Assembly (NCBI GenBank): GCA_905339405.1
Contig: CAJPGC010000017.1
Span: forward strand, 1-52,943
Source: an uncultured bacterium
GTDB lineage: Bacteria; Desulfobacterota; GWC2-55-46
DNA length: 52,943 nt
Direction: 5' to 3'
In this document: one piece after another, positions 1 to 52,943 of the stretch
How positions within the stretch are numbered: the first letter of the stretch is position 1
Layout of the letters: each line of letters begins with the position of its first letter
Translations under genes and position numbers: made by a program
Notes under the pieces: generated by a model
The model's database searches: none
Told to the model about the DNA's origin: nothing
Seen by the model: the letters and a program-made list of their open reading frames with translations, nothing else

Positions 1-549
1 GCCATGCGCACGCAGGAGTTAAACCGTCTGGGAGTTGCGCATTCCCTTGTCGAGCCTTCCATCAAGCAGCATCTTCTCTACCTCAGTTCTGAGATAGAGA
101 AGCTCAAAAAACAGATGCGCTCGGAGATTGATGACGATCCGGACCTGAGGAACAACAGGGATCTTCTCATCACAATACCCGGCATAAGCGATTCTACAAT
201 CTCCGTGATCCTCGCCGAGCTCGACTTCAAGAAGTTCGAGAGCGTCAGAGAGGTGGTCGCCTTCATGGGACTTGCGCCTAAGGACAAAATCTCAGGCACC
301 TCGGTAAAAGGCAAGCCGCGTTTGTGCAAAACTGGTAATGCGAGACTCAGAAAATGCTTTTACATACCCGCGATGGTTGCTATGAGATTCAATCCGGTCG
401 TTGCACAATTCCAGCATCGCCTCAAGGAGAACGGCAAAAATGGTAAGGTCATAGTCTGTGCGGCAATGAGAAAACTCGTTCACATAATCTATGGCGTGCT
501 CAAAACCGGAAAACCCTACAACCCTCAATTAGCATTAGAAAGAGCTTGA
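1..549 (+). CDS. IS110-family transposase, 3' part (partial)
   Basis: C-terminal part of an IS110/IS1111-type DEDD transposase. The reading frame is open to the window edge, so the N-terminal catalytic half lies outside. The visible part matches the Transposase_20 region: a TIPGIS turn at about residue 59 of the visible protein, AFMGLAPKD, SGTSVKG, and the KTGNARLRKCFY stretch, followed by a helical tail. It is the only confident plus-strand gene here and is not part of the operons. Family assignment is firm. Whether the element is intact, and whether it is of the IS110 or IS1111 subgroup, cannot be told. Confidence 0.9.
   Translation, partial: AMRTQELNRLGVAHSLVEPSIKQHLLYLSSEIEKLKKQMRSEIDDDPDLRNNRDLLITIPGISDSTISVILAELDFKKFESVREVVAFMGLAPKDKISGTSVKGKPRLCKTGNARLRKCFYIPAMVAMRFNPVVAQFQHRLKENGKNGKVIVCAAMRKLVHIIYGVLKTGKPYNPQLALERA
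1..549 (+). mobile_element. IS110-family element, right-hand part
   Basis: Inferred from the transposase. The left end lies outside the window. The right end must be close to the stop codon, because an unrelated minus-strand gene ends 15 bases further on. I could not recognise terminal repeats, which IS110 elements usually lack, so the exact boundary is unknown. Confidence 0.5.
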
Positions 550-564
550 CGGACAAAACGGTAT

Positions 565-1362
565 CTACGGACTAGGCCTTACGTTCCATCTCACTCTGTT
601 TGGTCGAATTTCAGTAAGAGAACGCTCCATAAACGCAAATAAGTGAATATTCCGTTTTAGTATAATTCTATTCTCTTTGATATGATAGTCCTCCATCTGA
701 GCAAAAGTATCTCCAGAATGATGTTTGTCGTGTCTATAATAAAAAACAAAATCCTCAAGCTCATCTAAGTACCAATCTGTTCCATTTGAAAAAAATACCA
801 AACATGTATTATCCTCTATTTTGTCTTTTAAACATGATTCTATTTTATTCTCAGTTTCAACAACATATTCCAATATTTTTGACCGGCTCGCATAGGCGTC
901 ATGATATATTTCTCCTCCTAGCCATTCTTCATTTAGAATGAGTTTCACATTCCCAAAACGTCCTAGACCTAAATCCTGCTCGTATTTCCACCAGTCGTCT
1001 TTAGTGAGTGGATGTATAGTTTTAACCTCCACCCACATTGGCTTTTGTTTTGTATATCTTAAATGAAAATCAAAACGTTTTTCACAAACAGCACTTACTG
1101 GTTCGTAGTCCAACTGCTCGCAGTTAGGCTCTTCGAGAAGCATTACAGCTGTACAAAGCTCATTGTGAAATTCAATAAATTGCCTAAGATGTTTGAATCC
1201 TTCACTAAGTAGCCGTTTCGAAGTACACTCGAATCTATTCAATAACACCTTAAGGGATGGAAAACGTACTGCATTAGATTTTAAAACAGTACAGAGGGCA
1301 TTCTCAACCTCATGAATATATTTTTGAAAAAATGCGCGTTGTTCAGTGTTAAGCGAACACAT
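565..1362 (-). CDS. hypothetical protein with PD-(D/E)xK-like motif
   Basis: A 265-aa protein I do not recognise as a named family. The middle holds a possible PD-(D/E)xK nuclease core: D98 in RFDF, then E112 and K114 in WVEVKT, with strand-like hydrophobic residues around them, as expected for D-x(n)-ExK. The rest looks helical and there is no signal peptide. The gene is visibly AT-rich, rich in Lys, Asn and Ile codons, and unlike the GC-rich neighbours. It lies directly beside an IS110 transposase, so recent acquisition is likely. A cargo or defence-type nuclease is possible but is inference only. The ATG has only a weak upstream GGTAGG-like ribosome binding site. Confidence 0.65.
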   Translation of the reverse strand: MCSLNTEQRAFFQKYIHEVENALCTVLKSNAVRFPSLKVLLNRFECTSKRLLSEGFKHLRQFIEFHNELCTAVMLLEEPNCEQLDYEPVSAVCEKRFDFHLRYTKQKPMWVEVKTIHPLTKDDWWKYEQDLGLGRFGNVKLILNEEWLGGEIYHDAYASRSKILEYVVETENKIESCLKDKIEDNTCLVFFSNGTDWYLDELEDFVFYYRHDKHHSGDTFAQMEDYHIKENRIILKRNIHLFAFMERSLTEIRPNRVRWNVRPSP

Positions 1363-1419
1363 TATCTACCTACCAAAGCATAGTATTGTAAGTACAGCAC
1401 ACCATGCTGATCCAGGCCG

Positions 1420-1464
1420 AAAAATAAAAAAAGGCTGTGGACTCATCCACAGCCTCAAAAAAAA
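1420..1464 (-). terminator. intrinsic terminator, possibly bidirectional
   Basis: A perfect 9-bp stem (GGCTGTGGA at 1433-1441 with TCCACAGCC at 1446-1454) closes a 4-base loop. On the minus strand a T-rich tract follows (1420-1432). On the plus side an eight-A run (1457-1464) precedes the stem as read on minus. It lies 4 bases behind the stop of the His-rich small gene and closes the housekeeping run of minus-strand genes. Confidence 0.9.
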
Positions 1465-1468
1465 CCTG

Positions 1469-1693
1469 TCAGCTTATCTTTCCCATCTTCGTCAGGAAGT
1501 GCCCCACTGCCACCCTCAGCATCGCCGAGAGGTCCCAGTCCTGTCCGAGAGTCTTTTTGTACTCTTTCGCCATCTCCTCGAGGATTACTATCTGGTCCTC
1601 CTCGAGGGTCACGAGGACCTCTCTCAGTTCCTCCTCGTGGTCATCGTGGCCGTGTCCGTGGCCGCCCTTACTGTGGTCGTGCCCGCATCCCAT
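1469..1693 (-). CDS. small protein with His-rich N-terminus
   Basis: A 74-aa protein of unknown function. Residues 1-20 are a metal-binding-like tract (MGCGHDH then GHGHGHDDH) with one Cys and about seven His. Residues 28-70 form a beta strand (VLVTLEEDQ) followed by two helices, a pattern reminiscent of ribbon-helix-helix DNA-binding proteins. The AGGAGG ribosome binding site 6 bases before the ATG is strong, so the gene is probably real. It follows the LOG-family gene by 10 bases and is the last gene before the terminator. A metal-sensing regulator or metal chaperone is possible but unproven. Confidence 0.7.
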   Translation of the reverse strand: MGCGHDHSKGGHGHGHDDHEEELREVLVTLEEDQIVILEEMAKEYKKTLGQDWDLSAMLRVAVGHFLTKMGKIS

Positions 1694-1703
1694 ATGGCCC
1701 TCC

Positions 1704-2438
1704 TCAGGGTATGCCCTTCCTGTTTTTTATTTTTGAAAGCCCCTCTTCCTTTTCCCTGGGCTTCGCGCTCTTTATGAGCTTCATCTTCTTGTCCATGTGC
1801 TTGTTGATTATGGAAAGGACCTCTTTGGGGTCGTCGGTGATGTCGATGTAGTCGAGGTCCTCGGGGTCTATCGTCTTGTGGTGGAGCATGGTCTTCTTGA
1901 TGAAGTCCATCAAAGGGGCCCAGTATTCCTTGCCGAAGAGGATTATCGGGAACGGATATATCTTGTGGGTCTGGATGAGCGTCAACGCCTCGAAGAGCTC
2001 GTCGAGCGTGCCGAAGCCGCCGGGCATGCAGACGTAGCCCACAGCGTATTTGACGAACATGACCTTCCTGGCGAAGAAGTACTTGAAGTGCAGCGACCTG
2101 CTCTGGTACTTGTTCGCCTTCTGCTCGCGTGGAAGGGAGATGTTGAGGCCTATCGACATCCCGCCGTTCTGGAGGGCGCCCTTGTTTGCGGCCTCCATAA
2201 GGCCGGGGCCGCCGCCGGTTATGACGGCGTAGCCGTTCTTCGACAGGAGGCTTGCGACCTCTACGCACTGCTTGTAGTACTTCTTGTTGGACTCAATCCT
2301 CGCGGAGCCGAATATCGACACCGCCGGGCCCACGTCAGAGAGCTCGTCGAAGCCCTCGATGAACTCGCTCATTATACGGAAAACACGCCAGGTCTCTTTG
2401 CCTTTCAGGTCCTCTACCATGATCGGGTCTACTCCCAT
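1704..2438 (-). CDS. LOG family protein (TIGR00730-type nucleotide phosphoribohydrolase)
   Basis: Cytosolic Rossmann-fold protein of the LOG/lysine-decarboxylase-like family. Characterised members cleave cytokinin riboside 5'-monophosphates or other nucleoside monophosphates to base and ribose 5-phosphate. Diagnostic motifs are GGGPGLMEA (75-83), an Arg-Lys pair at 124-125, and the PGGFGTLDE signature (139-147), all intact. The first ATG overlaps the end of guaA by 10 bases. A second ATG at 2420 has GGGAG upstream and may be the true start. Its place directly behind guaB-guaA fits nucleotide salvage, although the natural substrate is unknown. The C-terminus is rich in Lys. Confidence 0.88.
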
Positions 2439-3979
2439 TCTATAGTCGCAGGTGGTTTTGAGCTGATGTCGTATACGACCCTGTTGACTCCCCTTACCTC
2501 GTTTATTACCCTCCTGGAGATGCGCTCCATGACGTCATAGGGGAGCCTCACCCAGTCGGCGGTCATGCCGTCGACGCTGTCGACGGCGCGGAGGGCCACT
2601 GTGTTCTCGTAGGTCCTCTCGTCTCCCATGACGCCGACGGTCTTTATGGGAAGGAGCACGGCGAACGACTGCCAGATGTCCGAATACAGCCCAGCGGCTT
2701 TAATCTCCTCGAGGACTATGGCGTCCGCCTCGCGGAGTATCTCGCATCTTTTCTTCGTGACCTCCCCGATTATCCTTATGGCAAGTCCAGGGCCAGGGAA
2801 GGGCTGGCGGCCGACAATCTCCTCGGTCATGCCCATCTCACGCCCCAGGGCCCTCACTTCGTCCTTGAAAAGCTCGCGAAGCGGCTCGACGAGCTTGAGC
2901 TTCATCTTCTTCAAAAGGCCGCCGACGTTATGGTGGCTCTTGATGGTCGCCGAAGGCCCCTTGAAAGAGACGCTCTCGATGACGTCCGGGTAAAGGGTGC
3001 CCTGCGCGAGAAATTTGACGTTCTTTATCTTGGCTGCCTCGGCGTCGAAAACGCGCACGAACTCGCCGCCGATTATCTTCCTCTTCTTCTCGGGATCCTC
3101 TACTCGCTCGAGCTTCTTCAAAAACCTTGCGGAAGCGTCTACCCTCTTGATGTTCATGTGGAAGGACTTCTTCAGGGTCGACTCGACCTTATCGGCTTCG
3201 CCCTTCCTGAGGACGCCGTTATCGACGAATATGCAGGTAAGCTTGTTGCCTATGGCCTTGTGCACGAGGAGGGCCGCCACGGCAGAGTCGACTCCGCCGC
3301 TTATGCCGCAGACTACATGGGCATCCCCGACCTTCGCGCGTATTTCGGCGATAGAGGTCTCGATGAACGACTTCATCGTCCACGTCGGCTTGCAGCCGCA
3401 CACTCCCATGACGAAGTTCTTCAATATGCGCGAACCCTGCGGCGTATGCACGACCTCGGGGTGGAACTGCACCCCATATACAGAGCCCTTGTCGCTCTTC
3501 ATCGCGCAGACGGTAGAGTTCTCGGAAGTGCCGATGACCTTGAAGCCCGGCGGCACATCTTCGACCCTGTCGCCGTGGCTCATCCATACCCTTACAGGCC
3601 CCTTGCCGAGGCCGGAGAAGAACTCTTCGCGCCCCTTCGCTGTGAGGTCTGACGCGCCGTACTCCCTTTTTTTCGACCTCTCGACCTTGCCGCCCAGGAG
3701 CTTTGCCGTAAGCTGCATGCCGTAGCAGATGCCCAGCACCGGGGCCTTTACTTCGCTGAAGAAAGACTTCGGGAGAAGCGGCGCGCCCTTGTCATAGACG
3801 CTCGAAGGGCCGCCGGAGAGTATTATGCCCTTGGGGTTGAACTTCTTTATGAAATCCGCTCCGACGTTGTACGGGTGTATCTCGCAGTAAACTTTTAATT
3901 CCCTTACCCTTCTCGCGATGAGCTGAGTGTACTGGGAGCCGAAGTCGAGGATGAGTACCTTCTGTGCGTGTATGTCCAT
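2429..3979 (-). CDS. guaA: GMP synthase (glutamine-hydrolysing)
   Basis: Converts XMP, glutamine and ATP to GMP, the last step of guanine nucleotide synthesis. The 516-aa length is standard. The N-terminal class I amidotransferase domain has C85 in GICYGMQ and the H173/E175 pair in FHPEV. The ATP pyrophosphatase domain has the SGGVDS P-loop at 227-232. The C-terminal dimerisation domain ends in KPPATIEWE, typical of GuaA. The gene lies 24 bases behind guaB in the same direction, so the two probably form a guaBA operon, with the LOG-family gene overlapping its 3' end. Confidence 0.98.
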
Positions 3980-4003
3980 ATTGATTAAGCCGGAAATGCG
4001 GCC

Positions 4004-5464
4004 TTAAACCTCCTGCTTGTAGTTGGGCGCTTCCTTGGTGATGGTCACGTCGTGGACGTGGCTCTCGCGAAGGCCCGAAGGCGTTATCTTCACGAACCTC
4101 GCTTTCTTGTGGAGCTCGTCTATCGTCTTCACGCCGCAGTAGCCCATGCCAGCCCTCAAGCCGCCTATGAGCTGGAATATCGTCGCGGCGATGGGGCCCT
4201 TGTGGGGCACCCTGCCTTCTATGCCTTCGGGGACGAGTTTAAGTTCGCTCTCAACGTCCTCCTGGAAGTACCTGTCCTTGCTGCCTTTTTTCATGGCCTC
4301 GATGGAGCCCATGCCCCTGTAGAGCTTGAATGTCCTGCCCTGGTAGAGGATGGTCTCGCCCGGGCTCTCGTCGGTGCCGGCAAAGAGGCCTCCTATCATT
4401 ATGGAGTCCGCCCCGGCAGCCAAAGCTTTCGTGACGTCGCCGGAGTACTTTATGCCTCCGTCCGATATGACCGGTATGTTCTTTTTGCTTGCGACCTTCA
4501 CGACGTCGGAGACGGCGGTTATCTGAGGGACTCCTATGCCGGTCACTATCCTCGTTGTGCATATCGAGCCAGGCCCCACGCCGACCTTTATGGCGTCTAC
4601 CCCGGCCTTGATGAGAGCCTCTGCGGCCTCGCTCGTTGCCACGTTACCGGCTATGAGCTGGCAGTTGAAGCTCTTCTTGGTGGACTTTACCGCGTCAAGC
4701 ACGCCCTTGCTGTGGCCGTGGGCGGTGTCTATTATTATTACGTCCGCTCCCGCCTTTACCAGCGCGTCTATCCTCGCTTCCCTGTCGAAGGAAACTCCGA
4801 CGGCGGCCCCGACCCGGAGCCTGCCGAAGCCGTCCTTGCACGAGTTCGGGTGCTTTTCCCTCTTCTCGATGTCGGTTACGGTGATGAGCCCCTTCAACTG
4901 GTTCTTCTTGTCGACGACCGGGAGCTTTTCTATCCTGTGCTTGTGGAGGAGGTCCTTGGCCTTCTCGATGGAGATGCCGTAGGGGGCGGTTATGACCTCC
5001 TTCGTCATTATCTCGGATATCCTTTTGGAAGGGTTCGTCTCGAACCTGAGGTCCCTGTTCGTCAATATGCCGACGAGGACGCCGTCCTTTACGATTGGGA
5101 AGCCGGAGATGTTCTCCTTCTTCATTATCTCAAGGGCGTCGGCGACCTTCTGCTCGGGGGAGAGGGTCATGGGCTTCGTTATGACGACCGACTCGTACTT
5201 CTTGACCTTGTCGACCATCGCGGCCTGTTCTTCTATGGTGAGGTTCTTGTGGATTATGCCGATGCCGCCCTCGAGGGCGATGGAGATGGCCATCCTCCAT
5301 TCGGTCACGGTGTCCATGGCCGCGCTTATGAGCGGTATGTTGAGCCTTATCTCGTTGGTGAGCCTAGTTGAGACGTCCGTGTCCCTCGGCATGGTCTGCG
5401 AGAACGCGGGCTCCAGGAGCACGTCGTCGAATGTCAAAGCGGTTCTTATCCTGAGCGGTTCCAT
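4004..5464 (-). CDS. guaB: inosine-5'-monophosphate dehydrogenase
   Basis: Oxidises IMP to XMP with NAD, the committed step towards GMP. The 486-aa protein has the TIM-barrel start (LTFDDVLL at 10-17), two CBS domains inserted at about 94-205, and the catalytic loop GPGSICTTR with Cys302. The Arg-Tyr flap region and the C-terminal SGLRESH motif are present. The ATG has GGGAGG 10 bases upstream. guaA follows 24 bases downstream. The upstream gap of about 180 bases holds an AT-rich stretch and a dispersed repeat behind the preceding ppx gene. Confidence 0.98.
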
Positions 5465-5525
5465 ATATGTTAAACCTCCCTCTTTTATCTTTTTAAATAG
5501 AAAACTGAAACACCAATTTTCTTAA

Positions 5526-5644
5526 GGCAGCTCAAAAAGCACCATATGCTAGGCGTCGAGGAGCAAGGAGCGAGGCGTACTTTTAAGTACGTCGCAGTGA
5601 CGCGCGACGCTGACAACAACGCAGATGGGGAGCTTGAGGCAGCC
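5526..5644 (-). repeat. dispersed inverted-repeat element, copy A (long form)
   Basis: About 119 bases between ppx and guaB. The ends are imperfect inverted repeats (GGCAGCTCAAAAAGC and, complemented, GGCTGCCTCAAGC). A central near-palindrome (CGTACTT TT AAGTACG) sits at about 5576-5591. On the minus strand it begins 1 base behind the ppx stop. It shares its outer end and the CGACGCCT segment with the copies at 14881 and 39499. Confidence 0.75.
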
Positions 5645-5645
5645 G

Positions 5646-6611
5646 TCAATATTTCAAAGCCGCTCCCGGCTTCACCCGGTCGATGATTATCCCCTCAAGG
5701 AGCCCGGCGTCGCTGACCTTCGCCTCGCTGAATCCGAACATATCCATCGCGAGGAGCGTTATGGCCGACCCCGGCACTATGAGGTCTTCCCTGCCCTTCT
5801 CCAGACTCAAGACCGTCTGCCGCTCGCCGAGCGTCATCGAGCACAGGCGGCCATATATCTCCGCTATCCTTTCCTTCGAAAGGGTGTAATTGTTTATTCT
5901 GGACCTGTCATAGACCTCAAGGTCCTGGTCTATGGCGGCAAGCGTCGTAATGGTTCCGGCGGTGCCTACGAAAGAAGCGCCCCTCTTCCCCGAAAAATCG
6001 AGCGGGTCAATGCCGTCGCCCAGCATCCTGCCCCTCAGCTCCGCCAGCACGCCTTTTATCTCATCTTCCATCGCCTTAAGCTCAGAGGATGAAGGGGGGT
6101 CGCTCAGAAGATACTTCTCGGTGAGGTGGACTACTCCCATCTCCATCGACCAGCCGCCCGACATCTGGGAGCCGACGGTCACGATGAACTCGGTAGAGCC
6201 GCCGCCCACGTCGATGACGAGCTTTTTGCCCTGCCTCTCGTCGATGACCGAAAGGACGCCGAGAAGAGAGAGCCTGGCTTCCTCGCCTCCCTGTATGACG
6301 GTTATCTCGATGCCGGTCTTCTTCCTGACCTCTTCAGTAAACCACTCGCGGTTTACGGCCCTCCTGACGACGCTGGTGGCGAACGCGAGAACGGTCGAAA
6401 CGCCAGCCTCGTCGATATTGCGGCGGAACTCCGCAAGAGCCGCGAAGGTCCGTTCGGCGGCTTCCCTGCAAATCCCGGCGCCCTCTTCGTAGCCGCCGCC
6501 GAGCCTCGTTATCTTCCTCTTGTAGAGGACCGGCCGGAGATTGTCGCCGTCGAGCTCGGCTATGAGGAGGCGGAGCGTATTGGTGCCAATGTCGATTGAA
6601 GCGTATCTCAT
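5646..6611 (-). CDS. ppx: Ppx/GppA family phosphatase
   Basis: Exopolyphosphatase or pppGpp phosphohydrolase of the ASKHA fold. The N-terminus carries the phosphate-binding loop SIDIGTNTLRLL. A second nucleotide loop, DVGGGSTEF, lies near the middle, and GTAGTITTLAA follows. At 321 aa it is the short single-unit form without the C-terminal HD domain of E. coli Ppx. The frame is open upstream to 6653, but the ATG at 6611 places the conserved core at the N-terminus and is chosen. It lies 13 bases behind exbD. Substrate preference between polyphosphate and pppGpp cannot be decided. Confidence 0.9.
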   Translation of the reverse strand: MRYASIDIGTNTLRLLIAELDGDNLRPVLYKRKITRLGGGYEEGAGICREAAERTFAALAEFRRNIDEAGVSTVLAFATSVVRRAVNREWFTEEVRKKTGIEITVIQGGEEARLSLLGVLSVIDERQGKKLVIDVGGGSTEFIVTVGSQMSGGWSMEMGVVHLTEKYLLSDPPSSSELKAMEDEIKGVLAELRGRMLGDGIDPLDFSGKRGASFVGTAGTITTLAAIDQDLEVYDRSRINNYTLSKERIAEIYGRLCSMTLGERQTVLSLEKGREDLIVPGSAITLLAMDMFGFSEAKVSDAGLLEGIIIDRVKPGAALKY

Positions 6612-6624
6612 CCGCCCTGTTCCC

Positions 6625-7041
6625 TTACCTGGTCTTGACGTTCTCTGCAGCAATAGAGAGGCGCTCCGCGCCGGAGAGCCGGGCGATGTCGAGCACTTTT
6701 ACTATGACGGAATGCCTGACGTCGCCGTCCGCCCGCAGGACGACCGTCCTGTCCGGGCCTTTTTCAAATTCAGCCGCGAGAATAGCGGAAAGGTTTTCAA
6801 TTGAAGCCGGGCTCCCGTTTACGTTCAGCTCACCGGCACCGTTTATTGATACGACAGCGCCCTTGCCGGCCTCCGAGCCGGCGGAGACGGCCTTCGGGAG
6901 CTTTACCTTGAAGGAGCCTGTCATTATGAGCGGCGTCGTCACCATGAAGATGACGAGGAGGACGAGCATCACGTCGGTAAAGGGCGTGATGTTTATCTCC
7001 GACATAACCTTCTCGTGTCCGCTGCCGGTCTTCCAGGCCAA
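6625..7041 (-). CDS. exbD: ExbD/TolR family biopolymer transport protein
   Basis: Inner-membrane partner of the ExbB/TolQ proton channel. The protein has a short cytoplasmic N-terminus with INITPFTDVML, one membrane helix at about 23-41 with the conserved proton-path Asp23, and a periplasmic domain of about 95 residues. The start is a TTG, supported by GGAGGG 8 bases upstream; the internal ATG at 7005 is a poorer choice. It begins 2 bases behind the exbB stop, so the two are translationally linked. No TonB or TolA is seen nearby, so the driven process (TonB-type import or Tol-Pal) is open. Confidence 0.93.
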   Translation of the reverse strand: MAWKTGSGHEKVMSEINITPFTDVMLVLLVIFMVTTPLIMTGSFKVKLPKAVSAGSEAGKGAVVSINGAGELNVNGSPASIENLSAILAAEFEKGPDRTVVLRADGDVRHSVIVKVLDIARLSGAERLSIAAENVKTR

Positions 7042-7042
7042 G

Positions 7043-7666
7043 TCAGTTGCCCTCCGATATGCGGCCGGTGAACTCTGAGGCCGAAGCCTCGAGCTCGAGC
7101 GCGTGCCTCGTCGCGGTCCTCACGAAATAGTTATAGGCGACGACGGCAGGCACAGCGACGAAAAGGCCCGCTGCAGTAGCTATCAACGCTTCCGCTATGC
7201 CGTCCGCTACTGCGGCGGGGGATGCTCCCTGGGCTATCGCGAGGTCGCTGAACGCACGAATTATCCCGAGGACGGTGCCGAAAAGGCCGATGAACGGCGC
7301 GGTCGAACCAATGGTGCCGAGTATTCCGAGCGAACGTTCGAGCTTCAGGAGCTCGCGCCTTCCGGCAAGCTCCATGGCCTCGTTGACCTCTTCCTTGCTC
7401 CTGCCTGCCCTTGAGAGGCCGGAGAGGAGCACCTCGGACAACGGCGACCTGTTCGCCCTGCAGACGGCAGACATGGCCTGCAGGCCGCCTTCTTTCACGG
7501 CGTCCCTGAGGCTGGAAAAAGTCTCGGCGAGGGCGCGAGCGAACTTCCTGAATGCCCAGGCCCTTTCGAGCGTTATCGCTATGGAGAGGACGGAGAGGAG
7601 CGCAAGCACTACTACCGTAATGCCGCCTTTTTGCAGCAAAGCTAAAAAAGAGAGGTCCTGGAACAT
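7043..7666 (-). CDS. exbB: ExbB/TolQ/MotA family proton channel
   Basis: Integral membrane protein that, with ExbD, turns proton flow into mechanical work on a periplasm-spanning partner. The 207-aa sequence has three membrane segments: about 14-34, about 118-136 within the GTIGSTAPFIGLFGTVLGII signature, and a segment around AAGLFVAVPAVVAYN. A large cytoplasmic loop separates the first two. A ribosome binding site AAGGAG precedes the ATG at short spacing. It is the first of three tightly spaced genes (exbB, exbD, ppx), 27 bases behind the carbonic anhydrase-like gene. Confidence 0.93.
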   Translation of the reverse strand: MFQDLSFLALLQKGGITVVVLALLSVLSIAITLERAWAFRKFARALAETFSSLRDAVKEGGLQAMSAVCRANRSPLSEVLLSGLSRAGRSKEEVNEAMELAGRRELLKLERSLGILGTIGSTAPFIGLFGTVLGIIRAFSDLAIAQGASPAAVADGIAEALIATAAGLFVAVPAVVAYNYFVRTATRHALELEASASEFTGRISEGN

Positions 7667-7693
7667 TAACTCCTTCCGGAGAGTCTTTCGGCG

Positions 7694-8212
7694 CTACACC
7701 TTTTCAGGCCCGGTATAATTCCTAGAGTACTCGATATAGTTCTGAGCGGATTTCAATATCCTGACCTTTTCCTCGGGCTTCAGCGCCCTTACAACCTTCG
7801 CGGGAATGCCGAGGACGAGCGAGCCGGGCGGCACCTTCATGCCCTCTGTTACAAGTGCGCCCGCGCCGACGATGGAATCTTCGCCAATCTCGGCGTTGTC
7901 CAGGACGATGGCGCCCATGCCGATGAGGCACCTGTCCTTCACGGTACACCCGTGGAGGACCACGTTGTGGCCTATTGTTATGTCGTTTCCTATTATAAGA
8001 GGGTAGGTATCTTTGGTGACGTGCAGAGTCGAGTTGTCCTGGACGTTGGTCCTGTCGCCTATCCTGATGAAGTGGACGTCGCCGCGCACTACCGCGTTGA
8101 ACCAGATGGACGAGTTGACGCCTATCTCTACGTCGCCGATGACCTGGGCGCTGTCCTCAATGAAAACGCCTTCACCGAGAACGGGCCGCTTCCCCTTGTA
8201 CTGCTTGAGCAT
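7694..8212 (-). CDS. gamma-carbonic anhydrase family protein (YrdA-like)
   Basis: Left-handed beta-helix (hexapeptide repeat) protein of 172 aa, forming trimers in the cytosol. Repeats such as IGDVEIG, IGNDITIG and IGEDSIVG run through most of the length. The three zinc-ligand histidines of the gamma-CA family appear at H64, H82 and H87. A C-terminal helix follows PAKVVRAL. Many bacterial members have no proven carbonic anhydrase activity, so the catalytic role is uncertain. An AT-rich region with a possible housekeeping promoter lies upstream. Confidence 0.92.
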   Translation of the reverse strand: MLKQYKGKRPVLGEGVFIEDSAQVIGDVEIGVNSSIWFNAVVRGDVHFIRIGDRTNVQDNSTLHVTKDTYPLIIGNDITIGHNVVLHGCTVKDRCLIGMGAIVLDNAEIGEDSIVGAGALVTEGMKVPPGSLVLGIPAKVVRALKPEEKVRILKSAQNYIEYSRNYTGPEKV

Positions 8213-8247
8213 TCAGGACCCCTGAAAAGTGATAGTAAATTTGATAA

Positions 8248-8275
8248 ATTTAACAAATCCGGCCTTGAATCTCAA
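8248..8275 (-). promoter_or_regulatory. possible sigma-70-type promoter for the gamma-CA gene
   Basis: In the 71-base AT-rich gap behind tilS, minus-strand TTGAGA (8270-8275) and TTAAAT (8248-8253) are 16 bases apart. The gap also holds a tandem AAATTT pattern. Low-specificity match; position before the gene is the main support. Confidence 0.35.
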
Positions 8276-8283
8276 GGGAATAA

Positions 8284-9675
8284 TTAAGCCGTCACTTTTG
8301 TAAAAACGAGCTTCAAAACCCTGCCCGTCCCCTTTGTGACGCTGAAAAGAGCCGACTGTCTGAGGCCAGCCAGCCAAAGGACGTCTTCTCCCACAGTCAC
8401 TACGGGGGTCCTCTTCCTCGCGGCCAATGGGACCTTGGAGTCTATGAATATTTCCTTGAGCTTCCTGTGTCCGGTCATGCCGAAAGGGGCCATCCTGTCG
8501 CCGGGCCTGGCCTGCCTGACGATGACCGGGCCGAGGGCCGAGAGGGCGTCATAATCGAACCACGCGGTGTCAGCCTCGCCGGAGAACTTTTTGGGGGGCT
8601 TGACGAGTTCCGCCTTTATTACTCCTATGCCTTGAAGGCGCGCAATGCCCGGCACCGCGAGGGTCTGCTCGAAAAAAGATGCCTCGGAGGGCTTGCCCGC
8701 TTCGATTCTCATTATGCCGTACTCCCTCATTGCCTTTATGCCGCCAGGGAGGCTTATCGAGGCGTTCGGCCTAGAAGAGTCCATTATCTCGAAGAAAGCT
8801 TCGACGTGGACGGAAGAGAGTTCAGATTCCACGCCAAGTGAGCGGACTGCCATGAGAAATGCCCTTGCTGAAAGCGCCCTGTGAGGCCGCTTCATTTTGC
8901 CCCTGTCGAAGGCTATCGACCCGGCCTTTCTCTCGACGAGCGCGCCCGCGAAGGTCTTTTCAGCCGCCTTTTCAATGAAATCGTCGTCGCCGGCGAGGAC
9001 TGCCGCCGTCCTCGCGAGCGTCTCTTTTATTGAGGGATTGTATTCTTTCGCAAGCGCTGGGATGAGCTCGAGCCTGACCCTGTTGCGGAGGTACTTTACC
9101 GTGAGGTTCGTGGAGTCGGTGACGAAAGAGATCCCTCTTTCCTTAGCGTACTCTTCGATAGATGCGCGGCTAGTGTCGATAAGCGGGCGTATGAATATGC
9201 CCCTTTGCGGAGGGATTCCGGCAAGGCCCGACAGGGATGAGCCCTTCAAGAGCCGCATCAGTACCGTCTCGGCCTGGTCGTCCGTGGTATGTCCGAGAGC
9301 TACCCTCTGCGCCTTGAAACCCCTGGCAGCCTCCTCGAAAAAAGCGTACCTCTTCAAGCGGGCCGCTTCCTGCGGAGATGTTCCCAGCCCCTTGAGCTCG
9401 CCTTTTTTGAGGCGTCTAGAGACGAACTGAAGCCCGAGCCTTTTAGCGAGATCTCTTACGAAGTCGTGGTCGGCCCTGGACTCTACGCCCCTGAGGCCGT
9501 GGTCCATGTGGGCGGCAAGGATGGCGAGGCGATACTCTTCCCTCAGCTCAAGGAGGACATGGAGCATCACGACGGAGTCTGCCCCGCCCGAGACCGCCGC
9601 AACGATGCGCTGGCCCCTTGAGAGCATCTTCCGTTCTTTTATGGTCTGTTTTACCTGCTGGATAAGGCCGGGCAT
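8284..9675 (-). CDS. tilS: tRNA(Ile)-lysidine synthetase
   Basis: Attaches lysine to C34 of the CAU-anticodon tRNA-Ile using ATP, so that the tRNA reads AUA. The N-terminal PP-loop SGGADS is at about 29-34. The MDHGLRG, TTDDQAETVLMRL and GIPPQR motifs of TilS follow, with a linker and the C-terminal TilS domain near RPGDRMAPFGMTGHRKLKEIF. The frame is open to a TTG at 9711, but the ATG at 9675 fits family starts better and has a TATAAT-like sequence upstream. About 463 aa, normal length. Frequent ATA codons in nearby genes make this enzyme important here. Confidence 0.95.
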   Translation of the reverse strand: MPGLIQQVKQTIKERKMLSRGQRIVAAVSGGADSVVMLHVLLELREEYRLAILAAHMDHGLRGVESRADHDFVRDLAKRLGLQFVSRRLKKGELKGLGTSPQEAARLKRYAFFEEAARGFKAQRVALGHTTDDQAETVLMRLLKGSSLSGLAGIPPQRGIFIRPLIDTSRASIEEYAKERGISFVTDSTNLTVKYLRNRVRLELIPALAKEYNPSIKETLARTAAVLAGDDDFIEKAAEKTFAGALVERKAGSIAFDRGKMKRPHRALSARAFLMAVRSLGVESELSSVHVEAFFEIMDSSRPNASISLPGGIKAMREYGIMRIEAGKPSEASFFEQTLAVPGIARLQGIGVIKAELVKPPKKFSGEADTAWFDYDALSALGPVIVRQARPGDRMAPFGMTGHRKLKEIFIDSKVPLAARKRTPVVTVGEDVLWLAGLRQSALFSVTKGTGRVLKLVFTKVTA

Positions 9676-9728
9676 GGTCTGATTATAATTGCCCGGCAGA
9701 GGAAATGACAAGAGGTTTTCGGAACTGG

Positions 9729-10268
9729 TCAGTCTGGCGAGCCCTTTTCGGTCCTGAGGACCCGTCTTTGCTTGGCGAAGATGTACTTTATTATCTTGTC
9801 CCTCGTCGTCTCGTCCATGTCGACGTATTTCACCGCGACCGAGTAGCCGCCGCCCTCGTTAGGCAGAGACCTCACCACCTCGCATTTTATCTTTATGACG
9901 TGCGCGTAGACCGGCAGGAAGGTCTTCAATATGAGCTTCTGGCCTGAATCGAAGGCTTCCTTGGAGAAGAAGCGGAGCCCGCCGCCGCTGATGTTGACCT
10001 CCTTGACCTCGGGCATGTTGAAGCCGTTCTTCTCGGATATGTGGTTGAGGAGGATGTTGAGCTTCTGATTTATGTCGAACAGGAGCTCATAGAGCTTTGG
10101 GTTTTCCTCGGCCTTAGGCTCTATCTCGTCGAACATCAGCTCCCAGTCGAAGGCGGACCTGGAGCATTCGCCGTCCGCGTCCGCGAGCTCGTAATATACG
10201 GGTATCACGTCGTTCGTCCTGACGTATTCCCTTCTCGGTCCGTCGTTCTGGTTGACCTGGCTGTCCAT
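9729..10268 (-). CDS. PilZ domain protein
   Basis: Probable cyclic di-GMP receptor. Both halves of the PilZ ligand site are visible but widely spaced: RxxxR at R13-R17 (RREYVR) and NxSxxG at N92-G97 (NISGGG). A helical insert (about residues 40-85) lies between them, and a beta-barrel with a C-terminal helix completes the protein. The 179 residues suggest a YcgR-like layout without a separate N-terminal domain. The gene starts 4 bases behind the HD-GYP gene, so ligand turnover and ligand sensing share an operon. Motility or adhesion control is the likely output. Confidence 0.9.
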   Translation of the reverse strand: MDSQVNQNDGPRREYVRTNDVIPVYYELADADGECSRSAFDWELMFDEIEPKAEENPKLYELLFDINQKLNILLNHISEKNGFNMPEVKEVNISGGGLRFFSKEAFDSGQKLILKTFLPVYAHVIKIKCEVVRSLPNEGGGYSVAVKYVDMDETTRDKIIKYIFAKQRRVLRTEKGSPD

Positions 10269-10272
10269 GCGC

Positions 10273-11787
10273 TTATCCTTTCAGGAGCTCGCTTACGATG
10301 AAGGCGTCGACGACCTCCGGGTCGAACTGCGTGCCCCTGCACCGCACTATCTCTTCCTTGGCCACCTCGAGGCTCAACGCCTGACGGTACGGCCTGGTCG
10401 ACGTCATCGCGTCGAAGGTGTCGGCCACGCTGAATATCCTGGCCACCAGAGGTATCTCGCATCCGGCGAGCCCCTTCGGGTACCCGCCCCCGTCCCACCT
10501 CTCGTGGTGGTAAAGGACGACCGCCTTCTCGGAGACAAGGAGGTTCAACGGCCTTAGTATCTCCTCACCGCGCACGACGTGGGTCTTCATTATCTCGCGC
10601 TCCTCATCGGTGAAGCCGCCCTTCTTGAGGAGTATCTCGTCCCTTACGCCGATTTTCCCTATGTCGTGCAGGGGCCCGGCGAAGCTGATGCTGTCGACGA
10701 CCTCCTGCGGGCATTCCATTGCCTTGGCGATCTCGACAGCGTACCTGGTGACCCTGTGGGAGTGGTCCCTCGTGTAGGTGTCCCTCGCGTCAAGCGCGTT
10801 GATGAGCGAGTTGAGCGCGCCTATTATGCTCGAGAAGATGTTCTCGGAAAGGGCTATGTTCTCGAGCTTCAGGGAGGCCTTGGCTGTAAGGTTCAGGACG
10901 AGCGTCAGCGCATCCCCCGATATCTCAGCGCCGCCCGGCCTTCCAACAAGGCCCAGTATGACGACCGCCTCCCTGTTTATTATCATCGGCGCAAGCAGCA
11001 CCGGGCGCGGGCCGTCTGGCACCAGGCCTCCCAGCGAACCGCCCTTGGCCATATAGTACGAATAGCACCTCTTATCGAGGACGCCCCTGAACGGCTCTTC
11101 TGACAATGAGAAACCTGCTCCGGCCATCTCCTGGCTATCATACCCGGAAGAGGCCCTGACTACAAGTTTTCCGTTGTCGTGTTCGACGACCATGATGAAA
11201 GCCATGTCCGAGTCGGCGATTATCTGGGCTATGTCCATCGTCTTGCGGAATATGTCGTCCTTTTCAGAGACCTCGTCAAGCGACTCGCTTATGGTATGGA
11301 GTATTGAAAGCTCCTTTATCTTGTCTTCGAGCCTTTTGCGGGCCATCTCCGGAAGGGTCCCGATGGCGCGGGTCTTGTCCCCGGGCTTGGACGTGCGCAC
11401 GGCGTTGCCCGCGGCCTTCCTTATTACTATCTCGAGTTCCTCGGCCTTGAAGGGCTTCTGGAGGAAATCGACGGCGCCGAACTTTATGGACTCAACAGCG
11501 AGGTCTATGGACGGATAGCCGGTTATCATCACCACCGGCACGTCCGGCGCGGACTCCCTGGCAAGGTGGAGGAAATCCATCCCGCTCAAGCCCGGCATGT
11601 TGACGTCTGCGAGTATCACGCCGTAATGCTGGCGCTTGAGGGCCGCTATCGCGCTCTCGGCGGTCGAGAAGTCCTCGACCAGCCAGCCCCTCCTGGAAAG
11701 TATCTCCGTCAGGGCCTCGCGGACGTTCTCGTCGTCGTCGACGAGCATTATCCTCAAATTTTCTATCGGTAGAACGGCTGCCTGCAC
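10273..11787 (-). CDS. response regulator with GAF and HD-GYP domains
   Basis: A likely phosphorylation-controlled c-di-GMP phosphodiesterase of 504 aa. The receiver domain (about 10-130) has the acidic cluster DDDE, phosphoacceptor D61 in LADVNMPG and Lys in LQKPFK. A GAF-like sensor follows (about 180-320). The C-terminal HD-GYP domain (about 330-495) has HSHRVTRY, the HD pair in GPLHDIGKIG, HHERWDGGGYPKGL and DTFDAMTS, so catalysis looks intact. The start is a GTG with GGAG 6 bases upstream, 13 bases behind the upstream response regulator. Confidence 0.94.
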   Translation of the reverse strand: MQAAVLPIENLRIMLVDDDENVREALTEILSRRGWLVEDFSTAESAIAALKRQHYGVILADVNMPGLSGMDFLHLARESAPDVPVVMITGYPSIDLAVESIKFGAVDFLQKPFKAEELEIVIRKAAGNAVRTSKPGDKTRAIGTLPEMARKRLEDKIKELSILHTISESLDEVSEKDDIFRKTMDIAQIIADSDMAFIMVVEHDNGKLVVRASSGYDSQEMAGAGFSLSEEPFRGVLDKRCYSYYMAKGGSLGGLVPDGPRPVLLAPMIINREAVVILGLVGRPGGAEISGDALTLVLNLTAKASLKLENIALSENIFSSIIGALNSLINALDARDTYTRDHSHRVTRYAVEIAKAMECPQEVVDSISFAGPLHDIGKIGVRDEILLKKGGFTDEEREIMKTHVVRGEEILRPLNLLVSEKAVVLYHHERWDGGGYPKGLAGCEIPLVARIFSVADTFDAMTSTRPYRQALSLEVAKEEIVRCRGTQFDPEVVDAFIVSELLKG

Positions 11788-11800
11788 CCTATACTCCAGT

Positions 11801-12403
11801 TCATGATGTCTTCAATGCTTTTCTGGCAAACCTGTCCGCCTCGCGCAAATACTCAAGGTGCCTGGCCGGTTTCAACGCGTCTCCTGAAGGGGCTTCCTGG
11901 GCCGGGGCCTCCGCCGGGGCCGCGTCCGCCCCAGCGTCGCCTCCGCCTGAAAGGGCCTTCTTCAATACCGCTATCTCGCCGTACGCCGTCCTGAGCTCTT
12001 CCAGAAGGGCCCTGTTCTGCAGGACCAGGCGGAGCCTTTCGCAGGCGTTCTTTATGACTATCATCAGCTCGTCAAGCCTGAAAGGCTTCGCGATGTAGTC
12101 GTAAGCTCCGCTTTCTATCGCCTTAACAGCCGTCTCGATGGTGGCGTACCCGGTGATGATGATGACGAGTATCTCCTTGTCGAGGTCCTTTATCTTCTGA
12201 AGGAGCGCGAGGCCGTCCATGCCCGGCATCATGAGGTCGGTTATTACGATGTCGAAGCGCTCCATGCGGAGCTTCCTCAAGGCCTCGTCCCCGTCCCTGG
12301 CGACCGAGACCTCATAGCCCCAGTTCTTCACAGCCTCGGTGAGAAGCTCCCTTAAGTCTATATCGTCGTCGGTTATTAGTATCTTGAATTTCTCAAAAGA
12401 CAT
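11801..12403 (-). CDS. single-receiver response regulator
   Basis: CheY-like receiver (about 5-125) with acidic residues D12-D14, phosphoacceptor D56 in VITDLMMPG, the T/A switch in IITGYA and the conserved Lys in IAKPFR. A coiled helix follows (about 125-150), then an Ala/Pro-rich linker (about 152-175) and a short basic tail, but no DNA-binding or enzyme domain. It is the first gene of a three-gene unit with the HD-GYP regulator and the PilZ protein, which suggests a relay into c-di-GMP control beside the flagellar genes. No cognate kinase is adjacent. Confidence 0.92.
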   Translation of the reverse strand: MSFEKFKILITDDDIDLRELLTEAVKNWGYEVSVARDGDEALRKLRMERFDIVITDLMMPGMDGLALLQKIKDLDKEILVIIITGYATIETAVKAIESGAYDYIAKPFRLDELMIVIKNACERLRLVLQNRALLEELRTAYGEIAVLKKALSGGGDAGADAAPAEAPAQEAPSGDALKPARHLEYLREADRFARKALKTS

Positions 12404-12441
12404 GTTCAGTCCCGGGTTTCAAAATCAATAAGAGCGGCCTC

Positions 12442-12633
12442 TCAGGCCTTTTTACCGTGTTCCGGGGCGTTTAAAGAAGCCATGACGTGGCCCATCACCC
12501 GCCTCTTTTTGCCTTCCTCGGATATCGTCACCCTGTCTCCGGCTCCGAGCCCGTCTTCGACCCGGCCCGTATCACGCCTGGTCCTGTCCTGGAGAATGAA
12601 ACTCTCTGCCATGACCCTGTTTACCTTGATCAT
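12442..12633 (-). CDS. small flagellar-regulon protein, FlgM-like N-terminal motif
   Basis: A 63-aa basic protein of unknown function. Residues about 30-45 read GAGDRVTISEEGKKRR, which resembles the GDNVDIS region of FlgM encoded at 38027-38341, but the C-terminal sigma-28-binding helices of FlgM are absent. A well-placed GGGAGG ribosome binding site and a sigma-28-like promoter about 35 bases upstream support a real class 3 gene. It lies between the fliT-like gene and the response regulator. It may be a truncated FlgM relative or an unrelated small flagellar protein. Confidence 0.6.
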   Translation of the reverse strand: MIKVNRVMAESFILQDRTRRDTGRVEDGLGAGDRVTISEEGKKRRVMGHVMASLNAPEHGKKA

Positions 12634-12667
12634 AGGAAAGTCCTCCCTGGTTTTTCTGACACTCTTA

Positions 12668-12695
12668 ATATCGTCAGTGGCCCGGGAAAACTTTA
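12668..12695 (-). promoter_or_regulatory. sigma-28 (FliA)-like promoter
   Basis: Minus strand: TAAAGTTT at 12688-12695, a 12-base spacer, then GACGATAT at 12668-12675. The -35 box equals the FliA consensus and the -10 box differs from GCCGATAA at two positions. It lies just upstream of the 63-aa gene. Confidence 0.8.
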
Positions 12696-12771
12696 GGCTT
12701 TTTTCTGAGTTTTAAAGGGAATTCCGGATAATTTGCGGGGGATTTGTAAAGAGATGGTTTAGTTGGCGCGG

Positions 12772-13086
12772 TCAATACCTGCCGTAGGCCTTAAGCGCGC
12801 TCATGCCGGTTTTGACCTGGCCGAGCCTCGAGCCTATTGTATCCATTACGCTCTGGACACGGCCTGAAAGCAGCAGGTCGCTTTCCGCGAGTTCGGCGGC
12901 GAGCTCCTTTTCCGCTTCACAGGCGGGCGTTTTTTTGCCGGTGAGGTCGAGAGTAGCGAAAAGGGCTTCCCTCTCGGCCTGCGCCACAAGGAGCTCTTCG
13001 ACGCGGCTTTCATCGGCAAGGCGCCGCTGAAGCGTCGACAGCTCAAGAAGTTTTTTCAATACGGCCGTCCGGTTGTCAGGCGCCAC
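12772..13086 (-). CDS. fliT: FliT-like flagellar chaperone
   Basis: A 104-aa helical protein in the classic fliD-fliS-fliT position. It is built of amphipathic helices rich in Leu, Ala and Glu, ends in MSALKAYGRY, and has no membrane segment, as in FliT/FlgN-type export chaperones that bind the filament cap. Sequence conservation in this family is low, so the assignment rests on size, helical nature and position. The start is a GTG with AGGAG 8 bases upstream, overlapping fliS by 11 bases, which indicates translational coupling. Confidence 0.72.
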   Translation of the reverse strand: MAPDNRTAVLKKLLELSTLQRRLADESRVEELLVAQAEREALFATLDLTGKKTPACEAEKELAAELAESDLLLSGRVQSVMDTIGSRLGQVKTGMSALKAYGRY

Positions 13087-13489
13087 AGCTCACGCTCCTG
13101 ACCGGCTCTTCGGCTGCGCGTCTCTGGCGCTCGGCTGCGACCGCCTCCCAGCCGGATTTTATCTCGATCACGACCCTGTTGACCGACTCTATTGCGGCCG
13201 CGTCGCTCTTGAGGTTCGCCTCCGTGAGGGTCGTGGCGCAAAAATCGTAGAGCTTGGAGAGGTTTTTCGCTATCTCGCCTCCCTCTTCCATATTCAGAGA
13301 GTTGGCAAGCTCGCCTATTATCTCCAGGGACCTGTTGATGTAGACTCCCCTGCCGTTTATGTCGCCGTCCTTTATGGACTGGCAGGCGAGCCTGTTGAAG
13401 CGCAATATCCCGTCATAGAGCATTATGACCAGGTTTACCCTGTCTGCCGTCAAGACCTGTATGTTCTGGTACTGGCGCACCCTGTTCAA
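13076..13489 (-). CDS. fliS: flagellar export chaperone FliS
   Basis: Cytosolic chaperone that binds the C-terminus of flagellin and prevents early polymerisation. The 137-aa sequence has the family features: an N-terminal YQNIQVLTADRVNLVIMLYDG segment region (residues about 7-27), INRSLEIIGELANSLNMEEGG, and LYDFCATTLTEAN. The start appears to be a TTG directly next to the fliD stop codon, with GGGGG in the fliD tail as ribosome binding site. This gives coupling of fliD, fliS and fliT. The C-terminal 20 residues are variable. Confidence 0.95.
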   Translation of the reverse strand: MNRVRQYQNIQVLTADRVNLVIMLYDGILRFNRLACQSIKDGDINGRGVYINRSLEIIGELANSLNMEEGGEIAKNLSKLYDFCATTLTEANLKSDAAAIESVNRVVIEIKSGWEAVAAERQRRAAEEPVRSVSCGA

Positions 13490-14833
13490 TTACATACCCC
13501 CGAAGTAGTTGATTAAGGCGTTGCTCTGGCCCTTGAGGCTGGCGAGCATTCCCTCGAGCCCGGTGAACTGGGCCCGGAGCTGTTCCTCGTAGGAGACCAG
13601 CTGGGTCTCTTTCTGGCGTATGTCCTGGTCTATCCTGGCCATGTTCTTCTTGAGCCCGTCCTGGCGCCCTTTTATCCTGCCGTCAACGTAATCGTCTATC
13701 GAGCTCGCGGTCTCGTGGATGAGCTCGGCAAACCCGGTCGTCGCGGTCCCCTTGGTAAACAGGCTCACGACACCGTCGAAGTTCGAGTTGAGGGCGTTCT
13801 TGAGCTTTGAGCTGTCGAGCGACATCACGCCTTCCCTGTCGGTCGATATCCCGACGTGCAGCAGCCTGTTCATGGTGTCGGGAAGGCCGCTCACGGCGGA
13901 AGAAAAGACGCGCCTCAAGTCGTCGGCGATGCTCCTGGCGACGCTGTCTCCGAAGAACGGCGAGGCTTTCTTCGTGTCGGTGTCGTACCTGTTGTTCATC
14001 TTGATGTAGCTGTTGATGCCGTTGTACGCGTCGACCAGCTTCTTGACGCTGTCGGTGATGGAATCTGTGTCCCTGCTGACCGTGATGGAAAGGGTCCTGG
14101 CAGGGTCGGCGGAAAGGAGGTCCAGGCTTACTCCGGGAATGATGTCGGATGCGCTGTTGGTCTGCCTGGTGAAGCCCATGCCGTCGACAGTGAAAGTTGC
14201 GTCCTGGGCTGCCTGGAGCGTCGTCGAAAAAGCAAGAGAGGTATCGTTCTGGGTGATATTTATGCCGTTGGTGGTGCCGGTGGCCGTGCCTGTAAGTATA
14301 AGCCTGTAGGGGTTCGGGCCCGACCCGTCGTTCACGACCGAAGCTGTCACCCCGGCGTTGAGGGCGTTGATCGAATCCTTGAGTCCCGTAAGCGTTGTGG
14401 TGGCATCGACCGCGACGTTCTGGACCGCGCCTGCGCCTACCTGGAAGCTGAAAGAGCCTGCGCCCGCGGCGATGGTAGTGGTGTCCGCGGCGACCCCGTC
14501 AGCGGCTATCTTGTGGGACTTCGCAAGGGTGGAAACGACAATGGAGTGCGACCCGTATGAAGCGCCGGTGCCGGCCGAGGCGGATATGGCGTTGCTGTCG
14601 GAGACAGTCGTCTTGAAAGAACCGAAGGCGGTCGAGGTCCGAAGGGTGTCGGCGGCTGATATCAGGTCCTTGACCCTGGAGCTCAGGTTGGAATAGGCTG
14701 AATTGGTTATCTCCAGGCCCCTTTTGTCGGTCTGGAGCTGCGTTATCGACTGTCTTCTGATGTTGACGAGCTGGGTTATGAGGCTCGAATAATCTATGTT
14801 GCTTACGACGCCCGAAGTGGCTGATATGCTCAT
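13490..14833 (-). CDS. fliD: flagellar filament cap protein FliD (HAP2)
   Basis: Caps the growing filament and promotes flagellin insertion. The 447-aa protein has the N-terminal helix start with DYSSLITQLVNIRRQSI, a central beta-rich region with GTATGTTNGINI and the FTVDGMGFTRQTN pattern, and a long C-terminal helical region ending in ALINYFGGM, all typical of FliD. It follows flaG, separated by a 62-base inverted-repeat element, and leads into fliS. I see no convincing sigma-28 site directly upstream, so it may be read through from flagellin. Confidence 0.96.
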   Translation of the reverse strand: MSISATSGVVSNIDYSSLITQLVNIRRQSITQLQTDKRGLEITNSAYSNLSSRVKDLISAADTLRTSTAFGSFKTTVSDSNAISASAGTGASYGSHSIVVSTLAKSHKIAADGVAADTTTIAAGAGSFSFQVGAGAVQNVAVDATTTLTGLKDSINALNAGVTASVVNDGSGPNPYRLILTGTATGTTNGINITQNDTSLAFSTTLQAAQDATFTVDGMGFTRQTNSASDIIPGVSLDLLSADPARTLSITVSRDTDSITDSVKKLVDAYNGINSYIKMNNRYDTDTKKASPFFGDSVARSIADDLRRVFSSAVSGLPDTMNRLLHVGISTDREGVMSLDSSKLKNALNSNFDGVVSLFTKGTATTGFAELIHETASSIDDYVDGRIKGRQDGLKKNMARIDQDIRQKETQLVSYEEQLRAQFTGLEGMLASLKGQSNALINYFGGM

Positions 14834-14880
14834 GCCTGTGCCTCTCGTTTGAACAATCGACGAAATTCCGTTTTTTTAAA

Positions 14881-14942
14881 GGCTGCTCAAAAAAACCCAG
14901 GCGCGAATGGCTTCGGTCAGGATGGGAATTTTTCAGCAGCCC
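14881..14942 (-). repeat. dispersed inverted-repeat element, copy B (short form)
   Basis: A 62-base unit with strong terminal inverted repeats: GGCTGCTCAAAAA at the left and its near complement TTTTTCAGCAGCC at the right. Next inward are CCC and GGG, which extend the pairing. As RNA it would fold into one hairpin. It begins 8 bases behind the flaG stop and may act as a partial terminator or RNA stabiliser between flaG and fliD. Confidence 0.8.
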
Positions 14943-14949
14943 GCTATAA

Positions 14950-15300
14950 TCAGGTACTTGATTTGTAAAGCACCCCCACGAGGTCCTGCATCCTCTCGCG
15001 TATCGCGAGAAGCTCCTCGGACGGTATCTGGCGGATGACCTCGTCGTTTGCCGGGTCGACTATCTTGACGATGACTTCCTTAGAGTCGGAGTCGACCTCG
15101 AACCTCAACTCGGTATTGAGCCTCTTGAGGTATATCTGCACCTCTGAGGCCATCGCCTCGACCTCGCCGGGCCCGCTGGCAGGTTTCGCCTTTTCCTCGG
15201 CTGCCGGAGCTTCCCTTGAAGTCTTCAGAGACGCCTTTGACGTCAGTTCCGTTTCAAACGGCTTTTTAAAGCCGGCTTCCATTACTCTTTCGATGCCCAT
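14950..15300 (-). CDS. flaG: FlaG family flagellar protein
   Basis: A 116-aa protein whose C-terminal half is the FlaG domain: LNTELRFEVDSDSKEVIVKIVD, then EVIRQIPSEELLAIRERM, read from about residue 58 to 105. The N-terminal half is a variable charged linker. FlaG influences filament length and cap function in several bacteria, but its mechanism is not settled. It sits between flagellin and fliD, its usual neighbourhood. The ATG has GAGGT just upstream, next to a large hairpin that separates it from the flagellin gene. Confidence 0.93.
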   Translation of the reverse strand: MGIERVMEAGFKKPFETELTSKASLKTSREAPAAEEKAKPASGPGEVEAMASEVQIYLKRLNTELRFEVDSDSKEVIVKIVDPANDEVIRQIPSEELLAIRERMQDLVGVLYKSST

Positions 15301-15310
15301 GGTGACCTCA

Positions 15311-15356
15311 TAAGCGGGCGGGGGGTCGCCCCCCCGCCCTCGTCATGACCCGCTTA
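15311..15356 (-). terminator. GC-rich nested hairpin between fliC and flaG
   Basis: An inner stem (GGGCGGGGGG at 15316-15325 with the C-rich arm at 15329-15339) and an outer pair (TAAGCGGG at 15311-15318 with CCCGCTTA at 15349-15356) are partly exclusive. There is no T tract. It starts about 11 bases behind the flagellin stop, so a role as 3' stabiliser or attenuator is likely. Confidence 0.6.
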
Positions 15357-15366
15357 AGCGAATCGG

Positions 15367-16194
15367 TTACCTCAGAAGCGAAAGTACGTTCTGCGGCGAC
15401 TGGTTGGCCTGGGCGAGAATGGAAGTGCCAGCCTGGACCATTATCTGGTTCTTGGTGTACTGGGCGGTCTCGTAGGCGAAGTCAGCGTCCCTTATCCTCG
15501 ACTCGGCGGCCTGGTAGTTCGTGTAGGTCACCTGGAGGTTGTTCAACGCCGCGGAAAGCCTGTTGGTGGAAGCACCGTAGATGGCTCTCGCGTCGTTGAT
15601 GGTCTTCAACGCTGCGCTTACGGAATCGAGCGCGCTCAGGGCGCCTGCCTGGGTCGATATGGCGCCGGAAACAAGGTTCAGGCTGCTGGTGCTCGTCAGC
15701 GCGTTGAGGCTGATGGAGAGCTGGTCGTTCGAGGTGTTCTTGAAGCCGATATACATCGTCAGGGCGGAGGTGCCGCCGTTGATGAGCTTGTAACCGCCGA
15801 ACTCAGTGGTGTTCGCGATCCTGTCTATTTCGTTGATGAGCTTGTTGTACTCATCGCTGTAATAGGACCTGTTGGTCGAATCCAGAGTGCCCTGCGCGGA
15901 GCTGGCGGCCAGCTCGCCCATCCTGGTGACGATGTTGGTTATCTGTTCCGCGGCCTTGTCGGCGATTTCCATCGCGCTGACGCCGTCGTTGATGTTCCTG
16001 ATTGAGGCCTGGATCATCCTCGACTGGCTGCGGAGCTGGTCGGCCCTGCCGAGACCGGCTGCGTCGTCGGCCGCGCTGTTGACCCTGTAACCTGACGAAA
16101 GCCTCTGTACGGAGACCTTCATCTGCGAGTTGGAGACTGAAAGGTTCTGCTGTGCTACGAGAGCTGCTACGTTAGTGTTGATTACGAGTGACAT
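15367..16194 (-). CDS. fliC: flagellin
   Basis: Filament subunit of 275 aa, secreted by the flagellar export system without a signal peptide. The conserved N-terminal D0/D1 helices (MSLVINTNVAALVAQQNL, then LSSGYRVNSAADDAAGLG) and the C-terminal helix (ETAQYTKNQIMVQAGTSI then NVLSLLR) are intact. The middle is very short, so the outer D2/D3 domains are lacking. The core is rich in Ser and Thr, possible sites for O-glycosylation by the neighbouring island. AAGGAGG precedes the ATG. A long leader with a sigma-28-like promoter and a CsrA-like hairpin lies upstream. Confidence 0.98.
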   Translation of the reverse strand: MSLVINTNVAALVAQQNLSVSNSQMKVSVQRLSSGYRVNSAADDAAGLGRADQLRSQSRMIQASIRNINDGVSAMEIADKAAEQITNIVTRMGELAASSAQGTLDSTNRSYYSDEYNKLINEIDRIANTTEFGGYKLINGGTSALTMYIGFKNTSNDQLSISLNALTSTSSLNLVSGAISTQAGALSALDSVSAALKTINDARAIYGASTNRLSAALNNLQVTYTNYQAAESRIRDADFAYETAQYTKNQIMVQAGTSILAQANQSPQNVLSLLR

Positions 16195-16203
16195 TGGTTA
16201 TAC

Positions 16204-16238
16204 CCTCCTTAGTGTGTGTGCTTCCGGCATCCTTGCCG
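16204..16238 (-). promoter_or_regulatory. predicted dual CsrA-binding site in the flagellin leader
   Basis: On the minus strand the hairpin CGGCA-AGGA-TGCCG (16225-16238) presents GGA in its loop. Sixteen to twenty bases further on, the ribosome binding site AAGGAGG (16204-16210) supplies a second GGA. This matches the known arrangement of two CsrA sites in the Bacillus subtilis hag leader. csrA and fliW are encoded at 34286-34962. Confidence 0.6.
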
Positions 16239-16340
16239 TTTTTTTTGTTTTTGCTTCTGCTGCTTTAAGGGTCCAGCTCCGGCCAGTTTTCCTTATCCCC
16301 CCTCTTCGGCCAGGTTTGGACTGAAGCCCCCTTGATAGTA

Positions 16341-16368
16341 ATATCGGAAAGGCGAATTCAAACCTTGA
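16341..16368 (-). promoter_or_regulatory. sigma-28 (FliA)-like promoter of flagellin
   Basis: Minus strand: TCAAGGTT (16361-16368), a 12-base spacer, TCCGATAT (16341-16348). Each box matches the FliA consensus at six of eight positions. It lies about 150 bases before the flagellin ATG, giving a long leader, and partly abuts the stop of the 201-aa gene. Confidence 0.75.
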
Positions 16369-16376
16369 GGAAAAAA

Positions 16377-16982
16377 TCACGCGTAGTAATGAAAAAGGTT
16401 CTCTTCCATCTCCTCGAGCAAAGGCTTTAGCTCGTACTCGAGGATATCGGCAGCGGCAACGCTGTCCCGGCCGTCCCTCGCCTCGCGGAGCTCCTCGAGC
16501 CCCCTGATGACCGGGTTGAAGTACTGGGCCGGGTTCTCCCTGAAAAGGTCCATGCTGTACCTCTCCCCGCCCCTGGCGAGCGCGTCGACCGTCTTTACGA
16601 TCTCCACGAAGCCGTCGAAGACAGAGGACATCAGGGCGTCGGCGCGCCCGTTGCCCACTCGCAGGTCCTTGACGCAGGCATCGATGTTCTCCTTCGTGAC
16701 CTTTATGTACTCCTGCACCAGGTCGAGCCCCTCGAGGGCGACCTCTTCCATCGAAGCGGTCTTGAGCTTGAAGTCGCTGTATATTGAAAGCGGCCTGCTC
16801 AACACCTGGCTGCTCCGCCATTCCTCGAGCATCTCGCCGTCTATCCACAGCTCCATGACGAAGCGCCTGAGCCCGGCGAGGTCCTTTTCTATCGTATCTA
16901 TCAGCTCCTTTATAGTGGAGCGGTTTTCCCTGTCCTCGAACTCGAGCCTCATCCCGTCAAGGTAGACCTGTGCCATCTTCAC
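16377..16982 (-). CDS. conserved-looking hypothetical protein upstream of flagellin
   Basis: A 201-aa acidic, soluble, mostly helical protein with no signal peptide or motif I can name. The N-terminal 40 residues (AQVYLDG and STIKELIDTIEKDL) look like a ubiquitin-like beta-helix start, and the remainder is long helices. It is the last gene of the glycosylation island, between the Maf glycosyltransferase and flagellin. That position suggests a role in flagellin handling or modification, as chaperone or adaptor, but this is inference. The start is GTG with AAGGAG 5 bases upstream; ATG at 16976 is the alternative. Confidence 0.75.
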   Translation of the reverse strand: MKMAQVYLDGMRLEFEDRENRSTIKELIDTIEKDLAGLRRFVMELWIDGEMLEEWRSSQVLSRPLSIYSDFKLKTASMEEVALEGLDLVQEYIKVTKENIDACVKDLRVGNGRADALMSSVFDGFVEIVKTVDALARGGERYSMDLFRENPAQYFNPVIRGLEELREARDGRDSVAAADILEYELKPLLEEMEENLFHYYA

Positions 16983-17001
16983 TGTTTCTCCTTTGATTTT
17001 T

Positions 17002-18900
17002 TCATACGGCGGCTTTTTTCAGCGCGCCCTCGCCCCTGGACTTCAGGCTAGAGGCGGCAGCCGTCAATACCGGGACGAACTTGGCGCAGCCTTTGGACAA
17101 TGCTCCATAGGCCTTTTGAATGGCCTCGATATCCTTTTCAATTCCCTTTGTCCCGCCGTGGGCCTCTTCCCTCAGGTATTCCTTGAGCTCGAATATGCTG
17201 GCCATTAGAGTCTCCCAGATGAAAGGCGACCTCTCGGCAGCCTGGAAAAGCCCTTCTTCGAGCCTCTTGACCTTCGCTGCCTTTCTGCCCGCCTTGAGAG
17301 TGCCTCCCTCGCGGCCCAATTCCCTTTTAAGGGAGGAGACTTCCCTGTATATAGAATCGGCAAGACGGCCAATTTCCTTGAGGCTATTGTTCATCTCCTC
17401 CAGGGAGGCGGTTATAGCGGGAATATCGGGCAGGACTCTTCTTGCCACTGCCCCTGCTATCATGGCGTCGAGCTGTACCTCATTTTTCACATATTTTTCA
17501 AGCACTTCAGCAAGCGTGGTGTGCTCCAGCCCGTCGATGTAGGCCCCGCCTTCGGTAGCGTTTATGACCCGCACGGTCGAGCCAGCGTTTTTAAGGGAGA
17601 TGGCGTAATTCTCGAACCACTGGTGGAACGACACCCAATCGAACTTGCTCGGCACCGGCGCGCCGTCGAGGCCCTTGAGCCAGAGGAGCTCAAACGAACT
17701 GTGGGCCTTGTCCTTGAGGGTCACATAATCCTCATCGATGGACACCTTGCAGTTTTCACGGTCTATCTTCACGTCCTGGGCCACGTAGACCCCGCCTGGG
17801 ACGTGCGTGCCGTTTTCCCCGAAGCACAGGTCCTGCCCGACTAGCACCACGGGGTCACAGCCGAACATGATGGCCATGTCAAAGGCGGAAGTGGTGACGG
17901 ACCCGCCGGATGAAGGCAGATAGGAAGAGCCCCAATAGTGCGCCTGCGCGCGGCTCAGGGATACGAAGGGGTTGAAAAAGACGAACTTCTCCTTTACTTT
18001 CCTTTCGAACATCCCGGGGTGCGCTACCTCCGCAAGGATGAGGCGGGTCTTAAGGTCATCCTCGCCGTGGGTAAAGTACTCGGGGAGGTCGACCTTTTCG
18101 GAAGCGATGACGAAGTCCGGGACCACGCCGTACTTGAGGAGCGGTTTATAGGCCGTAATGGCGGCCACTATCACGGCTTTTCCCTTCGCCTCCTTGAGGA
18201 GATGGGCGTTTTTGGCAAGCGAAGGCCCGGCTCCGGCGATTATCATCGGCACGCCCTTGAACGCGCCCTTGAGCGTATCAACAGGCGGATATTCATCGAA
18301 GCGGCTTATGTTCCCGAAGTAGTTCTCTATCCAGTTCTCCCTGGAGTCTATGTCGGTCTTGATGCATACCTTGTTCGTTATGTGCGCGTTGTTCACGCGC
18401 GTGTTGAAATCGACGAACTCCTGCGCGAAAGCGAGCTTGTAAGGGGCCGGCGCATAAGCGATGAGCGTGTCGAAACCGTCCAGTTCCCTTATCCCGGCCA
18501 CAAGCGCCGTCGGGTCTTCGTAAAGAAACACCGTTCTGCTTGAGAGGAGGCCCGAGAGGTCGACAGAGGCGAGGACGCCGGAGAGTATCTCCATCGAGGG
18601 CTCGTAGACGAAGATTTTTGAGCAGCCCTTATCTACGAGGGCCTTCAGGAGATGTCCGCAGCCGAGGCCGAACAGGAGCACCCAGTCCGGCTTCTTCGAG
18701 GTTATCTCATCCGCCTGGCAGGAAGCCTCTTTTTCGGGGCCGTAGGCGCTGTGGAAGTGCTTTCCCATGTGCCTGAAAGTGGCGCTGCCGTTTTTGGCCT
18801 TCTCCACCGTAACGAATGGCCCCTGGTACGCTTCGAGCTTATCCGCAAGCGGCCTGTTCCTCAGCTGGAGCGCGTCAAGGTTGGATCTCAGTATTTCCAT
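17002..18900 (-). CDS. motility-associated factor (Maf) glycosyltransferase
   Basis: A 632-aa protein of the Maf/DUF115 family. Members transfer pseudaminic or legionaminic acid onto Ser/Thr of flagellin in the cytosol before export. The core has GVPMIIAGAGPSLAKN at about 214-229, then AITAYKPLLKYGVVPDFVIASE, and SSGGSVTTSAFDMAIMFGCDPVVLVGQD, all characteristic. A helical C-terminal domain follows from about 480. It is positioned between the sugar-synthesis genes and flagellin, 4 bases from the GH57 gene, so it is the best candidate for the transferase that uses the island's CMP-sugar. Confidence 0.92.
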   Translation of the reverse strand: MEILRSNLDALQLRNRPLADKLEAYQGPFVTVEKAKNGSATFRHMGKHFHSAYGPEKEASCQADEITSKKPDWVLLFGLGCGHLLKALVDKGCSKIFVYEPSMEILSGVLASVDLSGLLSSRTVFLYEDPTALVAGIRELDGFDTLIAYAPAPYKLAFAQEFVDFNTRVNNAHITNKVCIKTDIDSRENWIENYFGNISRFDEYPPVDTLKGAFKGVPMIIAGAGPSLAKNAHLLKEAKGKAVIVAAITAYKPLLKYGVVPDFVIASEKVDLPEYFTHGEDDLKTRLILAEVAHPGMFERKVKEKFVFFNPFVSLSRAQAHYWGSSYLPSSGGSVTTSAFDMAIMFGCDPVVLVGQDLCFGENGTHVPGGVYVAQDVKIDRENCKVSIDEDYVTLKDKAHSSFELLWLKGLDGAPVPSKFDWVSFHQWFENYAISLKNAGSTVRVINATEGGAYIDGLEHTTLAEVLEKYVKNEVQLDAMIAGAVARRVLPDIPAITASLEEMNNSLKEIGRLADSIYREVSSLKRELGREGGTLKAGRKAAKVKRLEEGLFQAAERSPFIWETLMASIFELKEYLREEAHGGTKGIEKDIEAIQKAYGALSKGCAKFVPVLTAAASSLKSRGEGALKKAAV

Positions 18901-18904
18901 CGGT

Positions 18905-20929
18905 TCAGCTCCTTGCGGCCCTCAATGTGAAGGCGGCCTCGTTATAACCTCTCCAGACCCACCATGCCGTGTCGTCGAACTCGCCGAGGGAATGGTAGAC
19001 CCTCAGGAAGAACGAATCCTCCTCTGGCAGCTCTAGGTATTTGAGCATGGGCACCGTGAAGAGCTTTGATTTGTCGGTCTGTATCTCTATCGATTTGGAG
19101 CTGTCGCCTATCCTCAGCCAGCCGTCGGTCGCGCCCAGGCACGACGAGGCGGAAACGGACTGGCTTACCGGCTCGTCGTGAGCAAGCGTGTGCCCTTTCA
19201 TGTAGAACCTCTCTGCCCCTGCCCCGCCGTTCACGGTCTCGAACCAGAGCGTGTCCCTGTCGAAGGCCGACGGCATGAAGGTGAATATTCCCGCCCTGAG
19301 AGACGAGGCGACAAGTCCGTTGACCTTGAGCCTGTAGGTCACTTTGACCTCCGGGGCCGTCTTGGATATCTCATATTTTTTCCAGAGAGTGCCCAGCTCA
19401 AGTGGCGTTTTTATCTCGACGGTCACCTTCTCGACGTTCTCTTTCACTGACGCCGAAGAAGGGCTCAAGTCCGTAGTTTTTTTACCTTCCCTCGAAGTGT
19501 GGATGACATGTCCGCTGAAAAAATCGGCGCCGAGACTTATGTCCTCGTAATGGCCGTGCGCGAGCGTGCCCACGAGCGGCATTGGAGATACCTGCGGGAA
19601 GGTCAAGGACTTCAAAGCATGGCCCTTTGCCTCCTTGAACTCGGCGACGACTGTACCCGTGTCTATCCGGAGGACCTTTCCTTCGGAGCTTATCGCCGCG
19701 CCCTTTCCTTCAGGCACGGCTTCCTCTTCGCTCACATGGCGCATCGCGTTGGAGGCGCTGTAATTCCCGCCGTAGACCCATGAAAGGAGCGGCATCCTCT
19801 CGGTGTGGTTCCCGAGGAGCCTTTCAGTCTCTATCTTGAGCCAGCCGAGCCTGTTCTGGAACCACGCGAACTTCTCGTCTATGGTATTTGTCCTGAAGTC
19901 AGAACCCCAGAGCTCGCAGAGCACCTCCTTGAACCGCTCGAGCGTGTCTTTCTCGAGCGCGCCCTGCTCTATGAGGGCCCGGATGCTCTCGTAGACCTTG
20001 TGGCATTCCGTGTTTATGTGCACGCTGTCCCTTCCGGCGGCCGCCCACCTGAGGGGGTTGTACTTGTCCTGCTTCTTGCACACGACCGGCGTCTCGACCG
20101 ATTCGAGCTTTATGATGTTCGAGCGCCTCTGGCCTCTCGAAGAAGCGAGTATCTTTGAAGGCGTAGTAAGCTCTGCGCGTCCGTCTTCTGCTATCCTCTT
20201 CAGGAGCGTCTCGAGGTTTTTGTATTCGTCTTCCGCTGTAGCGTCATGGCCCGGCCTGTAGCTGAAGACCTCGGCGTCGTTGGTATAGAGCGGGAATACC
20301 CTATCTTCGCCGCTTGAGTGCGAGAAGAGAAAATCAAGGTACTCGTCCACTGTTATCTCTCCGTGCACGCACCTCTGGAACTTCTGGAAGGCGATGGAAT
20401 GGCTCCAGAGTACGTCTATGTCGGCCTTGAGCCCGGCCGCCCTCTGCGGGTGATAGAGGTAATCCTTCGGGTAATGGTTATGCTGGTGAGAGTTGTTCCA
20501 GTCCATTATCAAGCAGTCGTACCCGGCTTCCCTGTAAAGGTCGACAAGCCCCCTTGAGAACGTCTGCTCGTTGACGAGGGCAATCCTCGGCCTTCTTCCG
20601 AGGAGGTCCTGGTAGTACCTGTTACCTATCTCGAGGTTCCACCTGTTGACGTCCGTCGGGATGAGCGGAAAAATTGCCTGCGAATAGCCGGAGCCTATGA
20701 ATTCGCATTTCCCGGCCTGCCACAGGGAGCGGAGCCGCTCGATGAAGGACGGATCTATGCTGTTGACCTCCTTCAACGTCCACGCGGTCATCTCTATGGC
20801 GATGGGAAAGCCTTTTTCGGCCAGGTCGAGAAGCGGCGCATAGCACCTTTCAACGACCTTCGGGAAGTGCTCCCTGGGTATCATCGAAAAGGCGAGGTTG
20901 CAGTGAAAGAGGGTATAGAGTTCAAGCAT
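18905..20929 (-). CDS. glycoside hydrolase family 57-like protein
   Basis: A 674-aa protein with the GH57 seven-stranded barrel in its N-terminal half. Candidate conserved regions are LFHCN near the start, GSGYSQAI, the putative nucleophile Glu in ALVNEQTFSRG, and the putative acid Asp in LYTNDAEVFSYRPG. The C-terminal 280 residues are beta-sandwich-like. There is no signal peptide, so it acts in the cytosol. Known members are amylases, glucanotransferases, branching enzymes and galactosidases; the substrate here is unknown. It overlaps the IolB-like gene by 8 bases inside a flagellar sugar operon, an unusual setting for GH57. Confidence 0.8.
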   Translation of the reverse strand: MLELYTLFHCNLAFSMIPREHFPKVVERCYAPLLDLAEKGFPIAIEMTAWTLKEVNSIDPSFIERLRSLWQAGKCEFIGSGYSQAIFPLIPTDVNRWNLEIGNRYYQDLLGRRPRIALVNEQTFSRGLVDLYREAGYDCLIMDWNNSHQHNHYPKDYLYHPQRAAGLKADIDVLWSHSIAFQKFQRCVHGEITVDEYLDFLFSHSSGEDRVFPLYTNDAEVFSYRPGHDATAEDEYKNLETLLKRIAEDGRAELTTPSKILASSRGQRRSNIIKLESVETPVVCKKQDKYNPLRWAAAGRDSVHINTECHKVYESIRALIEQGALEKDTLERFKEVLCELWGSDFRTNTIDEKFAWFQNRLGWLKIETERLLGNHTERMPLLSWVYGGNYSASNAMRHVSEEEAVPEGKGAAISSEGKVLRIDTGTVVAEFKEAKGHALKSLTFPQVSPMPLVGTLAHGHYEDISLGADFFSGHVIHTSREGKKTTDLSPSSASVKENVEKVTVEIKTPLELGTLWKKYEISKTAPEVKVTYRLKVNGLVASSLRAGIFTFMPSAFDRDTLWFETVNGGAGAERFYMKGHTLAHDEPVSQSVSASSCLGATDGWLRIGDSSKSIEIQTDKSKLFTVPMLKYLELPEEDSFFLRVYHSLGEFDDTAWWVWRGYNEAAFTLRAARS

Positions 20930-21707
20930 ATTTAGCCTCGAGCCATTTGTATTCGGGGTCTGTGTTCGGCATCAGCACACGGCCGTCTCCGGCCAGAAAC
21001 CAGAGGTAATAGAGGCCGTAGCCGGGCATCGCGGAAACCGGGTGGTAGCCCCAGGGTATCGTCACCGCGTCGTAATCCTTAACCTGAAAAGAATGGCTGC
21101 CCTCTTTGCCGTATATGGTCTGGGTGCCGAAGCCCTCGGAAGGGTTGAGCCTGAAGAGGTATATCTCCTCCATCTTCACTTCAGCTCCCGGTATCACGGT
21201 ATCGTGCTTGTGCGGCGGGAAGCTCGACCAGCAGCCCGGCCTGTTGAAGGTCTCGCCTACGACGAGCCTGGTGGCAGGGGCGTCAGCGCCGATGATATCG
21301 ACGACCTTTCTTTCCCAGTTCTCCCTGCCCACGGTCTTTTCCCTGGTCATATATGGAGAGACAAAAAAGGCTTCTCCCTTTTGGCTTGCCCTTGCCTTGC
21401 AGAGAGCTATCTCGGTCGGCTTTTCGGCCGTGAAGACAGCCTCGCCGTCAAAAGGCAGGCAGAGGGCGGATGCGGTCTCGGTAAAGACGCTCTCCCTTTT
21501 CATCCTGTGATCACGTCCGTTGACGGCCGCATTGGCGTCCCCGCTCAGGATGACGGCTGCCGTCTCGATGCCTTTGCTCGACAGGCTGAAACTCTCTCCG
21601 GGGGCGAGCACAAGCAGGTCGAGGCTCAGCAGTCCTAGCTCGCCTTCGGGTACGACCGTATTGAGCCCGCGCTCCCTTTTAGAGCTGACTTTAACGGGTT
21701 TAAGCAT
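20922..21707 (-). CDS. iolB: IolB-like 5-deoxyglucuronate isomerase family protein
   Basis: A 261-aa double-cupin of the KduI/IolB family. IolB isomerises 5-deoxy-glucuronate to 2-deoxy-5-keto-gluconate in inositol breakdown. The second cupin carries the metal-ligand pattern SSFPPHKHD and then EEIYLFRLNPSEGFG, with VTIPWGYHPVSAMPGYGLYY further on, all highly typical of IolB. No other iol genes (iolC, D, E, G) are visible. The gene overlaps its neighbours on both sides by 8 bases and belongs to the sugar island, so it probably isomerises a uronate-like precursor or side product. Native substrate is unproven. Confidence 0.82.
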   Translation of the reverse strand: MLKPVKVSSKRERGLNTVVPEGELGLLSLDLLVLAPGESFSLSSKGIETAAVILSGDANAAVNGRDHRMKRESVFTETASALCLPFDGEAVFTAEKPTEIALCKARASQKGEAFFVSPYMTREKTVGRENWERKVVDIIGADAPATRLVVGETFNRPGCWSSFPPHKHDTVIPGAEVKMEEIYLFRLNPSEGFGTQTIYGKEGSHSFQVKDYDAVTIPWGYHPVSAMPGYGLYYLWFLAGDGRVLMPNTDPEYKWLEAKYA

Positions 21708-22929
21708 AGACCTTCTCTGGGGCGGTATTTATAGAGACCGTCTCAGCGGCCCGCTGCCAGTTGGCCTCGGCCTCAGTCCTGTCAGCTCCGGCGGCGATTA
21801 TGTAGCAGACCCTGTGGCCGCAGTTTCGGTAAGGAGGGATGACCTCGCCGACTTCCGTCATCATGAATATCTCTTCGACGCCGGGGAGGGTTTTAGCCTC
21901 TTCAACGCCGGTAATGGACCTTATGATGCCCGGCTCAGGGAACACTGCCTTGCATATCGTGACCCTGTCCTTTATAAGCGTGTGGTATTCCTCTTTGACT
22001 TCGAGACCGGCCGCCAGGGCCAGCGCCATCTTCTGCGGCTCGAGCCCGGTGGCAGAAGGGGTCGTGTACTGTGAATGGAAGCCGCCGGAAAGGCGGGCCG
22101 GGAGCTCTAAGACCATCGGCCCTTTTTTAGTCATTATTGTATCGGCCTTGTAAGGGCCGAAGTCTATGCCCAGAGAAGTTGCCGCTGCCTCAACTACACT
22201 GTAGAGCTCTTCCTGTACTGCCGGGGAAAGCGCGCTGGGGTTGGTGTGCCCGGTCTCTATCGGGAAGGGGCCGAAGCCGAAGTGCCTATCGACTATGCCG
22301 AACCTGTAGTGACGGCCCTTCCAGACGATGAGCTCGACGCTCTGCTCGGGGCCTTCGACGAACTCCTCGATGAGGGCAGTCCCTGTCGTTGAATGGTTCT
22401 TGGCGTCGATGAGCGCCTCTTCGAGCTCGTCGACCGTATCTATGCGCCTGGAGCCCCTCGAGGCCGCGTTGTCTATCGCCTTGACCATGCAGGGGAGGCC
22501 TGTTTTCTTGAGGGCCTCTTTTGCTTCCTGAAGGGTGCTCACTTCCCCAGCCCATGGTGTCGGTATGCCGTCGACGAGCCACTTGCTTTTCATCATGGAC
22601 TTGTTGTTCGACCTCTCGGCGGTCTCCATCGATATGCCCGGAAGGCCGAGCGCGTTCGACACGGCGGCCGCCGTTATGGCGACGTCTGCGCCAGCTACGA
22701 CCCCCGAGATGTTGAACCTCTCTTTATTGCGGCCGGCCCAGACGGCGTGCGCCCAAGCGCTCTTGATATCGAGCGTCAGGGCGAAGTCTGCCTCCTTGAG
22801 GCCCACGGCATCAACGTTCCTGTCGGAAGCGATGACGAAAAGGCCCATCTCTTTGGCCTTCCTTATCATCGGGAGCTGCATAACGCCCGCGCCCAGGACC
22901 ATAACGGCTTTTTTCTTCATATCCCCCAT
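21700..22929 (-). CDS. ATP-grasp carboxylate-amine ligase-like protein
   Basis: A 409-aa ATP-grasp enzyme. The N-terminal pre-ATP-grasp Rossmann domain starts with KAVMVLGAGVMQLP. The ATP-binding central domain has GLPCMVKAIDNAASRGS and ALIEEFVEGPEQSVEL, and the metal/phosphate site is at LELPARLSGGFHS. A C-terminal lid follows. Such enzymes join a carboxylate to an amine or thiol through an acyl phosphate. In this operon a sugar acid carboxylate is a plausible substrate. The ATG at 22929 has GGAGG 9 bases upstream and overlaps the SDR stop by 13 bases. The product is not predictable from sequence. Confidence 0.88.
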   Translation of the reverse strand: MGDMKKKAVMVLGAGVMQLPMIRKAKEMGLFVIASDRNVDAVGLKEADFALTLDIKSAWAHAVWAGRNKERFNISGVVAGADVAITAAAVSNALGLPGISMETAERSNNKSMMKSKWLVDGIPTPWAGEVSTLQEAKEALKKTGLPCMVKAIDNAASRGSRRIDTVDELEEALIDAKNHSTTGTALIEEFVEGPEQSVELIVWKGRHYRFGIVDRHFGFGPFPIETGHTNPSALSPAVQEELYSVVEAAATSLGIDFGPYKADTIMTKKGPMVLELPARLSGGFHSQYTTPSATGLEPQKMALALAAGLEVKEEYHTLIKDRVTICKAVFPEPGIIRSITGVEEAKTLPGVEEIFMMTEVGEVIPPYRNCGHRVCYIIAAGADRTEAEANWQRAAETVSINTAPEKVYA

Positions 22930-23681
22930 GACAGGAAACCTCCGTCGACTGGAATCACCGCGCCTGTCACGAAATCAGACGCCTTTGAGGACAGATAAAT
23001 GGCGGTGCCGGCCAGCTCTTCCGGCGTGCCGAGACGCTTCATCGGAGTGTTCGCGAGTATCCTTTCGAGCCTCTCGCCGACAAGAACCTTCGCGTTCAAT
23101 GCTGTCCTGAAAACTCCAGGCGCGATGGCGTTGACCTGTATGTTGAAGGGCGCGAGCTCAACGGCGAGGTTCTTTGTGAGGAGGATTACCCCCGCCTTTG
23201 AAGACGTGTAGGCTGCCGCGTCTTTCAAGGCCACGAAAGAGCCGAGAGAAGCTATGTTTATCATCTTCCCCCTGCCCTGCACCTTCATCTGCGTACCGAC
23301 CGCGCGGCATACCCTGAACGAGCCGGTGAGGTTCGTCTCTATGACCCTGTTCCATTCCTCATCGGTGACTTCCAGCGTGTCTTTCTTGAGGTGCACTCCG
23401 GCAGAGTTGACCAGGATGTCTATGCGGCCGTATTCCTCTACGATGCGGCTCACCGCGTCGTTGACAGAGTCGGTGTCGAGAATGTCCATCGGAACGGCAA
23501 AGGCTTTGCCTCCCGCTTTCGTTATCATGCTCACGGTCTCAAAGAGCTTTCCCGAGTCCCTGCCGGAGACGGCAACGCAGGCCCCTGCCGAAGCAAGACC
23601 TGCGGCTATCGCCTGCCCGAGCCCGCTGCCGCCGCCAGTCACGAAGGCCGCTTTTCCCTCAAGCGTAAAAAGGCCGCTCAA
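22917..23681 (-). CDS. SDR family oxidoreductase
   Basis: A classical short-chain dehydrogenase/reductase of 254 aa. It has the cofactor loop TGGGSGLG (15-22), NSAG (92-95) and the catalytic Ser145, Tyr158 and Lys162, and it ends with VTGAVIPVDGGFLSWG. It resembles gluconate 5-dehydrogenase or KduD-type enzymes. The frame is open to 23903, but the true start is a TTG at 23681 with AGGAGG 8 bases upstream; the longer form would overlap the methyltransferase by 226 bases. It pairs with the IolB-like isomerase two genes on, which hints at keto-sugar acid interconversion. Confidence 0.9.
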   Translation of the reverse strand: MSGLFTLEGKAAFVTGGGSGLGQAIAAGLASAGACVAVSGRDSGKLFETVSMITKAGGKAFAVPMDILDTDSVNDAVSRIVEEYGRIDILVNSAGVHLKKDTLEVTDEEWNRVIETNLTGSFRVCRAVGTQMKVQGRGKMINIASLGSFVALKDAAAYTSSKAGVILLTKNLAVELAPFNIQVNAIAPGVFRTALNAKVLVGERLERILANTPMKRLGTPEELAGTAIYLSSKASDFVTGAVIPVDGGFLSWGI

Positions 23682-24502
23682 TTGTCTGTCCTCCTGCCGC
23701 GCACGACGATGGTGTCTCCTATGCCCATGCGCTTGGCGATGGTGTCCATCGCCTTCTTGTTGACGTCCGGTATGGAGCCCTTCGGGTTGCAGCTTCCGAA
23801 CCTGACCCAGCTTACGACTGAAAAGCCGGTGTCGGAAAGGAGCTTGAACAACGATTCCTGCGAAAAGAGATGCAAATGCTGTACCGGGAGATAGTAGAGC
23901 CACTTATCTCCGAAGAGCTCCGAGACCATGCCGGTGCAGGGCGTCTGTATGACTACCTCGCCGCCAAGTGAAAGAAGCGAGCGCGTCTTCTCGAGCACTT
24001 CCCTCGGGTTGGAGACGTGCTCTATGACGTCCCAATAGGTGAGCATGTCGAACTCACCCTTCATCTCGAAGAGGTCTTTTACATGGCAGTTGAGCCCGGC
24101 TTCCTTTCCCGCGTTTACCATCTCCTCGGAGATGTCGATGCCTAAGGACTCTATGCCGAACTTCGCCGTGTACTCGAGGAACTGGCCGTTGGCGCAGCCG
24201 ACGTCCAGAAGCTTTTTGCCGTTGAAAGAAGCAAGGTCCATCCTGAGGTCGCTGAAGGTCAGGGACTTCTCGTTGAAGTACGTGTCCCTGTACTCTTTCG
24301 TGAAATGCAGGTGATGGCCCAGGTTGTTGAACTGCTTCGTCATGTACCCGCTGTCGTAGAACGTCTCTATCTCCCTTGCCGTGGGGTAGGAGGCCATTCT
24401 CTCAACACCGCAACCGGCGCACCTCACGTATTGGCAGCCGTCTACCACGGCCATTAGGCGGGCCTCAGAGGCACCGCACAGCCTGCAGGAATCGTTACCC
24501 AT
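23678..24502 (-). CDS. class I SAM methyltransferase with N-terminal zinc knuckle
   Basis: A 274-aa methyltransferase. The N-terminus binds a probable zinc ion through C6, C9, C28 and C31. The Rossmann core has LLDVGCANGQFLEY (motif I), an acidic residue in LGIDIS, and TYWDVIEHVSNPREVL. This two-part build is typical of enzymes acting on nucleotide-linked deoxysugars. It overlaps the second methyltransferase by 8 bases and the SDR start by 4 bases. The substrate is probably an intermediate or hydroxyl of the flagellar sugar, or its N-acyl group; this is inference from position. Confidence 0.88.
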   Translation of the reverse strand: MGNDSCRLCGASEARLMAVVDGCQYVRCAGCGVERMASYPTAREIETFYDSGYMTKQFNNLGHHLHFTKEYRDTYFNEKSLTFSDLRMDLASFNGKKLLDVGCANGQFLEYTAKFGIESLGIDISEEMVNAGKEAGLNCHVKDLFEMKGEFDMLTYWDVIEHVSNPREVLEKTRSLLSLGGEVVIQTPCTGMVSELFGDKWLYYLPVQHLHLFSQESLFKLLSDTGFSVVSWVRFGSCNPKGSIPDVNKKAMDTIAKRMGIGDTIVVRGRRTDN

Positions 24503-25397
24503 TGCGCTTCTCCCCGTAGATTATCATCTCGCGGCCTATGCCGTGCCTGGCCATGAGCTCGTACATCTCCTTCTTGAAGCCCTTGAGCTCGGGCTCGTTC
24601 AACATGAGGTCGAGTCTTTTTCTCCTGGCGTGGCTTGCCCTGCCGAGCTCGTCGTTCCCGACGTAGTCGTCACCCATCAAGAGGAAGAAGTCTATCGGGA
24701 ACATCGAGGTGGCCCCGACGACCTTGAAGCCCGTCTTTTCCAGGAGCGACTTCATGGACTCAAAGCTGAAGTAGTTTATGTGGTGGGGAGGAGCGAGCCA
24801 GTACGGCTTGTAATGGAGCTTCTCCTTCAAGACCTTCTGCACCGGGCTGTAGTCGTTCGGGACCACGCAGCAGATGAGGCTGCCCTCGTCCATGAGAGAG
24901 GAGGCCGCCTTGAGTATCATCGACGGGTCGGGCACGTGCTCGAGTACCTCCGAGAGGTGGACCGCGTCGAAACGCTTCCTCAACGCCGAGGCTAGTCCGC
25001 TGTCGAAAAAGGTGTTCATGACCTCCAGGCCCAGGCCCCTTGCGTGGGCGGCCGCCTTGGAGGAAGGCTCCACTCCGAAACCCTTCCAGCCGCGCTCTGT
25101 GCCCGCCTTGAGGAAGTACCCCGGGCCGCAGCCTATGTCGAGCACCGAGCGCCTTCCGGCGGGAAGCTTCGACTCGAAGAACTCGTACCTGTCGTTATAG
25201 ACCGCGTCCCACCAGGGCAGGTCCTCCACGACGCGCTCGATGAAAAGAGGTTTTTCGTCCGTGTAATACTCGTCCCTGTAGACCTTGTCCAGCTCGCTCT
25301 CTGTAGGGACCGGGTTCAGGTGGATGAAACCGCAGTCCGAGCAGTCCAGGACGCTGAAACCGTTGGCCCTGTCAAGTACGCTTCCGCTGTGCATCAT
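24495..25397 (-). CDS. class I SAM methyltransferase, second copy
   Basis: A 300-aa methyltransferase related to its neighbour. It has SVLDIGCGPGYFLKAG (motif I), FGVEPSSKA, and VHLSEVLEHVPDPSMIL. Of the N-terminal zinc knuckle only the second pair, C19 and C22 in DCSDCGF, is present; the first pair is missing even in the upstream open frame. The frame runs to 25511, but the ATG at 25397 has AGGAG 9 bases upstream and clears the pseG stop. Two successive methyltransferases suggest two methylations on the glycan, or one methyl and one other transfer. Confidence 0.87.
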   Translation of the reverse strand: MMHSGSVLDRANGFSVLDCSDCGFIHLNPVPTESELDKVYRDEYYTDEKPLFIERVVEDLPWWDAVYNDRYEFFESKLPAGRRSVLDIGCGPGYFLKAGTERGWKGFGVEPSSKAAAHARGLGLEVMNTFFDSGLASALRKRFDAVHLSEVLEHVPDPSMILKAASSLMDEGSLICCVVPNDYSPVQKVLKEKLHYKPYWLAPPHHINYFSFESMKSLLEKTGFKVVGATSMFPIDFFLLMGDDYVGNDELGRASHARRKRLDLMLNEPELKGFKKEMYELMARHGIGREMIIYGEKRNG

Positions 25398-25414
25398 TAT
25401 CTTTACTCCTGAAA

Positions 25415-26401
25415 TCAGTTCTGTTGTATGAGTGAGTTGATGAGTGAGGCTATCCTCGAGGCCCCGTCGCCGTCCGTAAGGCCCCTCGCGTTCATTACCA
25501 TTCCCCGCCACAGGGCCGCGTCGTCCCTGAAGAGCTCGGCGGCCTCAGTTATCTTCGATGAGACGACGTCCCTGTAAAACCCGAGGCTTTTGCAGATGCC
25601 CAGGCCCTCAAGAGAGGCGAGGTCTTCGGCGTCGCTCTCGTAGTTGCCTATTAAGACCGACGGGACGCCCATGTACGCGAGCTCGTAGACCGTCGTGCCT
25701 ACGGCAGTGAAAGCTATGTGCGCATCCCTCATGAGGGGCGCCATGTTCTTCACGTTAAAGACGAATTTGAACTTCCCGTTCCCCATCTTCATGAACTCTT
25801 CCATCGTCTCAGTCATTTTGAAGGCCGGACCGACAACCGTCGTGACCTCTATACCCTCGGTATTCCAGAGCGACTTCAAGACGTTTTCGGTGAGGCTGAA
25901 GGGGTCGGACCCGCCCATCGTGACGAGCACCTTGAGCGGGGCCGCGTGCCTTGCGGGCTTCGGGCTTCTCTCTCGCCTGAAGTTCTCCCCGATAATGAGA
26001 TAGTGCCTGCCGTAATGGACTTTCGCGCTCTCCTGGCCCTTGTATACCGGAGACGGCATGACTATAGCGTCCGCCTCCCCGGTCGAGCTGTTGTCGATGA
26101 GGACGACCTTTCTGCCCTCTTCCCTCAAGGCCCTCACCTGGGCGCTGACGTCGCGCTTGGTGTCGATTACCACTACCCCGTTCGTGAGCCTGTCCGCGTG
26201 CCTGCCGGTCATGGGGTAGACGATGTGAAAGAGGGACTCGTCGTTAAGGCGGTCTATGACGGGGCGCTCGTTGTTGACGAGGAAGTGCATCGGCATCCCG
26301 CTGTCAGTCTCGAGCGCGTGAGCTATGTTGATGCACCTCATGACGTGCCCCATGCCTATCGAGCTGCCCCCCTCTGTCCAGAAGGTCACGCCGTTTTGCA
26401 T
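25415..26401 (-). CDS. pseG: PseG/SpsG family nucleotide-sugar hydrolase
   Basis: Related to the UDP-2,4-diacetamido-2,4,6-trideoxy-altropyranose hydrolase that releases UDP before condensation to pseudaminic acid. The 328-aa GT-B fold begins with GSSIGMGHVMRC, where the invariant GMGH motif (about 16-19) holds the catalytic His. VTMGGSDP and FTAVGTTVYELAYMGVPS follow. It overlaps the preceding oxidoreductase gene by 14 bases. With pseB, pseC, pseI and the cytidylyltransferase it completes most of a nonulosonic acid route. Exact stereochemistry of the substrate is uncertain. Confidence 0.87.
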   Translation of the reverse strand: MQNGVTFWTEGGSSIGMGHVMRCINIAHALETDSGMPMHFLVNNERPVIDRLNDESLFHIVYPMTGRHADRLTNGVVVIDTKRDVSAQVRALREEGRKVVLIDNSSTGEADAIVMPSPVYKGQESAKVHYGRHYLIIGENFRRERSPKPARHAAPLKVLVTMGGSDPFSLTENVLKSLWNTEGIEVTTVVGPAFKMTETMEEFMKMGNGKFKFVFNVKNMAPLMRDAHIAFTAVGTTVYELAYMGVPSVLIGNYESDAEDLASLEGLGICKSLGFYRDVVSSKITEAAELFRDDAALWRGMVMNARGLTDGDGASRIASLINSLIQQN

Positions 26402-27399
26402 ATTCTCTCGCGCTCCTCAAGGAGGTTCCTGGAACCCTTTACGTCCATGGCGAGCTTCAAAGTCCTGTGCCCGTCCTTCACGTCGGCTTCGGGTGTGAGC
26501 TTCTTTTCGATGCAGTCGAAAAAGTGCCTCGCCTCGGCTACGTACATGTCGTTCACCTGGAAGGCGACCCTGCCGGAGTACCATTTGCCGAGCTCGGTCG
26601 AATAGGTCTCGACGACGCCGGTGAGGAAATCGGCCCTTATGGTGCCCCTGGAGCCTGCGATGACCATCCTGTGCTGGTTCGCCCTCTGGAGAAAGTCGGT
26701 CTGCCAGTTGACGTATACTCCGCTTTTGAGCCTGAATATGGCCGTTACGAGGTCCTCGACGTCCATTTCCAAATCGCTTACCTTGTCGACGAAGGCGTGG
26801 GTCTCCTCGACCTCGCCGAAAAGCCACCTGATGTTGTCAAGGCCGTGTATGCTCGTAAGGACGACTCCGCCGCCGAGCTTTTTGCGCGCCGCGTACTCTA
26901 TTCTGTAATCAGCGTCCGGGTGCCAGTCGGGAAGGTAGTGGCCGCCGAAGTAGTTGACGTGGTATATCCTGCCGATCACTTCTGATGCCACAAGGCTCTT
27001 GACCTGCTGGAAGACCGGGTGGAACCTGTAGCACATCGCCATCATCGCGACCAGGCCCTTATCGCCGACAGTCCTTTCGAGCTCGCCGATGCCGTCGAGC
27101 GTGCTGGAGAGTGGCTTTTCTATGAGGAGGTGCACGCCGTGACGGGCAAGCTCCAAGGCCATCTCAAGGTGCAGCGAGCTCGGCGTGCAGATGACGGCCG
27201 CCTGGGGGCCCTGCAGGAGCGCGTTCTTGAACTTGGTCGTCAAGACCGGGTTCTGGAGCCCGATGGAAGCCGTCTTTAAAGACTCTTCGCTGGTATCGCA
27301 GAGTATGAAGTTCCTTATGCCAAGAGAAGAGAGATTTTTAATGTGCCTTCTGCCTATGGAGCCGCAGCCTACTACGAGGACCCTTGTTTCCGCTATCAT
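26386..27399 (-). CDS. Gfo/Idh/MocA family oxidoreductase (first of two)
   Basis: NAD(P)-dependent sugar oxidoreductase of about 337 aa. The N-terminal Rossmann domain has VLVVGCGSIGRRHIKNL, and the EKPLSS motif contains the catalytic Lys. The C-terminal alpha/beta domain ends near MDVKGSRNLLEER. The start is the ATG at 27399 with AGGTGG 8 bases upstream; a GTG at 27411 would lie inside that site. It lies between the class III aminotransferase and pseG. Such enzymes often set up a keto group for transamination on UDP-sugars, a plausible job here. Confidence 0.88.
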   Translation of the reverse strand: MIAETRVLVVGCGSIGRRHIKNLSSLGIRNFILCDTSEESLKTASIGLQNPVLTTKFKNALLQGPQAAVICTPSSLHLEMALELARHGVHLLIEKPLSSTLDGIGELERTVGDKGLVAMMAMCYRFHPVFQQVKSLVASEVIGRIYHVNYFGGHYLPDWHPDADYRIEYAARKKLGGGVVLTSIHGLDNIRWLFGEVEETHAFVDKVSDLEMDVEDLVTAIFRLKSGVYVNWQTDFLQRANQHRMVIAGSRGTIRADFLTGVVETYSTELGKWYSGRVAFQVNDMYVAEARHFFDCIEKKLTPEADVKDGHRTLKLAMDVKGSRNLLEERERICKTA

Positions 27400-27418
27400 C
27401 CCGAGTTCCACCTTTCGA

Positions 27419-28747
27419 TTAATTTCTCTGCCTGAAGACGACGCCTACGGGCTCGCCCTCGAGGAAGCTCTGGGGCTCGCCGCTGTCGACGGCCTTTTTC
27501 AGCACGCGAAGGGCTTCGCAGGACGCGTCTATCGTCTTTTTGATGTCCTTTTCGCTGTGCGAGTAGCTGACGAAGACAGGGCCGCCGTAAAGGACGCCGC
27601 GTTTAACGGTCTCCTGGAGGAAGACGCTCTTCAAAAGGAGGTCCTCTTCGCCCGAAGCGTTCTTCGCGCTGATGCCGCCCCTGGGGGGCTTGCCGTATAT
27701 CTTGAAGTCGACGCCGATCGATTCTGCAAAAGAGTTGATGCCGTTGTGCAGCACCTCTCCCATGTCCCAGATGTGCTTTATGACGGGCTTTTCCATGAGC
27801 TCGGTTATAGTGGCCCTCGCTGCCGCGAGCCCTATCGTGTCGCCCGAGTAGGTCATCGAGAAGAAGACCTCGTCAAGCTCCTTCATGAACTCCTTCTTGC
27901 CTACAAGAGCTGATATGGCGAAGCCGTTGGCCATGCCCTTGCCGAAGCAGGCCAGGTCCGGGACGACGCTGTAGTACTTCTGCGCGCCTCCGAGCGAGTA
28001 CCTGAAGCCGGTGACTATCTCGTCGAGGACGAAGAGCGCCCCGTTCTTGTTCGCGACTTCCTTCGCGAGCTGGAGGAAGTTCTTGCCGGTCTTCATGTCG
28101 ATCACGGGGTCGGTGCCCGGCACTTCCATTATTACGCAGCCTATCTTGCCGGGGTTTTCGGCAAAGAGCTTCTCCAGAGTCTCTATCCTGTTGTACTCGA
28201 AGGCGTGCATGTAGTCCTTCAAAGCCGCCGGAATGCCTTTGTTCCTCGGGGTCACGACGGCGTACCAGTCCTGGCAGCCGTGGTAGCCGCAATACGCGAT
28301 ATGGTCCCTGCCGGTCGCGGCCCTGGCGACCTTTACGGCCGCGCTCGTGACGTCCGCGCCGTTCTTGCCGAACCTGGCCATCTCCGCCGAGGGTATTATC
28401 GTTGAAAGGAGCTCCGCGACTTCTACCTCGAGCGGGTGCATGAGGGTGAAGGTGGTCCCTTCCCTCACCTGGCTTATTACCGCCTCGCTTACAGGGGCGT
28501 AGTCGTAGCCGAGGAGGATGGGCCCGAGCGCGAGCGGGTAATCGATGTATTCGTTACCGTCGACGTCCCAGACGTGGGAGCCCTTGCCCTTCTTGAGGTA
28601 CTTGGGCGTAACTCCCTGCACGAACTGGTTAGGGCCCTTGCTGAGGGTCTGCGTGCCCGCGGGTATCCTCGCCACTGCGCGCTCCCAGAGGGCGTCTGAT
28701 GCGGGGAAAAGGCTTGTTTTGTTCTCGTTCTTATGTGCCAGGTTCAT
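27419..28747 (-). CDS. class III PLP aminotransferase (glutamate-1-semialdehyde aminomutase-like)
   Basis: A 442-aa fold-type I PLP enzyme. It has GNEYIDYPLALGPILLGY, FGKNGADVTSAAVKVARAAT, LDEIVTGFR and the Schiff-base Lys in CFGKGMANG. Similarity is to GSA aminomutases, but a heme role is unlikely because no other heme genes are present and the neighbours are sugar genes. Homologues in surface-sugar loci aminate keto sugars or nonulosonic acids. It is 24 bases from the cytidylyltransferase and 19 from the oxidoreductase, which suggests an oxidise-then-transaminate pair. Confidence 0.85.
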   Translation of the reverse strand: MNLAHKNENKTSLFPASDALWERAVARIPAGTQTLSKGPNQFVQGVTPKYLKKGKGSHVWDVDGNEYIDYPLALGPILLGYDYAPVSEAVISQVREGTTFTLMHPLEVEVAELLSTIIPSAEMARFGKNGADVTSAAVKVARAATGRDHIAYCGYHGCQDWYAVVTPRNKGIPAALKDYMHAFEYNRIETLEKLFAENPGKIGCVIMEVPGTDPVIDMKTGKNFLQLAKEVANKNGALFVLDEIVTGFRYSLGGAQKYYSVVPDLACFGKGMANGFAISALVGKKEFMKELDEVFFSMTYSGDTIGLAAARATITELMEKPVIKHIWDMGEVLHNGINSFAESIGVDFKIYGKPPRGGISAKNASGEEDLLLKSVFLQETVKRGVLYGGPVFVSYSHSEKDIKKTIDASCEALRVLKKAVDSGEPQSFLEGEPVGVVFRQRN

Positions 28748-28771
28748 TTTCGGCCACCTTTCGATTTTGTT

Positions 28772-29557
28772 TTAACCGGCTTTCTTGACTATCCTGTCCT
28801 GCCGGAGAGATTTTGCGTATCCTTCGTTGCGCTTCGTGTCGGCGTTCAGCTTGAGCACTTCGGGCTTTCTCCTCAGGAAAGTCAGGACCTCGTCCATGTG
28901 AAAGACCCTGTCCCCCGCGCCTATGCCTTCGTATATCTCGGTCACGAGCTTGAGGTCGCGCTCGTCGTCTACCGTCCAGCGCATCCCGGAGAGGTCAACG
29001 ACGCTCTTTATCTTCTCGAGCCTGAAAATCTGCGTGTTCTTCCAGATATACGGGGTGACGTGCTCGCGCTCGGATGAAAGGGAGGCCTCGGTGTGGGCTT
29101 TTTTTAGGGCTTCGAATGAGAAGACCTCCGCGTCCAACCCGTCCGGAAAGCTCGAATCTACGCTCACGTGGTCAAAGCCGCCCTCATTGAACTTCTCTAT
29201 GGCCCTGTCAACGAGCGCCGGGTCGATTAAAGGACAGTCAGAGGTTATCCTCACGATGGTCTTCGCGCCGAAAGTGCTCGCGGCCTGAAAATACCTGTCG
29301 AGGACGTCGTCGAGGCTGCCCCTTGAGCAGCCTGTCCCGCCGAGCTTGCACCACTCTTCTATGATGTCGTCCTCCGGGCCGGTCGTGGTCGCGACGACTA
29401 TCTCGTCTATCAGGGCCGAGGCCTTGAGCCTGTTTACGACGTGCCACAGCATCGGGCGTCCCGCTATTCCCTTCATGACTTTTCCGGGAAGCCTCGTGGA
29501 GCTCATCCGGGCCTGGACTATGGCGACTACCGGCCTCAACTCTTCCCTCAACCGCAT
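28772..29557 (-). CDS. pseF: PseF/SpsF-type cytidylyltransferase
   Basis: Probable CMP-nonulosonic acid synthetase. The 261-aa GT-A-like fold starts with AIVQARMSSTRLPGKVM, the nucleotide-binding signature of SpsF/PseF. ATTTGPEDD and ITSDCPLIDPALVD, with the metal-binding Asp residues, follow. GSLDDVLDRY is also typical of this family. It would activate the acid made by PseI for use by the Maf glycosyltransferase. A strong GGGAGG site precedes the ATG, and the gene overlaps pseI by 10 bases. Confidence 0.87.
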   Translation of the reverse strand: MRLREELRPVVAIVQARMSSTRLPGKVMKGIAGRPMLWHVVNRLKASALIDEIVVATTTGPEDDIIEEWCKLGGTGCSRGSLDDVLDRYFQAASTFGAKTIVRITSDCPLIDPALVDRAIEKFNEGGFDHVSVDSSFPDGLDAEVFSFEALKKAHTEASLSSEREHVTPYIWKNTQIFRLEKIKSVVDLSGMRWTVDDERDLKLVTEIYEGIGAGDRVFHMDEVLTFLRRKPEVLKLNADTKRNEGYAKSLRQDRIVKKAG

Positions 29558-30591
29558 ATGTCCTCCCTCTGCACCGGCATGTCCTTGACGAGGTTGCGGA
29601 GCGCTGTCTTACCGATTATTCCGCCTAAGTCCCTGGGCTCGAGGCCGTAGGCGTGGCGCACGAGCTTGACCATGTCCGTCGTGATGACCTCTCCCCTGTG
29701 TATGTCGGTCCTGGCGTAGATGGACCTCCTGGCCCCGACCCTTTCGGCCATCTCGCTTTCAGAGGGCCTCTTGACGCCGTCGCCGAGAGCCTTCTCCAGG
29801 TTCCTTATCTCGGAGACCATGTACTTGAACTCCTCGACTTCCATCGCGTACGGGTGGTCGGGCCCCTTAAGTTTTCTGTCGAGGGTTATGTGCTTTTCGA
29901 TTACCGATGCGCCGAGTGCTATTGCCGCGGTCGCGACCGTGTTGCCCGGCGTATGGTCGGAGAAACCGACCGGGCAGCCGAACTCCCTTTGAAGCGACGT
30001 CATCGCCATGATGTTCATGTCCTCATACTTCGGCGGATAGAGCGACGCGCAGTGCAGGAGTGCCACCTCGTAGTTCTTCTCTTCCAGGATGACCTCTACC
30101 GCGCGTCTTACCTCTTCGAGATAGGCTGCCCCGGTCGAGAGTATTACCGGCTTGCCGTAGGAAGCCACGAGCTTGAGGAGCGGCTCGTTCGTAAGCTCGC
30201 CAGAGGCGAGCTTGAAGGCAGGGACGCCCAGCTCGTGCAAAAGCTCTGCCCTGCCCTCGTCGAACGGGGCCGAAAGAAAGGTGATGCCGACTGTGGAGCA
30301 ATAATTGAAGAGAAGCTCGTGCCATTCCTCGGGCACTGTGAGCCGTTCGATTATGGGGTAGGCGGGGTGCGCGATCCATTTGCCGTCGACGTCAGGCTTC
30401 AAAGGGTTAAGGAGCCCCTCGGCGGTGAACGACTGTAGCTTTACGGCGTCAGCGCCAGCGTATTTGGCTGCCCGGATGAGCTCTTTGGCCTTCTCGATGT
30501 CAGAGTCGTGGTTCGAGCCTATCTCCGCTATGACGTACGCCGGATACCCGGTGCCGACCGCCTTACCAGCTATCTTTATCGTGCTCCTCAT
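29548..30591 (-). CDS. pseI: NeuB/PseI family nonulosonic acid synthase
   Basis: Condenses a 6-carbon 2,4-diacetamido or N-acyl sugar with phosphoenolpyruvate to a 9-carbon acid. The 347-aa protein has the NeuB barrel (VIAEIGSNHDSDIEKAKELI; DAVKLQSF; KLASGELTN; GFSDHTPGN; ASVIEKHITLDR) and a C-terminal SAF domain at about 285-345. The family separates into NeuB, LegI and PseI forms that I cannot resolve reliably by eye; PseI is favoured by the presence of pseB and pseC. It is followed without a gap by the cytidylyltransferase. Confidence 0.92.
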   Translation of the reverse strand: MRSTIKIAGKAVGTGYPAYVIAEIGSNHDSDIEKAKELIRAAKYAGADAVKLQSFTAEGLLNPLKPDVDGKWIAHPAYPIIERLTVPEEWHELLFNYCSTVGITFLSAPFDEGRAELLHELGVPAFKLASGELTNEPLLKLVASYGKPVILSTGAAYLEEVRRAVEVILEEKNYEVALLHCASLYPPKYEDMNIMAMTSLQREFGCPVGFSDHTPGNTVATAAIALGASVIEKHITLDRKLKGPDHPYAMEVEEFKYMVSEIRNLEKALGDGVKRPSESEMAERVGARRSIYARTDIHRGEVITTDMVKLVRHAYGLEPRDLGGIIGKTALRNLVKDMPVQREDICG

Positions 30592-30592
30592 C

Positions 30593-31651
30593 TCATCTGC
30601 TCCTTATCTTAAGTCTTGATTCGAGTGGAAGGTAGACTCTTTCCCGCCGCCTGTCTGATTCGTGTATAGCGAGGGCCGCTTCGAGCGCTGCCAGGGCGTC
30701 CCTCGGCCCGTTCCTGCTCCCGGCACTGCCTTCGACCGCGTCCAGAAGGTTCGTCAAAGCTCCTGTCCAGATGTTGCCGTTTTCATATTCCGGGAACTCG
30801 ACCATATAGAGTTCCTTGAAGCCCGTGTAGTGTCTGCTCGGCGAAGGCCTGTAATATTCGAGCAGGCCGTTGTTGCCTATCCTTATCCTGCCGTGGCTGC
30901 CGATTATGTCGAACTCGAAGAAAAAATAACCCTTTGATTCCGCGAAAACTGCGCCGTGCGCCCCGTTTTTGAATTTTATGAAAGCCCGTCCGCCCCTGTC
31001 GTCGGCCACGTCCCAGGGAAGAGATCCGGTCGAATCTTCAAGAGTCCCCTCTATCCATTCGATATCTCCTGCAAGCCACCTGAGGACGTCGAAGGCGTGC
31101 GTGCCGGTGTGGATGAAGCTTCCGCTGAAGTGGCTCGTTATCGACTGGAGAGAGCCTATGCCGCCGTCATCTATTATCTCTTTTGCCTTTGCGTACTCGC
31201 CGCTCCATCTCCTCATGTGTGAGACGATCATCTGCGCGCCGGTCGACTCAGCCACTTCTATTATCGCCCTGCCCTCTTCCAGGGAGGTGGCAAGGGCCTT
31301 TTCGCACCAGATGCCCTTCGCGCCGGCCCTGGTGGCATCCTTCACCATCTCGGACCGCTCCGGCGCATAAGCGCATATGCTGACGATTTGAGGCGCCTCC
31401 TGCGAGAGCATCTCCCTGTAATCGAGGTACAGTCTTTCGACCACGTACCTCTTGCCGAACTCACGGAGCCTTGCCGGGTCGCTATCAGAGGCCGCCGTGA
31501 CCTCAACCCTTCCCATCCTTGCAAGCTCCATGTAAGCCCCCATGTGGGTGCAGGGCTTTTTCTCGAGAGGGTCGTCCTCGAGCATCCAGGCGACCCTGCC
31601 GCAGCCTATCAGCGCGGCCCTGTATGGCGAACTAGGCCGCTTCAGGGCCAT
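30593..31651 (-). CDS. Gfo/Idh/MocA family oxidoreductase (second)
   Basis: A 352-aa NAD(P)-dependent oxidoreductase. The Rossmann start is AALIGCGRVAWML, and the catalytic motif CEKALATS replaces the usual EKP. The C-terminal region has HTGTHAFDVLRWLAGD. The two copies in the island are diverged, so they probably act on different substrates. It overlaps the zinc-ribbon gene by 20 bases and ends 2 bases before pseI begins. The start has no good ribosome binding site, so translational coupling to the zinc-ribbon gene is likely. Confidence 0.88.
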   Translation of the reverse strand: MALKRPSSPYRAALIGCGRVAWMLEDDPLEKKPCTHMGAYMELARMGRVEVTAASDSDPARLREFGKRYVVERLYLDYREMLSQEAPQIVSICAYAPERSEMVKDATRAGAKGIWCEKALATSLEEGRAIIEVAESTGAQMIVSHMRRWSGEYAKAKEIIDDGGIGSLQSITSHFSGSFIHTGTHAFDVLRWLAGDIEWIEGTLEDSTGSLPWDVADDRGGRAFIKFKNGAHGAVFAESKGYFFFEFDIIGSHGRIRIGNNGLLEYYRPSPSRHYTGFKELYMVEFPEYENGNIWTGALTNLLDAVEGSAGSRNGPRDALAALEAALAIHESDRRRERVYLPLESRLKIRSR

Positions 31652-31814
31652 CGAAGAAACCGTCGGAGAGGTCCGGGGCGAGGACCTTGTCGTTCTTTTC
31701 GACCAGAGCCCCTTCGCACTGGGGGCATACGAGGTCCTTGCCCATCCTGTACATGTGGCTTACTCCCCAGCCCCAGAACTCGCTGGCGCATCTTCTGCAT
31801 ACGAACTTGGGCAT
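31632..31814 (-). CDS. small zinc-ribbon protein
   Basis: A 60-aa protein with two CxxC pairs, C6/C9 and C30/C33, spaced as a rubredoxin-like or ribbon-type zinc site, and an acidic C-terminal tail. It has Trp residues between the knuckles (FWGWG). It lies between pseC and the second oxidoreductase and overlaps the latter by 20 bases. It may be a subunit, metallochaperone or regulator for a sugar-synthesis enzyme. I do not recognise a named family. Confidence 0.72.
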   Translation of the reverse strand: MPKFVCRRCASEFWGWGVSHMYRMGKDLVCPQCEGALVEKNDKVLAPDLSDGFFDGPEAA

Positions 31815-31835
31815 AATCTGACTCCTTTCTTTAGT

Positions 31836-34128
<2,293 letters not shown>

Positions 34129-34256
34129 TTACGGTAAGTTACAAAAATGAGGTGCCTGCGGGCGAGCTTTTTTGGCACTCTTTTGCTCTGGCAAGTCAAT
34201 ATAATGACTCGCCTGGCGTGTCAGAAAATTTTTCCAGGGGTGGGGTGGACTTTTTT

Positions 34257-34284
34257 GCCGGGGGCCCCGAAGGGCCCCTCCGGC
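34257..34284 (-). terminator. GC-rich hairpin behind fliW
   Basis: Stem GCCGG...CCGGC encloses GGGCCC pairs and a CGAA loop (TTCG on the minus strand). It starts 1 base behind the fliW stop. On the minus strand an A-run, not a T-run, follows, so it may protect the 3' end more than terminate. Confidence 0.6.
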
Positions 34285-34285
34285 C

Positions 34286-34738
34286 TTACATCTTGATGGA
34301 AAAGTGGGAAGGACAGTCCTCCCTGTCGAGGACGCACTGAATGGCTTTCATGTTGTCGGCGTTGAAGACGACCGGCCCCTTGAGGTTCAGGCTCAGTTCC
34401 TTTGTCTCCTGCGAGACGCAGACCATGACGAGCGTTATGAGGCTCTGGGGGTCGGTGACGCCGAGGCCGTCCGCGTCCGCCTTTCTCAAGGGTACGACGT
34501 ACCCGGGCTTGAACTGGTTCGGGTCGGTGAGAAGGAATGCCACCGCCGGGTCGTCAACGGCCTGGAGCCACCTGAAGACGCCGTCCGTGTCGTGGTCGAT
34601 GAGTATGAACCTCCTGAGCCTCTCGAAACCCGGAACTCCCTGCACGAAGTTGATGATCCTGTCCTCGGCCACGGATATGTCGCCAAAACGGCTGGTCTTG
34701 AAGCTTACTTCCGGCATTGCTTTTTCAGCTGCGTTCAT
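34286..34738 (-). CDS. fliW: flagellar assembly factor FliW
   Basis: Binds flagellin and also antagonises CsrA, so that flagellin synthesis matches export. The 150-aa beta-barrel protein shows the family pattern: TSRFGDISVAEDRIINFVQGVPGFE, then FRWLQAVDDPAVAFLLTDP and LNLKGPVVFNADNMKAIQCVL. The ATG overlaps the csrA stop (ATGA), the classic csrA-fliW order. A GC-rich hairpin follows. Confidence 0.97.
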   Translation of the reverse strand: MNAAEKAMPEVSFKTSRFGDISVAEDRIINFVQGVPGFERLRRFILIDHDTDGVFRWLQAVDDPAVAFLLTDPNQFKPGYVVPLRKADADGLGVTDPQSLITLVMVCVSQETKELSLNLKGPVVFNADNMKAIQCVLDREDCPSHFSIKM

Positions 34739-34962
34739 TTTTTCCTGAACCCTTTCAGTGTGTCGGCTATCTGGCTCGGCAGTCCGGCGGCCCTTATGTT
34801 CTCGTCCTGTATCCGGAGGTAGACCTCTTCCCTGTGTACCGGACAGGCATGAGGGGCCTGGATGCCTAGCTTCACCTGGTTGTCCTTCACCTCGACGATG
34901 ACGACCTTGACGTCCTCGCCTATCCTTATGCCTTCGCCTGACTTCCTTGTCAAAACAAGCAT
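34735..34962 (-). CDS. csrA: carbon storage regulator CsrA
   Basis: RNA-binding dimer that represses translation at GGA motifs. The 75-aa sequence starts MLVLTRKSGEGIRIG and keeps Arg44 in PVHREEVY, a key RNA-contact residue. The C-terminal extension (about residues 56-75) is the feature linked to FliW binding in other bacteria. It follows flgL by 41 bases and overlaps fliW. The likely target here is the flagellin leader at 16204-16238. Confidence 0.98.
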   Translation of the reverse strand: MLVLTRKSGEGIRIGEDVKVVIVEVKDNQVKLGIQAPHACPVHREEVYLRIQDENIRAAGLPSQIADTLKGFRKK

Positions 34963-35003
34963 TTTTTTGCCCTCCCTGGCAAAACGTTGAATATTTTTAA
35001 GCT

Positions 35004-35885
35004 TTAAAGGTAATCGAATATGTTTATGCTGAAGACCTTGCCCGCAGAAGCGAGCGCGGCCTCGAGCGCCACCTGGTTGGATTTCATCTCTGACATGAGT
35101 GACATTACGTCGGCGTCCTCCATCAGGGACAGCTTGACCTTCACCTCGAGCTTGTATACGGAGAAGTCCTCCTGCGCCGCGTTGAGCCTCGATATCCTGC
35201 CGCCGATGTCGGAGACCGACGCCGAGACCTGGTTGAAGGACTCCTCGAGCCCGGTGATGGCAGACTGCACCCCTGCCGTGTCGTTGGCGGCAAGGGCAGC
35301 CGAGAAATCGGCCACGACCTGGAGTATGTCCACGCCTCCGGCGGTGCCCCTGAAGACCTCGCCACCATTGACCCCGATGCTTATCGACCCGGAAGGGCTT
35401 ATCTTGAGCTGCTGCGTGTTGGCGTCTCCCTGAAAATTACCGGAGGCGTCGAAAGCCTCCGTGTCGGTTTTGTAGCCCGCGAAAAGAAACCTGCCCTCGA
35501 AGTTCGAGTTGCCCAGGTGGATGAGCTCGTCGCGGAGGTTGTCGACCTCTGATTTAATGAGGTTCCTCGATTCCGCGCTCGCAAGCCCGGTTGCCGCCGT
35601 CACAGCGAGCTCCTGGAGCCGGGTCAGCGCGTCCTTCGTCCTGTCGAGGGCCGTCTCGGTGAAGCTCAAGGCCGCCATGCCGAAATCCGCGTTCTTGGCG
35701 TACTGGTCGATTGACGACAGGAGCGACTTCGAGGTCAGTATGGCGTGAGCGCTTGCCGGGTCGTCGGAGGCGGAGTTTACCTTGTGGCCGGTCGACATCT
35801 GCCGGTCGAGCCTGTATATGGCCTCCTGGCGCCTCATCAGGTCGTTGACGTAAGCGTCATAAGAAAGGTTCTGGGTTATCCTCAT
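35004..35885 (-). CDS. flgL: hook-filament junction protein FlgL (HAP3)
   Basis: Adapter between FlgK and the filament. The 293-aa protein resembles flagellin at both ends: MRITQNLSYDAYVNDL and LDRQMSTGHKVNSASDDPASA at the N-terminus, and a C-terminal helix with LMSEMKSNQVALEAALASAGKVF. The middle is beta-rich with GRFLFAGYKTDTEAF. No signal peptide. It lies 4 bases behind flgK, in the usual flgM-flgN-flgK-flgL-csrA-fliW order. Confidence 0.96.
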   Translation of the reverse strand: MRITQNLSYDAYVNDLMRRQEAIYRLDRQMSTGHKVNSASDDPASAHAILTSKSLLSSIDQYAKNADFGMAALSFTETALDRTKDALTRLQELAVTAATGLASAESRNLIKSEVDNLRDELIHLGNSNFEGRFLFAGYKTDTEAFDASGNFQGDANTQQLKISPSGSISIGVNGGEVFRGTAGGVDILQVVADFSAALAANDTAGVQSAITGLEESFNQVSASVSDIGGRISRLNAAQEDFSVYKLEVKVKLSLMEDADVMSLMSEMKSNQVALEAALASAGKVFSINIFDYL

Positions 35886-35889
35886 ATGC

Positions 35890-37527
35890 CTACCTCAGCC
35901 TCAGGATGGTGTCCATCATCTGGTCTACCGTGCTCATGACCTTCGCGGCCGCTTCATAAGCCCTCTGGAGCTTCACGAGGTTTATGGCCTCTTCCTCTAT
36001 CGATACCCCTGAGACGGCCTCTTTGGCCGCCCTGAGCTCCTGCGTGAACTTGCTCTGGGCTTCGTAATTTATCTTCGCGTCCCTGGCTGCCGTGCCCAGG
36101 TCAGTTACAATGCTGTTGTAGTACTGGCTGAAAGTCGTGTTTCCGGCGGCCGAGGCTTCCCTGAGATCGGCTATTGCCAGAGCGTTAGTATTGTCGCCTG
36201 GCAGCCCGGTCGAAGTGCCTGATGCGGCGACCTTCTTCGGGTCAGTCAGGGCTACCCCCATCTCGGAGGCAGCGCGCCTCGTGGAGCTAACGATGAACCT
36301 GTCTCCAGCCTGGGGCGTCTTGGGGCTGTCCGTTATGACTACGCTGAGGCCGTCGAAGGTTATCGCGCCGCCAGAGTTATAAGCGCCGCTCGTGACGACG
36401 CTGTCGTTGGCGGTATTCACGACGCTGTAAGCGCCGGGGCCGGAAAACCTTATCTCGTAGTCGTCGAGGGTCAGCGCGTTGAGATCGGTCACGGCGCCGC
36501 CGGATATCGTGGCGCCTCCGGCGTTCGCGCTGTCGGCGTTGGAGTAGACGGAAAGCGGCGTGAAGAAGTCCTCGCCCGTGGAGCCGTCAAGGCCCCAGCC
36601 CTGCTCGTGCTGCAGGTTCACTTCCTTGACTAGGGAGGCCGAAAGGAGGTTTATGCGGTCCCTCGCGTCCTTGTAATACTCTATGCCTTCTAGGTCGCCC
36701 TTGAGGCTTCCGCCGGTTATCCTGTCGTTTATGGTGCCGCCGTTGAGCATGAGCCTCGGGGTGTCGGTGTCCCTGGAGTCGGGCAGTACCGTAAGAGACG
36801 CGGTCTTATTGGCGGCCACGAGGAAAGAGCCGCCGACGTAGACGTCTACCTGGCCTATGTCGTTTTCAGTCACGTTGATGTCTACGAAGCCTGCCAGCTC
36901 CTCAAGGAGGAGGTCCCGCTGGTCTCTAAGGTCGTTGGCTGACGTGCCTGAGAGCTCCACGGCGGAAATCTGCCCGTTGAAGTCGGCTATCCTCGATGCG
37001 AGCCCGTTTATCTTGTCTACCTTGTGCACTATCTCAGAGTTTACGCCGGAGAGGTTCTGCTCGAAGTTCGAAGCCGCGTGGTTGAATGTGTCCGCCAAAA
37101 CTCTGGCGTTGGACAGAAGGGCCGCCCTCTCCCCGTACGAGGACGGGTTGGCGGCGACGTCGGCCGCCGTGTTGAAAAAAGCGTCGAGCCTCGAGGAAAG
37201 GCCCGCGCCGTCGAAGTCGTTGAGTATCGATTCGAGGCCGGAGAGGTGCTGCCCTCTCGTCTCGAACCTGGAAAGCCCGGAGGAGGCGTCCCTCAGCTGT
37301 ATCGTCTGGAAGCTGTCGTAGACGCGCTCGACGGATTTCACGTCGACGCCGGTGCCGAAGAACTGGCCGCCGAAGTTCACGGGGGTCATAGTCTCCAGGA
37401 CTACCCTCTGCCTCGTGTACCCGGCGGTGTTCGCGTTCGCTATGTTGTGCGAGGTGACGTTCAGGGACTTCTGGTGGGCCAGAAGAGCCGTCTTTGCTAT
37501 GTCGAATACGCCGTTAAGGGTAGTCAT
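35890..37527 (-). CDS. flgK: hook-associated protein FlgK (HAP1)
   Basis: First adapter on top of the hook. The 545-aa protein begins FDIAKTALLAHQKSLNVTSHNIANANTAGYTRQRV, the typical rod/hook motif at about 7-41, and ends with EEEAINLVKLQRAYEAAAKVMSTVDQMMDTIL. The variable middle is a beta-rich stretch rich in Ala, Gly and Asp. It is 3 bases from flgN, the gene of its export chaperone. Confidence 0.97.
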   Translation of the reverse strand: MTTLNGVFDIAKTALLAHQKSLNVTSHNIANANTAGYTRQRVVLETMTPVNFGGQFFGTGVDVKSVERVYDSFQTIQLRDASSGLSRFETRGQHLSGLESILNDFDGAGLSSRLDAFFNTAADVAANPSSYGERAALLSNARVLADTFNHAASNFEQNLSGVNSEIVHKVDKINGLASRIADFNGQISAVELSGTSANDLRDQRDLLLEELAGFVDINVTENDIGQVDVYVGGSFLVAANKTASLTVLPDSRDTDTPRLMLNGGTINDRITGGSLKGDLEGIEYYKDARDRINLLSASLVKEVNLQHEQGWGLDGSTGEDFFTPLSVYSNADSANAGGATISGGAVTDLNALTLDDYEIRFSGPGAYSVVNTANDSVVTSGAYNSGGAITFDGLSVVITDSPKTPQAGDRFIVSSTRRAASEMGVALTDPKKVAASGTSTGLPGDNTNALAIADLREASAAGNTTFSQYYNSIVTDLGTAARDAKINYEAQSKFTQELRAAKEAVSGVSIEEEAINLVKLQRAYEAAAKVMSTVDQMMDTILRLR

Positions 37528-37530
37528 CTG

Positions 37531-38022
37531 CTATGCCCCCTCCGACAGGCGGGTCCCCTTCACGGCAAAGCCGTCGAAAGAGCCTGAGGATTTATAAGTG
37601 CTCGGCTGCATGAAGTTCCCGAGGAAACCCAGGGTCTTGGAGACGTTCTCCATGGAGCTTTCGAGAATAAGGCTGTTGAGGCCGTTTATCTCTTTTACGG
37701 TGGAAGTAAGCGACAGAAGCTTCTTCTGGCACTCCTCCAGCCCCGAGGCCCGCTCCCCGGCCAGCTCGATGAGCGCGGTCAGGTTCGCCTCTCCGGCGCC
37801 TTGGGCCCCAAAAGCGGCAAGACACTCTTTAAGGGCCGCCGCCCTCTCCTCAGAGGACAGGTGAATCCTCTTCAAAAGGTGCTCTTTTTGGCTTACGGTC
37901 TCGTAGAGCCCCTTGTAGTCCCGCCCCACGATGCACTCGGTCTCCCGGTGCAGCACGGAGATAAGGTCCTTGAAAAGCTCTACTTCACGGTCGAGACGGT
38001 CTATGAGGTCTTTGATTTCCAT
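37531..38022 (-). CDS. flgN: FlgN flagellar export chaperone
   Basis: Cytosolic chaperone for FlgK and FlgL. The 163-aa protein is a helical bundle with LLKRIHLSSEERAAALKE and a C-terminal part with STVKEINGLNSLILESS, as in FlgN. The position directly between flgM and flgK supports the call. The extreme C-terminus (from about 140) is a Ser/Gly-rich flexible tail. Confidence 0.9.
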   Translation of the reverse strand: MEIKDLIDRLDREVELFKDLISVLHRETECIVGRDYKGLYETVSQKEHLLKRIHLSSEERAAALKECLAAFGAQGAGEANLTALIELAGERASGLEECQKKLLSLTSTVKEINGLNSLILESSMENVSKTLGFLGNFMQPSTYKSSGSFDGFAVKGTRLSEGA

Positions 38023-38026
38023 TCTC

Positions 38027-38341
38027 TCATTTCTTGTGCAGGGCGTCCCTTATGGCGCGTTCTATCATTCTTTCCGCGACCTTGCCCGCATCCACATGGT
38101 AGTTGCCATGCTCTATGTCGCATTTGAGCTTCACGACCTTCTCGGTCCTTACGTCAGGGACCGAATCGAGAAGGCCCTTTGCCCTGTTCATCTGGCGGGC
38201 CATGGAAGAGATGTCGACGTTGTCCCCGGAAGAGACCCCGCCCCCTGCCGCGCCATTTTTCTTTATATTTCCGCTGTCTCCGGCCTTTTTGATGAAATTG
38301 TCAGTGCCGATGCCACCGGGTTTTTTACCGCCTATTTTCAT
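38027..38341 (-). CDS. flgM: anti-sigma-28 factor FlgM
   Basis: Holds FliA inactive until the hook is finished, then is exported. The 104-aa protein has a Gly- and Lys-rich disordered N-terminus and the core GDNVDIS at about 40-46. The sigma-binding helices follow: VVKLKCDIEHGNYHVDAGKVAERMIERAI region at about 70-98. The AGGAGG site and a sigma-28-like promoter upstream indicate self-controlled expression. It is followed by flgN 4 bases later. Confidence 0.93.
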   Translation of the reverse strand: MKIGGKKPGGIGTDNFIKKAGDSGNIKKNGAAGGGVSSGDNVDISSMARQMNRAKGLLDSVPDVRTEKVVKLKCDIEHGNYHVDAGKVAERMIERAIRDALHKK

Positions 38342-38386
38342 CTGTTGCCCTCCTGTAGTGCCGTATTATCCTGTTACTTACCTTCA

Positions 38387-38414
38387 ATATCGGCGGAGGG
38401 TGTCAAAAACTTTA
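38387..38414 (-). promoter_or_regulatory. sigma-28 (FliA)-like promoter of flgM operon
   Basis: Minus strand TAAAGTTT (38407-38414), 12-base spacer, GCCGATAT (38387-38394). It matches the FliA consensus at all but one position, with one extra spacer base. It lies about 46 bases before the flgM ATG. Confidence 0.9.
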
Positions 38415-38466
38415 GCTGGAACGCTACATATTGTTGTCCGTATCCGGAAAAACACAAGCTCGTCCG

Positions 38467-39243
38467 TCAACCATACAGGCTTTCAGGGTCGAGCGCCTTT
38501 CCTCCCTTCAATACCTCGAAATGGAGGTGCGGCCCGGTAGACCTGCCGGTCGAGCCGACGTAGGCTATTGCCTGGGACGGGTTTACGATGTCCCCTTCTT
38601 TCACGATATTCTCGAAGTTGTGGCCGTACCTGGTGACGAGCCCGTCATTATGGAGTATCTCCACCATGTTGCCGTAGCCGCCCTTTTTGCCGCTGAATAT
38701 GACCTTGCCCGGGGAGGCCGGGTAGACCGGCGTGCCGCTTTCGGCCGCTATGTCCAGGCCGTGGTGGAACCTCGACTTGCCGGTAAAGGGGTCGGTCCTC
38801 TCACCGAAAGCAGAGCTTATCCTCTTCATCTCCTTCAGGGGAAACGAGAAGGAGTTTTCAGCCGCGGGCCCGACAGGCGCTGGTGCGGCCTTGACAGGGG
38901 CCGCTTCCATGACGAAAGGCTTCGGGGCAACGGGCTGGAGCTCTGCCGGAGACTCGCCAGTGCCGTCTGAAAGCTGCCTCAGGAGCATGTCGGCCAGCCC
39001 TATTCCGCCGGATTTAGCCATGTTCTTGGAAAGTTCGGTGTCCAGCATCGAAGTGTATATGTCCTCCGCGTTGCCGCCGTCAAAAAGTTCGCTCTTGCCG
39101 ATGGTATCGCGCATGGATTTCATCATCTGGTTTATGAACAGCGACTCGAATTCAGCGGCCGCCGCCCTGAGTTCCTTCTCACCCCTTGACGGGGCCTTCG
39201 GGCCCTCCGTAACGATGGCCGGACCTGCCGGGTTGACGCTCAT
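38467..39243 (-). CDS. FlgJ rod-binding domain fused to M23 peptidase
   Basis: A 258-aa protein. The N-terminal half is the FlgJ rod-scaffold domain (AAAEFESLFINQMMKSMRDTI; ELFDGGNAEDIYTSMLDTELSKNMAKSGGIGLADML). An Ala/Pro linker of about 45 residues follows. The C-terminal half is an M23 (LytM) zinc endopeptidase, with FHHGLDIAAESGTPV and STGPHLHFEVL carrying the HxxxD and HxH metal ligands. The usual FlgJ muramidase is thus replaced. The start is the ATG at 39243 just after the stop of the upstream mini-gene; a longer frame to 39276 is less likely. Confidence 0.92.
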   Translation of the reverse strand: MSVNPAGPAIVTEGPKAPSRGEKELRAAAAEFESLFINQMMKSMRDTIGKSELFDGGNAEDIYTSMLDTELSKNMAKSGGIGLADMLLRQLSDGTGESPAELQPVAPKPFVMEAAPVKAAPAPVGPAAENSFSFPLKEMKRISSAFGERTDPFTGKSRFHHGLDIAAESGTPVYPASPGKVIFSGKKGGYGNMVEILHNDGLVTRYGHNFENIVKEGDIVNPSQAIAYVGSTGRSTGPHLHFEVLKGGKALDPESLYG

Positions 39244-39244
39244 C

Positions 39245-39457
39245 TCAGAGGCCCACCTTTTCGAGGTCAAAGGCAATGTGCCTGATATTCGCCTCGAGTT
39301 CCTTCAAGGCGTCGGGCTCGTCCTTTATCTTCATGGCGGCCCCCATGATGGAGACCAGCCCGTTCCTTACGTGATGTGAGATGTACCGCCTGTACTCCTT
39401 CGGTATCTCGCAGGACCTCTGAATCGCCACCTCTTCGTCCAGCATCTTGGCGCCCAT
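39245..39457 (-). CDS. HisKA-like mini-protein
   Basis: A 70-aa protein of two helices. Residues 25-41 read YISHHVRNGLVSIMGAA, which resembles the H-box of histidine kinases (S-H-x-x-R-N-x-L), with H28 or H29 in the phospho-His place. The helix EALKELEANIRHIAFDLEKVGL-like pattern follows, but there is no ATPase domain. It may be a phosphotransfer or dimerisation fragment, or a chance resemblance. It sits between flgI and the FlgJ-M23 gene, with which it is probably cotranscribed. Confidence 0.65.
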   Translation of the reverse strand: MGAKMLDEEVAIQRSCEIPKEYRRYISHHVRNGLVSIMGAAMKIKDEPDALKELEANIRHIAFDLEKVGL

Positions 39458-39498
39458 TTTTTTATCTCTCCTTCAATGACTCTTTTACTGATTACTGA

Positions 39499-39537
39499 TG
39501 CCGCTCAAAAAAACCCAGCTGCAAGGCGTCGAAGAAC
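39499..39537 (-). repeat. dispersed inverted-repeat element, copy C (partial)
   Basis: Directly behind the flgI stop, minus strand reads CTTCGACGCCTTGCAGCTGG, then seven T and GAGCGGC. The same outer end (T-run plus GAGCNGCC) and the TCGACGCCT segment occur in copy A, and the outer end in copy B. Only one half is present. Confidence 0.7.
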
Positions 39538-40662
39538 TCAGATGATCTCCAGCTCTGCCTGCAAGGCCCCCGCCGCCTTTATGGCCTGTAGTATCGCCAC
39601 GAGGTCGCGCGGGGTCACGCCCACGAGGTTCAAGGCCCTCACGACTTCGCCAAGCGTCGCGCTCTCCGGCAATTCCACGAGCCTGGATTTTTTCTCTTCG
39701 ACGCCGACCTCTTCATACGGCACCACGGCTGTCTCGCCTTTTTTGGAAAAGGCGTTCGGCTGGGATATGAGGTACTGGGTCTTTATCTCTATGCTTATAT
39801 CTCCGTGGGAGACGGCGACGCTGGAGATCCTGACGTTCTCTCCCATGACGACCGTGCCGGTCCTCTCGTTCACGACGACCTTCGTTATGCTGTCGGAGGC
39901 GACGTCAATGCCTTCGATCCTCGAGATGAAGCCCACGACTCCGCTGGTTGCTGACGGCGCGGGCACCTGGAGGCGTATGCTCCCGGCGTCGACCGCCTCG
40001 GCAACGTTGGCCGAAAAGTCCCTGTTTATGGCGTCGGCCATGTTGCGGGCGGTGGTGAAATCGGGGTTCCTCAATGACAGGTAAAGGTCCTGCCTCCCGG
40101 CGAGCATGAGCGGCACTTCCTTTTCTATCAGGCCGCCGTTCGGTATTTTCCCGGCAGTCTGGTGGTTCTTCGTGACCTTGGCCCCTTGCGTTCCGGCCGA
40201 AAAGCCTGCCAGGGCGATCGCTCCCTGCGCCACGGAATATACGGCCCCGTCGTGTCCGCGAAGCGGCGTTGCGATGAGAGTGCCGCCCTGAAGGCTTGTG
40301 GCATCCCCGAGAGAGGAGACCAGGACGTCTACCTTCATCCCTGCCTTGGCAAAGGGCGGCAGCTCGGCGGTAATGAGCACAGCTGCCGTGTTCTTCACCT
40401 TTATGGCGCTCGCGTCGAACTTGAGCCCCATCTTGTTGAGCATGTTCGCTATCGACTGGGTCGTGTATACGGCGCTTGATTTGTCGCCTGTGCCGCTGAG
40501 GCCCACCACCAGCCCGTAGCCTACGAGCTGGTTGGGGCGCACTCCGTCGACGAAGGCGATGTCCTTTACCCTCGCGCCTGATGCGTCCTGCGGGGCCGCC
40601 GCACCTATAAAGATGACAGCGGCAGCGGCCATGAGAAAGGCTTTCTTAAAAAGGCCATGCAT
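39538..40662 (-). CDS. flgI: flagellar P-ring protein FlgI
   Basis: Forms the periplasmic ring around the rod. The 374-aa protein has a signal peptide of about 28 residues ending AAAPQDASG, then VKDIAFVDGVRPNQLVGYGLVVGLSGTGDK and the C-terminal GVTPRDLVAILQAIKAAGALQAELEII, all typical. ATG at 40662 with AGGAGG 10 bases upstream; the TTG at 40668 is the alternative. It overlaps flgH by 17 bases. Confidence 0.97.
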   Translation of the reverse strand: MHGLFKKAFLMAAAAVIFIGAAAPQDASGARVKDIAFVDGVRPNQLVGYGLVVGLSGTGDKSSAVYTTQSIANMLNKMGLKFDASAIKVKNTAAVLITAELPPFAKAGMKVDVLVSSLGDATSLQGGTLIATPLRGHDGAVYSVAQGAIALAGFSAGTQGAKVTKNHQTAGKIPNGGLIEKEVPLMLAGRQDLYLSLRNPDFTTARNMADAINRDFSANVAEAVDAGSIRLQVPAPSATSGVVGFISRIEGIDVASDSITKVVVNERTGTVVMGENVRISSVAVSHGDISIEIKTQYLISQPNAFSKKGETAVVPYEEVGVEEKKSRLVELPESATLGEVVRALNLVGVTPRDLVAILQAIKAAGALQAELEII

Positions 40663-41341
40663 TGTCAAGTATCCTCCTCATCCATCCGGGCGACTGCTCG
40701 TCGGCTATGACGCCCTTTCCATCGTACTCTATGCGCGCATCCGAAAGGAGTATCGAGGGGATGATGTTCTGCTCGTTTATGTCCTCGGGCCTCGCTATGC
40801 CGGAGAGTATTATGAACTGGTGCTCGTTGTTGACGAGTATCTCTTTCCTGCCCTCGAGGACGAGGTTGCCGTTGGCCATGACCTCGGTTACGCGGGTCGC
40901 GATGATTGCGCTCAATTCACCCGAGCGCTTGGTCGTGCCCGAGCCGTCGAACCCGGCGTCATAGGTGGCCTGAACTTCGGGGCTGAACGCGGCACCTGAG
41001 CCGAGGAAGTTTCTCATGCCGAAATCAAGCGGCAGGCCCAGGAACTTCTGTATGCCGATGTCCGCGCTCGACTGCCTCGACGTAGAGGTCGAAGCCTCTT
41101 TTACAGCGCTCGTCTTCTCGGTTATCTGCACAGTGACTATGTCCCCGACGTTCTTGGCCCGCAGGTCCTGGAAGAGGGCGTTCCTCGAATTCTCGCCCGG
41201 CCAGATGGAGCCCGTGCTCGTCGGAACGCTCCCGCCTTTTACCGGGATGGTAGCGGTATCTATTTTCTGCAGCTTGGGAGGGGCCGCGCAGCCGTACAGG
41301 AGAGCAGCCGCCGCTATGATGAAAACAATTTTCCTTGCCAT
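40646..41341 (-). CDS. flgH: flagellar L-ring lipoprotein FlgH
   Basis: Outer-membrane ring of the basal body. The 231-aa precursor has a lipoprotein signal with the lipobox LLYGC at Cys18. The mature part shows GSIWPGENSRNALFQDLRAKNVGDIVTVQITE, a family hallmark, and the C-terminal EDINEQNIIPSILLSDARIEYDGKG. ATG at 41341 has GGAG 5 bases upstream; a longer frame to 41359 lacks a site. Confidence 0.97.
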   Translation of the reverse strand: MARKIVFIIAAAALLYGCAAPPKLQKIDTATIPVKGGSVPTSTGSIWPGENSRNALFQDLRAKNVGDIVTVQITEKTSAVKEASTSTSRQSSADIGIQKFLGLPLDFGMRNFLGSGAAFSPEVQATYDAGFDGSGTTKRSGELSAIIATRVTEVMANGNLVLEGRKEILVNNEHQFIILSGIARPEDINEQNIIPSILLSDARIEYDGKGVIADEQSPGWMRRILDNAWPF

Positions 41342-41371
41342 GTCGTCTCCGCCAATCATCAGCGTTGAATT

Positions 41372-42046
41372 CTAAAAGCCTATTACTATCTCGCCCGGGC
41401 CGGTCACTTCACCGGCGACTTCCTTGCCCGAGGCGGTGCGCACCGCTATGATGCCGCCCCTGTGGCCGTCCTCGGCCGCGACCCCGTGCGACCTTATCCT
41501 TATGCTCGGCCCCTCTATCATGAGAGCGACCTTCTCGCCGCGCTTTACGACCGTCTCGGGCCTTACGTAATCGCGCTTGATGACGGAGCCCGCGGTCACG
41601 GGCCTCTTGGCGACCATGCCTTCCAGCTGTTCAACTGACGAAAAAGACCCGGTTGCTTCATTCAGCTCAACACGCGCGAGCTTGACGTCCTCCGGCCTTA
41701 TCTTCGTCCTTATCTTCAATGTGCGCATTGCTACGAGGGCCTCCTTGAAGACCTTGACCCTCGCGCTGCCCCAGTAGCTCCTCACAGGCGCGCCTTTTTC
41801 CCTGACCTCGACCTTGAAAGATACCTTGCCTGGCCCTTCCGGCCTCCTGGGCACGTCTAGGCGCAAAGACGAACCATTGCCAGAGGCAAAGCCGGGTATC
41901 TCGATATCGTCTATCTCCACCGCTTCCCTGTCCCAGGGGAGCATCCCCGAGAGCTCGCCTCTTACGAACTCCTCGTGCTGACCGGCGTAAGCTAACGCGG
42001 GGAGGAGCGTCAGTAAAAAAAGCGCTATGTAGACCAGGAACCTCAC
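41372..42046 (-). CDS. flgA: P-ring assembly chaperone FlgA
   Basis: Periplasmic chaperone needed for FlgI ring formation. The 224-aa precursor has a cleavable signal (about residues 1-21, ending AYA), a beta-rich N-terminal domain, and a C-terminal SAF domain with VKRGEKVALMIEGPSIRIRSHGVAAEDGHRGG. It follows flgG by 4 bases. Confidence 0.92.
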   Translation of the reverse strand: MRFLVYIALFLLTLLPALAYAGQHEEFVRGELSGMLPWDREAVEIDDIEIPGFASGNGSSLRLDVPRRPEGPGKVSFKVEVREKGAPVRSYWGSARVKVFKEALVAMRTLKIRTKIRPEDVKLARVELNEATGSFSSVEQLEGMVAKRPVTAGSVIKRDYVRPETVVKRGEKVALMIEGPSIRIRSHGVAAEDGHRGGIIAVRTASGKEVAGEVTGPGEIVIGF

Positions 42047-42050
42047 CAGA

Positions 42051-42839
42051 TTACCTCTTCATCGAGTTTGCGGTCTGGAGCATCTCGTCTGTCGTCTGTA
42101 TCGACTTGGAGTTGATCTCGTATGCCCTCTGCGCGGCTATCATGTTGACCATCTCTTCCACGACGCTGACGTTCGACATCTCGAGGAAGCCCTGCGCCAG
42201 AGTCCCGGCCCCGTCTGCCCCCGGTATCGAGGTCATCGCCTCGCCTGAAGCGGCAGTAGTGCTGTAAAGGTTCCTTCCCAGCGGCTGAAGGCCGGAGGGG
42301 TTTATGAACCTGGCGAGCTCGAGGTTTCCGACCTGGGTCGGCGTGGGTATGCCCGGCTGCGTCACCGATACTATTCCGTCGGCGCTTATGGTTATCGCCA
42401 TGGCGTCAGAAGGTATTGTTATCTGCGGCTCTACGGTGTAGCCGTCGGAAGTCACGAGCCTGCCTTCGCTGTCGACCTTGAACTCGCCGGTCCTGGTGTA
42501 GGCCATGAGGCCGTCCGGCTTGGTGACCTGGAAGAAGCCCTCGCCCTCGACCGCGATGTCCAGAGGGTTCTCCGTCTGCTTGAAGCTGCCCTGGTTGAAA
42601 AGCTTTTCAGTCGAGACGGTCCTCACGCCCTGGCCTATCTCTATGCCGGTAGGTACCATGGTCGAAGGCGAAGAGGAGGCCCCGGCCGATTTCATCTCCT
42701 GGTAGAGGAGGTCCTGGTAGTCGGCCCTGCTCTTTTTGAAGCCCGTCGTGTTTACGTTCGCGAGGTTGTGCGCGATTATGTCTATGTTAAGCTGCTGGGC
42801 CTCCATACCCGTGGAAGCCGTCCATAAAGCCCTTATCAT
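42051..42839 (-). CDS. flgG: flagellar distal rod protein FlgG
   Basis: Main distal rod subunit, exported by the flagellar apparatus. The 262-aa protein has the rod/hook N-terminus [22 protein letters not shown] (about 18-39), the central [17 protein letters not shown], and the C-terminal [28 protein letters not shown]. Length equals the usual 260-262. It lies 19 bases behind flgF. Confidence 0.98.
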
Positions 42840-42858
42840 CTCTCAGTACCCTCCTTTT

Positions 42859-43569
42859 TTATGAAGCCCTTCCGACCTCGTCTATCGACTTCCTGGTCAG
42901 GTCGTCTATCGACTGGATCATCTTCGAATGGGTCTCGTAGGACCTCTGCGCCTCTATCATCGTCGTCATCGCTCTTACGGCGTTCACGTTCGAAGTCTCT
43001 ATGTACCCCTGCTCGACCTGGGTGTTAGGGCTCACGGGCAGCTCGGTCGCCCCCGGGGCCGCCTTGTATACGTTCCCTTCCCTGCGGAGGACCGTAAGGT
43101 CGCTGAAGGTCCCGAGCCTGAGGGCGCCTAACGTCTTCCCTCCCGAATTGAGCTTGCCGAGCGCGTCGACGGTAACTTCGCCGGGCTCGAGCTTCACGGG
43201 CCCGTTCTCGCCGAGGACTGCGTACCCTTCCCTTGTAAGGAGCTCTCCGCCGGTGCCTACGGTAAAGCTGCCGTCCCTCGTATAGCCTTTGCCTGTCGGC
43301 GTCTCAACGACGAAAAAGCCGTCGCCCCTGACGGCGAAATCGAGCTTCCTTTCGGTCTTCTGCAATACGCCCTGCGTATAGTCGGTAGCCACTTCACCGA
43401 GACGCCCGAAGTTCCTTATGCGGAACTGGTCCGGCAAGGAGGCCTCAAAAAGCGGCTTTTGCCCCTTGTAACCGGTCGTGTTCACGTTGGCGAGGTTGTC
43501 CGTAAGGACCTCCATCCTGCGCTCCTGTAGCACGGCGCCCGACAACGCTACGTAAATGCCCTTGTCCAT
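42859..43569 (-). CDS. flgF: flagellar proximal rod protein FlgF
   Basis: A 236-aa rod protein with the family N-terminus ([21 protein letters not shown]) and C-terminus (VRAMTTMIEAQRSYETHSKMIQSIDD). The central domain resembles FlgF/FlgG, with FAVRGDGFFVVETP. ATG with GGGAGG upstream; a 6-bp inverted repeat (43581-43586 and 43595-43600) sits beside that site on the messenger. It precedes flgG, as usual. Confidence 0.94.
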   Translation of the reverse strand: MDKGIYVALSGAVLQERRMEVLTDNLANVNTTGYKGQKPLFEASLPDQFRIRNFGRLGEVATDYTQGVLQKTERKLDFAVRGDGFFVVETPTGKGYTRDGSFTVGTGGELLTREGYAVLGENGPVKLEPGEVTVDALGKLNSGGKTLGALRLGTFSDLTVLRREGNVYKAAPGATELPVSPNTQVEQGYIETSNVNAVRAMTTMIEAQRSYETHSKMIQSIDDLTRKSIDEVGRAS

Positions 43570-43638
43570 CCGAATCCTCCCTGGAAACTCTTGCTTCCAG
43601 CGCCCGCCGGTTAAATACTTCCCGGGGGAAAATTTTTC

Positions 43639-44085
43639 CTACATCCTGTGGAGCGAGGACAGAAGTTCCGCCTCGCCGCTCAAAAGACCCAGGCTTCTGG
43701 CTATCTCTCCGGCCGGAACGCCGGATTTAAGCATCTTCAAAGCCCTTGAATAGACGTCCTCGGTGCCCGCCTCCCTCTGGGGGGAGTTCATGGAAGCCTT
43801 TGCCTTTTCAATGAGCTCCTCGAGGACAGCCTGCCTCTGCTTGAGCCCGTTTTCATATCTGGAAAGGTCAACGCTCCTGGTCTCGAGCTTCTCAAATACC
43901 GTCTTGACCTCTTCGATGCCTTCGCTGAGCTTCTGGACAAGCTCGTCCTGGACCACTGCGGGCGCGACCTGGGCCTTTGCGACCGGCTTCCTGAAGAGCA
44001 ATATGTAGAAGATTGAGCCGATGAGAGCCAGGTTTATTATGAGCAATATCACACCCCAGAGCATCATATGGGACACCTCATGCAC
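43639..44085 (-). CDS. DUF2802-like membrane-anchored protein
   Basis: A 148-aa protein with one N-terminal membrane helix (about 8-31), a coiled coil (about 50-95) and a C-terminal domain with GVPAGEIARSLGLLSGEAELL at about 122-142. The last part resembles the DUF2802/DUF6115 helix-turn-helix-like segment found beside motility genes. Function is not established. It is the first gene behind a sigma-54-like promoter and leads the flgF operon, so a role in flagellar assembly or placement is plausible. Confidence 0.75.
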   Translation of the reverse strand: MHEVSHMMLWGVILLIINLALIGSIFYILLFRKPVAKAQVAPAVVQDELVQKLSEGIEEVKTVFEKLETRSVDLSRYENGLKQRQAVLEELIEKAKASMNSPQREAGTEDVYSRALKMLKSGVPAGEIARSLGLLSGEAELLSSLHRM

Positions 44086-44122
44086 AGATTAAGGCCGTGG
44101 AAGACCTGTCGAGGGTATACAA

Positions 44123-44138
44123 TGCAAGAGCCGTGCCC
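44123..44138 (-). promoter_or_regulatory. sigma-54 promoter of the flgF operon
   Basis: Minus strand GGGCACG-N4-TTGCA, matching the -24/-12 consensus TGGCACG-N4-TTGCA except the first base, with 10 bases between GG and GC. It lies 38 bases before the DUF2802-like ATG and behind the terminator of the chemotaxis run. Confidence 0.85.
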
Positions 44139-44174
44139 GGGAAAGCGCGATTATGAAGGAGAGTTGGAAGGAGG

Positions 44175-44203
44175 AAATAAAAAAAGGGGGCCCGAAGGCC
44201 CCC
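44175..44203 (-). terminator. intrinsic terminator behind the HDOD gene
   Basis: A 7-bp stem GGGGGCC/GGCCCCC with a four-base loop (TTCG on the minus strand, 44186-44203) is followed on the minus strand by a seven-T run and ATTT. It separates the chemotaxis run from the sigma-54-driven flagellar operon. Confidence 0.95.
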
Positions 44204-44229
44204 ATAAACATAACGTATCGATTTTACAG

Positions 44230-45084
44230 CTAATAAAGCTCTGCACCCTGCTCGAACACCGACTTTACGCTCTCGGACAACTGAGGCATGACAGTCTCAT
44301 CAAGGCCAAGTATTTCCGGGAGATTGCCGAACGAGACCTCGGAGCCTCCGCCTTTTCTCCATCCCATGCCAAACTTTTGGCACATCCTGTCAGACAGGGC
44401 GATTATGGCGACCAGGTGAGCGAGCTGCTTGTCCCTTGAAAGGGCCTCCTTGTCATCGAAGAACTTTATGAGCAGTTCGAGGGTCTCGGGGAAACCCCAC
44501 TTTTTGACGACAAAGGCGCCCACGTCCCTCTGTGAGAACTCGAATACGTCCTTTTCAGCCGCCTCGAAGGAGACCTGCTCGTTATAGACCCGCTCGATGA
44601 CCTTGGCGAACCTCTCGGGGTACTCGTTATTGATGACTACCTTGCCGATGTCGTGCAGGAGGCCGCCTATGAAGGCGTCTTCCGGGTCGACCGTCCTGGT
44701 GTGCCTGGCGATGACGCTCGCCGCTAGGGCTGAGCCTATCATCTGCTCCCAGATGAGCTTTTCGGCGAGCCCGAACCTCTTGTACACGTTCTTCATCGAG
44801 GTGGCTACGACAATGTTCCTTACCGCGTTCAGTCCCAGCCTGAGGATCGCCTGGCTGAGGTTCTGGATGTTGCGGTAGCTGCCGTAGAAGGCTGAGTTGG
44901 CGACCTTAAGTATCTTGGCCGTAAGCCCTGGGTCGGTCGAGACCAGCCTCTTTACCTTCTCTATCGACACGTCGGGGTCCGACATCAAACCCAGGACCTT
45001 CTGCGTCGTTGCCGGCAGGACCGGAAGCTCCAGAGTCCTTGCTAAGAGGTCATCGAGCTGGGATTTCTGAACAGCGCTTGACAT
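44230..45084 (-). CDS. HDOD domain signal-transduction protein
   Basis: A 284-aa protein that is almost wholly an HDOD domain (about 15-215): LPVLPATTQKVLGLMSDPDVSIEKVKRLVSTDPGLTAKILKVANSAFYG, then GLLHDIGKVVIN. The HD pair is present, yet HDOD proteins usually lack clear enzymatic activity and act in signalling. It is the last gene after cheW and the MCP, ending at a strong terminator, so it probably belongs to this signalling unit. Confidence 0.93.
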   Translation of the reverse strand: MSSAVQKSQLDDLLARTLELPVLPATTQKVLGLMSDPDVSIEKVKRLVSTDPGLTAKILKVANSAFYGSYRNIQNLSQAILRLGLNAVRNIVVATSMKNVYKRFGLAEKLIWEQMIGSALAASVIARHTRTVDPEDAFIGGLLHDIGKVVINNEYPERFAKVIERVYNEQVSFEAAEKDVFEFSQRDVGAFVVKKWGFPETLELLIKFFDDKEALSRDKQLAHLVAIIALSDRMCQKFGMGWRKGGGSEVSFGNLPEILGLDETVMPQLSESVKSVFEQGAELY

Positions 45085-45097
45085 TTTCTGTCTCCTT

Positions 45098-47161
45098 TTA
45101 GTTCGACCCGCTCGCCTTCAAGAGGGTGAGCTTGGCGTGAGCCTTCTTCCTGGGCTCGATTGTACGCACCTCGGCTTCGATGCTGCCGGTTATCTTGAAG
45201 TTAGCCACGAGGTCCTTGAGCTCGGAGGCGAGCCTGGCCATCTCGTTGGTGGCGTTGGCAACTTCACCGATGGCGGACACGTTGGACTTCGCGACTTCGG
45301 CTATTGAATCCATGTTCCTGGATATCTCGTCCGTGGTCGAGCTCTGCTCCTCGGCGGACGTGGCTATATGGCTTATCATGTCGGTGACGTTCTCGACGCC
45401 AGTGACTATCTGCTTCAGGGCCTCACCGGCCTGGTTCGCAAGCGTCACGCCGTTTTCGACCTTCTGGGTGCCCTCGGCCATCGCGTCGACGGCCTTGCCG
45501 GTCTCCGACTGGATGGTGTTTATCATGCCGCTTATTTCCTTGGTGGCCTTTGTGGTCCTCTCGGCCAGCTTCCTCACCTCGTCTGCGACGACGGCGAAGC
45601 CCCTGCCCTGCTCGCCGGCTCTCGCCGCCTCTATGGCCGCGTTAAGGGCCAGGAGGTTGGTCTGATCGGCTATGTCGTTGATGACGGACACGATGGTGCC
45701 TATCTCCTCGGAGCTCCTGCCGAGCTTCTTTATCGTATCGGCGGTCACTTCGGTAGACTCGGAGACTTCCTGCATCGCCGATATGGCCTGCTCGACGACC
45801 TTGCCGCCGTCCAGGGCTATGTGCTGGGCGCTCCTGGCGGACTCGGAGACCTGCTGCGAGTTCTTGGCGACCTCTATTACGGTGGCGTTCATCTCTTCCA
45901 TGGCTGTAGCAACCTGGGCGGTCTGGCCGGACTGCCTGTCAGCGCCCTCGGCTATCTGGGTCGAAGAGGCTGAAAGCTGCTCGGAGGCCGAAGCCAGTTG
46001 CGCGGAAGATTCCGCTATCCTGCCGATTACGTTCGAGACCTGTGAAGCCATCGCGTCGACGCTTTCCCCGAGGGAGACTATCTCGTCCTTTATCTCCCTG
46101 CCGAGGAAGCTGACCTTCACGTTGGACCTCTTCGTGAGGTCGCCGGAGGTGAAGTCCTCGACCGTCTCCTTTATCCTCACGAGCGGGGTCAGCATGTGCT
46201 TGTTCGTCGACCACATGAAGAACACGGCCATCGCTATCGAGATGATGACGGTGACGGCCATTATGACTATGCCCTGCATGGCGCCGCTCTTGGCGTTCAC
46301 CGCTATCTCCCTGGTCAGCTCCTCGCAGGCCGCCACGACCTTGGGCGTATGCTCGTGGATAAGGCTGTTGACCTTGCCGGCGAAGGCGACCTTGTTCTTC
46401 ATTCCAGCGTCGACGAGTTCCTTGCGCTTCGTCCAGAGGCTTTCTATGCCTTCGAACCTGGCGGCTATCCCGCCGTTTACGGCGCGAAGCCCGAGCGCGG
46501 CGGAGCCGTGCCTGAGCCCTATGAGGGTGTCGTCGAATTCCTTCATCGTCTTGTTGATGATGGCGCTTATCTCATCGAGCTCGTAGTTGGTCCTCGCGTA
46601 ACGCTCCATCAGGTACGAGAGGTTCACAGTCCTCATCCTCAAAAGGCCTGAGAGGTCGATGTTCTTGCTGTAGGAGGGGTCTTTAAGAGATGCCATGCCG
46701 TGTACGACCTCGTTGAGCTTGTCCACCATCGGATAGGTCGACTTCTCGAGGTCTATCATCGTGATGCTCAGCGCGTCTCCGGCCTCCATCGCCTCATCCA
46801 GAGATAGCCTCATCGCGTTCCATTCCTTCTCGACGGTATCGAGGCTCGCCAACGCCGCCGAATCCGTTATGGCCGGAAGGTCATCGGTGCCTGTCCTCAG
46901 CGACTCGACTATCTTGCCGAATTCCCCCTTCTGGGCCTGGAAGACGGCCTCCTGCTCCTCCTCGCCGTTCATGATGTGGCGGTTGAGGATGTAGTTTATC
47001 TCGATGGCCCTCTTTTTCAGGTCGCCCGCGGTCTCGACCTGAGCGTACTTCTTGCTCATGCCGCCGACGAGGAGATAAAGGATCGGCAGCTGTATCACGA
47101 ACAGCAGTATCAGAAAAGCGTAACTCCCTACGAACCTTGTCTTGATCGAATTGAGATTCAT
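45098..47161 (-). CDS. methyl-accepting chemotaxis protein
   Basis: A 687-aa transducer. Membrane helices at about 11-31 and 302-324 flank a helical periplasmic sensor of about 270 residues. A HAMP domain (about 325-380) and the MCP signalling domain follow. The tip hairpin with DQTNLLALNAAIEAARAGEQGRGFAVVADEVRKLAERT is intact. The C-terminus ends without a CheR-binding pentapeptide of NWETF type. The ligand is unknown. It lies between cheW and the HDOD gene, 15 bases behind cheW. Confidence 0.97.
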   Translation of the reverse strand: MNLNSIKTRFVGSYAFLILLFVIQLPILYLLVGGMSKKYAQVETAGDLKKRAIEINYILNRHIMNGEEEQEAVFQAQKGEFGKIVESLRTGTDDLPAITDSAALASLDTVEKEWNAMRLSLDEAMEAGDALSITMIDLEKSTYPMVDKLNEVVHGMASLKDPSYSKNIDLSGLLRMRTVNLSYLMERYARTNYELDEISAIINKTMKEFDDTLIGLRHGSAALGLRAVNGGIAARFEGIESLWTKRKELVDAGMKNKVAFAGKVNSLIHEHTPKVVAACEELTREIAVNAKSGAMQGIVIMAVTVIISIAMAVFFMWSTNKHMLTPLVRIKETVEDFTSGDLTKRSNVKVSFLGREIKDEIVSLGESVDAMASQVSNVIGRIAESSAQLASASEQLSASSTQIAEGADRQSGQTAQVATAMEEMNATVIEVAKNSQQVSESARSAQHIALDGGKVVEQAISAMQEVSESTEVTADTIKKLGRSSEEIGTIVSVINDIADQTNLLALNAAIEAARAGEQGRGFAVVADEVRKLAERTTKATKEISGMINTIQSETGKAVDAMAEGTQKVENGVTLANQAGEALKQIVTGVENVTDMISHIATSAEEQSSTTDEISRNMDSIAEVAKSNVSAIGEVANATNEMARLASELKDLVANFKITGSIEAEVRTIEPRKKAHAKLTLLKASGSN

Positions 47162-47176
47162 CTGCTTCCCCCGTAT

Positions 47177-47656
47177 TTAGGCTACAAGGCCGAGCGCGTC
47201 GCGTTCGGTCCTGGTCAGTATCTTCTCGACATCGAGCAATATGAGCAGCCTGCCGTCCAGCTTGCCCACTCCCTTTATGTAATCGGACTCTGCGCCGGTC
47301 ACAATGGCCGGGGCGGGCTCGACCGTATCGGCCGGAAGCCTCAGCACCTCGGAGACCGCGTCAACCTTCAACCCGACGGTCTTGCTGTCAACGTCAACTA
47401 CGATTATCCTCGTCTCGTTCGTGCGCTCGTCCGAAGGAAGCCCGAACCTCTTTCTGAGGTCGAGGACCGGGATGACGCGGCCGCGCAGGTTGATGACGCC
47501 GTCAACGAAGTCGGGCGTCCTAGGCACCCTTGTAAGCTCCATGTGCCTGATGATCTCCTGCACCCTCAGTATGTCCAGGGAGAACTCCTCGTTCCCGAGC
47601 CTGAATGTGACAAGCTGAAGCAGTTCCTTGGAGTCTAAGTCCTTTTTCAAATCCAT
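47177..47656 (-). CDS. cheW: chemotaxis coupling protein CheW
   Basis: Links receptors to CheA. The 159-aa protein is a single CheW domain with LVTFRLGNEEFSLDILRVQEIIRHMELTRVPRTPDFVDGVINLRGRVIPVLDLRKRFGL and GVGKLDGRLLILLDVEKIL, giving positions about 15-140. A sigma-28-like promoter lies 52 bases upstream, so cheW-MCP-HDOD can be transcribed apart from motAB. Confidence 0.97.
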   Translation of the reverse strand: MDLKKDLDSKELLQLVTFRLGNEEFSLDILRVQEIIRHMELTRVPRTPDFVDGVINLRGRVIPVLDLRKRFGLPSDERTNETRIIVVDVDSKTVGLKVDAVSEVLRLPADTVEPAPAIVTGAESDYIKGVGKLDGRLLILLDVEKILTRTERDALGLVA

Positions 47657-47707
47657 TTGAAAGAACCTCCCTTAAAGCGTCTTTGAAAATTTGATGATTA
47701 AGAAACT

Positions 47708-47735
47708 ATTCGGTTTAATCCTGAAGAAACTTAAG
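47708..47735 (-). promoter_or_regulatory. sigma-28 (FliA)-like promoter of cheW
   Basis: Minus strand TTAAGTTT (47728-47735), 12-base spacer, ACCGAATA (47708-47715). The -35 box matches seven of eight positions; the -10 box keeps the CCGA core but differs elsewhere. It lies about 52 bases before the cheW ATG in the 203-base gap behind motB. The rest of the gap shows no gene. Confidence 0.6.
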
Positions 47736-47859
47736 GTCTTTTTTAAAAACTCGCGTAGGCCGTTCCAGAATCGGCTTGGCTGTCGTGGGCAAGCGGGGCG
47801 GGCTTTGGCAGTGTAGTACGTGCTTCAATGAGGCCTTGCATAAAGCCCTGAGTGCGTCG

Positions 47860-48579
47860 TCAGAGCTCCACTGAATCGCCGTTCAGGACCATTATGTCGA
47901 CTCTCCTGTTCTTGAACCTGCCGCTCGGCGTGTCGTTCGTGTCAACCGGCCTGTACTCGCCGAAACCGAGAGCGGAGAGCTTCCTCGGGTCGTACCCGTG
48001 CTGCCCGATGAAGTACTTGAGGATGCTTATCGCCCTGGAGCTCGAGAGGTCCCAGTTCGACGGGAAGCGCTCGGTGTTGACGGGTATGTTGTCCGTGTGG
48101 CCTTCCACCCTTATGCTGTTCGGCAGTTCACGCAGGACAGAAGCGACCTCGTCGATGACAGGCAGCCCCTCTTTCAATATCTTGTCCGTGCCGGGCTCAA
48201 AGAGCATGCTCTCGGATATCCTTATCGTTATCCTGTTCTCCTCGGCAATGAGCGTAAGCTTCTTGTCGGCCTCGAGCTCGTGGAGCGCGGCCTGTATCTT
48301 CTGGTAGTTGTTGGTGAACATGTCCTTGAACTCGTCGGATACGTGGGAGCGCTGCTCCTTGACGAACCTCGGGCCTTCCTGGAGCTTGGTCGAGGTGAAC
48401 ATGGTCGGGTTGAACGCGATTGCCAATGACTCGCTCAATATCCTGAACTTGCCCTCGTTGACGGAGGAGATGGCGTACATGCTGGTGAAAAAGGCAAAGA
48501 GGAGCGTTATGAAGTCCGCGTACGAAACGAGCCAGCGCTCGTGGTTCTCGTGCTCCTCGTGTTTTTTCTTCCTCGCCAT
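47860..48579 (-). CDS. motB: flagellar motor protein MotB
   Basis: Stator subunit anchored to peptidoglycan. The 239-aa protein has a charged N-terminus, one membrane helix at about 20-40 with the proton-binding Asp22 in SYADFITLLFAFF, a plug segment, and a C-terminal OmpA domain with VEGHTDNIPVN, LSSSRAISILKYF and NRRVDIMVL. It lies 32 bases behind motA. Confidence 0.97.
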   Translation of the reverse strand: MARKKKHEEHENHERWLVSYADFITLLFAFFTSMYAISSVNEGKFRILSESLAIAFNPTMFTSTKLQEGPRFVKEQRSHVSDEFKDMFTNNYQKIQAALHELEADKKLTLIAEENRITIRISESMLFEPGTDKILKEGLPVIDEVASVLRELPNSIRVEGHTDNIPVNTERFPSNWDLSSSRAISILKYFIGQHGYDPRKLSALGFGEYRPVDTNDTPSGRFKNRRVDIMVLNGDSVEL

Positions 48580-48611
48580 CTTCTCTCCAGGAAATGCCGC
48601 TTTGAAACGGT

Positions 48612-49370
48612 TTATTTTTTCTTCTGCGACTCGCGCAGGAACCCTATGAGCTTCTCCTCTACTCGCCTCGGGTTCTCACCCTCGGAAAGCGATATGAGGC
48701 CCTCCACCATCATCTCCTGCATGATTACCTGCTCGCGTATCTTGAGTTTCATCTTGCCAGCGAGCGGCAGATAGATGAGGTTCGCCGTGCCAACGCCGTA
48801 GACCGTGGCGACGAAGGCGACGGCGATGCCCGCGCCGAGCTTCGTCGGGTCGGCAAGGTTTTCCATGACGTGTATGAGGCCCATGACCGCTCCGAGTATG
48901 CCTATAGTGGGAGCGTAGCCTCCGGCGGATTCGAAGACCTTCGCGGAGGTGAGGTTGTACTCCTCGGAGTGGCTTATCTCGATCTCCAATATCTCACGGG
49001 TGAGCTTGGGCTCGGTGCCGTCGACTACGAGCTGGAGGCCTTTCCTCAGGAACGGGTCATCGACTTTCCTTATGCTCGTCTCGAGGGCCAGCAGGCCGTC
49101 TTTCCTGGCAACGGAGGCCAGGTCGGACAAAAGCTTTATGATCTTGTGCGGGTCCCCGGCGCTGTTGAAGAGCGCGAGCCTTGCGTTTTTCAGGGCAAGC
49201 AGAAAGGAGGACATGGGATAGTTCACGAGGACCGCGCCGAAAGTGCCCCCGATGACTATGATGGCCGCCGTGAGCTGCATGATGGAATGCATCGAACCGC
49301 CCTCGAGCACCTGCCCGCCGAGAATGGCTCCGAAACCTAACGCCAGGCCTAATATCGTCAATATATCCAT
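48612..49370 (-). CDS. motA: flagellar motor protein MotA
   Basis: Stator channel subunit with four membrane helices (about 2-20, 31-51, 148-168, 181-201). The 252-aa sequence has GFGAILGGQVLEGGSMHSIMQ, a large cytoplasmic loop with charged residues, and the signature GGYAPTIGILGAVMGLIHVMENL, then GVGTANLIYLPLAGKMK. It begins 1 base behind the cheB stop, so the two are coupled. Confidence 0.97.
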   Translation of the reverse strand: MDILTILGLALGFGAILGGQVLEGGSMHSIMQLTAAIIVIGGTFGAVLVNYPMSSFLLALKNARLALFNSAGDPHKIIKLLSDLASVARKDGLLALETSIRKVDDPFLRKGLQLVVDGTEPKLTREILEIEISHSEEYNLTSAKVFESAGGYAPTIGILGAVMGLIHVMENLADPTKLGAGIAVAFVATVYGVGTANLIYLPLAGKMKLKIREQVIMQEMMVEGLISLSEGENPRRVEEKLIGFLRESQKKK

Positions 49371-49371
49371 G

Positions 49372-50451
49372 TCAGATCATGTTCACGATCTCGGCGGCTA
49401 TCTTGTCGAGCGGGACCACCTTGTCGGCGAGTCCCGCGTCGATGACAGCCTTGGGCATGCCGTAGACCGTGCACGTCTCCTCGTTCTGGGCGAGAGTCTT
49501 GCCGCCCTTTTCCTTTATGTGTCTCATGCCTTCCCTGCCGTCGTGGCCCATACCCGTGAGGATGACGCCCATGGACCTGCCGGGGTAGCATTCAGCGACC
49601 GAACTCATGCAGACGTCGACGCAGGGCTTGTATAAGGCCCCTCTTGGCTCGTCGTCTATCTGGATATAGAAGTCCGTGAGGCCCCTTCTTTTAATCTTCG
49701 TCTGAGAGCCGCCCGGGGACAGAAATACCTGCCCGGGGCGCACCTTCTCGCCGTTTTCAGCTTCCTTTACCGGAAGGCGGCATATCTCGTTCAGGCGCTC
49801 AGCGAAAGCGCCGGTAAAGGCCTTGGGCATGTGTACCGCCACAAGAAAGGGCGTTGAAAGCCCCTCGGGGAGGTTTGAAAGCACCTCCTGCAGGGCCCTC
49901 GGGCCGCCGGTGGAGGCGCCTATCGAGACCAACGCCATCTTCTGAGTGGCGAAGCTTTTTTTAGCGGGCGCGGGATAAGGCATTGACGGCGAATGCGCCG
50001 CCGCGGCGGGCACCGGTTTTTTTACCGGCCGCAGCGAAGTGAAGTAATGCTTCCTTCTGGCGACCGCCCTTATCTTCCCGAGGAACTCTTCCTGTATTTT
50101 CATCAGGTCGAGCGCCGACGTCGTCAAGTTTTTCGAGATGTAATCGGCGGCTCCCTTGTCGAGAGCGTCGAAAGTGGCCTTCGCGCCCTCGACGGTAAGC
50201 GAGCTCACCATTATTATCGGCGTTGGCATCTGCTCCATAATGCGCTCGGTCGCCTCGAGCCCGTTCATCCTCGGCATCTCGATGTCCATCGTGATGACGT
50301 CGGGCTTGAGCTGGAGCGCCATCTCGACGCCCTCTGCGCCGTCCCTGGCCGCGCCCAGTACCTCGACGTCGCCGCCGTCCTCGAGCATCTGCCTTATGAC
50401 CCGGCGCATGAAAGCCGAATCGTCTACTATGAGAACCCTTATCTTGGACAA
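49372..50451 (-). CDS. cheB: chemotaxis response regulator protein-glutamate methylesterase CheB
   Basis: Demethylates and deamidates receptors for adaptation. The 359-aa protein has a receiver domain with D10-D11 and phosphoacceptor D56 in TMDIEMPRM. A Pro/Ala-rich linker leads to the methylesterase domain, with Ser in SIGASTGGP, His in VHMPKAFTG and Asp in LTGMGHDGREG as the catalytic triad. No cheR is seen in the window. It lies 13 bases behind cheA. Confidence 0.97.
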   Translation of the reverse strand: MSKIRVLIVDDSAFMRRVIRQMLEDGGDVEVLGAARDGAEGVEMALQLKPDVITMDIEMPRMNGLEATERIMEQMPTPIIMVSSLTVEGAKATFDALDKGAADYISKNLTTSALDLMKIQEEFLGKIRAVARRKHYFTSLRPVKKPVPAAAAHSPSMPYPAPAKKSFATQKMALVSIGASTGGPRALQEVLSNLPEGLSTPFLVAVHMPKAFTGAFAERLNEICRLPVKEAENGEKVRPGQVFLSPGGSQTKIKRRGLTDFYIQIDDEPRGALYKPCVDVCMSSVAECYPGRSMGVILTGMGHDGREGMRHIKEKGGKTLAQNEETCTVYGMPKAVIDAGLADKVVPLDKIAAEIVNMI

Positions 50452-50464
50452 ATCATTCTCCTCA

Positions 50465-52153
50465 TCAATGCACGTATCCGCGCTGGGCGGAGGTAAGAAG
50501 GCCGGCCATGTCGAGTATGAGTATCACGTTTCCGTCCCCGGTTATGCAGGCGCCCGCGACCCCCTCGGTGCCCTTCAGGTACTCGCCCATCGACTTCATG
50601 ACAATCTCTTCCTGTCCGTGAAGCCTGTCCACGAGTATGCCGAAGTGTTTCTCGCCGATACCGATTATGACGATGTACTTCCACTCGGAACGCGCGTCAG
50701 CGGAGGCGCCGGAGACGAGGCTCCCGAGCCTGACGACCGGGTATATCCTGTCCCTTATGTTTATTACTTCCCTGCCCTCGACGGACTTTATCTCGTCGGC
50801 AGTGACCCTTATGTTCTCAATGACGTTCGAAAGCGGTATCCCGTAGACCTCGCCTCCGGCTTCGACTGTCAAGGCCTGTATTATGGCGAGCGTGAGCGGG
50901 AGCCTGAAGGTTATGTGCGTGCCCTTGCCCACTTCCGAATCTATCGTGATGGTGCCGTTTATCCTGGAGATGTTGGTCTTTACGACGTCCATGCCGACGC
51001 CCCTGCCGGAGATGTTGCTCACGGCCTTGGCGGTTGAAAAACCCGGGATGAATATGATGTTAAGGGCGTCGCTTTTCGAGAGCCTTTCGGCCTCATCGGC
51101 AGGTATAAGCCCTTTTTCGACCGCGGACCTTTTCAAGGCCTCGGGGTCCATGCCCTTGCCGTCGTCCCTTACGGAGACGATTATGTTCCTGCCCTCCTGG
51201 TAGGCCGCCAGCTCGACTTTGCCGCACCTCGGCTTGCCCTTCGCCTCCCTTTCGGCCGGGCTCTCCATACCGTGGTCGATGGAGTTCCTTACGATATGCA
51301 CGAGCGGGTCGCCTATCTCCTCGATGACCGTCTTGTCGAGCTCCGTCTCCTCGCCGCTTATGACGAGCTCCACTTCCTTGTCCATCTGCCTGGCGAGGTC
51401 TCTTACCATCCTGGGGAACTTGTTGAAGACCTTCGCTATGGGCTGCATCCTCATCTTCATGACCGCGAGCTGCAGGTCCGTAGTTACCAGGTCGAGCTGT
51501 GCGATTGCCTCGTTGACGTGCGAGTTGAGCTCCGATTCAGAGCCAGAGTCGGAAAGCTTGCCGCCGAGCCTCATGAGCCTGTTCCTCGAGAGCACAAGCT
51601 CACCGGCGAGGTTCAGGACAGAATCGACCCTGTCGAGGTCGACCCTTATCGACTGCTCCTTGACCGCCGCCGCGCCTTCTTCATGGCGTGCCTGCTTGTG
51701 CTCGTCCTCCGCGTCCGCGCCCTTCGGAGCAGGGTGCGAAGCCGGCTCTTCCTTGAACTTGCCTTCGAGTATGTCGTGAAGGAGGGCGACCGTTGGCTTC
51801 AGGTCCTCTTCCCTGCCGTTTTTCTCCTTTATATTGCAGAGAAGGAGCTTGATGAGGTCGACCGACTGGAGGATGGCGTCCATTATGCCGGGCGTCACGC
51901 GCATCTCGCCCTTACGGAGCTTGTTGAGGACGTCCTCCGTCGAATGCGTCACGTCGACCATCTGCTGGAAGCCCAGAAACCCGGCGGCCCCCTTTATGGT
52001 GTGGATGGACCTGAAGATGTCGTTCAGCAGGGCGGTGTCACCGGGCTGCTTTTCGAGTTCCATGAACTTCTGGTCGAGCTGTTCGAGTGACTCCGAAGCC
52101 TCGGCCAGAAAGTCATTTATAATGTCATCCATCTCTTCTGAAGGAAAACTCAT
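50465..52153 (-). CDS. cheA: chemotaxis histidine kinase CheA
   Basis: Central chemotaxis kinase of 562 aa. The Hpt domain (about 1-105) has phospho-accepting His51 in IHTIKGAAGFLG. A helical extension and a charged linker (about 105-167) come next. The dimerisation domain starts at about 168 (IRVDLDRVDSVLNLAGELVLSRNRL). The kinase domain has HIVRNSIDHGME, DDGKGMDP and SGRGVGMDVV, and a CheW-like domain ends the protein. No P2 CheY-binding domain can be seen between Hpt and P3. Confidence 0.97.
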   Translation of the reverse strand: MSFPSEEMDDIINDFLAEASESLEQLDQKFMELEKQPGDTALLNDIFRSIHTIKGAAGFLGFQQMVDVTHSTEDVLNKLRKGEMRVTPGIMDAILQSVDLIKLLLCNIKEKNGREEDLKPTVALLHDILEGKFKEEPASHPAPKGADAEDEHKQARHEEGAAAVKEQSIRVDLDRVDSVLNLAGELVLSRNRLMRLGGKLSDSGSESELNSHVNEAIAQLDLVTTDLQLAVMKMRMQPIAKVFNKFPRMVRDLARQMDKEVELVISGEETELDKTVIEEIGDPLVHIVRNSIDHGMESPAEREAKGKPRCGKVELAAYQEGRNIIVSVRDDGKGMDPEALKRSAVEKGLIPADEAERLSKSDALNIIFIPGFSTAKAVSNISGRGVGMDVVKTNISRINGTITIDSEVGKGTHITFRLPLTLAIIQALTVEAGGEVYGIPLSNVIENIRVTADEIKSVEGREVINIRDRIYPVVRLGSLVSGASADARSEWKYIVIIGIGEKHFGILVDRLHGQEEIVMKSMGEYLKGTEGVAGACITGDGNVILILDMAGLLTSAQRGYVH

Positions 52154-52169
52154 GGCGGTACCGCCCCCC

Positions 52170-52751
52170 TCAGGCCCCGAGTTCTTTCAGGAGCCTGTCT
52201 ACGATGTCCTGGTTAATTGGCACCTCAGCGGCATTCACGCCGCGTCCCGCCTTGGTCACGCCCTCGATGCTATCAAGCCCGAAGCTCAGCGCCATCTCGA
52301 GAAGCTTTTTCTCTACCACGGCAAGCGAGCCGATGACTTTTTTGAGCTTCTGGCCGGTAAGGTCCTGGAAAGACATGTTGGCGAATATGTCCATCATGTC
52401 GCTCCTGGTCTTGACGTTTATGCCCTGCAAGTCGGCGATGAGCGCCATGCCGGCCTCCTTGTCCGCAGTGGCCGCTTTCTGGGCCCAGGCGGAAAGGTTC
52501 TTCAAAAGGGTATCAGCCCTGTCCTGCTCGGCCATGAGCCCCTCGAGTATGGTCATTATTGTGTTCGCGGCGTTTTCAAGCTCGCCGGTCACTGCCGAGA
52601 GCTGGTTGGAAGCTTCCGGGAACTTCTCCGAGCCCACCTTCACGGTGGTCTCTATGTTATCTATGCCCTGCCTGGTCTTGTCGATAAAGCTCGCAAGGCT
52701 CGCGAGCTCCTCGCGCAGTTTGTTAATGACTTCATTCCAGTTCCCGCTCAT
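52170..52751 (-). CDS. cheZ: CheY-P phosphatase CheZ
   Basis: Removes phosphate from CheY-P. The 193-aa protein is a long helical hairpin. The active-site motif region NMSFQDLTGQKLKKVI (about 126-141) carries the catalytic Gln in FQDLTGQ, and the C-terminal peptide QDIVDRLLKELGA matches the CheY-binding tail. It lies between cheY and cheA. ATG with GGAGG upstream. Confidence 0.9.
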   Translation of the reverse strand: MSGNWNEVINKLREELASLASFIDKTRQGIDNIETTVKVGSEKFPEASNQLSAVTGELENAANTIMTILEGLMAEQDRADTLLKNLSAWAQKAATADKEAGMALIADLQGINVKTRSDMMDIFANMSFQDLTGQKLKKVIGSLAVVEKKLLEMALSFGLDSIEGVTKAGRGVNAAEVPINQDIVDRLLKELGA

Positions 52752-52798
52752 GTAATGTCCTCCAGGGATTCGTTAATATTTTTTCAGGAATGCTTCTG

Positions 52799-52943
52799 TT
52801 ACCCGTTTATCTTCTGCAGGATGAGGTCTATCCTCTCCTTGAGCGCCGCTGCGGTAAAGGGCTTGACGATGTAGTTGTTGACCCCGGCGGCAACAGCCGT
52901 CACGACGTTCTCCTTGGCGGCCTCCGCGGTGACCATCAGCACC
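52799..52943 (-). CDS. cheY: chemotaxis response regulator CheY (partial, C-terminus)
   Basis: The last 47 residues of a CheY-type receiver, cut by the window edge. Visible are the switch region LMVTAEAAKENVV with the conserved Thr and Ala, and the Lys in IVKPFTAAALKERI, close to the E. coli CheY sequence. The phosphoacceptor Asp lies outside. Start upstream of cheZ, 47 bases apart, fits a cheYZ pair. Confidence 0.9.
   Translation of the reverse strand, partial: VLMVTAEAAKENVVTAVAAGVNNYIVKPFTAAALKERIDLILQKING

Follow-up and report, generated by a model that had tools for sequence, protein, structure and literature searches.

The window, i.e., the whole stretch of 52,943 nucleotides that was analyzed, contains a gene cluster with the following features:

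15367–16194, minus strand: flagellin, the presumed acceptor, assigned by sequence; it adjoins maf in most relatives too
17002–18900, minus strand: flagellin glycosyltransferase of the Maf/PseD type (MptE-like 122 bits, Maf_flag10_N 25 bits; 115 bits with the PseD model, which has a cut-off of 670)
18905–20929, minus strand: predicted alpha-glycosidase or transglycosidase of the GH57 fold with a C-terminal GalM-like beta domain (Pfam GH57, 72 bits)
20922–21707, minus strand: IolB-like isomerase of the KduI/IolB family (Pfam KduI/IolB, PF04962, 222 bits)
21700–22929, minus strand: predicted ATP-grasp carboxylate-amine ligase (LAL_C2 70.5 bits, cut-off 29.4; ATP-grasp_4)
22917–23681, minus strand: SDR, proposed NAD(P)-dependent keto-sugar-acid reductase (adh_short_C2, 212 bits)
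23678–24502, minus strand: SAM methyltransferase MT2 (Pfam Methyltransf_23, 89.7 bits), first gene of the swappable cassette
24495–25511, minus strand: SAM methyltransferase MT1, start uncertain (Methyltransf_23, 96 bits)
25415–26401, minus strand: PseG-like UDP-sugar hydrolase (TIGR03590 119 bits, cut-off 153.6)
26386–28747, minus strand: Gfo/Idh oxidoreductase and class-III aminotransferase of the nonulosonic acid (NulO) core (profile matches)
28772–34020, minus strand: CMP-sugar synthetase, NeuB/PseI, Gfo/Idh, PseC and PseB of the NulO core, without PseH (profile matches)

The frames of the SDR, ATP-grasp, IolB-like and GH57 genes are all open and lie just upstream of maf and the flagellin gene. 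The SDR gene starts with a TTG at 23681, four bases inside the MT2 gene (TTGA overlap, 23678–23681). The original prediction that the four genes overlap by 8–13 bases was borne out, with 13 bases between SDR and ATP-grasp (22917–22929), 8 bases between ATP-grasp and IolB (21700–21707), and 8 bases between IolB and GH57 (20922–20929).

The order SDR-ATP-grasp-IolB-GH57 was kept in every genome of the same family whose IolB locus is long enough; in one genome (G027) the ATP-grasp gene was broken and the SDR gene was truncated. Absence of this linkage from all relatives had been named as one outcome that would speak against a functional unit; the neighborhood survey revealed instead that it is strongly conserved, and it is not due to chance. 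The overlaps MT2/SDR, SDR/ATP-grasp (4 or 13 bases) and ATP-grasp/IolB (8, 17, or 35 bases) were also kept among relatives, while the IolB/GH57 junction was variable, with a 14-base overlap and a 129-base gap as its extremes. This indicated that the coupling extends over MT2, SDR, ATP-grasp and IolB, and that GH57 comes after this unit. Therefore, the SDR, ATP-grasp and IolB part of the proposed four-gene unit stood, enlarged by MT2, but GH57 had to be taken out of it, as it is retained where the cassette is swapped.

Such swapping was found in loci of the same family that are devoid of IolB. Their flanking genes are about 50–81% identical to those of the window (GH57 62%, Maf 54%, AT3 77%, flagellin 81%) and include the NulO core, the identities are about 32% for ATP-grasp, 37% for SDR and about 29% for MT2, and in IolB-containing relatives the median identity of MT2 is 70%. 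In the IolB-free loci the slot harbors a different ATP-grasp and a different SDR or an alcohol dehydrogenase, together with an IlvB-type TPP enzyme or an FSA-type aldolase. Over all loci surveyed, the IlvB-type enzyme was found in L099 and the FSA aldolase in L098, L100, L103, L104, and L105. In more distant relatives it is occupied by transketolase pairs; transketolase was found in L101, L102, L106, L130, L133, L134, L138, and a Solidesulfovibrio plasmid. MT1 was retained in most swapped clusters (L098, L100, L103, and L105; none is in view in L099), and the block of Gfo/Idh and class-III aminotransferase was kept in L089–L092, L094, L096–L100, L103, and L105. In the ATP-grasp tree the IolB type formed one clade (support 100/99), and so did four FSA types from the three families f1, f7, and f8 (support 100/99), while the L103 sequence was not clearly placed with its cassette type. 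In the GH57 tree the sequences of L098 and L105 fell among those of same-family IolB loci. The ATP-grasps are hence arranged mainly by cassette type, and GH57 follows mainly the phylogeny of the organisms. The case for an exchangeable cassette is fairly strong.

The core genes adjoining the slot deviate from the canonical pseudaminic acid pathway in that PseH is missing. A search with the PseH model yielded no match above the cut-off in any of 59 genomes, and one genome (G005) had a weak PseH-like match of 44 bits. The absence of this N-acetyltransferase suggests that the core sugar would keep a free amine, and yet PseH could be replaced by an N-acetyltransferase that is encoded outside the recovered genome sequence or that went unrecognized.

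The original prediction had held that none of the four genes belongs to known NulO routes. This was too strong, because the flagellin modification operon sfmABCDE (SO_3261–3265) of Shewanella oneidensis includes a characterized counterpart, sfmBCDE, which encodes an IlvB-type TPP enzyme, an SDR, a methyltransferase and an ATP-grasp (PMC3765264). The Shewanella glycan consists of a mono-N-acetyl pseudaminic acid (274 Da, free amine) and a nitrogen-free O-methylated moiety of 236, 250, or 264 Da, the linkage type of which was not settled; the ATP-grasp mutant had a smaller mass shift than the other mutants (PMC3765264). The cassette of the window likewise contains an SDR, a SAM methyltransferase and an ATP-grasp of about 410 amino acids beside maf, in a cluster with PseB and PseC and without PseH; it differs in having IolB in place of the IlvB-type TPP enzyme, and GH57 is not part of the published sfm operon. 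The L099 cassette matches sfm also in the lengths of the TPP enzyme (583 versus 581 amino acids), the SDR (251 versus 255) and the ATP-grasp (412 versus 412), the likeness being one of gene content and gene lengths. In Treponema denticola the flagellin glycan has a mass of 450.2 Da, and a mono-N-acetyl NulO with an O-methyl-deoxyhexonoyl group was computed to have a mass of 450.185, which equals this value. Such a group would be the addition in the T. denticola glycan.

The IolB-like protein resembles IolB, the 5-deoxyglucuronate isomerase of myo-inositol catabolism, in its full-length family match and in all metal ligands. H166, H168, E180/E181, and H222, the His/His/Glu/His metal site, are invariant in 12 sequences and were aligned with PDB 2qjv, and the identity to IolB from other phyla reaches 41–43%. 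In contrast, the score against TIGR04378 was 188 bits, under the cut-off of 205 (four members: 188, 194, 186, and 191 bits), while three IolB relatives from other phyla passed at 231–247 bits; the flagellar operon setting and the lack of IolD in the genome are further differences. An IolD profile search gave no match above the cut-off in 30 of 30 genomes, including that of the window, and was positive in three of 14 controls. The remark that IolB occurs without other iol genes thus held for IolD, and a role in inositol catabolism was rejected. A genome without IolD has no evident source of 5-deoxyglucuronate, which also counts against the pathway proposed below. KduI was also rejected as an identity: the window protein did not match PRK00924 (cut-off 250), and the orthologue in L089 reached 18.8 bits. 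The arrangement resembles KduI-KduD isomerase-reductase pairs (PMC12838403), in which an isomerase of the same Pfam family adjoins an SDR reductase and both act sequentially on a sugar acid; there the context is degradative, whereas here it is biosynthetic, and the KduI model matches marginally or not at all. No flagellar IolB was found among the matches in other phyla (L020–L026), which had no flagellar core genes nearby; matches elsewhere in the phylum, outside the family, were distant (<132 bits). IolB matches on plasmids were mostly annotated as ordinary IolB. A literature search linking IolB with flagellar glycosylation yielded no paper describing such a role.

Since enzymes of the KduI/IolB family interconvert the aldose and ketose forms of sugar acids and NulOs themselves are keto sugar acids, the IolB-like protein and the SDR might act on the NulO itself or on its hexose precursor, isomerizing or epimerizing the core in place of making a separate acid; the position of this IolB clade under the equivalog cut-off makes a new substrate possible. 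We regard this as very unlikely, because the core genes are common to clusters without IolB and because the filling of the slot by transketolase or aldolase elsewhere points to the building of a small chain.

A separate acid would also be in accord with the other two enzymes. The best PDB matches of the SDR, which contains a YxxxK motif, were 4g81 and 4ibo, annotated as a putative hexonate dehydrogenase and a gluconate dehydrogenase. The ATP-grasp matched the L-amino acid ligase 3vot (E 6.6e-25), its residues K150, E225, D263, E275, and R279 are invariant in 18 homologues, and from its sequence it has the domain content of an L-amino acid ligase type (ATP-grasp plus LAL_C2). A Parabacteroides match of this protein sits in a polysaccharide cluster, and an Acetoanaerobium match is unannotated. 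The IolB-type ATP-grasp could thus use an amino acid instead of a sugar acid, comparable to N-methylglutamyl legionaminic acid (Leg5GluNMe7Ac) mentioned for Clostridium, with the IolB-like protein and the SDR supplying a different, unlinked modification. This seems quite improbable to us: the ATP-grasp changes along with the enzyme that builds the chain, and its tree follows the cassette types for the most part, a pattern not expected if its substrate were unrelated; moreover, the Shewanella moiety is devoid of nitrogen (PMC3765264).

In GH57, H9, E121, and D218 are invariant in 18 homologues, and E121 and D218 align with the 4-alpha-glucanotransferase 1k1w. The predicted structure matched GH57 amylopullulanase with a Z of 31.7 over residues 1–373. 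Fold and catalytic Glu and Asp are thus shared with these enzymes, but the identity is only about 12–16%, and the GalM-like C-terminal domain and the glycosylation operon set it apart. GH57 and this ATP-grasp occur together in 33 genomes and are both absent from 26; GH57 is a constant companion of the slot, outside the swapped unit. The adjacency to Maf noted earlier was confirmed, but a general pairing was rejected, as GH57 tracks the ATP-grasp and the SDR: among 395 genomes of the phylum the Maf N-terminal model, which undercounts Maf genes, was found in 39, GH57 in 19, and both in six, and three GH57 loci (L107, L109, and L136) have no Maf in view. In the literature, with subscription journals mostly outside the search, no description of a GH57/ATP-grasp/transketolase linkage was found.

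The joint occurrence with the ATP-grasp and the intact catalytic residues would also fit a cassette that makes a separate modified sugar, which is linked glycosidically to the NulO by GH57 as a transglycosidase, the ATP-grasp only tailoring this sugar; the unsettled linkage in Shewanella leaves room for it (PMC3765264). We consider this unlikely, since the five published sfm genes make the moiety without GH57 (PMC3765264), the cassette of the window has no second nucleotide-sugar synthetase, and linkage of a nitrogen-free acid to the free amine by a carboxylate-amine ligase is the better fit. GH57 would probably add or trim an alpha-linked residue on the acyl-NulO.

On balance, we lean slightly toward the view that the locus encodes the synthesis of a flagellin NulO whose acyl chain depends on an exchangeable cassette, as follows. 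PseB, PseC, PseG, PseI, the CMP synthetase, the class-III aminotransferase and Gfo/Idh would generate an activated pseudaminic-type sugar that keeps its free amine. The IolB-like protein would convert a hexuronate-type aldose to a 5-keto-hexonate, the same aldose-to-ketose conversion as from 5-deoxyglucuronate to 2-deoxy-5-ketogluconate, and the hexonate dehydrogenase-like SDR would reduce the ketone. MT2 may O-methylate either the acid or the completed glycan. The ATP-grasp would form an amide between the carboxylate of the acid and the amine of the NulO, and the product would be moved onto flagellin by Maf in the cytoplasm. Gene content, conservation, swapping of the slot, active-site residues and the lack of PseH above the cut-off were observed, whereas the substrates, including the exact sugar acid, the step order, the amide bond and the part played by GH57 are inferred. 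Apart from the membership of GH57, the originally proposed sugar-acid side branch joined by a carboxylate ligase is thus the best reading. In relatives, the transketolase pair, the IlvB-type TPP enzyme or the FSA-type aldolase, each with its own reductase and ATP-grasp, would be expected to yield different acyl chains.

It is tempting to extend this model to the whole phylum. Flagellin NulOs would then be built from a constant core, and the acyl cassette would vary among IolB, transketolase, IlvB, and aldolase types, all of which bring an ATP-grasp of their own. In the case of the window, the recruit would be an isomerase of inositol catabolism that now forms a hexonoyl side chain, which would result in a flagellar sugar-acid amide new to these genes. 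For this extension we put the chances just short of even. If true, the content of a swap slot in flagellar NulO clusters would predict the acyl group, and a relative of IolB would have a biosynthetic role outside inositol catabolism. For strains of the IolB type, a glycan of mono-N-acetyl NulO (274 Da) plus about 162–192 Da is predicted. The unusual glycans found in Shewanella, and perhaps those of Treponema, would also be explained genetically by this model, and related bacteria could alter their flagellar coat through a cassette swap.

All four genes proposed to form one unit were present as described, overlapping by 13, 8 and 8 bases:

22917-23681, minus strand, SDR
21700-22929, minus strand, ATP-grasp protein with an L-amino-acid-ligase C-terminal domain
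20922-21707, minus strand, IolB-like protein of the KduI/IolB family
18905-20929, minus strand, GH57 protein

The SDR gene also overlaps by 4 bases with an upstream methyltransferase gene, MT2 (23678-24502). The gene order in the window is PseB, PseC, Gfo/Idh, NeuB/PseI, CMP-sugar synthetase, class-III aminotransferase, Gfo/Idh, PseG-like, two methyltransferases, the four genes from SDR to GH57, Maf, flagellin, FlaG and FliD. The aminotransferase is glutamate-semialdehyde-mutase-like (PRK06209 model, 419 bits, under its cut-off); together with its Gfo/Idh dehydrogenase (26386-28747) it is an invariable member of nonulosonic acid (NulO) clusters in the order, and the pair could oxidize and aminate one further NulO carbon. 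Between maf and flagellin, at least 10 relatives encode a protein of about 200 aa without any Pfam match (e.g., locus L089, 3600-4196), and an open reading frame occupies the corresponding position of the window (approximately 16377-16982). The contig end (1-1362) is probably mobile or foreign DNA, because a transposase-like fragment (judged by eye to be of the IS110 type) lies there together with an ORF whose GC3 is 0.30, versus about 0.75 in the rest.

Close relatives of the window genome were MAGs labelled Deltaproteobacteria. Of 59 related genomes, 15 had IolB, every one of them from the window's own family, and the order SDR-ATP-grasp-IolB-GH57-Maf-flagellin was maintained in all loci with enough sequence, with one decayed copy in genome G027. 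In this copy (L096, contig C36) ATP-grasp and SDR are interrupted by stops or truncated between intact flanks, reflecting either decay or an assembly error. The MT2/SDR/ATP-grasp/IolB overlaps were found again in nearly all loci, but the IolB/GH57 overlap was not recurrent, and thus the boundaries of the unit had been drawn wrongly.

GH57 and ATP-grasp were distributed more broadly than IolB, with both in 33 genomes and neither in 26, a count that includes G041 and G042 on partial ATP-grasp matches and whose Fisher value ignores shared ancestry. In same-family genomes lacking IolB, identities to the window were 62% for GH57, 54% for Maf, 77% for the class-III aminotransferase and 81% for flagellin, and these flanks are vertically inherited; the values for ATP-grasp, SDR and MT2 were 32%, 37% and 29%. 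The slot contained an acetolactate-synthase-like TPP enzyme in L099, and an FSA-type aldolase, two zinc alcohol dehydrogenases, a methyltransferase and a B12 radical SAM protein in L098 and L105. Loci from the wider order, class and phylum carried the FSA set in this position (L100, L104), FSA with an SDR (L103) or a pair of transketolase genes, in most cases along with an SDR (L101, L102, L106, L130, L133, L134; also a pair in L138, on a contig without GH57). In the ATP-grasp tree the IolB-type sequences formed one clade and four FSA-type sequences another, spanning families, and in the GH57 tree the proteins of FSA-type family members grouped with those of same-family IolB loci; several forks were weak, and the longest branches unsure.

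The methyltransferase of the aldolase-type cassettes (L098, L100, L104, L105) is large, which, together with the B12 radical SAM enzyme and the two zinc alcohol dehydrogenases, suggests a branched or C-methylated acyl chain. On the Solidesulfovibrio carbinolicus plasmid pDCAR1 (L109), a full acyl cassette of the transketolase type shares a single region with GH57 and pse genes (NeuB-like, PseF, methyltransferase, FabG-type SDR, transketolase N and C, methyltransferase, ATP-grasp, GH57, PseB, PseC); the plasmid is a possible vehicle by which cassettes are transferred. Genome G029, the source of L107 and L142, has a second GH57-ATP-grasp-SDR set inside a surface polysaccharide cluster with flippase and glycosyltransferase (L107); a different contig of this genome bears ATP-grasp genes in tandem.

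The modelled GH57 barrel (residues 1-373) matched an amylopullulanase with a Z of 31.7, and a GalM-like beta domain is also present. E121 and D218, which did not vary among 18 homologues, correspond in the alignment to the catalytic acids of 4-alpha-glucanotransferase; the protein probably functions as an alpha-glycosidase or transglycosidase. It is more than a simple Maf accessory, since GH57 accompanies ATP-grasp/SDR sets with no Maf in view in L107 and L109, and SDR and transketolase in L136.

The IolB-like proteins retain the metal ligands and scored 186-194 bits with the IolB model, whose cut-off is 205, while three relatives from other phyla reached 231-247. KduI identity was excluded, as the window protein had no match to the KduI model (cut-off 250) and one orthologue reached 18.8 bits, and a profile search of 30 genomes yielded no IolD above cut-off. 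The closest solved relatives of the SDR are annotated as hexonate and gluconate dehydrogenases. KduI/IolB-family isomerases acting on a hexuronate yield a 5-keto-hexonate, the substrate reduced by hexonate 5-dehydrogenase, in line with the established reactions of IolB, uronate isomerases and gluconate 5-dehydrogenase. The IolB-like protein may thus convert a hexuronate to a 5-keto-hexonate, which the SDR would reduce. The same isomerase-reductase pairing is known from KduI-KduD, where its role is catabolic (PMC12838403). The ATP-grasp protein would amidate the amine of the NulO, expected to be free because PseH gave no match above cut-off in the 59 genomes searched.

In Shewanella oneidensis, sfmABCDE encode a NeuB-domain protein, an IlvB-type TPP enzyme, an SDR, a methyltransferase and an ATP-grasp protein, and the flagellin glycan consists of a Pse-type NulO of 274 Da, mono-N-acetylated and bearing a free amine, plus a nitrogen-free second moiety of 236, 250 or 264 Da with O-methyl groups; the mass shift was less pronounced in the ATP-grasp mutant than in mutants of other sfm genes (PMC3765264). 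By formula calculation, the second moieties are compatible with the acids C9H18O8, C10H20O8 and C11H22O8, water being lost on joining. The flagellin glycan of Treponema denticola has a mass of 450.2 Da (PMC9481697). This equals the 274 Da mono-N-acetyl NulO unit plus 176.07 Da, the calculated mass of an O-methyl-deoxyhexonoyl group. The original glycan study reportedly made that assignment for the 176.07 Da group.

The original prediction of a side branch building or decorating a sugar acid pointed in the right direction. The enzyme functions are all predictions; the module itself is real, conserved and interpretable.
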